From an uncultured Bacteroidales bacterium (GTDB lineage: Bacteria > Bacteroidota > Bacteroidia > Bacteroidales > Muribaculaceae), in the NCBI GenBank assembly GCA_902792435.1, contig CADAZN010000035.1, positions 1-46,134 on the forward strand: a DNA stretch of 46,134 nt, given 5' to 3'. Under the pieces are notes generated by a model, which saw only the letters and a list, made by a program, of their open reading frames with translations, had not been told where the DNA came from and made no database searches. Shown in pieces: positions 1-46,134 of this stretch (within the stretch, counting starts at the first letter, position 1; each line of letters begins with the position of its first letter). Position numbers and translations under genes: made by a program.

Positions 1-16
1 TTTTAAGGCTGTTACA

Positions 17-48
17 CTTGCTGTTATAGAGTATATTTACTACCTTTG
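17..48 (+). promoter_or_regulatory. Promoter of the rimP-nusA-infB operon
   Basis: A -33 element CTTG (17-20) and a -7 element TACCTTTG (41-48) are separated by 20 bp. This matches the Bacteroidetes housekeeping pattern (TTTG, about 19-20 bp, TAnnTTTG). Transcription would start near position 52, leaving a leader of about 105 nt before the preferred rimP start, with a short G-rich stretch around 61-73. Confidence 0.7.
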
Positions 49-156
49 CAGCGCAATTCCGGACGGAGGGGGCTCTGAAGCTTCCTCTATTTTGTTATAA
101 TTTGGGAAATGGCAAAGCTGATTGGCAGCTTTTCAAAAATTAAAAGTAATAAAAGA

Positions 157-621
157 ATGATTGACAAGAAAGAACTCACTAGCGTGATAGAAAATGCCTT
201 AGAGGGCAGCAAGATGTTCCTCGTTGACATTACAGTGAGCGGCGACAATGTGATTGACGTGCAGCTCGACAGCCTTGAGAGCATCACCATCGACGACTGC
301 ATAGCCGTTAACGATGCTGTGCACGCCGCCTTCGACCAAGACGTTGAGGACTATGAACTCACAGTGGGCTCTTATAGCCTGACCGACCCCTTCAAGGTTC
401 TCAAGCAATATGAGAAAAACCTGGGTGGCGAGGTAGAAGTGCTAACCGCCGACGGCAAGAAGCTCAAGGGCACTCTAAGCAGTGTTGACGCCGAGCAGTT
501 TACCATTACGGTTCCCACCAAGACTAAAATCGAGGGCAAGAAGCGCCCTGAGATGGTTGACGTGGAGCACACTTTCAAATATGACGAAATAAAATACACT
601 AAAAATATATTACAGTTTTAA
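157..621 (+). CDS. rimP: Ribosome maturation factor RimP
   Basis: RimP is a cytoplasmic factor that assists maturation of the 30S subunit. The 154-residue product has the two-domain RimP pattern: an N-terminal alpha/beta domain with the segment SLESITIDDCIAVNDAV, and a C-terminal SH3-like domain beginning near VGSYSLTDPFKVLKQYEKNLG. The latter resembles the conserved 'vsSPGldRPL' region of the family. The frame is open back to an ATG at 109, but the internal ATG at 157 (MIDKKELTS) gives the family-typical N-terminus, so I start there. It is immediately upstream of nusA (8 bp gap), the classical rimP-nusA-infB order. Regulation is probably through the promoter at 17-48. Confidence 0.9.
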   Translation: MIDKKELTSVIENALEGSKMFLVDITVSGDNVIDVQLDSLESITIDDCIAVNDAVHAAFDQDVEDYELTVGSYSLTDPFKVLKQYEKNLGGEVEVLTADGKKLKGTLSSVDAEQFTITVPTKTKIEGKKRPEMVDVEHTFKYDEIKYTKNILQF

Positions 622-629
622 ACACTATT

Positions 630-1892
630 ATGGCTAAGAAAGTAGAAACGGTCGATATGGCCGACCAGTTTTCGGAGTTTAAAGAGTTGAAAAACATCGA
701 CAAGACCACTATGATTAGTGTCTTGGAGGAGTCGTTCCGTAGCGTTATTGCCAAGATGTTTGGCAGTGACGAGAATTTCGACGTTATCATGAACCCCGAC
801 AAGGGCGACTGCGAGATTTACCAAAACCTCGAGGTAGTGCCCGACGGCGAAGTTCTGAACCCCAACCAGCAAATAGGGTTGACCGACGCCCGCAACGACG
901 AGGAGAGTCCCGACCCCGACTGCGAGATTGGCGAGGAGCACACACGCAAGATTGACTTCGCGAAGTTTGGTCGCCGCGCCATCCTTAACCTTCGTCAAAC
1001 TCTTGCCAGCAAGATTCTTGACCTTCAGAAGGATGCCATCTACAACAAGTTTAAAGATCTGGAAGGCGAGCTCGTAACAGGTGAGGTTTACCAAAACTGG
1101 AAACGCGAGGCGCTGCTGCTCGATGATGAGAAAAACGAGCTCATCATGCCAAAAGACCAGCAGATTCCTACCGACAACTTCCACAAGGGTGACACAGTGC
1201 GCGCCGTGATACACAAGGTTGACAATCAAAACAACAACCCCAAGATTATCGTATCTCGCACTAGCGACCTGTTCCTGCGCCGACTCTTTGAGCTTGAGGT
1301 GCCCGAGATTCATGATGGACTTATCGTGATTCGCGCCGTTGCCCGCAAGCCAGGCGAGCGTGCCAAGATCGCTGTTGAGAGCTATGACGACCGCATCGAC
1401 CCCGTTGGTGCTTGCGTGGGTGTTAAGGGTTCACGCATCCATGGCATCGTTCGCGAGTTGCGCAACGAGAACATCGACGTTATCAACTACACTAACGACC
1501 CAGTTCTCTTTATCCAACGAGCTCTTAGCCCAGCCAAGATAACTACCATCCGCATCGAGGAGGAGACCAAGCACGCCGAGGTGTTCTTGCGTCCCGACGA
1601 AGTGTCGCTTGCCATTGGCCGTGGCGGCTTGAACATCAAGCTTGCTTCGATGCTCACCGGCTACACTATTGACGTGTACCGTGACCTTGACAATGACGAG
1701 GATGACGTTTATCTCGATCGCTTCAACGACGAGATCGACCAGTGGGTTATCGATGCTCTCAAGGGCATTGGATGTGCAACTGCTAAAGCTGTCATCAACA
1801 CCCCACGACAGGATCTTATCGACAAGGCCGACCTTGAGGAAGACACCGTCGACGAGGTTCTCGCTATCCTCAAGGCAGAGTTTGAGGACTAA
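630..1892 (+). CDS. nusA: Transcription termination/antitermination factor NusA
   Basis: NusA binds RNA polymerase and nascent RNA and modulates pausing, termination and antitermination. The 420-residue product has an N-terminal RNAP-binding domain (about 1-125), an S1 domain (about 135-200), KH1 with GVKGSRI near residues 264-270, and KH2 with AIGRGGLNIKLA near 329-340. A short acidic helical C-terminus with a helix-hairpin-helix look (about 370-420) follows. The length is normal for Bacteroidetes, which lack the long C-terminal repeats of enterobacterial NusA. It is co-directional with rimP and infB in a conserved operon. Confidence 0.95.
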   Translation: MAKKVETVDMADQFSEFKELKNIDKTTMISVLEESFRSVIAKMFGSDENFDVIMNPDKGDCEIYQNLEVVPDGEVLNPNQQIGLTDARNDEESPDPDCEIGEEHTRKIDFAKFGRRAILNLRQTLASKILDLQKDAIYNKFKDLEGELVTGEVYQNWKREALLLDDEKNELIMPKDQQIPTDNFHKGDTVRAVIHKVDNQNNNPKIIVSRTSDLFLRRLFELEVPEIHDGLIVIRAVARKPGERAKIAVESYDDRIDPVGACVGVKGSRIHGIVRELRNENIDVINYTNDPVLFIQRALSPAKITTIRIEEETKHAEVFLRPDEVSLAIGRGGLNIKLASMLTGYTIDVYRDLDNDEDDVYLDRFNDEIDQWVIDALKGIGCATAKAVINTPRQDLIDKADLEEDTVDEVLAILKAEFED

Positions 1893-1962
1893 AAAGCCTT
1901 TCTCTCTCCCTTTTACATTACAGAAAAAAACAAACTCGTTATTACGTTATTAAATACTGCCT

Positions 1963-4767
1963 ATGCGTGTAAAATTAAGTAAAGTCATTAAAGATTTGAA
2001 TGTTGGAATGCAAACTATCCAGGACTTCTTTGCCAAGAAGAAGATTGAGCTGGATGTTACACCCAACACCAAAATTGATGAGGATATTCTGGAAATCCTT
2101 ATCAAGGAATTCAAGCCCGACATGGAGCAAAAACTCAAGTCGGAATACCTTACTAGCTCAAGGCTCAAGGAGAAAGCCAAGCAAGCCGAGGAGCCAAAAG
2201 AGCCTGAAGAGGCTAAAACCGAGACCGAGGTACGCAAACCTAAGGTGATAGGAAAAATCGACCTTGACAGTGCCGGTAAGCCAGCTAAGAAATCAGCTCC
2301 CAAGAAAGAGGAACCTGAAGCAATCGAAGCGCCCGAACCCGAGCAACCCAAGGAGGAGCCCGTAAAGGTTGAAGAAGCTGTCGAAGCAGCACAACCCGAG
2401 CCACAGCCCGAGCCCGAGACTAAACCAGCTGAGGTTGAGTCGAAGCCCGAGCCACAGCCCGAGCCAGTCAAGGAAGAAACCGAAACTCCTGCTGAGCCTG
2501 TCGAAACCGCCACTGCTGAGCCTGAGAGTGAGGAGAAGAGCGACATCTTCACCACTACTCCTGTGCTCAAAACCAACATCAATGTGGTGGGCAAGATCGA
2601 CCTGTCGGCTATCAACCAGTCGACTCGACCAAAAAAGAAGACCAAGGAGGAAAGACGACAAGAGCGCATCGCCAAGGAGAAGGCTCGTCAGGGCGAAGAT
2701 GGCGTTAAGAAGAAACGTCGTCGCATAGGCCGTGAGAAAATCGACATCGAAAAAGCTGCTCAGCAAATCCAGAATAACGCTGGCGGCAAGAACGCAAAGA
2801 ACAAAGATAACGAGAACGCGAGCAAGAAGAAAGAGAAGAAGGCAAAGCGACCATTGCGTCCACAAGTCAATGAGGAAGACGTACAGCGTCAAGTGAAAGA
2901 GACGCTCGCACGACTCACCACCAAGAAGCAGAACATGGGTGCCAAGTGGCGCCGTGAGAAGCGCGAGGCAGTGCGCGAGGAGGAGAGCAAGGAAGCAGCA
3001 TTGCAGGCAGCCGAGAAGAAGATTCTCAAGCTCACCGAGTTTGTTACTGCCAACGACCTCGCAATGATGATGAACGTGCCCATCAACAAGGTGATTGGCA
3101 CCTGCATGAGCCTGGGTGTGATGGTTTCTATCAACCAGCGTCTCGATGCCGAGACAATCAACATCGTTGCCGAGGAGTTCGGTTTCAAGACCGAATATGA
3201 AAGCGCCGACGTTGTAGAGGCAATTCATGAGGAAGAGGATAGCCCCGAAGATCTCCAGCAGCGTCCACCTGTAGTAACTGTCATGGGACACGTTGACCAC
3301 GGTAAGACTTCATTGCTCGACTACATCCGCAAGAGTAATGTGATTGCAGGCGAGGCTGGTGGTATCACTCAGCACATTGGTGCCTACAACGTGAAACTTC
3401 CTAACGGACGCCGCATCACCTTCCTCGACACTCCAGGTCACGAGGCATTTACCGCCATGCGTGCACGTGGTGCCAAGGTAACCGATATCGTTATTGTGAT
3501 TGTGGCTGCCGACGACAACGTGATGCCTCAAACCAAGGAGGCTCTTAACCATGCCACTGCAGCAGGTGTGCCCATCGTCTTCGCAATCAACAAGATTGAT
3601 AAAGACGGTGCTAACCCCGATAAAATCAAGGAAGAGCTTGCCAACCTAAATTACCTCGTTGAGGATTGGGGTGGCAAGTACCAGAGCCAAGATATATCGG
3701 CTAAGAAAGGTATTGGCGTGGAAGAACTCATGGAGAAGGTGCTCCTTGAGGCCGATATGCTCGACCTCAAGGCCAACCCCGACCGCAAGGCCACTGGCTC
3801 AATCATCGAGTCATCGCTCGACAAGGGACGTGGCTACATCGCCACAGTGCTCGTCGACAACGGCACTCTGCGCGTGGGCGACATCGTGCTTGCCGGTACT
3901 CACTATGGCAAGGTGAAAGCGATGTTCAACGAGCGCAACCAGCGCATCAAGGAGGCTGGACCATCGTCGCCAGCCCTGATACTTGGTCTGAACGGTGCTC
4001 CTACTGCCGGTGACAAGTTCAACGTGATGGACACCGACCAAGAAGCACGCCAAATCGCCAACCGCCGCGAGCAGTTGCAGCGCGAGCAGATGCAACGCAC
4101 TCAGCATCGCCGCACTCTCGAGGACATTGGCCGCTTGCGTGCACTGGGTGAGTTCCACGAACTCAATATTATCGTCAAGGGTGATGTTGACGGTTCAATC
4201 GAGGCATTGGGCGACTCGCTCATCAAGCTCTCGACTCCCGAGGTTCAGGTCAACGTGATCCACAAGGCTGTGGGTGCCATCAGCGAGAGCGACGTTACTC
4301 TGGCTGCAGCCAGTGATGCTTATATCATTGGCTTCCAGGTGCGTCCTTCGGCCGATGCTAAGCGCTTGGCAGCACAAGAGGGCGTCGACATTCGCATCTA
4401 CTCAATCATCTATGATGCTATCGAGGAGATTAAGAGCGCTATGGAAGGTATGTTGTCACCCGACATCAAGGAAGAGGTCATTGGCAATGCCGAGATCAAG
4501 GAAGTTTACCACATCAGCAAGGTGGGAACTATCGCCGGCGCCATGGTCAAGGATGGCAAACTCAAGCGTGGATGCAAGGTGCGCGTGATTCGCGACGGTA
4601 TTGTTCGCCACACTGGCACACTGGCATCGCTCAAGCGATTCAAGGACGACGCCAAGGAGGTTACCAGCGGCTATGAGTGCGGTTTCAGCGTTCAGAGCTT
4701 CAACGACCTCGTAGTGGGCGACATCGTCGAGGCATTTGAGGAAATCGAGGTACAGAAGACCTTGTAA
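1963..4767 (+). CDS. infB: Translation initiation factor IF-2
   Basis: IF-2 is the GTPase that places initiator tRNA on the 30S subunit. The 934-residue product begins with an IF2_N helical domain (about 1-52). A long charged linker rich in Pro/Glu and then Lys/Arg follows (about 65-340), with repeats of the PEPQPEP type, and then a second IF2_N-like domain (about 354-408). The G domain has G1 GHVDHGKT (442-449), G3 DTPGH (489-493) and G4 NKID (543-546). Beta-barrel and C-terminal fMet-tRNA-binding domains follow. The variable low-complexity linker is usual for Bacteroidetes IF-2. It is the last gene of the nusA operon before the repeat/hairpin at 4803-4841. Confidence 0.97.
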
Positions 4768-4802
4768 AAGCACTTCTTGCCCCTTCGACCAAGATGAACA
4801 AT

Positions 4803-4841
4803 GGGTCTAGAAAGTCTAGAGATTCTAGAGGTTCTAGACCC
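4803..4841 (+). repeat. Four TCTAGA units at exact 9-bp steps forming a hairpin after infB
   Basis: TCTAGA occurs at 4806, 4815, 4824 and 4833, each exactly 9 bp apart. The outer arms GGGTCTAGAA (4803-4812) and TTCTAGACCC (4832-4841) are perfect inverted complements, and the next bases are T-rich (TTTCTTTT). It may act as the infB terminator. Because every unit is itself palindromic, it can also form alternative hairpins or bind a repeated protein. folK starts 20 bp later. Confidence 0.6.
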
Positions 4842-4860
4842 TTTCTTTTAAAACATAATC

Positions 4861-5340
4861 ATGATGACTTACTATCTCAACATAGGCTCCAATCTTGACG
4901 ACCGAGAGGGCAACCTCTGGGCTGCCGACTTGCGACTGTCGCTCGACTTGGGGCTAGTTGTGGCGCGCTCCAGCATCGTTGAGAGCGAGCCATGGGGCTT
5001 CGAGAGCGACAATGGCTTCCTCAACATGGGAATTGCCGTTGAGAGCCAATTCTCCCCCATCGAGGCCCTCAACATCATCCATGACATAGAATATGAGCTA
5101 AATCACGGCCACAGTCACCGCGACGCCGAGGGCAACTACGTGGACCGCCTTGTCGACATCGACATCATGGCTATCGACGACCTTGTCATCGACCTCCCAA
5201 GCCTCCAGGTTCCACACCGCCACTTGCCTAGCCGCGACTTCTTCTTGCGGCCTATGGCGGAGCTCGCCCCCGAGTGGCTCCACCCCACCCTCCACCTCAC
5301 CCCCCAGCAAATGCTGGAACAACTAGAGAAAACGGAATAA
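4861..5340 (+). CDS. folK: 2-amino-4-hydroxy-6-hydroxymethyldihydropteridine pyrophosphokinase (HPPK)
   Basis: The 159-residue product matches FolK, which transfers pyrophosphate from ATP to hydroxymethyl-dihydropterin in folate synthesis. Visible signatures are LNIGSNL at the N-terminus, ESEPWGFESDNGFLNM (substrate-binding loop) and DRLVDIDIMAID, which corresponds to the family R..(D)xDIL Mg/ATP-binding segment. VPHRHLPSRDFFLRPMAEL corresponds to the conserved PH..l..R.Fvl.Pl.e. The enzyme would be cytoplasmic. The start could be either of the two adjacent ATG codons. It is separated from infB by the TCTAGA hairpin, so it may be transcribed separately or by read-through. Confidence 0.92.
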   Translation: MMTYYLNIGSNLDDREGNLWAADLRLSLDLGLVVARSSIVESEPWGFESDNGFLNMGIAVESQFSPIEALNIIHDIEYELNHGHSHRDAEGNYVDRLVDIDIMAIDDLVIDLPSLQVPHRHLPSRDFFLRPMAELAPEWLHPTLHLTPQQMLEQLEKTE

Positions 5341-5356
5341 TAACGCATAAAATAAC

Positions 5357-5394
5357 AAAAATCGCAAGTTGTTGTTATAGCAACTTGCGATTTT
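5357..5394. terminator. Bidirectional rho-independent terminator after folK
   Basis: An 11-bp perfect stem, ATCGCAAGTTG (5361-5371) with CAACTTGCGAT (5381-5391), has a 9-nt loop. It is preceded by AAAA and followed by TTTTATTTTA. It can terminate folK on the plus strand and would also stop minus-strand transcription coming from the scar gene. Confidence 0.85.
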
Positions 5395-5416
5395 ATTTTA
5401 GGACTTATTGTGGACT

Positions 5417-5501
5417 TTATTTAATCACAACTTTTTTGCCGTTGTGGATGTAGATTCCAGCAGGCAGGTTGTTGGCGTAGTAGAGTAATAATCTTTTTCA
5501 T
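5417..5501 (-). pseudogene. Deletion scar of a secreted protein: signal-peptide start joined out of frame to a T9SS-like tail
   Basis: On the minus strand an ATG at 5501-5499 opens with MKKIITLL, a typical signal-peptide beginning. That frame then runs into nonsense and stops at 5421. A second, overlapping minus frame that ends with the stop at 5419-5417 reads LPAGIYIHNGKKVVIK, which looks like the last residues of a Bacteroidetes type IX-type C-terminal sorting tail. The two pieces are in different frames and only a few codons apart. The simplest reading is that most of a secreted-protein gene was deleted, leaving its first 8 or so codons and its last 20 or so. Confidence 0.6.
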
Positions 5502-5593
5502 GTGTTACAATTTATTGTTATAGTTTGGTTAATGAATTAAATTAACGTGAGCCCGATGAATCATCGTCGAACTCACGTTATATAGTTAATATT

Positions 5594-7144
5594 TTACTTA
5601 GCAACTTTCTCAAGGCGCTTGAGCATTGAGAACATGAATATTGCCGCAATGATACACAGAGCGATGAGAATTGCCCAGTTGTACATGAGTGGTATCTTGT
5701 CCCACAACATTGAAGGGATGCGACTCAAGTAATTACCGATGGCAGTTGCAGCAAACCAACCTCCCATCATGAGTCCCTTGTACTTGGGAGGTGCGACTTT
5801 CGACACGAAGCTGATACCCATAGGAGAAAGGAACAGCTCAGCAATGGTGAGTGTGAAGTAGGTGCCAATGAGCCATGTCGGCGACAACACGCTCTGTGTT
5901 TTGTTGCCTAAGTCCATAGGCGATGTCAAGCCAGTTGATGCAAGGGTTATCACACCAAATCCCACTGCTGCCAACAGCATACCCCAAGCAATTCGTGCGG
6001 GAGCGCTGACAGCGTGTTTGCGTGCCGCCAAGGCTCCAAAGAAGAGAATGCTGAAGGGAGTGAGCGCCACCACAAAGAATGGGTTAAACTGCTGGAAATC
6101 GCTAGGCTGAGCCATGGTTGGGTCGTCCATTCCCAAAAATAGACCAATAGCAAGAGCCACAAGTGCTATTGTGGAAACTCCACAAATGATGCGTGTCTTT
6201 TTCAGTTTGCTCTGGAAAGTTGCAAAACCGGTGTAAACAGCCAGTGCAATTAATGCTAAAGAGAAAATATTGAACCATATGCGCATGCCGCCTGTGATTG
6301 TTAGATTGGTGTATTTCTTGGCGAAGAACGTTAGGGCCGAGCCGTTCTGGTGGAAAGCCATCCAGAAGAAAATAACAACGGCAAATACCAGCAAAAGGGC
6401 TATGGTACGTTCCTTGGTCTGCGTTGGTGTAAGCTCTTCCACATCGGCATTTTCCTCCTTAGCCTGCTTAGCGGTCTTCATTGCGTCTTTGAACCAGCTC
6501 TTGCAAGCAAAATAGATAACAGCACTTAACACAAGCGAAACACAAGCCACTCCAAAGCACAGTCCGTAGCCTCCATACAGAGCTTGGAGGTAGTCAGGCG
6601 AGAAGTTGGCGGCATCGTAGGTGAAGCCATAGTTGCTAAGATATTGGTTGGTAATCCACTTTGCCATTGATGGCGCAAACATAGCGCCAATATTGATAGC
6701 CATATAGAATAGCGAGAAAGCATCGTCGCGGCGGTCGGCATATTTGGGATTGTCGTAAAGGTTACCAATCATTACCTGCAGGTTACCTTTAAACAAACCT
6801 GTGCCGAGCGACACACAAGCCAGGCCGGCATACATGGTGACAAGTCCCACCGTGTCGGCTTCTGTGGGTATCGCCAGCCCCAGGTATCCCAAGAACATTG
6901 TGAGCATACCGATGGTAACACACTTGCCGTATCCAATCTTGTCGGCAAGCATACCACCGAAAAGTGGTGCAAAATAAACTACTGCAAGAAAGATGGCATA
7001 GACATGTGCTGCCTGATTCTCGTCCCATCCGAATTTTGCCTGCATAAACAGAGCAAAAATCGCAAGCATAGTGTAGTAGCCAAAGCGTTCACCAGTATTG
7101 GCAAGCGCAAGAGCATACAAACCTTTAGGTTGATTTTTGAACAT
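5594..7144 (-). CDS. POT-family (proton-dependent) oligopeptide transporter, MFS fold
   Basis: The 516-residue inner-membrane protein has about 12-14 hydrophobic segments. Its N-terminal ANTGERFGYYTM corresponds to the POT TM1 motif (E1xxE2RFxYY). The second PTR signature is visible as FYMAINIGAMFAP, and FKGNLQVMIGNLYD matches the conserved GxGxxKpnl..l.g.qy region. The family imports di- and tripeptides with protons. The first acidic residue of ExxER is Asn here (N16), while E19 and R20 are kept. It is the downstream member of a tandem pair with the gene at 7346-9010, but a strong terminator and a 200-bp gap between them suggest a separate transcript. Confidence 0.88.
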   Translation of the reverse strand: MFKNQPKGLYALALANTGERFGYYTMLAIFALFMQAKFGWDENQAAHVYAIFLAVVYFAPLFGGMLADKIGYGKCVTIGMLTMFLGYLGLAIPTEADTVGLVTMYAGLACVSLGTGLFKGNLQVMIGNLYDNPKYADRRDDAFSLFYMAINIGAMFAPSMAKWITNQYLSNYGFTYDAANFSPDYLQALYGGYGLCFGVACVSLVLSAVIYFACKSWFKDAMKTAKQAKEENADVEELTPTQTKERTIALLLVFAVVIFFWMAFHQNGSALTFFAKKYTNLTITGGMRIWFNIFSLALIALAVYTGFATFQSKLKKTRIICGVSTIALVALAIGLFLGMDDPTMAQPSDFQQFNPFFVVALTPFSILFFGALAARKHAVSAPARIAWGMLLAAVGFGVITLASTGLTSPMDLGNKTQSVLSPTWLIGTYFTLTIAELFLSPMGISFVSKVAPPKYKGLMMGGWFAATAIGNYLSRIPSMLWDKIPLMYNWAILIALCIIAAIFMFSMLKRLEKVAK

Positions 7145-7193
7145 ACTTGATAGTTTTTATTTGTTATTACTAAATAGTTAATTCCATTTTTAC

Positions 7194-7242
7194 CGTAAAC
7201 TGTCTAAATCTATGAAAAAAAATGAGATTTAGACGATTTACG
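7194..7242. promoter_or_regulatory. 18-bp imperfect inverted repeat upstream of the POT transporter
   Basis: Arms at 7194-7211 (CGTAAACTGTCTAAATCT) and 7225-7242 match as inverted complements at 16 of 18 positions, with a 13-nt A-rich centre. The element lies between the terminator of the upstream gene and the minus-strand start at 7144. It could be an operator or a leader hairpin. No TAnnTTTG box is obvious next to it. Confidence 0.5.
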
Positions 7243-7277
7243 CACTTTTTTATACCTTTTTTGGTAGGAAATGGTAT

Positions 7278-7320
7278 AAAAATCACTCCAAGGCTAAATA
7301 ACTGTCATGGAGTGATTTTT
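7278..7320 (-). terminator. Terminator of the upstream POT transporter
   Basis: A perfect 13-bp inverted repeat, AAAAATCACTCCA (7278-7290) with TGGAGTGATTTTT (7308-7320), has a 17-nt loop. On the minus strand the stem ends in a U-run, as expected for an intrinsic terminator of the gene ending at 7346. Confidence 0.85.
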
Positions 7321-7345
7321 AAAATATTCGTTTAGGAATATCTGG

Positions 7346-9010
7346 TTATTTAGTAACTCGCTCGAGCCATTTTACCATTCCAAGCATCACGCACATCGAG
7401 ATGAGGCAGAAAGCAGCAAATACTGCCCAGCACTGCCACTGATGTGGGAACTTATTGAGCATTGTCACACCTAAGGCAATGAAAAGGTTGCCTACTGCTG
7501 TAGCTGTCAGCCACCAACCTTGGCACACGCCTTGCAAGTGGGTGGGAGCCACCTTAGATACGAATGACAAACCGAGTGGAGAAATAAACAACTCTGAAAC
7601 GGTAAGGAAGAAATAGGTGACAATCAGTACCCATGGACCTGCCTTCATTGATTCCTTCATGGCTTCGGGCAGACTCTTGAATTCGGTACCCGAGGGGAAA
7701 CCATTGTTGGCTGCGATTACGATGAGGAAGATGTAGGCACTAGCTGCCAAAAACATACCAAATGCAATCTTGCGAGGAGTAGAGATTTCTTTGCCTTTAC
7801 GTGCCAATGAAGCAAAAATCATCATAATGATAGGTGTGAGCACAATCACAAAGAATGGGTTGATGCATTGCCATATTTCAGGAGCAATTGAGCTGGTGTT
7901 ACAGAAGTCGCGGGCAAATACCGACAGCGACTGACCATTCTGGTGGAACGAGAACCAGAAGAATACAGCTACGCCAAGCACTGCAAACAAAGCATACATG
8001 CGCTGCTTAATCTCCTTAGCATCGGCATTTACTTCTTCCTTGCTAACTGTTGTTGCTTCTTTTATTTTCTTCACAGGGTTAGGCAAAGATTTGCGAGTAG
8101 CCACAAAAATGAAGAATGATATCAACATTGCTACAGCCGATGCAATAAACGAGTAGTGCACACCAGTGTTAAAACTTTCGAGATAGTTAGTACAGAAGTT
8201 TGCCATGTCTCCTACCTGGCTTCCATCTAAAATTGAACCTTGAGCAAGAGTAGTGAGGTTCTGCATATCGTCACCTTTAAGCGTTCCCTCGATGAAACCG
8301 TGGCACAGGCGAGGAAGGTCGGCATTATAGATGAATCCATCCATTTTAAGCAATGCGCTACGCAGCAGTGGTGCAACGAAAGGCGCAATCACACCGCCAA
8401 TGTTGATGAATACATAGAAAATTTGGAAGCCACTGTCACGACGCGACTTGGCAATTGCAAGTTCCTCGGGACCCTTCTTTGCAGCTTCGGCCTCATAGTT
8501 ATCATATAGTTGGCCCACAATAGCTTGAAGGTTACCCTTGAACAAACCATTACCAGAAGCAATGAGCAAGAGTGCAAAACAGGTTAACACGAGAATCCAT
8601 GTGGGAACCGAGCCTGGGTTGCCACCAAACACGGGAACCGACAGAATTAAATAGCCCGTAGCCATAACAATAAGGCCTAACATGATTATGCCTTTGTAAT
8701 TCTGTAACCTATCGGCTAGTATTCCACCAGGAAGGCTAAGAACGTAAATGAGGAAATAGAACACGGCATAAATCCAGCCAGCTGCGTCATCGCTGATGCC
8801 AAACTTTGAGCACAAGAACAGCAGTAACACTGCATTCATGATGTAATAGCCAAATCGTTCGCCCATGTTTGACAGAGCGGCAGAAATAAGGCCCTTTGGG
8901 TGTTTTTTTCTTGCCTCAATTAAATAGTAAATGAGGAAAGGCAGTACAACAATTAATATCGCAATAAGCATAAACACCATGCGATTGTTGTTCCATAAAT
9001 CTAGTAACAT
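7346..9010 (-). CDS. POT-family oligopeptide transporter, MFS fold (paralogue)
   Basis: The 554-residue multi-pass inner-membrane protein is paralogous to the gene at 5594-7144. Signatures are ALSNMGERFGYYIM (TM1 POT motif, again with Asn in place of the first Glu of ExxER), FKGNLQAIVGQLYD, and QIFYVFINIGGVIAPF (second PTR motif). It carries an extra N-terminal hydrophobic helix (VFMLIAILIVVLPFLIYYLI) before the POT core. It also has a longer insertion near residues 225-290 between the two halves of the transporter. The predicted role is proton-coupled uptake of short peptides. Both tandem copies look intact. Confidence 0.87.
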   Translation of the reverse strand: MLLDLWNNNRMVFMLIAILIVVLPFLIYYLIEARKKHPKGLISAALSNMGERFGYYIMNAVLLLFLCSKFGISDDAAGWIYAVFYFLIYVLSLPGGILADRLQNYKGIIMLGLIVMATGYLILSVPVFGGNPGSVPTWILVLTCFALLLIASGNGLFKGNLQAIVGQLYDNYEAEAAKKGPEELAIAKSRRDSGFQIFYVFINIGGVIAPFVAPLLRSALLKMDGFIYNADLPRLCHGFIEGTLKGDDMQNLTTLAQGSILDGSQVGDMANFCTNYLESFNTGVHYSFIASAVAMLISFFIFVATRKSLPNPVKKIKEATTVSKEEVNADAKEIKQRMYALFAVLGVAVFFWFSFHQNGQSLSVFARDFCNTSSIAPEIWQCINPFFVIVLTPIIMMIFASLARKGKEISTPRKIAFGMFLAASAYIFLIVIAANNGFPSGTEFKSLPEAMKESMKAGPWVLIVTYFFLTVSELFISPLGLSFVSKVAPTHLQGVCQGWWLTATAVGNLFIALGVTMLNKFPHQWQCWAVFAAFCLISMCVMLGMVKWLERVTK

Positions 9011-9089
9011 AGTCAGTTTATTTATTAATGGTTAAAAATTTATTGCTTTACACTTGATGGTAAACTCATCGATTGCTGCCGTTGGCTAG

Positions 9090-9512
9090 CTACTTTTTCA
9101 TTGTGAAGGCCATGGCGTAGGCTTTCATGTTTTTGAGCATAGAGAGGAGGCCGTTGCTGCGTGTGGGTGAGAGGTGATCGCGCAGGCCAATGCGGTCGAT
9201 GAAGTAGAGGTCGGCGTCGACGATATCCTGTGGTTTCTGGCCGCTGAGCACGCGTATGAGCATCGCCACGATGCCTTTCACGATGATAGCGTCGCTGTCG
9301 GCGCGATAGGTCACCACACCGTCGCTGTATTGTGCGTCGAGCCACAGGCGGCTCTGGCATCCGTCAATGAGGTTATCGGGGGTTTTGAGGCTCTCGTCGA
9401 GTGCGTCAAGGCCGTTGCCCAGCTCGATAATGTAGGCATAACGGTCCATCCAGTCGTCCATGTCGCTGAATTCCTCGATTATCTCGTCTTGAATTTGATT
9501 AATCTCGTTCAT
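9090..9512 (-). CDS. sufE: Cysteine desulfuration protein SufE
   Basis: SufE accepts sulfane sulfur from the cysteine desulfurase SufS on a conserved cysteine and passes it to the SufBCD scaffold for Fe-S cluster assembly. The 140-residue product contains IDGCQSRLWL with the acceptor Cys at residue 52. VKGIVAMLIRVLSGQ and the C-terminal GLRDHLSPTRSNGLLSMLKNMK, both typical of SufE, follow. It sits alone here, not with sufBCDS. A promoter with an overlapping palindrome lies at 9541-9571. Confidence 0.93.
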   Translation of the reverse strand: MNEINQIQDEIIEEFSDMDDWMDRYAYIIELGNGLDALDESLKTPDNLIDGCQSRLWLDAQYSDGVVTYRADSDAIIVKGIVAMLIRVLSGQKPQDIVDADLYFIDRIGLRDHLSPTRSNGLLSMLKNMKAYAMAFTMKK

Positions 9513-9540
9513 TTTGTGTTGTGATATAGATAAAATCGGT

Positions 9541-9571
9541 CAAAATTACTCATAATTTTGCTTTTTCACAA
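9541..9571 (-). promoter_or_regulatory. sufE promoter with a palindrome overlapping the -7 box
   Basis: On the minus strand a TTG at 9571-9569 and TAATTTTG at 9548-9541 are 20 bp apart. The -7 box is one arm of a perfect inverted repeat, CAAAATTA (9541-9548), CTCA, TAATTTTG (9553-9560). A protein bound there would block the promoter. The regulator is unknown. Confidence 0.55.
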
Positions 9572-9581
9572 CATTTTACTG

Positions 9582-9614
9582 AAAAAAAAGGTGCGGGGCC
9601 TGAAGCCTCGCACC
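9582..9614 (-). terminator. Terminator of the PpiD-like foldase gene
   Basis: Stem GGTGCGGGGC (9590-9599) pairs with GCCTCGCACC (9605-9614) through a 5-nt loop, with one G-U pair. On the minus strand it is followed by a run of eight U (9589-9582). Confidence 0.85.
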
Positions 9615-9641
9615 CTTTGTTGACTTTTCAAGTGCTAATGA

Positions 9642-11732
9642 TTAGCTGAACTTGACAAGGTTGTTCTTTACCTTGCGGCTATTTTGCAGGATAGCACCGA
9701 GCATCTGTTGGATTGGGAAGTTCTGCTGGCGATACTGCATAGCCATTTGCTGCTTGGTTTGTTTGTCGGTCAAGGCACCACGAGGTGGGTTGATCTTGTT
9801 AACTTGCACAGCATAGATGGCATTGCGTCCAGCGATGAGCTGCACTTTACCAACAGCCTTCTGTCCAAGACCAGCGATGAGACCAGCCACGCGGCCCTCG
9901 AGCATCTGCTGAGGAGCACCCATAGCGATGCTAGCGCTGTCGACATTGCACTTCATAGCTGCTGCATAACCAGCAACATCATTAGCCTTGCCCTTGTACT
10001 GCTTCATGAGCATCTCGCCCTTCTTCTCGTTCTTGAGGAGCTCGGTAAGATTCTGCTTAACAGTTGGGTCGCTAAGTGGGGTGTAGTCTTTGTAGACCTC
10101 ATCAACAGCAACAACTATCAACTCTTCATCCTCACCAAAAATTTGCGAGATGGTGCCGGGTTTGTTCTTGAATGCCCAAGTGATCGCCTCACGGCTGTGA
10201 GAGATACCTGGCATCATGCCAAACTGCGATGCCTGAGCGCCAAGTTGTGATGTAGAAGGAGTGATAACCTCCTCAACGATGTCAAACTTAGCTGCCTTGG
10301 CGTTCTTCTCAAACGAAGCAATGTCCTTGTTCTTGTTGAGGTAATCTTGGAGCTTGCCACGCAGGTTACCCTTAGTGTCCTCGCTAGGCGAGTTGGTGTA
10401 ACGGCAGCGAGTGATGTTGTAGAAGGTAGTAGCAGGATTAGACTGTGCTACCTTAGCAAACATCGCGCCTTCGGTGTTAGCCTGCCAAATGAAGAAGTTT
10501 CCACCAGCATTGTCGTTAACCTTGGTGCGAATTGAGTCGGGCAACTGGAATGCGCGAGCCAACTGCTGTGGGTTGCTCTTTTGGATTTGGATGTTGGGCT
10601 TGCCAGCAAGCGAGTCAATCGCCATACCGCCCTCGAGAAGAGCCAAAACCGAGTCTTGACGAGCCTTAGGGCCCTGCACGAGCACCATGTCGAGACCGAT
10701 TGAGTCGATGCTCTGGTAGGTGCTAGTAACCTTATATAATAATGTGTTGCGGTCACGTCCTGTGGGGTCTTTCCTGTCGCAGGTGTTGAGTCCACCAGCG
10801 ATAAGGTTCTTGATAGTCTCGTCTTTGGCCTCAACCTTTGCGCCAAAGATTTGCTTGTCGTTAGCAGTGGTGGTCACCGAGTCGGTAACAACGTCGCTGT
10901 TAGAGCGCACGCCACTGTTGCCTGGCATGTTCTGGAGGTCAGCATAGATTTTGCTGATCTTAGCTGCAGCTGCTGCCTTGTCCTTAGCCGATGGGTCAAC
11001 GTCCATCTTGATATAATGTATGCGACGGCTCTCATCGTCGAGCTTGAAGAGGTTTTTGTACTGCTCATAAGCTGCTTGGAGCTCAGCGTCAGTAATTTTC
11101 ACCTTTCCATCGTCGATAGTAGCATAGTCAACCTTAGCATAGGTAACATCGTATACTGCACTCTCATTGTTGGTGATTTCGATATCGATATCGTTAGCTT
11201 GGAAACATCCCATCATGAGCAAACCCAACTTAGCCTGCATGAGCTGGTTGGCCATCTTCTGCGACTCCATCTCATAGAGTGCGCGGATTTGTGGGTCAAC
11301 TTGCGAATTTGGATTCTTTACGAAATCCAAAAGACTCTGTGGGTCAATGCCATTTTGCTGACACAGCTGCTGAATGGGCTGTGTGGGATTTTTCACCATG
11401 AGGTCAGCTACTTCCGAACCAGTAACTATGATATTAGCATCTTCACACTCCTGCGAGAGAAGTTTCTCTTGAATAACTTCTTGCAGAATTTGCTGCTGCA
11501 TCACAGCTGGATCCACCTTGCTGTCGGCATCTTGTTGCTGCTGACGTGCTTGCGAGATGGCCTGGAACTCTTGCATTTCAATTTTCTCATTGCCAACTTT
11601 GGCTGCCAGCGTGTCGGTAGTAAAAGCACCCGATGCACGCACGGCCTCTTCAAGGATAAAAGCGAGTAGGCCTGCGCCTATCACAATAGTTAGAATTGCG
11701 GCTCTTTTTCTAATTTTTTCTAATGCTGCCAT
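9642..11732 (-). CDS. PpiD/SurA-like periplasmic peptidylprolyl isomerase (membrane-anchored)
   Basis: The 696-residue protein has a short basic N-terminus and a single membrane helix (about 12-30, AAILTIVIGAGLLAFILEEA), as in PpiD. A SurA_N-like region (about 70-130) contains QQQILQEVIQEKLLSQECE. Helical and parvulin-type segments follow and end in a Gln-rich C-terminus. The predicted role is folding of outer-membrane or secreted proteins as they leave the Sec translocon. It has its own promoter (11791-11821) and terminator (9582-9614), so it is monocistronic. Confidence 0.85.
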   Translation of the reverse strand: MAALEKIRKRAAILTIVIGAGLLAFILEEAVRASGAFTTDTLAAKVGNEKIEMQEFQAISQARQQQQDADSKVDPAVMQQQILQEVIQEKLLSQECEDANIIVTGSEVADLMVKNPTQPIQQLCQQNGIDPQSLLDFVKNPNSQVDPQIRALYEMESQKMANQLMQAKLGLLMMGCFQANDIDIEITNNESAVYDVTYAKVDYATIDDGKVKITDAELQAAYEQYKNLFKLDDESRRIHYIKMDVDPSAKDKAAAAAKISKIYADLQNMPGNSGVRSNSDVVTDSVTTTANDKQIFGAKVEAKDETIKNLIAGGLNTCDRKDPTGRDRNTLLYKVTSTYQSIDSIGLDMVLVQGPKARQDSVLALLEGGMAIDSLAGKPNIQIQKSNPQQLARAFQLPDSIRTKVNDNAGGNFFIWQANTEGAMFAKVAQSNPATTFYNITRCRYTNSPSEDTKGNLRGKLQDYLNKNKDIASFEKNAKAAKFDIVEEVITPSTSQLGAQASQFGMMPGISHSREAITWAFKNKPGTISQIFGEDEELIVVAVDEVYKDYTPLSDPTVKQNLTELLKNEKKGEMLMKQYKGKANDVAGYAAAMKCNVDSASIAMGAPQQMLEGRVAGLIAGLGQKAVGKVQLIAGRNAIYAVQVNKINPPRGALTDKQTKQQMAMQYRQQNFPIQQMLGAILQNSRKVKNNLVKFS

Positions 11733-11790
11733 TATAAATATTATTTATGTTTTTTATTTGCAAAAATATATACTTCACAAAAATAGCACG

Positions 11791-11821
11791 CAAAGGTATA
11801 CATTTTTTATTTAATGGCAAA
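11791..11821 (-). promoter_or_regulatory. Promoter of the PpiD-like foldase
   Basis: On the minus strand TTTG (11821-11818) and TACCTTTG (11798-11791) are separated by 19 bp, an excellent match to the Bacteroidetes consensus. The start codon is about 60 bp downstream. Confidence 0.7.
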
Positions 11822-11850
11822 AATGTTAAGCAATTTTGTGACGTTTTTAT

Positions 11851-11879
11851 GCAAAAAGCACGGTTTTGCACAAGTGCAA
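11851..11879 (-). terminator. Possible serpin terminator hairpins
   Basis: Two overlapping small hairpins lie just beyond the serpin stop: TTGCAC-AA-GTGCAA (11866-11879) and GCAAAA (11851-11856) with TTTTGC (11864-11869). Neither has a long U-run in the right place, so assignment as a terminator is weak. Confidence 0.35.
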
Positions 11880-11912
11880 CTAAGATGTTTTTATTTTTCT
11901 TGCTTAATCTGG

Positions 11913-13178
11913 TTAGCTGTCGCCACAGAACTGGCCTGCTTGCAGGATTGCGTGGGTAGTCTCGTCGTAGATGAAGTAGAGGAAGGGATGGGTGGCGTTG
12001 AAGGACAGATTGATTGATTTAAATATGTTGCTCTGCACTGTCACACCGCTGGCTTCGGTGCCATACTCGTTGACGGTAATCTTAGTGTCCTGCGTGAAGC
12101 GGTTGATGTAGGAATGCGCCTTGCTCAGGCGACTGAAGTCGGCATTGTCGTTGAAAGCCGTTGGCATCAAGGTTGCCAGAATGTCGCGCAAGTTCAAATT
12201 GCAGTCGGTAGAGAATCGAGGCAAAATCAAGTCAACCACCCTTTCTGGGGCTTTAAGACCTGAAAGTATGCGATTGAATTCCTCTGCGCCCATCATTGAT
12301 AGAAACTTGTTGATTTTGACATCTTTAGGCAAGACAACGAGCATACAGAACTCGCTGTTATCATATTTCATAGAGATGGCCTGGCAAGCGTTGTCCTCGT
12401 AGTACAGCTCACGAAAATATCGAAACATCGATGGCACTTGCATGGTGATGCCATCATCGTTGGTGAACTCACGGTCAAAAGTGAAATTCTTGTCAAAAGG
12501 ATTTACCCACAGGGCCTTGAATTTCAGGTAATTGATGAGGTAGATAATTTCGTTGGGGTGAGTTTGCTTGACTATGTTGTCAAATTCGCCTCCCGACTGC
12601 TGCTTGATCCAGTCATTGATTTGTTGGGTGGCCTTGCTGGTACCGAAGTCGAGATTGCTCACCTGAGCGTTATAGACACCAGTGATAGCCTTGATGTAGT
12701 CAGGATTGATGATAAACCTGTTGTTCATCGCGAGATAGTTGCTCATCACAACCGATGGCGTGAAATGAGCGACATACCGGCTATAAAATGAGTTTGCCGC
12801 TGCCGATGGCCCAGTCAACGCCTCTATCTCCTTGAGCGTGGCACCACTGGCACCATTGCTTGCCATGGCAAGTGCATAGCTCACGCTCAATGGCGAGAAA
12901 GTGAAACTCTTAAAAGGCTCACTGCTTGACTGCTTTTTCAACAGGGTGAACGCCAGTTCATTAGCCCTATCAACGCAGAGCTTGTCGTCATTGCCCAAAA
13001 CAAGAGATTTATCGCTCTTAATCACTTGCGAAGCAACACCAACTTTGCTTTGTTTCTTTTGCTTAACGGCCCTGTGAGTTTTTACTCTTTTAGCCTCGGC
13101 CGAAGTGCAAGAATGGGTGGCAAACGAGCATGCCACAACACAAATTATAATCAAAATGCGAACAAATAAGCTTTTCAT
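11913..13178 (-). CDS. Serpin-family serine protease inhibitor, secreted lipoprotein-like
   Basis: The 421-residue protein has the serpin fold signatures FSPLSVSYALAMASNGASGATLKEI and NRFIINPDY near the N-terminus. The reactive-loop hinge is GTEASGVTVQSN, and the strand motif is FNATHPFLYFIYDETTHAILQAGQF. The N-terminus is a signal peptide followed by THSCTS, so it may be a lipoprotein or simply exported. Aligning the hinge with alpha-1-antitrypsin places P1-P1' at Lys387-Ser388, which would favour trypsin-like target proteases. Serpins in gut bacteria are thought to protect against host or competitor proteases. It is monocistronic, divergent from the plus-strand cluster that starts at 13694. 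Confidence 0.9.
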   Translation of the reverse strand: MKSLFVRILIIICVVACSFATHSCTSAEAKRVKTHRAVKQKKQSKVGVASQVIKSDKSLVLGNDDKLCVDRANELAFTLLKKQSSSEPFKSFTFSPLSVSYALAMASNGASGATLKEIEALTGPSAAANSFYSRYVAHFTPSVVMSNYLAMNNRFIINPDYIKAITGVYNAQVSNLDFGTSKATQQINDWIKQQSGGEFDNIVKQTHPNEIIYLINYLKFKALWVNPFDKNFTFDREFTNDDGITMQVPSMFRYFRELYYEDNACQAISMKYDNSEFCMLVVLPKDVKINKFLSMMGAEEFNRILSGLKAPERVVDLILPRFSTDCNLNLRDILATLMPTAFNDNADFSRLSKAHSYINRFTQDTKITVNEYGTEASGVTVQSNIFKSINLSFNATHPFLYFIYDETTHAILQAGQFCGDS

Positions 13179-13219
13179 ATCGTTAGTTGTTTTTTAATAT
13201 GCATATTATTAGTATGCCC

Positions 13220-13227
13220 CAAAGTTA
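13220..13227 (-). promoter_or_regulatory. Candidate -7 box of the serpin gene
   Basis: TAACTTTG on the minus strand (13227-13220) matches TAnnTTTG and lies about 42 bp before the start codon. No well-spaced TTTG was found upstream of it. A small inverted repeat GCATA/TATGC (13201-13217) lies between box and gene. Confidence 0.4.
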
Positions 13228-13693
13228 GTAATAAATTTTCAAAAAAGCAGCTCCTTTCATCGGCAAAATGCCTTGCAAACTCAAAACAGCGTCCCTCTCC
13301 TCGAAATGACTTTCACCAATCTTGTTTTACGAAATCTGAATTATGCAAATAAAATTATGCTGAGAGAATAATTCTTTTAGCATAATATCAGTGTGAATAG
13401 TTTTAATATTTTGTCAATCAACAACTTTTACTTTGTGGGCGAGACATTGATAGAGATTGATTTGCTGGTTTTGGAGGCAAGTCTAGTAATTGTGTGAACA
13501 TTTTATATTTTGGCACGATTGTTGTAGTAATTCATTTTTTGTGATTATATAGTTTTTACTTATAAAGAATATTAATTCTTGTTTAATTAATGCGTAAATA
13601 AATATTTTTTTGTAGTTTTGCAAGTTATAAGGTGAAGTAGCACCCTTTGCCTTGTGACAATTATTAAAAACCTAGTTTTTAAACACATTGAAA
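13228..13693. other. AT-rich intergenic region upstream of the VWA lipoprotein, with a 33-bp dyad
   Basis: No gene is visible in this stretch. It contains a dyad at 13354-13386: outer arms ATTATGCT and AGCATAAT (8 bp) and inner arms AGAAT/ATTCT. The intervening bases can also pair in RNA through G-U, so the whole element could be an almost continuous hairpin. A TAGTTTTG box at 13613-13620 is the best -7 candidate for the downstream cluster, but no TTTG is correctly spaced from it. Confidence 0.5.
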
Positions 13694-15157
13694 ATGAATA
13701 TGATAAGACGAGTATATAACATGCTAGGCATAGCGCTAGTTATGCTTGCTGTAGCATTCTTTACCGCCTCTTGTGGCGGTGGCGGCCTTGAGAAAGCCGT
13801 GAGAAAGGCGTTCATCGATGGCGACACCACCCAGGCATGCTACGACAAAATTTGCGCTCTCATCAAGGAGAACCCCAAGAGTTATTCCGAGTTTGTGACC
13901 GAGAGCGGCGACATCAATGTCGAGGCCCTTGGCAAATATATCAATGAGGTGGGCAGCAGCCTGCGTCCACCCATGACATGGGATATCACCGGCTACGGTC
14001 TGAAGGAGCTCACGCTCACAGTGTATTTTGAGCGCAGCGGCTCGATGACCCCCTACGACACTCCGGGAGGCGGCGGTCAGTTGAAGAAAGCTGTTAACGA
14101 CCTCATCAACTTCTTCCCAAGCAAAGAAGGCACTAAAATCAACATCGTTAACGACAACATCTACCCCTACAGCGGCAGCGTCGACTCGTTCCTGCAGGAC
14201 CGTAACATCTACGAGAGCACCAAGGGAACCGGCAATGCCAGCTACACCGACTTCAAGCTCATATTTGAGAAAATCATCCAGGCTCAGAAACCCGGCAACG
14301 TGAGTGTGCTCGTTACCGACCTCATCTACTCGCCACAGAACACCGCCGATGTGAGCGTGGAGAAAATCCTCAACGAGGAGAACAGTGTGGCAACTAGCAT
14401 TTTCAAGACCTACAAGGGCAAGTCAATTATTGTGAACCAGCTGATGGGCGACTATAACGGTCAATACTATCCATATAACGGAACACCATTCACCTACAAC
14501 GGTAAGCGTCCGTTCTATGTAATCATTGTTGCCGACGCATCGACCATCGACCGCATGAACGCCGACGACAACTTCGCTAAGTTCTTGCGTCCCAACGGCC
14601 TGAAGAACAGCTACCGCTTTAACCAGGCTGCTAGCGAGCTAAATGTCAAGATAATTCCCGACTGGAAGGACAATGTGGGACGCTTCCGCCAGTCGCGCAG
14701 CGAGCAGAATCTGCTTACCGACTGTGAGGGCGACCGCGAGACAGGCATTTTGTGTTTCACTCTTGCCGCCAATCTCAAGCCCCTTGCCAAGGACGACTCG
14801 TTCCTAACCAATGTAGCGAACTATAACGTGCAGTCGCAGAGTGGTTTCGACATCACAATCCGTGCCATCAAGCCCGAAGATGTGAACAACAACAACCGCT
14901 CTTACCTCGACGGCATGACTCACATCATCACCGCCAAAGGCAAATTTGCCACTTCGCGTGATGAACTGAGCATCACCCTTGCCAACCAGTTCCCCGAGTG
15001 GATAAAAGCATCGACCACCACTAGTGATATAGACCCCAATGCCGCAAATTTCTCAACCACCACTTTTGGCTTGGAGCGCTTTTTGCAGGGAATATATGAT
15101 GCCTTCTCGGCAGGAAACGACAGTTATGGAAAAATTGTAATAAAGTTAGAAAACTAA
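13694..15157 (+). CDS. Lipoprotein with a VWA-like domain (first gene of the tubulin/actin-like envelope cluster)
   Basis: The best start is the ATG at 13694; the frame is open two codons further upstream to a TTG at 13688. A signal peptide ends in FTASC, so the mature N-terminus is a lipidated Cys followed by four Gly. Counting from the TTG, residues 108-120 read LTLTVYFERSGSM, which resembles the first strand and MIDAS motif of a von Willebrand A domain (DxSxS), with Glu (E115) replacing the first Asp. Later YTDF and VSVLVTDLIYS could supply the remaining MIDAS Thr and Asp. FYVIIVADAST fits another core strand. The C-terminal part is unassigned. It begins a run of seven same-strand genes. 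A specific function is not known. Confidence 0.72.
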   Translation: MNMIRRVYNMLGIALVMLAVAFFTASCGGGGLEKAVRKAFIDGDTTQACYDKICALIKENPKSYSEFVTESGDINVEALGKYINEVGSSLRPPMTWDITGYGLKELTLTVYFERSGSMTPYDTPGGGGQLKKAVNDLINFFPSKEGTKINIVNDNIYPYSGSVDSFLQDRNIYESTKGTGNASYTDFKLIFEKIIQAQKPGNVSVLVTDLIYSPQNTADVSVEKILNEENSVATSIFKTYKGKSIIVNQLMGDYNGQYYPYNGTPFTYNGKRPFYVIIVADASTIDRMNADDNFAKFLRPNGLKNSYRFNQAASELNVKIIPDWKDNVGRFRQSRSEQNLLTDCEGDRETGILCFTLAANLKPLAKDDSFLTNVANYNVQSQSGFDITIRAIKPEDVNNNNRSYLDGMTHIITAKGKFATSRDELSITLANQFPEWIKASTTTSDIDPNAANFSTTTFGLERFLQGIYDAFSAGNDSYGKIVIKLEN

Positions 15158-15169
15158 AATATTAAAGAT

Positions 15170-15610
15170 ATGCGAGATAAGGTAATATTTTTAGTGATTG
15201 GAGCAGTGGTAAGCGTGCTGTTCTGGATTTTTAGAGTAGAGCTTTATGAGGCTGTTTACAATGTCAACGGCTTTAGCGACCAGATGTATAATACGGGTGC
15301 CTATGGCTCGGTAGCTGCCATCACCATCGCGATGTCTTGGGGCTTGGCAGCCATCTACTACTATGTAATCAACTCGGTGAAGTTTGACCGCTGGTATCAC
15401 TGGCTGGCGATGCTCGGTGTAGCAAGCGTTCTCACCCCTGTGGTGTGCTACATTGTGATAGCCAACTTCCTCGAGGGCTTCGACTACGGCACCGCCGAGT
15501 TCACCTTTGCATTTTACAACATCCTGTTCACGGCCCTTACCTTTGTAATCGCCTCGTTCTCGATGCGCTGGTGGAGCAGCAACTGCCGCCACACCCCCAT
15601 CCCTCAGTAA
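15170..15610 (+). CDS. Small four-helix inner-membrane protein of the envelope cluster
   Basis: The 146-residue protein has four predicted membrane helices: VIFLVIGAVVSVLFWIF (about 5-21), a segment around 45-66, one around 78-98 and ILFTALTFVIASFSM near 117-132. No known family was recognised. It lies 12 bp after the VWA-like lipoprotein and is followed by the tubulin-like gene after about 90 bp of repetitive filler. Its position suggests it is the membrane component of the same complex. That is inference from neighbours only. Confidence 0.65.
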   Translation: MRDKVIFLVIGAVVSVLFWIFRVELYEAVYNVNGFSDQMYNTGAYGSVAAITIAMSWGLAAIYYYVINSVKFDRWYHWLAMLGVASVLTPVVCYIVIANFLEGFDYGTAEFTFAFYNILFTALTFVIASFSMRWWSSNCRHTPIPQ

Positions 15611-15665
15611 AATGCACAATTCATAATGCATAATTTTTTAATGTTCAATTAATAAATACATTAAT

Positions 15666-15689
15666 ACCCATCACGATACCCATCACGAT
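15666..15689 (+). repeat. 12-bp tandem direct repeat before the tubulin-like gene
   Basis: ACCCATCACGAT is repeated twice without a gap (15666-15677, 15678-15689), 12 bp before the start codon. The preceding 15611-15660 is low-complexity filler with repeated CATAATGCATAAT-like words. Confidence 0.8.
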
Positions 15690-15700
15690 CACAGAATAAC

Positions 15701-17230
15701 ATGAAATTATTTGTATTTGCTATAGGTGGCACTGGTTCGAGAGTGCTCAAGTCGATGATAATGCTGTGTGCTGCTGGCGTGCGTCCCGTCGACTCTAACG
15801 GCCGCCCTCTGAACGACGTGGAGATAGTGCCCATCATCATCGACCCACACAAGTCGAATGCCGACCTCAAGCGCACCGAGCGTCTGCTCAGCGCCTACGG
15901 CACCATCCGCGAGAAGCTTTACGGCAAGAACGCCAACGCCAATGGTTTCTTCGCAACCAAAATCTCTACCTTGAAAGAAGTGGTGTCGAGCAGCCAAGTG
16001 CCCCTCGACGACTCGTTCATCTTCAACCTGGCGGCGGTCGAGAACTACAAGTTCCGCGATTTCATCAGCTACAACACCATGAACGAGCCCAACCAGGCAT
16101 TGACATCGCTGCTCTTTGCCGACTACCAGCTCGAGAACAAGATGAGCATCGGCTTCGTGGGTTCGCCCAACATTGGCAGCGTGGCGCTCAATGGTGTGAA
16201 AGACAGCAACGAGTTTAAGGCGTTTGCCAACGTCTTTGCCGACGGCGACCGCATTTTCTTTATCAGCAGCATCTTTGGTGGCACCGGTGCCGCTGGCTTC
16301 CCCATCATTGTGAAAAACATACGCCAAGCCAAGAACATCGATGCCAAGAACAAAGCGTTCTTGCAGCGTGCACCAATTGGCGGCCTTACGGTGCTCCCCT
16401 ACTTCTCACTCATGGAGAGCGACGATAAGAATGACAAACGAATCGACAACGCCGACTTTGTGGTAAAGACCCAAAGCGCGCTCGAATACTATAACAACAC
16501 ACTCACGGGCAACGGACGCAACGCTGTGAACGCCATCTTCTACCTTGGCGACCACGGACACAACGCACCCTATGCCTACGATCCAGGCGACAAGCGTGAC
16601 CAGCACGACCCCGCCCACCTCATCGAGATGGTGGGTGCCATGGCGCCGTTCAAGTTCTTGAGCCTCAGCGATAGCGAGCTCACCGACCTTGCCACTGGCG
16701 AGCCTTTGCCTACCAAGGCATTTGAGTATGGCTTGGAACACGACTCCGACTTTATCGACTTCTCGGGCTTCGGTCAAGAGACACGACAGCTCATCTACCG
16801 CCCTCTCGTGAAGCTGCACCTGCTCTACATCTTCCTGCGCACAGGATTGAACAACATCATAGGCCAGGGCTTCACCGAGGATAGTCCTAAGATTACCCGC
16901 GAGTTCACCGGCACACAGTTCTACCGAGTGCTCACTCAGCAGTTCTTCGACAGCTACATCGAATGGATGACCGAGCTGCTGCACAACCGCCGCCACGTCA
17001 CACTCTTCAACGAGGGTGAGATGGACATGAACAAGGCTATTCACAAGGTGCTCACCAAGAAAGGCATCTTTGGAAGCAAGAAGGTTGACAACGATGTGTT
17101 CAAGGCCGAGATGAACAAGCTCAGCCGCGATAACAACAGCTACGGCAGCAATCCCGAGCTCAAACTCATGGATTTGTTCTACACCGCAGCCGAGAAAATC
17201 ATCACCGACCGTTACGACAACATCAACTAG
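15701..17230 (+). CDS. Tubulin_2-type (tubulin/FtsZ-fold) GTPase-like protein
   Basis: The 509-residue soluble protein opens with a Rossmann-like strand and loop, FVFAIGGTGSRVLKSM (GGTG at 9-12). A second glycine-rich loop, IFGGTGAAGFP (GGTGAAG at 193-199), is in the place of the tubulin/FtsZ signature GGGTG[ST]G. This two-GGTG arrangement is the hallmark of the bacterial 'tubulin like' family (Pfam Tubulin_2) rather than FtsZ. The region between them contains a nucleotide-fold strand EIVPIIIDPHKSNADL. Predicted activity is GTP binding, possibly with polymerisation, in the cytoplasm. The next gene, 25 bp downstream, is an actin/Hsp70-fold ATPase. No cell-division genes are nearby, so this is not the housekeeping FtsZ. 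Confidence 0.75.
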   Translation: MKLFVFAIGGTGSRVLKSMIMLCAAGVRPVDSNGRPLNDVEIVPIIIDPHKSNADLKRTERLLSAYGTIREKLYGKNANANGFFATKISTLKEVVSSSQVPLDDSFIFNLAAVENYKFRDFISYNTMNEPNQALTSLLFADYQLENKMSIGFVGSPNIGSVALNGVKDSNEFKAFANVFADGDRIFFISSIFGGTGAAGFPIIVKNIRQAKNIDAKNKAFLQRAPIGGLTVLPYFSLMESDDKNDKRIDNADFVVKTQSALEYYNNTLTGNGRNAVNAIFYLGDHGHNAPYAYDPGDKRDQHDPAHLIEMVGAMAPFKFLSLSDSELTDLATGEPLPTKAFEYGLEHDSDFIDFSGFGQETRQLIYRPLVKLHLLYIFLRTGLNNIIGQGFTEDSPKITREFTGTQFYRVLTQQFFDSYIEWMTELLHNRRHVTLFNEGEMDMNKAIHKVLTKKGIFGSKKVDNDVFKAEMNKLSRDNNSYGSNPELKLMDLFYTAAEKIITDRYDNIN

Positions 17231-17234
17231 AAAA

Positions 17235-17252
17235 AACTGATAACTGACAACT
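17235..17252 (+). repeat. AACTGATAACTGACAACT leader element
   Basis: This 18-bp word directly precedes the start of the ATPase gene at 17256. Related words occur at 42105-42122 and 42221-42266 before another gene. It is a dispersed short intergenic repeat in this window. Confidence 0.65.
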
Positions 17253-17255
17253 ATT

Positions 17256-20200
17256 ATGAGTCAAGTACTATCATATAACAACAAGACGACGAAGACTAGT
17301 GCACAGGACTGGATTCCTGTGGCACCCTACGTTGAGGACGACATCAAGCAAATCAAGGACCCAAACGGAGGAATGAGCGAGAATCCGCGCACAGCGATTC
17401 CAAGCCCCTTTGCACAGCTTGACTTGGTTAAGAACGCATTTGAGCACCTTGCAAGCAACGCGCGCCTGGCAGGCTCGATGATGGACAAGCGACTGGTGTC
17501 GAACGCCCTCGACGTGGCTCAGCTTTTCTTTGACTTCGAGAACCACAAGGACTACTTGCACATCGTGCGATGGAACCGTGACGAGCAGATCGAGCGACTC
17601 AAGAGCGAGCCAGAACATCGCCTCTACGGCGAGACGCTGGAGCTCTTCCTCACCAGCGACACGAAATACAACTTCAACCTGCTAACCGACTGGTACATCC
17701 TGCTATGGAACAGTCAAGTGATAGGTGCCACATCGCCATCGTCGATGACCATTGCCGTGCCACGTGAGAGCGAGGAGCCCATCACCGGCATCAAGGTGGA
17801 GCAGGGCATATCGCTCTTTGACAGCGAGACCCGCGACCTGTGGCAACGCGACGAGGACTTCGTCTACTACATGTTCATGCTCTTCAACGCATTCCCCACA
17901 CTGCGCACTGCAGTGAAGGGCGTCTATGACTACATGCTCAAGAACAAGGACATCATCATGCAGCAAAAACCGCTGCTCTACAACCGACTCACGCAGGTGG
18001 TCCCCAACCTCGAAGCGCTGAGCTATGAGCTGGCACCACGCCTGGTTGAGAGGCTAGACCTGGAATTTGACCCATTTGTTGGTGACGATGAAGTTACCGT
18101 TCTTGGCGCGCGACTTTATCACAAACGCGCCCGAGACATCAAGACCTCGGCCGCTAGCAGCGACTTTGTAATCGCTCCCACACGCCAAGTTGAAGGCACC
18201 TTGCCACTTGTGCTGCGCAACAACTTCAACGGCAGCGTCGACCACTACATCTACATCGACAAGGAATGGGACAGCTCCACTCAGGTGTATGTGGGTAACA
18301 CACCCATCAACAAGCGCAAGCTGCCCGACACGAGCATAATTTACCCATTCATCACCACAGGCGACTTCTTGCAGGACACTCTCATCCGTCTCGCAGGCCC
18401 CATCGACGATGCCCACTATTTCAACGGCAACGTCATCAACAAGACCGTGGCATCACGCAACGGCTACTTGCTACCATTGACCGAGGAGTTCTTCAAGTAC
18501 TTCAACGCGAGCGATGTCACCAAGCAGGTGTGCGGGCGCGACATGCTCGAGATGGAGGAGCTGATTGACGGTTCGGTCAATGTTACCCTGCGTGTGCCAT
18601 TGAAGAAACGTTATATCGAGCTCACTCGCAACTACTACCCCATCGACGACCCATCGTGGCAGTTTGATGAGAAGCGTGGCACCGGCCGCATCATCACCAA
18701 CGTGATAATGTCGACAGCCATCTTCCCATTTGTGCGCACCAACTATAAGGACGACTATACTGTGCAATTGTTCACCATGATTGACGGTGGCGACGCATCG
18801 CTAGAATTCCTGCAGAACGGTATGGCAACCAGCGACCTCAAGGTGAGCGGCAAAACTCGCTCGGAGGGCACCTACAGCACAAAATACTACGACCTCGAGG
18901 GCTCATTTGACATCGTGAAAGCCAATGTCACAACCCCATCGGGCAATTTCTCAGGATACATCGTTCCGTTGTGGAAACCCTATGTGGCAAGCAGCAAGGA
19001 ACTGATTTTTGCCGTCGACTTTGGTACCACCAATAGCCATGTTGAGTGGTCGGAGCGAGGCCATGACGCCAAGGATCTGGAGTTTGCGCACAGCGACCGA
19101 CAGGTGCTCATCGCATCGCTTCTTAAGCGCGGCACACTTCTCTTTGCCGACCAACTGCAGCGCGTGGAGTTCCTGCCTAGCGACATCGACAATGTGTACG
19201 GATTCCCGCTGCGCAGTGCTCTCGCACGCAACGACATAAGCACTGGCGGGCACAAGCTCTTTGCCGACGTCAACATTCCATTCCTGTATGAGCGTCAATA
19301 TTTCGACGGCTATGACATCACCACCAACCTCAAGTGGATGGGCGACATCACACTCTCACGCGAGTTCTTGCGTGAGCTGGTACTCCTCATCAAGGCCAAG
19401 GTGCTGCTTGAGAACGGTGACTTGAGCCGTACCAACATCGTCTATTTCTTCCCTGTGAGCATGGGAGGCAGCGACCGACGCAAGCTCGACGACACATGGC
19501 TTGAGCTCTACCACACTTACTTTGGCGACGAGACCGAGAGCCACCTGCACGCTTATCCCGAGAGCATCGCTCCCGCCTATTTCTACAAGGGCGACGACGT
19601 GAGCGGCGGCAGCTTCGTCTCGATTGACATTGGTGGTGGAACCACCGACACTGTAATCTATCAGCCCACTGCCAACCGCCTCGACACCGAGCCTGTGGCA
19701 ATCTCGTCGTTCCGCTTTGCCGGTGATGCAATCTTTGGTGACGCATTCACCGAGCGCGATGCCGACAACAACCCGCTCATCAAGCACTATGGCGAGTACT
19801 TCAAGAGGCTGATTTCCAAGAATAGCGACATCGGCTACCTCAACAGCATCCTCCAGGATGTGCTCAAGCGCAAGCGCTCGCAAGACGTGAATGCGTTCCT
19901 CTTCTCGATTGAGAACGTGGAGCAGTTGCGCAACCTGCGCGAGGTGGACCGCAACATCTATAGCTATAACACGCTGCTGCGCAACGACTCGCAGCGCAAG
20001 CTCATCTTCATGTACTTCTATGCCGCCATCATCTACTACATCGCACAGTCGATGAAAGCGCGCAACTATGAGATGCCCAAGCAAATCTACTTCAGTGGCA
20101 CCGGCTCCAAGATTCTCAACATTCTGGGAAGCAAGGAGCAAGTGACCGAGTTCACAAGGCTCATTCTGGAGCGTGTGTTTGAGCAAGAGTACACCGAGCG

Positions 20201-20690
20201 CTTCTCTATCAAGATTGAGCACAAGAGTCCCAAGCAGATTACCTGCCGTGGCGGCATCAACCTCGAGACACTGCGCATGGATGGCAATGTCGACGTTCAG
20301 CGACTCACTCCTCGCAACGTCAACGCCATGAAGTACTGCTACTCGATGCTCAACGAGAAGCCACTGACCATCAAGTCGGTCTATGAGATTGAGGTGCGTG
20401 ACCAGCTTATTGAGCAAGTCGAGAAATTCAACCAATTCTTTGTGGGACTGTGCGACAGTGTTATCAAAGATGAGTTTGGCATCGACAACAAGGTGTTCCG
20501 CATCTTCAACAACGTGCTTAACGACAACATCAGCAACTACCTCACTGCCGGCATTGGCAACTACCTCAAGGGGCGCTACACCGGCGACGAGGCAATTGAA
20601 GACGTGCCGTTCTTCTACCCCATCATCGGCATCATTCGCCACAACCTGTTGAAGAACTTGTGCAACGAGGTGATATCGAGCACGGTGTAA
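17256..20690 (+). CDS. Giant actin/Hsp70-fold (ASKHA) ATPase of the envelope cluster
   Basis: In this 1144-residue protein the C-terminal half has all three actin/Hsp70 ATPase signatures. These are phosphate-1 FAVDFGTTNS (D588-S594), phosphate-2 SIDIGGGTTDT (D791-T799) and the adenosine motif YFSGTGSKIL (945-953). The first about 585 residues are not a recognised domain; they look beta-rich with aromatic residues and have no membrane segment or signal peptide. A C-terminal extension of about 150 residues follows the adenosine loop. The size and layout recall large SrfB-type Hsp70-like proteins, but I cannot confirm membership. It is co-transcribed with a tubulin-like protein, an uncommon pairing that suggests an ATP/GTP-driven filament or remodelling machine acting from the cytoplasm on the envelope proteins beside it. 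Confidence 0.78.
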   Translation: MSQVLSYNNKTTKTSAQDWIPVAPYVEDDIKQIKDPNGGMSENPRTAIPSPFAQLDLVKNAFEHLASNARLAGSMMDKRLVSNALDVAQLFFDFENHKDYLHIVRWNRDEQIERLKSEPEHRLYGETLELFLTSDTKYNFNLLTDWYILLWNSQVIGATSPSSMTIAVPRESEEPITGIKVEQGISLFDSETRDLWQRDEDFVYYMFMLFNAFPTLRTAVKGVYDYMLKNKDIIMQQKPLLYNRLTQVVPNLEALSYELAPRLVERLDLEFDPFVGDDEVTVLGARLYHKRARDIKTSAASSDFVIAPTRQVEGTLPLVLRNNFNGSVDHYIYIDKEWDSSTQVYVGNTPINKRKLPDTSIIYPFITTGDFLQDTLIRLAGPIDDAHYFNGNVINKTVASRNGYLLPLTEEFFKYFNASDVTKQVCGRDMLEMEELIDGSVNVTLRVPLKKRYIELTRNYYPIDDPSWQFDEKRGTGRIITNVIMSTAIFPFVRTNYKDDYTVQLFTMIDGGDASLEFLQNGMATSDLKVSGKTRSEGTYSTKYYDLEGSFDIVKANVTTPSGNFSGYIVPLWKPYVASSKELIFAVDFGTTNSHVEWSERGHDAKDLEFAHSDRQVLIASLLKRGTLLFADQLQRVEFLPSDIDNVYGFPLRSALARNDISTGGHKLFADVNIPFLYERQYFDGYDITTNLKWMGDITLSREFLRELVLLIKAKVLLENGDLSRTNIVYFFPVSMGGSDRRKLDDTWLELYHTYFGDETESHLHAYPESIAPAYFYKGDDVSGGSFVSIDIGGGTTDTVIYQPTANRLDTEPVAISSFRFAGDAIFGDAFTERDADNNPLIKHYGEYFKRLISKNSDIGYLNSILQDVLKRKRSQDVNAFLFSIENVEQLRNLREVDRNIYSYNTLLRNDSQRKLIFMYFYAAIIYYIAQSMKARNYEMPKQIYFSGTGSKILNILGSKEQVTEFTRLILERVFEQEYTERFSIKIEHKSPKQITCRGGINLETLRMDGNVDVQRLTPRNVNAMKYCYSMLNEKPLTIKSVYEIEVRDQLIEQVEKFNQFFVGLCDSVIKDEFGIDNKVFRIFNNVLNDNISNYLTAGIGNYLKGRYTGDEAIEDVPFFYPIIGIIRHNLLKNLCNEVISSTV

Positions 20691-20746
20691 GCACACATAA
20701 CAAGAAATCAATAATAATACAATCAAATAAAAAACCATTTATCGAA

Positions 20747-22039
20747 ATGAAAAAAATTATTTTTACTCTAGTGTGTGTCATGGCAGCCATGACATCACTC
20801 AGCGCTCAAGACGGCGCCAAAAATCTCTCTCAAGGACAGTGGAACCATGGCCTCGCCATTGGCGCACAGTGGATTGCCACCGACCTGGGTTTTGCACAAG
20901 CCGAGTCGCAAGTAATCGCCAAGACCAACGAGAACTACTCGCTCGATGACCTGAAGGTGATGTACGGCGGCCGCGACAAGTGGGTTACATTCTATGACAA
21001 ACTCAAAAAACACGAGAATGAGACTGGCGACCTTGACAAGCTGATTGCTACCATTACTGCCGAGTATGACAAGGGTGCTGTTATCAAGAACGGTGTGACA
21101 CGCGATGTAAATAAATACAACGCTTCACACACCGGCGATGAGGTGAACACCAACCCACACGATGCTGCAGCAACCACAACCGATGAGGCTAAAGATCCTA
21201 ATGCCGAAAATGCCGCTCCTGCAGCCGAGAACGCCGATCAGCCCGAAGCTACCAACAAAGATGCTCAGGACAACAAGGACGAGGGCAACGACTCAGGACA
21301 TGGCCTGCTCTACATCCTCACTGTTCTTGGCCTGGCTCTGGGAGCTATAGGCACATTCCTTGCTATGCAAGCTCGCAAAGAGAACCAAGTGATTATGCGC
21401 GACAATCAGGATGACATCCGCAACATGCAGAAACAACTTGACAAAATGCGCGCTGCCCTCAAGAGCGGTGCAGTTGCCGCAGCTGCAACACCACAAGGCG
21501 CTACCCGTGCTAGCAATCTCGACGAGAAAGAAGGCTTGGCCCAAACAAGGAAGATTGAGTTTGACAACCGTCAACCCAAAAAGCAGGAGCCTAAGAAAGA
21601 GGAGCCCAAGAAAGTAGAACCAAAGAGAGAAGAGCCAGCAAGAAGGCCTGAACCCAAAAGAGAGGAACCTAAGAAAGAGGAGCCCAAGAAAGAAGAGCCT
21701 AAGGCTCCAGCTATGGGTGAGCCACGCATCCTCTTCATGGCTAAGCCCGACGAGAACGACAACTTCTCACGCTCTTCGTCACAATATGAGCCCGGAAACT
21801 CTATCTTTGAGCTCACTACAATGAACGGCAAGAGCGGTTCGTTTACCGTAATCAATAAGGCCGAAGCCCACAAGCTCGCATTGCTGATGCCAGGCGACAC
21901 CCTCACCCGCGCATGCTCGGGCAACAACATCCAGTCGACAGCCGGAAGGTCGCGCATCGTTACCGACCGCGCCGGCCGCGCCCAGCTCGAGAATGGCAAG
22001 TGGCACATTGTGGTTAAAGCCATTATTCACTACGAGTAA
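20747..22039 (+). CDS. Signal-peptide/TM/coiled-coil linker protein of the envelope cluster
   Basis: I start at the ATG at 20747 (MKKIIFTLVCVMAAMTSLSAQ, a clean signal peptide) rather than the longer open frame from 20660. That frame would overlap the previous gene. The 430-residue product has an extracytoplasmic helical region (about 20-180, with an acidic Ala/Asn/Asp-rich end), one membrane helix (about 187-208) and a coiled coil (about 212-245). A Lys/Pro/Glu repeat region (about 276-321, PKKEEPKK-type) precedes a compact C-terminal domain (about 322-430) ending VVKAIIHYE. The topology places the C-terminal domain in the cytoplasm, so it could connect the periplasm to the tubulin- and actin-like ATPases. 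No family recognised. Confidence 0.72.
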   Translation: MKKIIFTLVCVMAAMTSLSAQDGAKNLSQGQWNHGLAIGAQWIATDLGFAQAESQVIAKTNENYSLDDLKVMYGGRDKWVTFYDKLKKHENETGDLDKLIATITAEYDKGAVIKNGVTRDVNKYNASHTGDEVNTNPHDAAATTTDEAKDPNAENAAPAAENADQPEATNKDAQDNKDEGNDSGHGLLYILTVLGLALGAIGTFLAMQARKENQVIMRDNQDDIRNMQKQLDKMRAALKSGAVAAAATPQGATRASNLDEKEGLAQTRKIEFDNRQPKKQEPKKEEPKKVEPKREEPARRPEPKREEPKKEEPKKEEPKAPAMGEPRILFMAKPDENDNFSRSSSQYEPGNSIFELTTMNGKSGSFTVINKAEAHKLALLMPGDTLTRACSGNNIQSTAGRSRIVTDRAGRAQLENGKWHIVVKAIIHYE

Positions 22040-22048
22040 TCCCTTGAC

Positions 22049-22120
22049 AAAGTGAGAAGGAAGAAGTGAAAAGTGTAAATAATTTGATTCTTTTCCTTAT
22101 TCCTTCTTCCTTCCCACTTT
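22049..22120 (+). terminator. Large stem-loop after the linker-protein gene
   Basis: Arms AAAGTGAGAAGGAAGAAG (22049-22066) and its complement at 22103-22120 match at 17 of 18 positions with a 36-nt loop, and a TTT follows. It could terminate or attenuate transcription before the two zinc-ribbon genes. The following 22121-22180 is a run of ACTTATTACTT-like and CCTTCC words. Confidence 0.6.
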
Positions 22121-22186
22121 TTACTTAATACTTATTACTTCACACTTATTACTTAATATTTAATATTTCCTCCTTCCCACTATTCC

Positions 22187-22900
22187 ATGCATATCTTCTG
22201 TCCCAATTGTGGAAAACATATCGACGTGTCGGCAAGCGAGATAGAGAAGCTCGAAGGGCATTATGTGTGCCCGCAGTGCCTCTCTGAAATCAACCTCGAG
22301 GGGTTTGAGCATGACGACCACTATATGGACTATATCGAGGATGATATAGACCAGCAGGACTATGCATCACAGTCACAAGAGGTGCCTGAGCTTCCCAAAG
22401 AAGACACAGGTGCCCGACAAGCTGTCAAGCCAGCAAGTAAGCCTACAACACCTCCTCTATCCCGCAATCAACACGCCCCAACAACAGCTCATCAAGGCGC
22501 CACCGACCAAGTGCTGCGCTATTGCAAGAAATGCGGGGCTTTCCTAAGGCAAGGCGTGAGCTACTGCCCCAAGTGCGGCAATTATGTAAAAGTCGCACCG
22601 CCCACCTATCGTGGAACTACTACTAGCACCACTGCGCCAGCCGCATCCCGCCCATTAAACCGTGGTAACAACGCTTCAACTCAGTCACCCTATCCAAGAA
22701 ACAGACAAAACAACCCCATGTCAAACAAATCCCGCTCATCATCTTCATCGCGCAAGGCCAACAATAGCACTGGCCAAGAAGCGTCACGAGGCATCTTCAG
22801 CATCGCTGGGTGCTTGACATTCACCATCATCGTTGTGGCGCTGTTTTTCATCCTGTATATAATCTTCGGAGTTAATAACGACGGCCTGGTGACCCCCTAA
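22187..22900 (+). CDS. Tail-anchored double zinc-ribbon protein
   Basis: The 237-residue protein has an N-terminal zinc ribbon with Cys at 5, 8, 28 and 31 (CPNCGKH ... YVCPQC). An acidic and Pro-rich linker and a second ribbon with Cys at 113, 116, 127 and 130 (YCKKCGAFL ... YCPKCGNYV) follow. After a Ser/Asn-rich linker, one C-terminal membrane helix (about 205-228) ends in a short tail. The ribbons therefore face the cytoplasm. The first ribbon's 5/8/28/31 spacing is identical to that of the next gene. Its role is probably as an adaptor or scaffold of the same cluster. No enzymatic domain is seen. Confidence 0.75.
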   Translation: MHIFCPNCGKHIDVSASEIEKLEGHYVCPQCLSEINLEGFEHDDHYMDYIEDDIDQQDYASQSQEVPELPKEDTGARQAVKPASKPTTPPLSRNQHAPTTAHQGATDQVLRYCKKCGAFLRQGVSYCPKCGNYVKVAPPTYRGTTTSTTAPAASRPLNRGNNASTQSPYPRNRQNNPMSNKSRSSSSSRKANNSTGQEASRGIFSIAGCLTFTIIVVALFFILYIIFGVNNDGLVTP

Positions 22901-22945
22901 TGTTCACGGCACAACGCGGCTTTAATATTATATATCTAAAAAGAA

Positions 22946-23572
22946 ATGAATATCGTTTGTCCTAAATGTGGATATACCACCACACAGAGCGAAGAAGAGC
23001 TACAAAAGCTCAACCACATCATCACATGCCCCAGCTGCATGTCGATGCTTAAAATAGTGAACGGAATCGCTTATATACCCAGCGAAAAAGCCAATATTGA
23101 TGATTTGGCACCTATCGACACACAACAACCACCAGAGTTCAAGGGAGAGAGCTACTACGAGCGAGGCGGAGCGCCCATCTCAAACCATGACCTGTACTAT
23201 GCTGCGGTAGAATATGTAAAAACATGCAGTGCCATCACGCTGCCCATGCTACAGCGATACTTTGAGCTTACCCCCGAGCAAGCCGAAGAGCTAATGCAAC
23301 AACTCGAAGACAACAAAATCGTTGCACCTTTTGACGGAGTGCATCCACGCAAGATTCTAATAGACCATGACACACGTCTCACCAACGCTTATTGGGGCCA
23401 AGCACGACGTTACGAGACCGAGAAACAGATAAAAGAGCAACTGGAACAGGCACAAAGCCAGAATCCTGACTCCATGCCTCGCACTCGCGGCTGCACCTGC
23501 TCGCTGCCTGGTTTTGGTGTAATAATCTTCCTTCTACTGCTCGCCTACCTCCTAATTTATCTCTTAAGGTAA
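22946..23572 (+). CDS. Zinc ribbon + FtsK-gamma-like winged helix + C-terminal membrane helix
   Basis: The 208-residue protein has an N-terminal zinc ribbon with Cys at 5, 8, 28 and 31. Residues 82-139 (DLYYAAVEYV ... ITLPMLQRYF ... QAEELMQQLE ... IVAPFDG ... PRKILID) follow the pattern of the FtsK/SpoIIIE gamma domain (DxLyxxAvexV ... aSxSlLQRrfriGYnRAaRliDqmE ... GIVgpadGskpReVLv). A basic/acidic helix (150-172) and a single C-terminal membrane helix (189-207) complete it. In authentic FtsK gamma the GYNRAAR recognition helix reads KOPS DNA. Here it is LTPEQAEEL, without the Asn and Arg, so KOPS reading is unlikely. There is no translocase motor. It is the last gene of the cluster. Confidence 0.75.
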   Translation: MNIVCPKCGYTTTQSEEELQKLNHIITCPSCMSMLKIVNGIAYIPSEKANIDDLAPIDTQQPPEFKGESYYERGGAPISNHDLYYAAVEYVKTCSAITLPMLQRYFELTPEQAEELMQQLEDNKIVAPFDGVHPRKILIDHDTRLTNAYWGQARRYETEKQIKEQLEQAQSQNPDSMPRTRGCTCSLPGFGVIIFLLLLAYLLIYLLR

Positions 23573-23608
23573 GATTACCAACATACAGTCATTGTCGGGA
23601 AAGTCCAA

Positions 23609-24949
23609 TCACTCTCCTATAGCCTGCTTGTAATCAAGCATTTTGTTTTGATATTCAATGAAGGCGTCGGTGCGCATGTCACATGCCTGCTGAAACAATA
23701 GCTGCGCTTCGAGCAAATCACTCATCTTCGACATTCCCACACTGTAGAGGTCGCGGTTCACGCGCAGGTTCTCGGTAGCCTGCTCAATGCTCAGCTTTGC
23801 CAGCTGCATTTGATTATAGGCCTCTTCCACCCCATTCCAGGCATTCTGCATGCGTATTATAAGCAGTTGCGCGTTATCGTTCAGCTGCTCTCTAGCTTTA
23901 AGGCTCTCTATCTTGTTGCGATTAACAGCATGGCGGTTGGTCCACCAGTCCGAGATTGGAATGCTCACAGTGGCAAACACCATTCCAAACGAGTGGTTCT
24001 TGTCAAGCAAATTATGATAATTATAACCAGCGCCAACCGACACCGTGGGCAGATTCTTTCCACGTGTTATCCTCTCCTGCAGTTCCGAGGCTTCGAGCTG
24101 CTTGTTCAAGAGCTTGTACTCCGTGGTGTTCAGTATTGCCAAGTCATGGTCCTGCCTGGTTTGAACGGGCAATGGCACATCCTGGTTGTAGGATACTGTG
24201 AACGCAGTGTCTCTCAAGCCACAATACTGGCACAACAGCAGTTTCAACATCGATATTCCGTTGTTCAGCTTCATCTTCTGGCTAGTGAGCTCATTTTGTC
24301 GCAGCTGAACCTGAAGAAGGTCGTTTCGTATGGCAAGACCAGCTTTCAACGCCACCTCGGTATCTTTGGATATAGTGCCCAGCAACTCCTCCGAGGCTTT
24401 AACAGTCTTCACCTTCTCATACAATGACACCAGTTGCCAAAAGTAATGTTGAGTGGTTTTCTCCACTTCATTCTCCGACATCTCGAGTTTCAACAGGCTC
24501 ACATCTTCTCCCACCTTGGCAAGCTTGTTGCCATTCACGATTCGCCCTCCGGCATAGATGGGCTGAACGGCAGTTACTGCTGCAATAACACCATTCTTCA
24601 TCATCGACACGTTGATAGGTCTTGACATCGATGCAAGGACTTGTGGTGGCAAACTTTGAGCCATCATCTGGCTCAAGTCGCTTGGAATAAACTCTTGTGG
24701 CTTGAGAGTCATCTCGGCCATTCCTTTATTGGCCTCAAACCACATTCCCGAGGCGCTCACGGTGGGGAAATAGTTCATGCGCGCTTCCTTCTTTTGAAGC
24801 TTTGCCGCCTCAATATCGTGCTTCGCCGTCCTGATGGCAATGTTGCAACTACGTGCCGAGTCACACAATTGTTCTAAATTATAGGCTGGTTGTGCTTCAC
24901 ACATCACAAAAGCCGTTACTGCGACAACCAATGACAACCAATGTCTCAT
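23609..24949 (-). CDS. TolC-family outer-membrane efflux protein
   Basis: The 446-residue protein has an N-terminal signal peptide (WLSLVVAVTAFVMCEAQ). The duplicated TolC layout of alternating alpha-helical barrel and beta segments is visible: YNLEQLCDSARSCNIAIRTA at the start and FPTVSASGMWFEANKG. The repeat half has LPTVSVGAGYNYHNL, and LLEAQLLFQQACDMRTDAFIEYQ comes near the end. It forms the outer-membrane channel for the RND pump encoded 9 bp upstream in the same operon. It is convergent with the zinc-ribbon gene at 23572, with no clear terminator between. Confidence 0.93.
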   Translation of the reverse strand: MRHWLSLVVAVTAFVMCEAQPAYNLEQLCDSARSCNIAIRTAKHDIEAAKLQKKEARMNYFPTVSASGMWFEANKGMAEMTLKPQEFIPSDLSQMMAQSLPPQVLASMSRPINVSMMKNGVIAAVTAVQPIYAGGRIVNGNKLAKVGEDVSLLKLEMSENEVEKTTQHYFWQLVSLYEKVKTVKASEELLGTISKDTEVALKAGLAIRNDLLQVQLRQNELTSQKMKLNNGISMLKLLLCQYCGLRDTAFTVSYNQDVPLPVQTRQDHDLAILNTTEYKLLNKQLEASELQERITRGKNLPTVSVGAGYNYHNLLDKNHSFGMVFATVSIPISDWWTNRHAVNRNKIESLKAREQLNDNAQLLIIRMQNAWNGVEEAYNQMQLAKLSIEQATENLRVNRDLYSVGMSKMSDLLEAQLLFQQACDMRTDAFIEYQNKMLDYKQAIGE

Positions 24950-24958
24950 AGTGAGTTA

Positions 24959-27900
24959 TTATTTTAAGTTTGTTTTCCAATAAATAACGGGCAGCATAGT
25001 GACCACCATAATCAGTGAGCCAATGCCACCAGCAAAGATAGTAACGCCCACAGGCATCCAGAACGACGACTGCGCTATAATCATGGGCACCACACCAACC
25101 GCCGTTGTGGCTGTGGTGAGGAAGATGGGAACCATGCGACGCTTGCCGGCATCGTAGGCCGCCTGCTTAACGGCTTCGTTGTAGGCTTTTCGGTCTTTCT
25201 TCCAGTCGCCATGCTCTGCCACATATTTCTTTATCAATTCGTTGGCATGCTCAAAGATTAGAATCTCGTTGCGCATTATAATACCCATGAGAGTAATCAA
25301 TCCAAAGATTGACGTCAATCCCAATGCTCGGTCCATCATGCCCAGGCCTATCAGGGCACCGGGCGTCATCAATCCCAAAGCGGCAAGACACACTATTGTG
25401 ATGCCAAATTTCTTGAAATTAAACAGCAGGAAGAAGAAAATGATAATCATGGCAATTGCTATACCCCAGAATATCTGTGGCAGAGCCTCGTTGCCATACT
25501 CAATCTCACCTCCCACCTCACAACGCACTCCTTGAGGGATAGGAATCTCTTCTTCCATGATTTTTGCAATATTTTTCTCGACTGGACCAGTGTACACGCC
25601 TTGCTTGAACTGCCCAGTCACGGTGATGCAACGCTCGCCGCCACGGTGCATTATGCGGCTCTCGCTCCACATGGGTGCCACCTGTGCCACTTGCCTGAGT
25701 GGAACGGTAGTGTTCTTGCCACCCGCATTTCCTGCCAAAACCGAATTGGTGGTTACCATGCCAATGTCACCAACGCTCGAGAACGACAATACAGCATCAT
25801 CCTTGACAACGATGGGCACATCATTGTTGCCTTCCCACACTTCTCCCACCTTGAGGTCACTTGTCATGGCGCCAAGGGTGAGTTGAGCGCCACTTCTTGT
25901 AACACCCAGCTGCGCCGAAGCCACTGGATCGAGCTGCACATTAACAATGGGATAGGGCTGGAAATAATCGGTGTGCACCCATTCCACCTCGGGCATCTCA
26001 CGCATGCGCTCCATCAGTCGTTCGGCCACCACATGCAACGAGTCGATATTGTCGCCATAGAAACGATATTCCAGCTCGTTGACCTCAAGATAGTCAAGAC
26101 GCTTGAATTTGACATAGGCATTGGGAAATGCTTCGCCAAACATTGGCTGATATTTGGCGAGCAACTCGAGCGTGGCCTTGTTTGACTTAGTGTTCACAAT
26201 AAACTGAGCATAATTCTTGCCAGCCATTTGGGGCGCATAAGCGTCCATAAATCGTGGAGAAGAGCACCCTATGAAGCTGGTGATTCCCACCACGTTGGCG
26301 TCTTTTTTCAGCTCTTGATAAACCGTGTTGGCAATTCGCTCAGTCTCGGCTAAGCCCTTGCCGTCGGGCAAGAAAATCTCCACGGCAAACTGGTCACGGT
26401 CGGCATAGGGGAAAAGGCGAATCTTGAGCGTGTTCACAATCAACGACGACAGCATAATCACCACAATGCCTGTCAATATCGTTATCCACGGATGCCTGAA
26501 GGTGAAGTCGAGCACATGGTTATAGGTGCGCTGCACTCCATTAGTAATAGCGTTTCCACCCGTTTTCACCTTGCCTGGCTTGATGATGCGCACTTCAAGC
26601 AACGGAATAATGGTCACCGCGATAAGCAGCGACACCATCAGGTTAATCGTGATAGTGATGGGGAAATCTTTCAGAGCATCATAGAAAGTTCCTTTCATCG
26701 TGATAAGGAAAGGATAGAAGATAATGCTAATGCACAAGGTCGCCAGCAACATGGGCAAGAAATACTGCTTTGCCGAGTCGATGGCTGCACGCTTGGGCTC
26801 ATAACCTTTGCCCAGATACTCCAGATATCCATCAATAACCACGATGCTATTGTCGACAATCATTCCAAGCACAACGATAAGTGCAGCCAGCGTCACAATG
26901 TTAAGCTCAATGCCGGCAAACCACATGATTGCCACCGAGACAAAGGTGCTCAAGGGTATGGTGATGGCAGCCACAATCGCCGAGCGAATGGGGAACAACA
27001 CCATCATCACCAAGATGATAATCAGCATCGACACGAGCAGGTCACGCAAGAAGTCGGTGACACTCACGCTCACCACCTTGGGCTTGTCGGCAATGCGAGT
27101 CACGTTGACATCGCTCGGAAGTTCGTTCTTCCGGTAATCATCAAGCACTTTCTCTACATCGCGGCCATATTGCAGCACATCGTTGCCAGGCGTCATCTCC
27201 ATCGACAAGAGCACGCATGGATGCCCGTCCTGCTCGATGCGGTCGGCCTGAGAATCATATTCCCTGGTCACTCGCGCAATATCCCTCACGCGCACCACCT
27301 TCCCCGAGTGAGGGTCGGAAAAGATGATTAGATTGGCTATTTCCTCTTCGCTGTTCTGCGTTGGTTCCACATGGATTGGCACTTGCTGGTCGGCATTGCT
27401 GATGCTACCGCTCATGGTGGTGATGCCTTGCGATTGCAACTCCGAGAGCAGCATTCTTTCACCAATACCATAAGCCTGAAGCCGTTGGCGGTCGATGTAG
27501 AGACTTATTTGCTCTTTGTGCTCGCCATAAATCTTCACGTTGGCCACCGATGGTATCCTGCGCAAGCGGTCGCTTATCTCATCGCTATATTGCTTCAGGT
27601 CGCGGTAGCTTCGCTCCTTGCTGTCGATAGCAATTAGCAACGTCGAGGTGTTTCCAAAGTCGTCGTTTACAACCAATGCCAGCACGCCCGAGGGCAGTTG
27701 GCTCTTGAAGGTGTTGAGGCCGTGCTTTATCTTGCTCCAAACCTCATCCTTATTGTTTACGTTGTCGTTCAACCTCACAAACGCAAAGCACATTCCATTT
27801 TGCGAGGTGGTCGATGTTTTTGCACGGTTCACTTCACCATAGGTGAACAGATACCGCTCCAAGGGGCGAGTTACTTGCTGCTCCACCTCCTCGGTAGTGG

Positions 27901-28072
27901 CTCCAGGATAGACAGCCACAACCACTCCCTGCCTGATAGTGACATGCGGAAACTCATCCTTAGGCATCACATACATGCCATAAATGCCCAGCACAAACAG
28001 GATTCCAATGATGAGCAGTGATATGGGGTAATGCTCAAGAGGCCACTTGAGCCAATTCATCTTCTTCTCCAT
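24959..28072 (-). CDS. RND-family efflux pump inner-membrane subunit (AcrB/HAE1-like)
   Basis: The 1037-residue protein has the RND layout: TM1, a large periplasmic porter domain (about 40-335), TM2-6, a second periplasmic domain and TM8-12. The proton-relay helix TM4 reads VLGMIVDNSIVVIDG, with D407 present but Asn at 408, where AcrB has a second Asp. The predicted function is proton-driven export of hydrophobic compounds through the adaptor (28076-29179) and TolC (23609-24949). The gaps are 3 and 9 bp, so the three genes form one operon. Confidence 0.94.
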   Translation of the reverse strand: MEKKMNWLKWPLEHYPISLLIIGILFVLGIYGMYVMPKDEFPHVTIRQGVVVAVYPGATTEEVEQQVTRPLERYLFTYGEVNRAKTSTTSQNGMCFAFVRLNDNVNNKDEVWSKIKHGLNTFKSQLPSGVLALVVNDDFGNTSTLLIAIDSKERSYRDLKQYSDEISDRLRRIPSVANVKIYGEHKEQISLYIDRQRLQAYGIGERMLLSELQSQGITTMSGSISNADQQVPIHVEPTQNSEEEIANLIIFSDPHSGKVVRVRDIARVTREYDSQADRIEQDGHPCVLLSMEMTPGNDVLQYGRDVEKVLDDYRKNELPSDVNVTRIADKPKVVSVSVTDFLRDLLVSMLIIILVMMVLFPIRSAIVAAITIPLSTFVSVAIMWFAGIELNIVTLAALIVVLGMIVDNSIVVIDGYLEYLGKGYEPKRAAIDSAKQYFLPMLLATLCISIIFYPFLITMKGTFYDALKDFPITITINLMVSLLIAVTIIPLLEVRIIKPGKVKTGGNAITNGVQRTYNHVLDFTFRHPWITILTGIVVIMLSSLIVNTLKIRLFPYADRDQFAVEIFLPDGKGLAETERIANTVYQELKKDANVVGITSFIGCSSPRFMDAYAPQMAGKNYAQFIVNTKSNKATLELLAKYQPMFGEAFPNAYVKFKRLDYLEVNELEYRFYGDNIDSLHVVAERLMERMREMPEVEWVHTDYFQPYPIVNVQLDPVASAQLGVTRSGAQLTLGAMTSDLKVGEVWEGNNDVPIVVKDDAVLSFSSVGDIGMVTTNSVLAGNAGGKNTTVPLRQVAQVAPMWSESRIMHRGGERCITVTGQFKQGVYTGPVEKNIAKIMEEEIPIPQGVRCEVGGEIEYGNEALPQIFWGIAIAMIIIFFFLLFNFKKFGITIVCLAALGLMTPGALIGLGMMDRALGLTSIFGLITLMGIIMRNEILIFEHANELIKKYVAEHGDWKKDRKAYNEAVKQAAYDAGKRRMVPIFLTTATTAVGVVPMIIAQSSFWMPVGVTIFAGGIGSLIMVVTMLPVIYWKTNLK

Positions 28073-28075
28073 AGC

Positions 28076-29179
28076 CTAATACACAACTTGTGAGCCCTCA
28101 CTCAATTTTTGACTGCCATTGGTCACCACTCGATCACCAATGCTAAGGCCGTCGACAATGGCAATGCGATTGCCTAAGGTCTGCCCTACGGTAACCACCG
28201 TGCGGTGAGCCTTGTTTTGTGCATCAACAACCCAAACGAAGTTGCTGCCATCGGGCTGTCGTTGCACGGCGTTGATGGGAACAAAAATGCTTGACGATGC
28301 CGCCGACTGAATGGTAGGGAACGACACCGACGCCACCATGCCTGGAAGCAAACGGTGACCAGGGTTAGCCACGTTGATGCGTATGTCGTAGGTGTGGGTT
28401 GCAACATCGGCCTGAACGCCTTTCTCGATGGCGCCTCCGCTCAGTGTTGAGTTGGCAGCCTCAACCACAATCGACGACGGGGTGCCAGGGCCAATGTTTT
28501 TAAGCTCGGTTTCAGGAATCGACACCTTAACTTTCACAGTTCCTATGTTGAGGATGCTAAGCACTGGCTGCGAAGGCATTGCCGTCTCGCCCACGTTAAG
28601 TTGCCTTTTACCAACCACACCGCTCACTGGTGCTATGAGCCTAGTGTCGGCAACACCTTTTTGCGCGATGGTTTTAGTCGCATGTGCCGACGTCACGTTG
28701 GCGCGGGCAGTGTTTAATGCTGTTTCGGCCTGACGCAGGTTAGTTTCCATCTCAACCCATTTAACTTCGGGAATGGAGCCATTTTCATGAAGAATCTTCA
28801 TTCGGTCATAGGCATCCTTGGCTTGAGCATATTTGTTCTCGGCCTGCTTGACCATATCCTCGGCCTGCACATTCGACACCTCGGCAATCTCTACTGTGCT
28901 GGTTGGCGTTGTCGCGTCAATCTCGGCAAGCAGCTGGCCTTGAGTGACAGTCTGCCCTTCGGCCACCAGCATTCTCTTTATCACTCCCATCGAAGTGAAG
29001 CTCACTGCAGTTGCCTCGCTTTCCTCAACCACTCCCACATAGGACATCCCATTGCCGCCGGCACCAAACCTGGCGGCCTCGGTCTCAACCCTAATAGGAT
29101 ATTTCTCAACCTTTTCTTCTTTCTGTTTGCATCCTGCTATCAGTGAAGCAACCAAAAGAATAAATATTACTTTCTTCAT
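28076..29179 (-). CDS. RND efflux periplasmic adaptor (membrane fusion protein), lipoprotein
   Basis: The 367-residue protein starts MKKVIFILLVASLIAGCKQK, a lipoprotein signal peptide with Cys17 as lipid site. It has the HlyD/AcrA arrangement: a lipoyl half-motif (LVAEGQTVTQGQLLAEID), a coiled-coil hairpin (about 100-170), and the second lipoyl half (RLIAPVSGVVGKRQLNVGE). A beta-barrel and a C-terminal domain (VVTVGQTLGNRIAIVDGLSIGDRVVTNG) follow. It is the first gene of the pump operon and joins the RND pump to TolC. Divergent from the AraC-type regulator at 29355, which is its likely controller. Confidence 0.94.
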   Translation of the reverse strand: MKKVIFILLVASLIAGCKQKEEKVEKYPIRVETEAARFGAGGNGMSYVGVVEESEATAVSFTSMGVIKRMLVAEGQTVTQGQLLAEIDATTPTSTVEIAEVSNVQAEDMVKQAENKYAQAKDAYDRMKILHENGSIPEVKWVEMETNLRQAETALNTARANVTSAHATKTIAQKGVADTRLIAPVSGVVGKRQLNVGETAMPSQPVLSILNIGTVKVKVSIPETELKNIGPGTPSSIVVEAANSTLSGGAIEKGVQADVATHTYDIRINVANPGHRLLPGMVASVSFPTIQSAASSSIFVPINAVQRQPDGSNFVWVVDAQNKAHRTVVTVGQTLGNRIAIVDGLSIGDRVVTNGSQKLSEGSQVVY

Positions 29180-29201
29180 AGAGCTCTATTGATTTTTATT
29201 A

Positions 29202-29209
29202 CAAAAGTA
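29202..29209 (-). promoter_or_regulatory. Candidate -7 box of the efflux operon
   Basis: TACTTTTG on the minus strand (29209-29202) matches TAnnTTTG. The nearest TTTG upstream (29229-29226) is only 16 bp away, shorter than usual, so this promoter may need an activator. Confidence 0.45.
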
Positions 29210-29249
29210 GTAATATATTAACAATCAAAACATCCCAAAACACCCACAC

Positions 29250-29308
29250 AATGTTTTATTTTTCTTGTTGGTTAAAAATAAAACAAAAAAACTAACAAAT
29301 AAAACATT
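29250..29308. promoter_or_regulatory. Inverted repeat between the efflux operon and its AraC regulator
   Basis: AATGTTTTATT (29250-29260) is repeated as a perfect inverted copy AATAAAACATT (29298-29308). Inside these are TTGTTGGTT and AACTAACAA, which again pair with one mismatch. The composite dyad lies in the divergent promoter region and is a good candidate operator for the adjacent AraC-type protein. Confidence 0.55.
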
Positions 29309-29327
29309 CTATAACACCCTATTTTAT

Positions 29328-29335
29328 TAATTTTG
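29328..29335 (+). promoter_or_regulatory. Candidate -7 box of the AraC regulator gene
   Basis: TAATTTTG matches TAnnTTTG, 20 bp before the ATG at 29355. No correctly spaced TTTG was found. The right arm of the inverted repeat (29298-29308) lies about where a -33 element would be. Confidence 0.45.
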
Positions 29336-29354
29336 CCAAATAAATCAGGACATC

Positions 29355-30233
29355 ATGAATCGCAAAGAAGAAATAACACTGCAATCTCTTGCCGAAAAAG
29401 AGGAAGTAAAAATAGGATATTCCGACAAGGACATCATTGTTGTTGACAGCATTCAAAAGTTTGCCGAAATCAACGCTGCCCACATCGCCATGAATGTGAT
29501 AATGATTTGCACCAATGGTCGCATTCTGGCTCACATGAACGGCAGGCCTGTAGAGTTGAAAAAGAACCAAGTAGCCATTGTACCACAAAATGTGGTGGTT
29601 ACCAACATCATGATCAGCCCTGATTTCAACCTTAAAGCCATGTTTCTTAACAACAGCATCTTGCAAAGTGCGCTACACGACAAGATGGTCATTTGGAACG
29701 ACATCATGTACGTTCAGCACAATCATGTCATCACTCTCAAAAGCGAGTACCTGCTAATCTTCTCGCAGTTCTATGACATGCTCAACATGGTTATTGAATA
29801 TAGCCATGAAAATCCCTTCAGGAATGAAATTATACATTCCATTCTCAATGCTGCGATTCTTGCTGTGTGTGGCGAATTGAAGCAAATGTTGCCGCCGAGC
29901 GATGAAAAGCACCTGCGACCAAGCACTCACTTTCAACGTTTCATCAAGCTACTTCACAACAGCGAGATTAAATATCGCCCAGTGGAGTACTATGCCAGCG
30001 AACTGTGCATCTCGCCCAAGCACCTGACGGCCATCTGCAAGAAATATTCAGGCAAGACTGCAAATGACTGGATTAGGGAGCAAGTTCTTGAGGACATCAA
30101 ATATTACTTGAAAAATACCGACTTGAGCATCAAGCAAGTGTGCGACCGAGTGGGATTCTCCAACACATCATTCTTTGGCAAATACGTCAAGCAACACCTA
30201 GGCATGACTCCCGTAGAGTTCCGCAAAAACTGA
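29355..30233 (+). CDS. AraC-family transcriptional regulator
   Basis: The 292-residue protein has an N-terminal cupin-like sensing domain (about 20-170, with the strand NVIMICTNGRILAHMNGRPVELKKNQVAIVP-type pattern). The C-terminal AraC DNA-binding domain (about 212-292) has a first helix-turn-helix YYASELCISPKHLTAICKKY. The second is IKQVCDRVGFSNTSFFGKYVKQ followed by GMTPVEFRK. It is transcribed divergently from the RND operon with a composite inverted repeat between them, so it probably regulates that operon and itself. Confidence 0.92.
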   Translation: MNRKEEITLQSLAEKEEVKIGYSDKDIIVVDSIQKFAEINAAHIAMNVIMICTNGRILAHMNGRPVELKKNQVAIVPQNVVVTNIMISPDFNLKAMFLNNSILQSALHDKMVIWNDIMYVQHNHVITLKSEYLLIFSQFYDMLNMVIEYSHENPFRNEIIHSILNAAILAVCGELKQMLPPSDEKHLRPSTHFQRFIKLLHNSEIKYRPVEYYASELCISPKHLTAICKKYSGKTANDWIREQVLEDIKYYLKNTDLSIKQVCDRVGFSNTSFFGKYVKQHLGMTPVEFRKN

Positions 30234-30344
30234 GCCACCCTCTCGCATCATTAAAGTATTTAGTTTTTTCTTAATTAATTGCATTTTTAAATAAACTACT
30301 TGTGTCTCATTTGTAGGATTATTTAGGCTATTTGTCTATAATAT

Positions 30345-30375
30345 TTTGTTCAATTAACTAATTATAGTATATTTG
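30345..30375 (+). promoter_or_regulatory. Promoter of the C10 protease gene
   Basis: TTTG at 30345-30348 and TATATTTG at 30368-30375 are separated by 19 bp, an excellent fit to the Bacteroidetes consensus. The start codon is about 68 bp downstream. Confidence 0.75.
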
Positions 30376-30442
30376 CCAACTTTTAAAAACACCAAACTTA
30401 CTTGATAAACAACTATTTTAAACCTTTTAACCCGAATTTTTT

Positions 30443-33400
30443 ATGGCAAAAAACAGATTTTTTGGTCTGCTTATGCTCCTCTTGGGCATTGGATTGCTTG
30501 CGCAAGCTGCTCCAATCTCTCAGGATCAAGCACGCAAGGAGGCCTTGAGCTTCCTGCTCAACAAGCAGATTTCTAACCGAAGCCTGAAACCTGTTGCCCT
30601 TAGCAACAGAATGCTGAAGGCTGGCAACCAAGCTGCTTTCTACATCTTCAACGTTGGCAACAACCAGGGTTTCATCATCGTCTCAGGCGACGACCGCATC
30701 AATCCCATCTTGGGCTATAGCGACGAAGGTTACTTCGACGAGGCTAAGGCCCCTGAAAATATGAAGAATATGCTCGACGAGTATGCACATCAAATCTCGA
30801 TGCTCGACGAAGTTTCAAACGTCAAAGGCGCCATCGCTGCTGCAAAGAATGTAGTTGACACCCGCAACTCTATAGCTCCACTGCTCACCACCAAGTGGGA
30901 CCAGGCACGCCCCTACTGGAACAAGTGTCCACAGGTCCAGAACGAGGACGGCGAATATGAGCCCTCCTACACTGGCTGCGTGGCAACCGCCATGTCGCAG
31001 ATAATGAAATACTACAATTATCCCGCACAGACCACTCAGGTGATTCCTAGCTATCAGTATGGTTACGGCACAGGAAACATGGGAGAATACATCACCCAAT
31101 ACACCGAGGACCTGCCCGTCACCACATTTGACTGGGCACATATGCTCGATAGCTACAACGGCAGCGAGGACCAGGTTTATACCGACGCTGTGGCAACTCT
31201 CATGCTCTATGTGGGACATGCAGCTCACATGACCTATGCTCTCACTGCCTCGGGCACTACCGACCCCTATATCCCCAAAGCTTTCACCAACTACTTTGAC
31301 TACAACGCACAGCTCGTTTATCGCAGCGACTATGACCAGCAGGCGTGGGAAGACATGGTTTATCAGGAACTCGTTGCCGGCCGTCCCATGGTTTACAACG
31401 GTCGTGCAGGCAGCGGTGGCGGACACTCTTTTGTGTGCGACGGCTATGAGATGGGCGATTATTACCACATCAACTGGGGCTGGGGAGGCCTGGGCAACGG
31501 ATACTTCCAGCTGGCAATCATGAATCCACATGCTGCCGGCATCGGTGCCTCTAGTAGCGCCGAGGGCTACAACATCGACCAGACAGCTGTCATTGGCATC
31601 ACTCCTGGCTATTCAGGACAAGGCCAAGTGAATCATGTGCTCACCGTCTACAACATGTATTACTCAGGCAACCGTGAGTTGGAACGTGGCAGCAATGGAT
31701 TCTCGCTCTACAAGCGTCGCCAGGTGGTTGTAACTGCCGAAGACCATATTGATGATGGTACTAAGTATGCTCGCGGCATCGCACTCTACGACAGCAACAA
31801 CAATTTCGTTGAGATGATTGCAAGCATGACTTACTATTCAAGCGCTATCTCGGTTACCGACAAGTGGCCCGACAGCAACAGCTCTGAGTATTACTACTTT
31901 GGAAAGAACATCTCTAACGGCACCTATAAAATTGTGCCTGTGTAGCGGCAACACAGCAACACTGGTTGACCATCCACTCAACGACCTCACTGCCCCCAAC
32001 TTTGAGTTCACTGGCGACCACAAGGTGGGCTCGGCTGAGCAATGCCATGTCACTGTGCAAAACAACAGCGACGACCGCTTCTCGGGTAAGCTCTTCCTCT
32101 ATGTAAGCAACGAGCAGATTGACGAGTACGGCGAATACACCACAGTGGTCGAGGCCGAGATTCCTGCCCATGGCAGCAAAGTTGTGACCTTCAACTTCAC
32201 ACCACAAAACTGGGCGGCAGCAAGATTCCAGGCACCGGCAGCGTTACCATAGCAGCAGCTCCAGCTGTTGTGCCCATGAACCTCTCGGTGGTTATCGAGG
32301 CTACAAACGCTATCGACGGTGTAATCTACGACACTCACGCTCGCTTCAAGGTAGATGTTACCAACAACGCCGATGGCGAGTTCAACCGCTACTTGCTCGC
32401 TCCATTGTTCATCGTGGAGAACGGCTCGGGCACGATGGTGACTTACCAGCAGACCACTCTGCGCATTCCCGCTCATGAGACAGTAACCCTGTACTACGAC
32501 TTCGACAACCTCGCTTACGGCTCGACCTATGCTCTCAACATCTACGGCCGCAACGAGAATGAGCAGACGGTGAACCTCGTGGAGCCCGGACATTCGGTTT
32601 ACTATCAGGTGCAACGCGGTCTCGTGACTTGGGACGGCAACAGCATGGTGGGCAACAGCGGTCCTGCAAGCGGCAACATCACCATTCCTGCCAACGCTCT
32701 CGCAGCTCGCCTCGAGGGCCTCAATATCACTAGCGTGACTCCAAGCGGCAACCCCAACACCATCTACTTCATTGGCGAGAACGAGGCAGTTCCCGCAGGT
32801 CTTGAGGAGCTGAACGTGGTTAAGGGCAACGTGGCTCAGAACATCGCCCTCAAGGACGGCTATGGCTACTTCATCCCACAGAGCTTAACCGCTCAGCACA
32901 TCAGCTACGAGCGCACCTTCACCAAGGCCCGCCAGAATGGTGTCGCCGAGAACTGGAGCACCATCGTGCTGCCATTCACTCCTGCAACTTGCTCAGCAAC
33001 CAACGGCCTGTGGATTGAGCGCTTCGCTCAAGAGGAAGACGGTGAGGTGAAATTTGCCGAGGTGCAGAACATCGAGGCCAACGTACCTTACATCATCTCT
33101 ATCGACAAGGCTGCTGGCCTCGTCAACACTCCCATCACCTGGAGCGCAAATGATGCTCTGCTCAAGGCCGAGCCCATCGCCTATACCAGCGGCGAACTGT
33201 ACTTGATGGCTGGCACATTTGTTCAGCAGAGCCTCAGCGACATCTACAATGTGAATGCTGCTGGCTCAGTGGCACAGTGGGGCAACGGCACTGTGGCTCC
33301 ATTCCGTGCTTACTTCAAGGAAATTGTCGCTCTCGACAGCCATGCTAGCATCCTGCTCCCTGGCGAGGCTGGACAGCAGCAAGCCGTTCCTGGCGACGTC

Positions 33401-33559
33401 AATGGTGATGGCGACGTCAACAGTGTTGACATCACCCTCCTCTACAACTATTTGCTCGATGGCGACATGAATGGCATTGTCAACGGTGACCAGGATGGCG
33501 ACGGCTACATCACTACCGTCGACATCACTTTCGTCTACAACGTGCTTCTGGGCAATTAA
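30443..33559 (+). pseudogene. Secreted C10-family (streptopain-like) cysteine protease with dockerin, split by two frameshifts
   Basis: The N-terminal frame (30443-31945) has a signal peptide (about 1-21) and a SpeB-type propeptide (ISQDQARKEALSFLLNKQ). The catalytic domain has Cys179 in SYTGCVATAMSQ and His328 in GSGGGHSFVCDGY, then the NWGWGG motif. That frame stops at 31945. The coding sequence continues in the +1 frame from about 31942 to about 32220, then returns to the original frame and runs to 33559. The last part ends in a dockerin type I pair (GDVNGDGDVNSVDITLLYNYL, about 33394-33559). A one-base insertion near 31942 and a one-base loss near 32218 explain both shifts. With both repaired the product is about 1038 residues. 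The short form would retain the full catalytic domain but lose the dockerin. Confidence 0.8.
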
Positions 33560-33584
33560 TTTGCACAAATAATACACACATTTC

Positions 33585-33615
33585 AAGGTGCCTCAACGCT
33601 GGGGCACCTTTTTTC
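33585..33615 (+). terminator. Terminator of the C10 protease gene
   Basis: Stem AAGGTGCC (33585-33592) pairs with GGCACCTT (33603-33610), followed by a T-run. Confidence 0.88.
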
Positions 33616-33635
33616 CACTTTTTAAGGACTAATGT

Positions 33636-33667
33636 TTTGCGATTTTACCAGAAAGTTTGTATTTTTG
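33636..33667 (+). promoter_or_regulatory. Promoter of the small peptide/lipoprotein unit
   Basis: TTTG (33636-33639) and TATTTTTG (33660-33667) are separated by 20 bp. A second TATTTTTG at 33690-33697 gives another possible start. Confidence 0.6.
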
Positions 33668-33757
33668 CTGAGAAAGATTGACGATAAATTATTTTTGTTT
33701 TCCCTAAAACGCAATTTATTGGAAATCTCGTAACAATGAAATAGCAAAATATGACTT

Positions 33758-33874
33758 ATGAAAAAGTTCTTTAAATCCCTTATTAACGGAGCCATTTGGA
33801 TTATAATCCTGTGCTGGTTGGCAATGATGTTTCTTGTCGGACTTTGCAACCGGGGCTTAGGGCACCATTATTAA
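33758..33874 (+). CDS. 38-residue single-helix membrane peptide
   Basis: This is a short open frame with a clear ATG, starting MKKFFKSLINGAIWIIILCW. A basic amphipathic start is followed by one hydrophobic helix (about 11-30), then NRGLGHHY at the C-terminus. A good promoter lies upstream and a small lipoprotein gene follows after 73 bp. The length and composition are like small membrane regulators or type I toxin peptides. No family recognised, and coding status needs transcript or ribosome evidence. Confidence 0.45.
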   Translation: MKKFFKSLINGAIWIIILCWLAMMFLVGLCNRGLGHHY

Positions 33875-33947
33875 CACTTTGTTTAAGTGGACTTCGGTCT
33901 ACACTCTCTCCTTTATATAAAGTACTTGAAAAAAAATCTCCACCACA

Positions 33948-34250
33948 ATGAGCACATTACCTTTTAATATCAAGAAATGGACAGTGAGATGCCTGCTGGC
34001 TATTGGAGCCCTGCTTGGCTTCTCATCATGTTTCCACACAAAGAGCACCAGTTCGGCTGAGTGTGTATATGGCCCGCCCGAAATGTTTGAACAAAGTTCG
34101 GAGCCCATTGATTCTCCACAAAACAATGTGGAACCTGTAGATTCTCCAAAATTGAATGGTCAAGAAGTGGAACCAGTGAAAGTGGTCTATGGTCCACGCC
34201 CCTATTTCGACAAAGATGCGAAACCCGCAAAAAACGACTCTGCTAATTGA
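33948..34250 (+). CDS. Small lipoprotein with repeated VYGP motifs
   Basis: The 100-residue protein has a lipoprotein signal peptide (RCLLAIGALLGFSSC, Cys at about 28). The mature part is Pro/Glu/Ser-rich, with two related motifs, ECVYGPPEMFE and VVYGPRPYFD, separated by a linker with repeated EPxDSP. The N-terminus (KKWTVRCLLAIGALLGFSSC) is reminiscent of small Bacteroidales lipoproteins that accompany radical-SAM enzymes, but no such enzyme is in the window, so this is only a resemblance. Function unknown. Confidence 0.7.
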   Translation: MSTLPFNIKKWTVRCLLAIGALLGFSSCFHTKSTSSAECVYGPPEMFEQSSEPIDSPQNNVEPVDSPKLNGQEVEPVKVVYGPRPYFDKDAKPAKNDSAN

Positions 34251-34272
34251 GAGTATGGATAGTGTGAAACGC

Positions 34273-34311
34273 AAAAAAGTGCCGCTGGCTCATCACGAGC
34301 TCGCGGCACTT
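34273..34311 (-). terminator. Terminator of the capsid-like gene
   Basis: Stem AAGTGCCGC (34277-34285) pairs with GCGGCACTT (34303-34311), with an inner GAGCTC. Read on the minus strand it is followed by a U-run (34278-34273), so it terminates the minus-strand unit ending at 34356. It may also stop the plus-strand lipoprotein transcript. Confidence 0.75.
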
Positions 34312-34355
34312 CACTATAAACAAAACAAGAAGGATAATTATTACTATGAAGAAAA

Positions 34356-35777
34356 TTACACTTTGATGATGCGCATGTGCGCCTTGGGATAGCGCAGCAC
34401 TAGGCAGCTGGCCTCGGTGAGCACTGTGGCATCGACGTTGCGCACGCCGCTAGCCTTGAGGTTGAGCGTCTCGGCGCTGAACGGCACGTGGGTGTACTTT
34501 TGCAAATACTCAGGATCGATAATCATTCCGGCATCTTGCATGCCACACTCGTCAAACACCTCGCTCAGCAACACATAGAGCGTGCCAAACTTCGAGCGCA
34601 GCTCGGTGAAGTCAATGCCCCACTTGGTGATGGTGTCGCTGGCGGTAATCACGCGGTTGTAGTCGAGCTTGTTAAGGTAGCCTATCAGCTCGGAGCCACC
34701 AATGAGAATCTTGCGCTTGCTGCCGGCGTTACCAGTAAAGGCCTCACGCATCAGGTCGATGATAGTCTCTTGTGAGAAGCCCTCGTCGCCATAGGCAAAC
34801 TCCTTGCCTGCTTGGTGCCAGATGCCACCTGTGAGCATCACATTCTCTTTCTTGTTGTTGTCCCACACGCGGGCTTTCACACCAAAGAGGAAACTCTTCT
34901 CCATTCCCAGGCGCATGTCATAGACAGCCGCCTCTTCCTGGTCGCTCATGGTCCAGTCAACCTCTTTGTTGGCGAGTTTCTGCATAGTGCTTTCCTCAAC
35001 CTGCATCTTGAATATCTGGCAATATTGCTGTGCCTTGTGAGGCAAGGCCTCAAACTGTGGCGACATCACATCGAGCTCGGTTGCCGCGCGTCCCATGCGA
35101 ATGAGCACAGCGCCTCGCGAGATGCTTGGCACGCAGCCTTCCACGTCACCAATCTTCTTGCCGTTGACGGCTTGCACACGCAGTCCGTTGGTTGCGTCAC
35201 GCGACAACACATAGAGCACCAGCTCCTGGGCGCTTGGCGTCTCGCCATCGCTCTCATAGCCATAGGTGCCTTGCACGAGAATGGTGTCGCTGGCGTCAAA
35301 AATCTCATCGTTGCTAGTGTGGATAATGGGGCGAGCGCTGTCGGCGCGCGCCTCGTCGTCGTCGGGCTCGTCATAGGGCTGGCTCATTGCAGCAAAGGTG
35401 GGCTTGGTGTCGACGTTGTGGTAGTCGACAATCATGCTGCCCGAGTGTTTCGAGCCCGCGCATCGCGAGAGCTGGTCGATGGGCGTTGCCATGGGCCTGA
35501 TTTTCACTATTTGCTGGTCTATCTCGTTGAGCAGCAAGTCGGGGGCTGCTTCACGGGTGCGGTCGGTTGTCAGTGGCTCGTCAACCACATGCTTGCCACC
35601 GGCAACACCTGCTATCACTATCGCCAGCATTGCGTCGTGACTGGTGGCATAGCAGCCGCCCAAAATCAGCATTATCACTATTGCCAGCAAGAGCAACAAC
35701 AGCTGGCGATTTCGTTTAATCCAGTTGCACGCATCCTTGATGCGCTTGATTGTGTTTTTTATTAGCATAGGAATCAA
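34356..35777 (-). CDS. Phage capsid-like (HK97-fold, SU10/DUF5309-like) protein with an N-terminal membrane/lipoprotein segment
   Basis: In this 473-residue protein residues about 66-473 read like a tailed-phage major capsid protein of the SU10-type group. LLLNEIDQQIVKIRPMATPIDQLSR is at the start, followed by ATELDVMSPQFEALPHKAQQYCQIFK, EAAVYDMRLGMEKSFLFGVKA and GSKRKILIGGSELIGYLNKL. WGIDFTELRSKFGTLYVLLSE and GMIIDPEYLQKY come near the end. Unlike a phage capsid, the first 65 residues have a basic start (KRIKDACNWIKRNRQ), a hydrophobic helix ending LILGGC (lipobox-like, Cys42) and a second hydrophobic stretch (AMLAIVIAGVAGG). A start at Met50 would remove the first helix. The gene upstream (35860-36249) looks like its scaffold. 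No portal, terminase, protease or tail gene is near. Confidence 0.6.
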   Translation of the reverse strand: MIPMLIKNTIKRIKDACNWIKRNRQLLLLLLAIVIMLILGGCYATSHDAMLAIVIAGVAGGKHVVDEPLTTDRTREAAPDLLLNEIDQQIVKIRPMATPIDQLSRCAGSKHSGSMIVDYHNVDTKPTFAAMSQPYDEPDDDEARADSARPIIHTSNDEIFDASDTILVQGTYGYESDGETPSAQELVLYVLSRDATNGLRVQAVNGKKIGDVEGCVPSISRGAVLIRMGRAATELDVMSPQFEALPHKAQQYCQIFKMQVEESTMQKLANKEVDWTMSDQEEAAVYDMRLGMEKSFLFGVKARVWDNNKKENVMLTGGIWHQAGKEFAYGDEGFSQETIIDLMREAFTGNAGSKRKILIGGSELIGYLNKLDYNRVITASDTITKWGIDFTELRSKFGTLYVLLSEVFDECGMQDAGMIIDPEYLQKYTHVPFSAETLNLKASGVRNVDATVLTEASCLVLRYPKAHMRIIKV

Positions 35778-35828
35778 GTGTTAATTGTGTTTGTTAAAAA
35801 AATTGCAAGGAACTCTCTTTCCTCTATC

Positions 35829-35861
35829 TCTCACTCTCCCCTCTCACTCTCCCCTCTCACT
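35829..35861. repeat. 13-bp tandem repeat between scaffold-like and capsid-like genes
   Basis: TCTCACTCTCCCC is repeated about 2.5 times (35829-35841, 35842-35854, 35855-35861) and overlaps the stop codon of the minus-strand gene ending at 35860. It is a purine-rich tract in the minus-strand transcript between the two genes. Confidence 0.85.
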
Positions 35862-36249
35862 AGTCCCAAAAGCTGCGCTTGCGGTAGATGGGGAAGTTCA
35901 CGGGAGTTGGCTCCTGGTCGTTGTCGGCCTTGGTCGCCGCCTCGATCACCTCGTTGCGACCGCGCAGATAGCCTGCCGCCTCGGCATTCTTGATGTCCTC
36001 GTCGTGGCTCAGGGCGCTGACAATGAGCTTGACGAAATTCTCACCTGGAGCTTTACCGTCCTTCACAGTGTCGAGCAGGGCTCTTGTCGAGGCTGCGACG
36101 CTGTCGCTCACACCAAGCTGCTCAAGAATCTCTCCCACCTCGTCGCGGAGCTGTGGCTGCTCGGCAACCACGGTCTCCTGCCCTTGAGGTGCCGAGGCCT
36201 CGGCTTGTGCCTCGCCTTTGACTTGCAAAATGTTGTCGTCGGTTTCCAT
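35860..36249 (-). CDS. Acidic, helical scaffold-like protein upstream of the capsid-like gene
   Basis: The 129-residue protein has a Gln/Glu/Ala-rich N-terminus and a helical middle (LRDEVGEILEQLGVSDSVAA, LLDTVKDGKAPGENFVKLIVSAL). Its basic-aromatic C-terminal end is IYRKRSFWD. Small acidic helical proteins with a conserved C-terminal basic tip, encoded just before a capsid gene, are typically scaffolding proteins. I infer that role from position and composition. A leader hairpin and -7 box lie upstream (36283-36325). Confidence 0.5.
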   Translation of the reverse strand: METDDNILQVKGEAQAEASAPQGQETVVAEQPQLRDEVGEILEQLGVSDSVAASTRALLDTVKDGKAPGENFVKLIVSALSHDEDIKNAEAAGYLRGRNEVIEAATKADNDQEPTPVNFPIYRKRSFWD

Positions 36250-36282
36250 GATTTTTATAGATTTAAGTGTTAAACGTTTATT

Positions 36283-36325
36283 GTGCCTCGCGGTGCGGCA
36301 CTGTAAATTTCACGATGCAAAGTTA
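36283..36325 (-). promoter_or_regulatory. -7 box and leader hairpin of the scaffold/capsid unit
   Basis: TAACTTTG on the minus strand (36325-36318) matches TAnnTTTG. A TTTG lies 16 bp further upstream (36345-36342). Just downstream is a hairpin with arms GTGCC/GGCAC (36283-36301), and a perfect 10-bp palindrome TAAACGTTTA is at 36271-36280 near the start codon. Confidence 0.5.
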
Positions 36326-36345
36326 TAACGTCGCATCTACTCAAA

Positions 36346-36637
36346 ACCACCTTAAAAAAACACGAGCCACACTCCCCCACTACAATCCTCGCATAACACT
36401 GTAACACACCCCATTACAACACAAACAATCAATCATCCTATTACCACAATCTTCCACTCCCGAATGCTCTGATTTTTTGTCCATAGCAATGATTACAGTG
36501 ACTCGTCGTGTTGAATGATAATTACCCAAACAATGTTTGTAGATTAAAACAGGGCGTTCCTCTATGTGGTTGGTTGGTTTAGTCTATCAAGAGCCACATT
36601 AATGCGCGATAAAGTGCTTTTTTTGCAAAAAAGTGAC
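36346..36637. other. Intergenic region, no gene seen
   Basis: The stretch between the scaffold-like gene and the kinase gene has no convincing open frame. It contains A- and C-rich sequence, and the only recognisable signal is the -7 box listed at 36638. Confidence 0.5.
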
Positions 36638-36645
36638 TATCTTTG
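36638..36645 (+). promoter_or_regulatory. -7 box of the LytS-like kinase gene
   Basis: TATCTTTG ends 4 bp before the ATG at 36650, so transcription should begin at or next to the start codon and the mRNA may be leaderless. The surrounding sequence is very like that around the boxes at 42091 and 45871. Confidence 0.55.
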
Positions 36646-36649
36646 CAAC

Positions 36650-37726
36650 ATGACCAAGAGACTGACCTTTACCCGCTCCACCTTCATCCACCTGATATGC
36701 TGGGGCCTACTGCTGGCGTTCCCGCTCTTTATGTACCGTCAGGGCGACACGATGACCGACGTCACGCGACACTACCTGCGCTCGCTGGGCGGCACAGTGT
36801 CGTGGATGTTGATATTTTACCTGAACTACGTGTATTTAGTTCCCAAGCTCCTGTTTGTTAACAAGCGCAAGCGGTTTGCCGTGTGCAACGTGCTAGCCAT
36901 TTTTGCCCTCGTGGCATTGATGACGTGGTGGTGGCACATGATAGGCACCACCTTCCCGAACTCGACCCCCAGGCCCGAGAATTTCAATGCTCCGCCGCGG
37001 TGGACACGCTTCGTGCAGATGTCGTTCATGCTAGTGCTAGTGGTTGGACTGAGCGTTGCGGTGCGCATGAGCCAGCGTTGGCACAAGTTGCAGGAGGCCA
37101 AGATGGAAGCCGAGCAAACGCGCATCGACGCCGAGCTCAAGAACCTGCGCAACCAGCTCAACCCCCACTTCCTGCTCAACACCCTGAACAACATCTATGC
37201 CCTCATCGCCTTTGACCCCGACAAGGCGCAAACGGCGGTGGGCGAGCTCAGCAAGCTGCTGCGCCATGCCCTCTATGACAACCAAAAGCGGTTTGTACCG
37301 CTCTACAAGGAAGTGGAATTCATCAAGAACTACATCGAGCTGATGAAGATTCGCGTGACCGACAATGTGAAAATCGACACCCACATCAACATCGCCGCCG
37401 ACGACTCCACGCCCATTGCACCGCTCATCTTCATCTCACTCATCGAGAACGCCTTCAAGCACGGCATCTCACAGTCGGGCGACGGCGAGATAAGCATCGC
37501 CATGAGCAACAACGACAACAACATCACGTGCGAGATAATCAACACCAACCATCCCAAGCGCGACAACGACAAGAGCGGCTCGGGCATAGGGCTCGAGCAG
37601 GTGGCCAAGCGGCTTGAGCTCATGTATCCAGACCGCTACTCATGGGAGAAAGGCATTGACAACGAAACCAACAAGTATTACTCTAAAATTATTCTCTACA
37701 ATGATAATAAAGTGCGCAATAATTGA
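36650..37726 (+). CDS. LytS/YehU-type sensor histidine kinase
   Basis: I choose the ATG at 36650 (MTKRLTFTRS) rather than the open frame back to 36566, because the -7 box at 36638-36645 lies inside the longer version. The 358-residue protein has four N-terminal membrane helices (about 10-145) and a short coiled coil (KMEAEQTRIDAELKNLRNQ). The His_kinase dimerisation motif is LNPHFLLNTLNNIYALI with His173. The ATPase has LIFISLIENAFKHGI (N box) and SGSGIGLEQVAKRL (G box). There is no separate sensor domain, so it probably senses through its membrane helices. Its 3' end overlaps the response regulator by 26 nt, so the pair is translationally coupled. Confidence 0.93.
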   Translation: MTKRLTFTRSTFIHLICWGLLLAFPLFMYRQGDTMTDVTRHYLRSLGGTVSWMLIFYLNYVYLVPKLLFVNKRKRFAVCNVLAIFALVALMTWWWHMIGTTFPNSTPRPENFNAPPRWTRFVQMSFMLVLVVGLSVAVRMSQRWHKLQEAKMEAEQTRIDAELKNLRNQLNPHFLLNTLNNIYALIAFDPDKAQTAVGELSKLLRHALYDNQKRFVPLYKEVEFIKNYIELMKIRVTDNVKIDTHINIAADDSTPIAPLIFISLIENAFKHGISQSGDGEISIAMSNNDNNITCEIINTNHPKRDNDKSGSGIGLEQVAKRLELMYPDRYSWEKGIDNETNKYYSKIILYNDNKVRNN

Positions 37727-38414
37727 CGACGAGCCCCTTGCCATAGAGCTGCTGGTGAGCTATGTGAAGAAAATTCCGTTCATGGAACTCAATGGCAAGT
37801 ATTCTAATGCCGTCGACGCTATGAGAGGCATCGCCGACAATCCAGTGAACCTGGTGTTTCTCGACATCCAGATGCCAGAACTCAACGGGCTGGAGCTCTC
37901 GAAAATGCTGCCCGAAACCACACGCGTGGTGTTCACCACCGCGTTTGACCAGTATGCCGTTGACGGTTACCGCATCAACGCTCTCGACTACCTGCTCAAG
38001 CCCATCGCCTACCCCGAGTTTCTCGAAGCCTGCAACAAAGCGCTGCAGTGGTTCAAGATGCTGCAGCAAGCCGAAGAGCAACGCACACCCGAGGCCACAA
38101 GCATCTTTGTCAAGAGCGAGTACAAGCTTCTGCAAATCGACCTCGACGACATTCGTTACATCGAGGGTCTGAAGGACTATGTGAAAATCTACACCGAGCA
38201 GTCGCCCCACCCCATCTTGTCGCTGATGAACATGAAGGCGATGGAACAGATGCTGCCATCGTCGCGATTTATCAGGGTGCACCGCTCCTACATCGTTCAA
38301 AAGAGCAAAATACGCGAGATTGACCGCAACCGCATCGTCTACGACGATGACCTCTACATCCCCATTGGCGACAGCTACAAGCAGGCGTTCCTCGACTTCC
38401 TGGGGCAATCCTAG
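37701..38414 (+). CDS. LytTR-family response regulator
   Basis: The start at 37701 (MIIKCAIIDDEPLAIELL) gives the family-typical receiver N-terminus; the longer frame back to 37614 lies inside the kinase gene. The 237-residue product has a receiver domain (1-120) with the acidic pair IDDEP, phospho-acceptor Asp55 in VFLDIQMPELNG, and TTAFDQYAVDGYRINALDYLLKPI. A LytTR DNA-binding domain (about 137-235) with DIRYIEGLKDYVKI and FIRVHRSYIV follows. It is the partner of the overlapping kinase. Targets are unknown; the nearest downstream genes are the two CotH proteins. Confidence 0.94.
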   Translation: MIIKCAIIDDEPLAIELLVSYVKKIPFMELNGKYSNAVDAMRGIADNPVNLVFLDIQMPELNGLELSKMLPETTRVVFTTAFDQYAVDGYRINALDYLLKPIAYPEFLEACNKALQWFKMLQQAEEQRTPEATSIFVKSEYKLLQIDLDDIRYIEGLKDYVKIYTEQSPHPILSLMNMKAMEQMLPSSRFIRVHRSYIVQKSKIREIDRNRIVYDDDLYIPIGDSYKQAFLDFLGQS

Positions 38415-38541
38415 CCCCAGTGGTGTCACACGCCACACATAACACTTTTTTTGCACTATATAATTAATTTATTTTTTAGTGCAATAGACACACATCATTC
38501 AACGTTTTATAAGTTAGGGATAATGTGCCCCAACCTATAGG

Positions 38542-40275
38542 ATGTTGAATTTTCTTGACGCACATATTGCACCTCCGCGATGCCGCTCGATGATAGTGGC
38601 CTGGGCATTGATGCTCATGACCGTCGCCGCTCACTCGCAAGTGATTATCGATGGCAAGCGGGCATTCAGCGACAGCGCGAGCGACATCATCCTCTACTGC
38701 ATCCCGCAAGAATGCTTCGGGCACGACTTCACAGCAACAGTGCAGATCGACTCAGCAAGCCACTGGGACAACGTCACCATCAACAGCCGTCCACTAATCA
38801 ACACCCCCATCACCTTCCACAATGTGAGTGGCAACAAAGCTATTACCATCAGGGCGACAATCAACCACAGGCCCATCGTCAAGCGACTCATGTTCACCTT
38901 CCTGCCCATCATCAGCATTGAGGACAGCATAGGCTACGACTTTGTGGACACACACGTCACGCTCATGGCTCCCGACGGAGAGCTCGACGAGGCGATGACA
39001 GCACAAGTAAAATGGCGTGGTGGCTACACCAACACCGAGGACCGCCACAAGCGCAACTACAGCATCAAGTTTGTTAACGAACAAGGCGAGAGCCAGAACA
39101 GGCAGCTGCTGGGCATGCGTCGCGACAACCACTGGAAACTCGACGCTGGGCAGGTCGACCTCTCGAGGGTGCGCAACCGCGTGGCTACCGACCTGTGGCT
39201 CGACATGGCGCGGCCACCCTACTACTACGACCAAGCTCCCGACGTGCTCACTGGGGCACGCGGCAAGATGGTGGAAGTGTTTACCAACGGCAGCTACATG
39301 GGCATCTACTCCCTGATGGAGAGCATCGACCGCAAGCAGCTGCAAGTCAAGAAATACAATGAGGAGACTGGCACTTTCCACGGCATGATTTGGAACGCCG
39401 CAAGCTGGAGCAAGGTGGCAGAGTTCAAGAGTTGGGTGCCACACAACAACAATCTTCCAAACTACGAGACCTTTGTGATTGAGTACCCCGATTTTGAGGA
39501 TGTGCACCCCACCCAACATGAAGACCTTTCAAACGCCGTGAAATTTGTGGCACAAGGAAATGTCAACACTTTCAACGAGAAAGCACATCAGTATTTCGAC
39601 ATTCCAGTGCTTATCGACTATTCTATCTTCATCCAGTTTCTCATCGCAGTCGACAATAGCGTGAACAACATTTTCTGGGTAATCTACGACCGTGAAGTCG
39701 ACAAGAAACTCACGCTCGCGGTGTGGGACCTGGACTGGACACTGGGCATGGATCGTGACTCGCAATCTCTGCACGGCGGCCGCGCCGACCCTCACCACGA
39801 CCTCAAGTTCTCAAGCATCGAACTTCGCATGTTCTCCTTGCCCGAGTGCGTCTACCATCGCGACTTTATCGACCGATACTGGCAGCTGCGCAAGACATGG
39901 CTTAGCGAGAAGAGCCTTATCGAGCGAATGAACAAGGCGGTCGACCCTCTCGTTGAGAGCGGTGCGGTGGCACGCGAGCAGGCACGATGGAGCGGCGACA
40001 GCGACATCAATGGCCTCACTCTCGACATTGTGGCCGAGAAAGACTTTATCATCGATTGGATAAAGGAGCGACTGGCCTATCTCGACCGCACCATGATGCG
40101 ACACCCCTGCGACGTTAACGGCGATGGCGCGGTCACCGCCTACGACATATCCATGATACTTTCTTGCTTGACCGATGGAACCCAGACCAACGTCGAGGAA
40201 CTCGACATCAACGGCGATGGTAACGTTACCGCGGCCGACTTGACCCGCATCTATGAATACGTTCTTGGCCTCTAA
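38542..40275 (+). CDS. CotH-kinase-family secreted protein with C-terminal dockerin
   Basis: This 577-residue protein has an exported N-terminus; the true start may be the Met at 38590, which gives a compact signal peptide MIVAWALMLMTVAAHSQ. A middle CotH domain (about 150-480) has VKWRGGYTNTEDRHKRNYSIKF and RQLLGMRRDNHWKLDAGQVDLSRVRNRVATDLWLDM. PPYYYDQAPDVLTG and LAVWDLDWTLGMDRD follow. The C-terminal 55 residues are a dockerin-type duplicated calcium loop (CDVNGDGAVTAYDISMIL, LDINGDGNVTAADLTRIY). CotH proteins are protein-kinase-like spore-coat or surface proteins. Here it is presumably a cell-surface or secreted protein. It is followed after 14 bp by a close paralogue. Confidence 0.88.
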   Translation: MLNFLDAHIAPPRCRSMIVAWALMLMTVAAHSQVIIDGKRAFSDSASDIILYCIPQECFGHDFTATVQIDSASHWDNVTINSRPLINTPITFHNVSGNKAITIRATINHRPIVKRLMFTFLPIISIEDSIGYDFVDTHVTLMAPDGELDEAMTAQVKWRGGYTNTEDRHKRNYSIKFVNEQGESQNRQLLGMRRDNHWKLDAGQVDLSRVRNRVATDLWLDMARPPYYYDQAPDVLTGARGKMVEVFTNGSYMGIYSLMESIDRKQLQVKKYNEETGTFHGMIWNAASWSKVAEFKSWVPHNNNLPNYETFVIEYPDFEDVHPTQHEDLSNAVKFVAQGNVNTFNEKAHQYFDIPVLIDYSIFIQFLIAVDNSVNNIFWVIYDREVDKKLTLAVWDLDWTLGMDRDSQSLHGGRADPHHDLKFSSIELRMFSLPECVYHRDFIDRYWQLRKTWLSEKSLIERMNKAVDPLVESGAVAREQARWSGDSDINGLTLDIVAEKDFIIDWIKERLAYLDRTMMRHPCDVNGDGAVTAYDISMILSCLTDGTQTNVEELDINGDGNVTAADLTRIYEYVLGL

Positions 40276-40289
40276 ACTTTATTTGAATC

Positions 40290-42020
40290 ATGATTTATCG
40301 CCACAAAATATCGTTCTTGAAAATCCTAGCAGCCGTGTTGCTCGCTATTACAGGATTCAACATCGCAAGAGCCAACGCCAGGCTCACCGTCAACCAATGC
40401 CCTGCCTACTGCGACACGGCATCGGCAACATTGCTGGTGTCGGTGCCTCAGCAATGGTTTGGAAGCAGCACAACAGCGCTAGTCAACGGCTGCAACGGAT
40501 ATCAAGTGGAGAGCATCAACGGCTCACCACTGGGCAATGACTCGACTTTCACCTTCAACGATATCTCCGGTGATAAAAGTTGGACAGTGACTTGCTCCGA
40601 CGCTCATGGCGTCGCCACCGCCTACACTCTGCAGTTCACCTACCTCCCCATCGTGGCGCTAGAAGGCAACTTTGGATATAACTATACCAACGGCACCGTG
40701 ACCCTCGCCGAGCCAGGAGAGGTGGCTAGCGAGATGATGCTGGCACAAGTCAAGTGGCGAGGAAACACCACCAACACCCCCGAGAAGCACAAGCGTAACT
40801 ACAGCATCAAGTTTGTTTACAGCAACGGCGACAAGCAAAACAGGCAATTGCTGGGCATGCGCCGCGACAACCATTGGATTCTCGATGCAGGGCAGGCCGA
40901 CATGGCACGAGTGCGAAACCGAGTGGCCACCGAGCTGTGGGTCGACATGGCACGACCACCCTACTACTACGACCAAGCGCCCGATGTGCTCACTGGAGTG
41001 CGCGGGCACATGGTGGAGGTGTTTCTGGGCAACGACTACCGAGGCATCTATGCTCTCACCGAGGCCATGGACCGCAAGCAGCTGCAACTCGTCAAGCACG
41101 ACACCATCAACAATGTGTTCCACGGTGGACTGTGGAAAACCAATGAGTTCAATATGCATTCGGGATTCCGAATTGCCGAGGAGTTTAATGATTCATTGCC
41201 CGACTATTACGGCTTTGAAGTGCAATACCCCGACATCGACGAGGTGTTCCCAACGAGCTATCAAGTGCTATACGATGCCATCCACGCTATGGCATGGAGC
41301 GGAACAATTGGCACTTTCAACCGTCGAGTCGATAAGTACTTCGACGTCCCGGCAGCTATCGACTATACCATCTTCTATCTCACTCTTAGCGCCAACGACA
41401 ACTCGGCACGAAACATATACTGGCTTTGCTACGACCGGCAGCAAGACCCACGGCTGTCTATCGCAGTGTGGGACCTCGATGCCTCGGTGGGGCAAACCTG
41501 GTCGCCCGTCGACTGGAGACCGCCGCTCACGGCCTACAACTACTTCAAGCTGCCCTACAACTGGCTCTTCAAGATGATGTTCCACAACAAGTGCAAGTAT
41601 CGCCAGGATTTCCTCGACCGCTATGACGAGCTGCGCTCCACATGGCTCAGCACCGAGGGTCTCGTCAACCGATATAGCTCGGCCATCGACCGGCTTATCA
41701 ATTGCGGCGCGGCAACACGTGAGGAGCAGCGATGGAACGGCGACAGCGACCTGTTTGGACACGACCTCAACTTTGAAGAAGAGAAGCAATACATCACCGA
41801 GTGGTTCACCAACCGCATGCCACTGCTCGACGTGTGGATGCACCACCACATCTGCGATGTGAACTTCGACGGCAACATCACCGCCGCCGACATCACCGCC
41901 GTCTACGATTTCCTCCTGAGCGACATTCAAAACTACGGTGAGCACCTCGACACCGACTTCGACGGCGAAATCACCGCATCCGACATCACCAACATCTACG
42001 ATGCCCTGTTGGAACAATGA
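40290..42020 (+). CDS. CotH-kinase-family secreted protein with C-terminal dockerin (tandem paralogue)
   Basis: This 576-residue protein is colinear with the preceding CotH gene, with a signal peptide (about 1-28, LAAVLLAITGFNIARA). The CotH core has VKWRGNTTNTPEKHKRNYSIKF, RQLLGMRRDNHWILDAGQADMARVRNRVATELWVDM, PPYYYDQAPDVLTG and IAVWDLDASVGQTW. The C-terminal dockerin has CDVNFDGNITAADITAVY and LDTDFDGEITASDITNIY. The Asp of the second half of the catalytic-like WDLDWTLG motif is changed (WDLDASVG). It is clearly a local duplication with divergence in the N-terminal domain. Confidence 0.88.
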   Translation: MIYRHKISFLKILAAVLLAITGFNIARANARLTVNQCPAYCDTASATLLVSVPQQWFGSSTTALVNGCNGYQVESINGSPLGNDSTFTFNDISGDKSWTVTCSDAHGVATAYTLQFTYLPIVALEGNFGYNYTNGTVTLAEPGEVASEMMLAQVKWRGNTTNTPEKHKRNYSIKFVYSNGDKQNRQLLGMRRDNHWILDAGQADMARVRNRVATELWVDMARPPYYYDQAPDVLTGVRGHMVEVFLGNDYRGIYALTEAMDRKQLQLVKHDTINNVFHGGLWKTNEFNMHSGFRIAEEFNDSLPDYYGFEVQYPDIDEVFPTSYQVLYDAIHAMAWSGTIGTFNRRVDKYFDVPAAIDYTIFYLTLSANDNSARNIYWLCYDRQQDPRLSIAVWDLDASVGQTWSPVDWRPPLTAYNYFKLPYNWLFKMMFHNKCKYRQDFLDRYDELRSTWLSTEGLVNRYSSAIDRLINCGAATREEQRWNGDSDLFGHDLNFEEEKQYITEWFTNRMPLLDVWMHHHICDVNFDGNITAADITAVYDFLLSDIQNYGEHLDTDFDGEITASDITNIYDALLEQ

Positions 42021-42269
42021 CATCAATTTGTCGTTTTTAAAAATATCTTTGCTAAGCAAAACCATTATTGCACATTTTTCCACAATTGATTATCTTTGCA
42101 CCACAACTGACAACTGACAACTCAAAAAGTCCGAGTCAATTGTCTATAATACTCAAAAGCCGAATGGCTAAGAAAACAACATTTAATGGAAAAAGATATT
42201 GTCCTTAATTGTCGTAAAAAAACTGACAACTAATAACTCATAACTCATAACTGATAACTGACAACTCTT
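42021..42269. other. Intergenic region with promoter and AACTGACAACT filler, no convincing gene
   Basis: A promoter is at 42067-42098: ATTG, 20 bp, TATCTTTG. A second TATCTTTG is at 42044-42051. The stretch ends in repeats of AACTGACAACT, TAACTCATAACT and AACTGATAACTGACAACT (42105-42122, 42221-42266). A 14-codon frame at 42164-42208 (MAKKTTFNGKRYCP) is too short to call. Confidence 0.55.
42067..42098 (+). promoter_or_regulatory. Promoter of the zinc-ribbon/SH3 and small-secreted-protein unit
   Basis: ATTG at 42067-42070 and TATCTTTG at 42091-42098 are separated by 20 bp. The leader is about 165 nt. No other good promoter lies between 42270 and 44258, so several downstream genes may share it. 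Confidence 0.65.
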
Positions 42270-42926
42270 ATGGCACTAATTCAATGTCCCTCTTGCGGCC
42301 AAATGATTTCGGAGCAAGCACCCATGTGCCCCCATTGCGGGCACCCCATCGCTAACGTCAACTATTACAATTCACCACAACCACAGCCCCAAGCACAGCC
42401 TAAGAGCGGCAACAACAGCAAGGTCATTGTTGGCGTCCTCGCAGCAATTATTGCTACACTTGCCATCATTCTGCTTGTTGTCATTGGCAAAGGCTGTGCA
42501 AAGGGAAATTCCGACATAGTCTCGTCAAGCTCCTCAAGCGAAACCACAAGCTACGAAAATGCTGCAACTGATACTGCTGCAACCGATACTGTTGCAGCGC
42601 CCGACATTTTGACCGCGGCAAATGATGCCCCCGACGAGTCTTTAGTACAAGAAGAGGAATACGAAGAACAAGAATACATTGCTCCCGATGACGAGTTCAT
42701 CGTGGCATCTTACAAGGGAAATGGGTTGTTCCTGCGCTACGCGCCACGAAGTGGTGCCACAACCAAGACAACTTACCCCGATGGTACCCATTTCTTGGGA
42801 GCCTATTCCGATACCCCAGGATGGGTCATGGTTCTTGAGGACGGCCAATGCATCGGCTACTTCCCACAGAACAAACTGATTGTCGCAGGCGATTACGAAA
42901 CCGAAAGATATTACGACTTAAACTAA
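42270..42926 (+). CDS. Zinc-ribbon membrane protein with C-terminal SH3-like domain
   Basis: The 218-residue protein has an N-terminal zinc ribbon with Cys 6, 9, 20 and 23 (CPSCGQMISEQAPMCPHCGHPI) in the cytoplasm. A Pro/Gln linker, one membrane helix (about 51-73) and an acidic linker rich in Thr/Ala/Asp follow. A C-terminal SH3-like beta domain (about 147-206) contains GNGLFLRYAPRSGATT and TPGWVMVLEDGQCIGYFPQNKL, placed outside the inner membrane. SH3b-type domains often bind peptidoglycan or peptides. It is 22 bp upstream of the first small secreted protein. Confidence 0.78.
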   Translation: MALIQCPSCGQMISEQAPMCPHCGHPIANVNYYNSPQPQPQAQPKSGNNSKVIVGVLAAIIATLAIILLVVIGKGCAKGNSDIVSSSSSSETTSYENAATDTAATDTVAAPDILTAANDAPDESLVQEEEYEEQEYIAPDDEFIVASYKGNGLFLRYAPRSGATTKTTYPDGTHFLGAYSDTPGWVMVLEDGQCIGYFPQNKLIVAGDYETERYYDLN

Positions 42927-42948
42927 TAACTAAAAACGGCAACTAATT

Positions 42949-43431
42949 ATGAAAAAAATATTCAAACTCTCGATCATTGCGCTGGTGCTACTGTGCACTG
43001 TTGCGCAGGTGAGCGATGCTAAAACTCGTCGTCGTCACAGCAGTTCGTCGAGCTCGAGCGGTGTGCCTTCCTACCAAGCTTTCTCTGATGCTATAGGCAA
43101 TCCACAAAAAATGAAAGAACTGGGCATATCTAAACTTTATGAGAAAATAACTCCTGCAACCGATGACGACCCCGAAACAGGCGTAGTATATTATGGAAAG
43201 GACGTGAAAATCGTTCCACGTGGCGGCTACGAGAGAGACATAATTGCTACTGGTCCTCATGCATTCTTCTCAGAGGATAGCTGGGCAGTTGAAGCAGACC
43301 ATGATTTCGGTTTTAAGAACAAAGCCGACCGAGACAAGTTTTACAACCAAATGTTAAAGGCCGGATATGATAAAGAAAATATTTCTAAAAACTACTTTAA
43401 CGGCTGGTACTGGATTTCTATTGGTGACTAA
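42949..43431 (+). CDS. Small secreted protein, array member 1
   Basis: The 160-residue protein has a signal peptide MKKIFKLSIIALVLLCTVAQ...DAK followed by a basic, Ser-rich start (TRRRHSSSSSSSG). The mature domain is paralogous to that of member 5 (45258-45752): IIATGPHAFF, FGFKNKADRDKFYNQMLKAG and the C-terminal NGWYWISIGD. It also shares a 22-bp identical DNA stretch with that gene (43246-43267). No known domain recognised. Confidence 0.75.
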   Translation: MKKIFKLSIIALVLLCTVAQVSDAKTRRRHSSSSSSSGVPSYQAFSDAIGNPQKMKELGISKLYEKITPATDDDPETGVVYYGKDVKIVPRGGYERDIIATGPHAFFSEDSWAVEADHDFGFKNKADRDKFYNQMLKAGYDKENISKNYFNGWYWISIGD

Positions 43432-43454
43432 TTAAAACAAAAAACAATACTATC

Positions 43455-44174
43455 ATGAAACGATTTCTCAAACTATCACTTGTGGCTGTACTGGGCATTG
43501 TCTCGGCCATCAATGCCTATGCTAAAATCATCAATGCTTATGCACCCACTCTGTGGGCACAGTATGATAAAAATGGATATGTTAATGTTCTCGATGCTCC
43601 CACCAAGCATAAGGCCTACAATGTAGAATCCATCAAGAATGCCGATGGGACCTTCACAATCAATATCGACAGGGGAACATCGCGAGCACAATCGTTCAAA
43701 CTTGAAGTGACAACGGACGATGTGCATTTCCTCGATGTCAACAATGATGATTATGTCGACATTATTGTAGGGCCTGCAGCATCGCGCACTATGAGCACAG
43801 TCATCTTGTCAGAGGGATGGGGAGGCCATTTAGTTGCCACCGAGGATGAGCCAAGCTTGAATGGACAACTAATCTTTGGTGGCAAGCTGGGGAGCAATGA
43901 CTACAACTTGGTGAGCATGGGTTCCGGTAGCTATTGCAGCGATTATTATAGAATCTATAATTGGGACAACAAGAAAGCTAATGTAACCGAGACACTTATC
44001 GTCATCTCCGACCCTCAAGCCTATAAAGATTATGGGGTGAAGTGCAAATACACCGTCGTCAAGGGTGACGGCAACAGCGCCAAACTTAAGAAAATCAAAG
44101 AAACCAACAAGCTAAATAAGCTTCCCAAGAAGTGGCAAAACATCATCGAGTCATTCAATGCTTTGGATCATTAG
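43455..44174 (+). CDS. Small secreted protein, array member 2
   Basis: The 239-residue protein has a signal peptide MKRFLKLSLVAVLGIVSAIN...YAK similar to its neighbours. Its mature domain is unrelated to that of member 1 and beta-rich. It has a calcium-loop-like VNNDDYVDIIVGPAAS near the middle, reminiscent of FG-GAP or VCBS repeats. Two bases after its stop codon begins an open fragment (44176-44244) that belongs to a different paralogue, so the gene may have been inserted into or recombined with an older copy. Confidence 0.72.
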   Translation: MKRFLKLSLVAVLGIVSAINAYAKIINAYAPTLWAQYDKNGYVNVLDAPTKHKAYNVESIKNADGTFTINIDRGTSRAQSFKLEVTTDDVHFLDVNNDDYVDIIVGPAASRTMSTVILSEGWGGHLVATEDEPSLNGQLIFGGKLGSNDYNLVSMGSGSYCSDYYRIYNWDNKKANVTETLIVISDPQAYKDYGVKCKYTVVKGDGNSAKLKKIKETNKLNKLPKKWQNIIESFNALDH

Positions 44175-44175
44175 T

Positions 44176-44244
44176 AATTACTACGGCTTGCCCATTAGCA
44201 TCAACGATAATGGCTGGTATGAGATTTATCTAGATAATCATTAA
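44176..44244 (+). pseudogene. Orphan 3' end of a member-1/5 type gene
   Basis: The frame reads NYYGLPISINDNGWYEIYLDNH and stops at 44244. NGWYEIYL matches the C-terminal NGWYWISI of member 1 and NGWYELEL of member 5, but there is no start or upstream part. It is the relic of a third copy cut off by the gene ending at 44174. Confidence 0.6.
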
Positions 44245-44257
44245 TTATCACATAATT

Positions 44258-44704
44258 ATGAAACAATTCTTCAAACTCTCAATCATCCTCCTGGCACTGC
44301 TGTGTGGAGCTGTGCCTCTGGCCGATGCCAAGGTAAAGAAAACTAACCGTAAAGTGACCACATGTGTCAACGCCAAGAAGAAAGTCCATGCGACTGCGAA
44401 AAGCAAAAGAAGCAAACCTGTTTACTATGTAGTAGTGTGCGGCGACGATGACGACTTAATAGGCGCTGTTACGAGTGGTGAACAAATGACATTTGGTGCA
44501 GGATTATGGGTTTACCGTGTCAAAATTAATGGAAAAACCTTGTATCGAACTTGCATTGACAGTTTCAGCACTCGCAAAGAGGCCCAAAACTTCATTAACC
44601 AGAGTAAAAAAGATGATGATATCTATTATCTTTATCCCAGCAACACTTGGTGGATTTGGAAATCAAATGGTCCCGCAGAGTGCGTGTCAAGCCCTGCAAT
44701 GTAA
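44258..44704 (+). CDS. Small secreted protein, array member 3
   Basis: The 148-residue protein has a signal peptide MKQFFKLSIILLALLCGAVP...DAK closely like member 1, then a Lys/Arg/Thr-rich start (KVKKTNRKVTT). The mature domain includes VYYVVVCGDDDDLIGAV and FSTRKEAQNFINQSKKDDDIYYLYP, the latter resembling a SPOR-like repeat (strand, helix, strand) but not enough to name. Ends with Cys-containing ECVSSPAM. Function unknown. Confidence 0.7.
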   Translation: MKQFFKLSIILLALLCGAVPLADAKVKKTNRKVTTCVNAKKKVHATAKSKRSKPVYYVVVCGDDDDLIGAVTSGEQMTFGAGLWVYRVKINGKTLYRTCIDSFSTRKEAQNFINQSKKDDDIYYLYPSNTWWIWKSNGPAECVSSPAM

Positions 44705-44839
44705 GATGAATTACTACCAAAAGGAAGCCCGGCTCAAGCTTCAAGGGCTAGACTGGGTCTACCACCTCAGAAAAACTGATGTTCAAATTAAACAGGATCA
44801 AACATTCAACATTTTTTAAATTATTAATAACAAATCATC

Positions 44840-45250
44840 ATGAAACGAACAACAATCATTCTTTTAACAATTGCCATCGCACTGATGGCGGGTACTACAT
44901 CGGTCAACGCCAAGGCGAAAAAAACAACCCGCAAGGCCAGTTCTCTAAAAATTATCAAGAGCACACAACAGTTGGGTGCAGAGTTGGAAACATATGCACG
45001 TGGATGTGATTACCAGGTGACCCACACAGTTGTTGTTGCAAACCAATCAAACAAAGATGTCCCAGCTGGAGCTTATTATCTCGTTATCTCGCCAATAGGC
45101 AAAGATGAATACGGATACTCAAAAACCAACACAAGGCAAGTCCCTGGAAAAGCCATACCAGCACATGGAACTGTCACTCACACTTGGACCGACGTACACT
45201 TTGATGGCACATGGAGCTATGAAGACAAAGTGACACTTAAAAAACGATAA
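44840..45250 (+). CDS. Small secreted protein, array member 4
   Basis: The 136-residue protein has a signal peptide MKRTTIILLTIAIALMAGTT...NAK almost identical, also at DNA level, to that of member 5. A basic start KAKKTTRKASS follows. The mature domain is a compact beta-sandwich-like sequence (VTHTVVVANQSNKDVPAGAYYLVISP, HTWTDVHFDGTWSYEDKVTL). It is unrelated to the mature domain of member 5 eight bp downstream. Confidence 0.7.
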   Translation: MKRTTIILLTIAIALMAGTTSVNAKAKKTTRKASSLKIIKSTQQLGAELETYARGCDYQVTHTVVVANQSNKDVPAGAYYLVISPIGKDEYGYSKTNTRQVPGKAIPAHGTVTHTWTDVHFDGTWSYEDKVTLKKR

Positions 45251-45257
45251 ACGAATA

Positions 45258-45752
45258 ATGAAACGTATTTCAATCATTCTTTTAACTATTGCCATCGCAC
45301 TGATGGCGGGGACAAGTGTTGACGCCAAAACCAAGAAAGCTAGAGCAACAAAGTCCAGCAAACCATCTATCGAAGCCATTTACAATGCGTGTGTTCGCAA
45401 TTCCAATCCTAAAAGCTGTGGATTGAAACATATTAACGCCGATAATGGAAAATATGGTGGTACGGGTGAGTATGACCGAGATGTCTATGCCATTAACGTG
45501 AAGGCAATTAAAAAAGGCACAAATCTCACATACAAAGCTACTGGTCCTCATGCATTCTACTTTCAAAAAGAATACAACGAAACACCAACTGGCTTATCTC
45601 TAACTTTTTATTATTTCGGGTTTAGTAATAAAAACGATTGTGAAAAATTCTGTAGCCTCCTAAGGAGAGATGGCATAGATGTTATCACTCCTAGCCCTAG
45701 AAACGGATGGTATGAGTTAGAACTTAATGAGAATGAATTTTTCGACTTATAA
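45258..45752 (+). CDS. Small secreted protein, array member 5
   Basis: The 164-residue protein has a signal peptide MKRISIILLTIAIALMAGTS...DAK like member 4, but its mature domain is paralogous to member 1: YKATGPHAFYF, FGFSNKNDCEKFCSLLRRDG and NGWYELELNE. It has an additional Cys pair (NACVRNSNPKSCG) and another Cys pair in NDCEKFCS, which could form disulfides. It is thus a mosaic: the signal region of member 4 with the body of member 1. Confidence 0.75.
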   Translation: MKRISIILLTIAIALMAGTSVDAKTKKARATKSSKPSIEAIYNACVRNSNPKSCGLKHINADNGKYGGTGEYDRDVYAINVKAIKKGTNLTYKATGPHAFYFQKEYNETPTGLSLTFYYFGFSNKNDCEKFCSLLRRDGIDVITPSPRNGWYELELNENEFFDL

Positions 45753-45870
45753 CCATTTCTAATGATAAAGTTCACCATCTTCCATAAACTATAAACAATA
45801 AGCTTCCTTTTAATAATAAAAGATAGTTACTTTTTATGCTCTCATAAAAGCATTTTTCAAAAAAAATGAT

Positions 45871-45878
45871 TATCTTTG
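45871..45878 (+). promoter_or_regulatory. -7 box of the terminal mini-unit
   Basis: TATCTTTG sits in a context (AAAAATGATTATCTTTGCAA) nearly identical to the boxes at 42091 and 36638. No TTTG is correctly spaced upstream. Confidence 0.5.
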
Positions 45879-45930
45879 CAATGTCATTAAACAAAAGTAA
45901 CTCTGCTCAAAAAAAATAGATAAAAAGGAC

Positions 45931-45953
45931 GCTTGCTAGTTTCATTTGCAAGC
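45931..45953 (+). other. Leader hairpin
   Basis: GCTTGC (45931-45936) pairs with GCAAGC (45948-45953), with an 11-nt loop that can pair partly. It lies in the leader between the -7 box at 45871 and the mini-ORF at 46007. Confidence 0.5.
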
Positions 45954-46006
45954 AAAAAGGATTCTAATAACCTAATACATATTATTAATCATAAAACAAA
46001 AAGATT

Positions 46007-46084
46007 ATGAAAAATTTGATTCTCCCAATTTGTGCTACCTTAATTCCGCAACACTATAATTTAACTTTATTTATAAGTTCCTGA
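46007..46084 (+). pseudogene. 25-codon mini-ORF with signal-peptide-like start
   Basis: It begins MKNLILPICATLI, like the signal peptides of the array, and stops after 25 codons. It has its own promoter and a terminator immediately after the stop. It is either a truncated array member or the 5' end of a small RNA gene. A functional peptide is not excluded. Confidence 0.4.
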
Positions 46085-46104
46085 GCAACAAAAAGTTGCC
46101 CAGG
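46080..46104 (+). terminator. Terminator of the mini-unit
   Basis: CCTGAGCAAC (46080-46089) and GTTGCCCAGG (46095-46104) pair at 9 of 10 positions with a 5-nt A loop, followed by ATTTTG. The T-run is short. Confidence 0.6.
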
Positions 46105-46134
46105 ATTTTGCCATGTCAGAATTTTCACTTATCT

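What the first reader, a model, noticed from the sequence alone, without database searches (positions are those of the whole stretch)
13694..23572. Seven-gene envelope cluster pairing a tubulin-like GTPase with a giant actin/Hsp70-like ATPase
The sequence shows seven consecutive plus-strand genes. They encode a lipoprotein with a VWA-like motif, a 4-TM protein, a protein with two GGTG loops in Tubulin_2 arrangement, and a 1144-residue protein with all three actin/Hsp70 signatures. A signal-peptide/TM protein with a cytoplasmic C-terminus and two tail-anchored zinc-ribbon proteins complete the set. A tubulin-fold and an actin-fold protein as adjacent genes, with parts placed in outer leaflet, inner membrane and cytoplasm, suggest a dedicated cytoskeleton-like or remodelling machine spanning the envelope. 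The function is inference; the fold assignments follow from known motifs.
Basis: partly seen in the sequence, partly recalled or inferred. Interest (0 to 1): 0.9.

Follow-up and report, generated by a model that had tools for sequence, protein, structure and literature searches.

The report
Paired tubulin-like and actin-like envelope system
This gut bacterium carries a conserved gene set in which a distant relative of tubulin travels with a giant relative of actin, together with membrane and lipid-anchored partners, pointing to an uncharacterised machine at the cell envelope that in some other bacteria sits beside genes for a wall-anchored motor.

Summary
The seven genes are real. Genes 1-5 (lipoprotein, small membrane protein, tubulin-like GTPase, ~1100-aa actin/Hsp70-fold ATPase, signal-peptide/TM protein) are the conserved unit: core in the window's genus (gene 3 in 80 of 81 genomes), patchy in Bacteroidota, with gene 3-4 pairs also in Firmicutes-labelled MAGs and cyanobacterial plasmids. 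Gene 4 follows gene 3 within 900 nt for 78 of 83 gene-3 ORFs; exceptions are a split ORF, two insertions, a contig end and one natural fusion. Nucleotide motifs are near-invariant although the most distant pairs share 13-17% identity. In 21 of 89 loci (one contig counted twice) a ZorA/ZorB-like motor pair follows, not in the window genome; TerD follows in 6 of 13 distant loci; the window genus has zinc-ribbon proteins. Best reading: an envelope transducer in which a membrane-tethered tubulin-actin pair (compare FtsZ-FtsA) links a periplasmic lipoprotein to exchangeable modules. Closest precedent: the predicted FtsZl1/vWA system (2010); my searches found no paper describing both folds as an obligate pair. 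The vWA fold and 'outer leaflet' are unproven. No structure was obtained (queue).

The parts
13694..15157 (+). gene 1: 487-aa lipoprotein with MIDAS-like motif (ERSGSM ... VLVTDL); possible vWA-like periplasmic domain
   Evidence: lipobox Cys27 in 19 of 19 aligned; Glu in place of the first MIDAS Asp in 42 of the 48 with the motif; two cyanobacterial relatives have DGSGSM and DASGSM; no Pfam/PDB vWA hit
15170..15610 (+). gene 2: 146-aa multi-TM membrane protein; poorly conserved except a C-terminal [ST]P[FIL] tail
   Evidence: 33 of 52 relatives have [ST]P[FIL] in the last 14 residues
15701..17230 (+). gene 3: 509-aa tubulin/FtsZ-superfamily GTPase (short Tubulin_2-like branch)
   Evidence: T1 IGGTG at residues 8-12, T4 SIFGGTGAAG at 190-199
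17256..20690 (+). gene 4: 1144-aa ASKHA (actin/Hsp70-fold) ATPase; ATPase motifs in the C-terminal half, unidentified ~570-aa N-terminal half
   Evidence: motifs at residues 587-593, 791-798, 946-952
20747..22039 (+). gene 5: signal-peptide-like start, TM (187-205), charged linker, conserved C-terminal domain predicted cytoplasmic
22187..22900 (+). gene 6: zinc ribbons and C-terminal TM (lineage-specific)
22946..23572 (+). gene 7: zinc ribbon, FtsK-gamma winged-helix domain, C-terminal TM (lineage-specific)
   Evidence: FtsK_gamma E 2.1e-10, over cut-off; same domain in 4 of 10 zinc-ribbon-type neighbours tested, one of them upstream of gene 1

Best explanation
A conserved five-gene system builds a membrane-tethered, NTP-driven transducer. 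SHOWN by sequence: a lipoprotein, one small multi-TM and one single-TM protein, and two proteins without export signals, one of tubulin and one of actin/Hsp70 superfamily, that are co-inherited, adjacent, and once encoded as one polypeptide. INFERRED: the lipoprotein senses a state of the envelope through its vWA-like domain; the membrane proteins pass this to the cytoplasm; the ASKHA ATPase acts as nucleotide-dependent tether and switch for the tubulin-like GTPase, as FtsA does for FtsZ; the resulting (possibly polymeric) GTPase scaffold works with an exchangeable module: a ZorAB-like peptidoglycan-anchored ion motor in many Bacteroidota, TerD proteins in part of a distant clade, and zinc-ribbon/winged-helix membrane proteins in the window's genus. 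The exchangeable modules lean towards stress or conflict; near-universality within the genus says that here it is a stable physiological function.
For: Gene 4 within 900 nt downstream for 78 of 83 gene-3 ORFs, exceptions explained (loci partly chosen by gene 4); 13 of 13 in genomes found by gene 3 only; 5 of 5 in viral-collection contigs; the same five cyanobacterial plasmids found by gene 3 and by gene 4, the two hits side by side. Distance correlation r 0.979, and 0.944 for pairs under 60% identity, 70 of 78 pairs used. Nucleotide motifs near-invariant. Fusion of genes 3 and 4 in L088 without an ATG/GTG/TTG codon around the expected gene-4 start. ZorAB-like pair downstream in 21 of 89 loci (L085 and L104 are the same contig, L144 and L145 near-identical); the ZorB-like profile matches 8vvn_B (5e-13) and 8qyd_F (6.8e-7, listed as 'Membrane protein', from the entries of the ZorAB complex); PADLOC ZorB1 1.9e-7 and ZorA2 6.2e-5 for the L144 genes; in 26 genomes that I chose, nearly all as carriers of the cluster, 7 of 8 ZorB-like genes lie within 3 kb of gene 4. 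TerD in 6 of 13 distant-clade loci (Pfam-checked for two proteins).
Against: No predicted or solved structure. The vWA assignment rests on motifs. The window genome has no ZorB-like gene, and only 7 of 26 genomes searched have one, so the motor link does not apply here. No PADLOC model fits genes 3 or 4. Co-inheritance of neighbours partly follows from linkage itself. The fusion is a single MAG case. hhalign of gene 3 with FtsZ was not significant (E 0.044). Outside Bacteroidota genes 1, 2 and 5 are recognised mainly by position and size.
Confidence: 0.5

Rival explanations
1. Cytoskeletal / membrane-remodelling machine: gene 3 polymerises under the membrane with gene 4 as co-polymer or tether and shapes or constricts the envelope, the proposal of Makarova and Koonin for FtsZl1.
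For: Tubulin T1 and T4 loops and a possible H7-like QxNxAHxxE motif (my reading); actin-fold partner; vWA-like and OmpA/MotB-type neighbours as in the FtsZl1 operons; near-universal in the genus.
Against: No T7/filament interface could be mapped; 188 of 247 genomes of the family sample lack gene 3, so not basic shape or division; canonical FtsZ is also present in G000.
Confidence: 0.25
2. Anti-phage or biological-conflict system akin to Zorya, Ter or the GTPase-centric systems of Kaur et al. 2020.
For: ZorAB-like pair in 21 of 89 loci, TerD in 6 of 13 distant loci, one cluster a few kb from relaxase and integrase genes, plasmid and viral-collection copies, varying downstream genes.
Confidence: 0.2
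3. Assembly or quality-control apparatus: gene 4 is a large Hsp70-like chaperone and gene 3 a GTPase scaffold that help build a surface or secretion structure.
For: ASKHA fold includes chaperones; lipoprotein and SP-TM partners; trypsin-like protease downstream in L042 (read by eye).
Against: No Hsp70, GrpE or DnaJ family among the Pfam rows shown for the seven genes or the gene-4 relatives; no recurrent secretion gene recognised beside the core (one search lists sizes and profile labels only).
Confidence: 0.1

Closest known systems
FtsZl1 / vWA predicted membrane-remodelling system (Makarova and Koonin 2010, PMC2875224, text parts 1-3 of 5 read)
   Same: Tubulin_2-type GTPase, vWA-type partner sometimes with signal peptide, OmpA-type proteins, TM proteins; their alignment includes a Bacteroides caccae and several cyanobacterial sequences
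   Different: Most FtsZl1 have a long coiled coil (example 1051 aa), ours are about 460-600 aa; the parts read name kinase, GTPase and OmpA partners but no actin/Hsp70 protein, stator pair or fusion; supplements not read
FtsZ-FtsA pair (recalled)
   Same: Tubulin-like GTPase with an actin-like ATPase; FtsA is the most frequent weak Pfam match of gene-4 relatives (10 of 20 members at E up to 1, best 0.0012)
   Different: Separate from and additional to canonical FtsZ; gene 4 is 1144 aa; envelope partners differ
DO-GTPase/GAP1-N2 conflict systems (Kaur et al. 2020, PMC7159879, sections 28-29 and passages read)
   Same: Tubulin, HSP70, vWA, zinc ribbons and TM parts in one family of systems
   Different: There tubulin and HSP70 themes are described as non-overlapping and accompany DO-GTPase plus GAP1; the tubulin theme is stated as restricted to firmicutes and actinobacteria
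Zorya ZorAB (PMC11890865, passages read; PDB 8qyd, 8qyh)
   Same: Downstream pair in 21 loci: TM protein with long helical tail plus MotB/OmpA-type protein with a TM Asp in 17 of 18
   Different: ZorC/D/E not searched for; ZorB-like gene absent from the window genome
SrfB (PF07520)
   Same: Giant protein with an ASKHA-like match region; weak similarity (E 0.05-0.13)
   Different: Below cut-off; SrfB neighbourhoods not examined here
Ter stress systems (TerD, PF02342)
   Same: TerD genes follow the cluster in 6 of 13 distant loci
   Different: No TerD match in the window-genus loci searched

Membership tests
FtsZ/tubulin superfamily (gene 3) | N-terminal GTP loop T1 and glycine-rich T4 signature | tested here: met
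   Gly 9, 10, 12 and Ser190, Phe192, Gly193, 194, 196 in 70 of 70 aligned
FtsZ/tubulin superfamily (gene 3) | Significant profile match to a curated tubulin family | tested here: met
   Met through relatives: window protein itself below cut-off; relatives E to 3.3e-7; L139 relative over the Tubulin_2 cut-off, 40.8 vs 27 bits, and matched by the window protein at 24% identity, E 8e-15
FtsZ/tubulin superfamily (gene 3) | T7 catalytic loop and filament formation | tested here: inconclusive
   Not mappable from sequence; structure job unfinished; hhalign with FtsZ not significant (E 0.044 and 0.35; controls 0.57 and 0.67)
FtsZl1 (Makarova and Koonin) | N-terminal FtsZ-like domain plus extended coiled coil and helical C-terminus (majority of members) | tested here: not met
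   509 aa, relatives about 460-600 aa apart from the fusion; coiled coils not computed, judged by length
FtsZl1/vWA system | Linked vWA-domain gene | tested here: inconclusive
   MIDAS-like motif in 48 of 51; no Pfam/PDB vWA match
ASKHA ATPases (gene 4) | Phosphate 1, phosphate 2 and adenosine motifs | tested here: met
   Asp588, Gly590, Asp791, Gly793, Asp798, Gly948 in 70 of 70; PDB MreB E 1.3e-4; one relative over the Pfam MreB cut-off
Hsp70 chaperone | Match to the Hsp70 family with substrate-binding domain | tested here: not met
   No Hsp70 family match in Pfam; PDB Hsp70 hits only in the ATPase region
SrfB | Pfam SrfB gathering score | tested here: not met
   10.6 vs 27.1 bits
DO-GTPase/GAP1 systems | TRAFAC DO-GTPase with GAP1 | tested here: inconclusive
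Zorya | ZorA and ZorB | tested here: not met
   No ZorB-like gene in G000; ZorAB-like pair in 21 of 89 related loci

The most novel reading that the evidence does not exclude
A further kind of obligate tubulin-actin partnership besides FtsZ-FtsA: a two-NTPase signal machine that in many lineages is mechanically coupled to a peptidoglycan-anchored, ion-driven ZorAB-like rotary motor, so that envelope damage sensed outside is converted into assembly or disassembly of a tubulin-actin scaffold inside.
Probability: 0.3. Interest if true: 0.92.

Novelty: new variant of a known kind. Interest (0 to 1): 0.76.

Why it matters
It would add a widespread, uncharacterised tubulin-actin system to bacterial cell biology, unify fragments reported separately (FtsZl1 operons, OmpA neighbours, ZorAB stators, Ter proteins), and give a five-gene core, present in cultured Bacteroidota, on which the long-open function of Tubulin_2 proteins can be tested directly.

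Tried and rejected
Seven-gene unit: rejected, genes 6-7 are not kept outside a lineage. Phage-encoded system: no match in the phage record collection; the five viral-collection contigs hold genes 3 and 4 side by side, three of them with genes 1 and 2 by profile, like cellular loci. vWA by homology: A5 and A10 gave no PDB vWA hit, Pfam none; kept as motif only. hhalign of gene 3 with seven FtsZ sequences (an eighth extraction came out empty): E 0.044, not significant. PADLOC hit of gene 5 to PD-T4-6 (E 3.5e-6) judged a match of its charged linker. Divergent ZorAB-like genes in L079, L102, L105, L031, L047, L122 and L042: looked for, none convincing; L036 and L037 have a short ZorA-like match without ZorB. 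Paper search for ZorA with tubulin was of no use because the short terms matched unrelated words; one search replaced it. Papers: PMC2875224 parts 1-3 of 5; PMC7159879 sections 28 and 29 plus passages; PMC9871819, PMC7824862, PMC11890865, PMC12505986 passages only; all others only in listings. The statement that no paper was found describing the tubulin-ASKHA cluster rests on searches of open-licence papers only.

Counts and drops: one search used 70 of 78 pairs (8 dropped by length). Loci were partly chosen through gene 4, so 78 of 83 is biased; the figure free of that bias is 13 of 13. Some loci are the same genome or contig reached twice (L085 and L104; L040 and L121; L044 and L124), so locus counts slightly exceed independent cases. 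Motif counts are by regular expression and a few matches may sit at another place; 3 of 51 gene-1 proteins lacked MIDAS 1, 7 of 51 the S/T-D strand and 7 of 51 a lipobox by those patterns. One search left out the plasmid loci L139-L142. Three of the five cyanobacterial plasmids were read, two were seen only as hit positions; in L139 gene 1 is on the opposite strand; gene 2 had no profile match in the three.
Full report
What is there. The seven plus-strand ORFs at 13694-23572 are confirmed, closely spaced (12-147 nt). No Pfam or NCBIfam match of genes 1-5 reaches a curated cut-off; in PADLOC only gene 5 of these five matched (PD-T4-6, E 3.5e-6, over its charged linker).

The folds. Gene 3: tubulin T1 (IGGTG) and T4 (SIFGGTGA) loops; 18 of 19 aligned members match Pfam Tubulin and Tubulin_2 at E up to 1, best 7.9e-6 and 3.3e-7; a cyanobacterial relative passes the Tubulin_2 cut-off. 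A conserved QxNxAHxxE segment (Q in 70 of 70; N in 57 and D in 13) looks like the guanine-contacting start of tubulin H7; that is my reading, not a test. Profile comparison with seven FtsZ sequences was not significant (E 0.044). Gene 4: three ASKHA motifs, PDB profile hits to MreB, Hsp70 and FtsA, one relative over the Pfam MreB cut-off. Its N-terminal ~570 residues are unidentified. Gene 1: lipoprotein with MIDAS-like motif where Glu usually replaces the first Asp (42 Glu, 6 Asp of 48 with the motif); two cyanobacterial versions have the canonical Asp; no homology search found a vWA match. Gene 2: small multi-TM protein, poorly conserved. Gene 5: signal-peptide-like start, one TM, conserved C-terminal end. 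Gene 6: zinc ribbons; gene 7: zinc ribbon plus FtsK-gamma winged helix; both end in a TM.

Distribution. Gene 3 is in 80 of 81 genomes of the genus, 39 of 39 of the good ones; gene 3 in 59 of 247 and gene 4 in 47 of 247 genomes of the family sample (different query types); gene 4 in 6 of 296 of the phylum sample and in 1 of 63 and 2 of 348 in two Firmicutes samples, each count including the starting genome. Named relatives: Sodaliphilus, Prevotella, Bacteroides, Gillisia, Christiangramia, Maribacter, Hymenobacter, Solirubrum, Pedobacter, Rudanella and three Firmicutes-labelled MAGs; Prevotella oral taxon 299 and cyanobacterial plasmids of Gloeothece and Picosynechococcus relatives.

Linkage. 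Order 1-2-3-4(-5) recurs in Bacteroidota. In the distant clade, the Firmicutes MAGs and the cyanobacteria genes 3 and 4 are found by profile, while genes 1, 2 and 5 are wholly or partly recognised by position and size. Of 83 gene-3 ORFs 78 have gene 4 downstream within 900 nt; the other five are a split ORF, two insertions, a fusion and a contig end. Among 13 genomes detected by gene 3 but not gene 4, all 13 had gene 4 adjacent; the one genome with gene 4 only (G147) is cut at a contig start. Gene-3 and gene-4 distances correlate at 0.979, and 0.944 for diverged pairs. In L088 both are one 1660-aa ORF with no ATG/GTG/TTG codon at residues 491-575; it is one MAG, so a lost stop cannot be excluded. 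Upstream genes are rarely shared (22 of 528 locus pairs).

Exchangeable modules. In 21 of 89 loci the core is followed by a ZorA-like protein (TMs, PLYLGLxGT motif, long helical tail) and a ZorB-like protein (TM Asp in 17 of 18, OmpA-like C-terminus by eye); two more have a short ZorA-like match only. The ZorB-like profile matches a solved MotB-related chain and a chain of the ZorAB entries; the ZorA-like profile matches MotA/TolQ-type chains and ZorA, in a list otherwise made up largely of coiled-coil proteins. Of 26 genomes searched 7 carry ZorB-like genes and 7 of the 8 genes lie within 3 kb of gene 4; the window genome has none. In the distant clade TerD follows in 6 of 13 loci and an unidentified protein of about 550-720 aa in 9 of 13. 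The window genus has zinc-ribbon proteins; FtsK-gamma was found in 4 of 10 such proteins tested.

Mechanism. Shown: compartments by sequence signals, co-inheritance, intact NTPase motifs. Inferred: sensing outside, NTPase switch inside, exchangeable output. The FtsZ-FtsA analogy (recalled) gives the most economical role for an actin-fold partner of a tubulin-fold GTPase: membrane tether and switch.

Known or new. Makarova and Koonin described FtsZl1 proteins with vWA, GTPase, kinase and OmpA neighbours and suggested membrane remodelling; their set includes a Bacteroides and cyanobacterial sequences, so this branch of tubulins may already be in it. Kaur et al. reported tubulin and HSP70 as separate themes of GTPase-centric conflict systems. 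The tubulin-ASKHA pair in three phyla, the fusion, and the ZorAB-like and TerD links were not found in print (searches listed under Tried and rejected). Hence a new variant of a known, as far as I saw experimentally untouched, kind.

Limits. No structure; vWA unproven; motor link absent in the window's own genome; locus counts include a few repeats; taxon labels of MAG loci are the depositors'.

Noticed in passing
L144:12535-14905 and 20 further loci: ZorA/ZorB-like ion-motor pair directly downstream of the tubulin-actin core; candidate new Zorya-type context
   Followed up: partly
L088:2442-7424: Single 1660-aa ORF fusing the tubulin-like and actin-like proteins in a MAG labelled Syntrophomonadaceae
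   Followed up: partly
L114:14313-17588: Two TerD proteins and a 663-aa unidentified protein after the core in a distant clade
   Followed up: partly
window 22946-23572: FtsK-gamma winged helix in a small zinc-ribbon protein with C-terminal TM, outside any FtsK
   Followed up: partly
L146:2941-5955: Relaxase and integrase genes (Pfam) a few kb upstream of the cluster: possibly a mobile island copy
   Followed up: no
L069 and L070, between genes 3 and 4: Insertions of about 1.6-2.6 kb split the otherwise adjacent pair; content not identified
   Followed up: no
L032:7996-14622: Second copy of the cluster with two tandem gene-4 homologues in a genome of the same genus
   Followed up: no
L144:16417-17179: DNA/RNA non-specific endonuclease gene (Pfam) at the end of one stator-type locus
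   Followed up: no
window 11913-13178 (-): By eye a serpin-like lipoprotein gene divergent from the cluster; not tested
   Followed up: no
window 23609-29179 (-): By eye a TolC/RND/membrane-fusion efflux operon convergent with the cluster; not tested
   Followed up: no
L042:13075-14130: By eye a secreted trypsin-like protease gene downstream of the core in one clade
   Followed up: no
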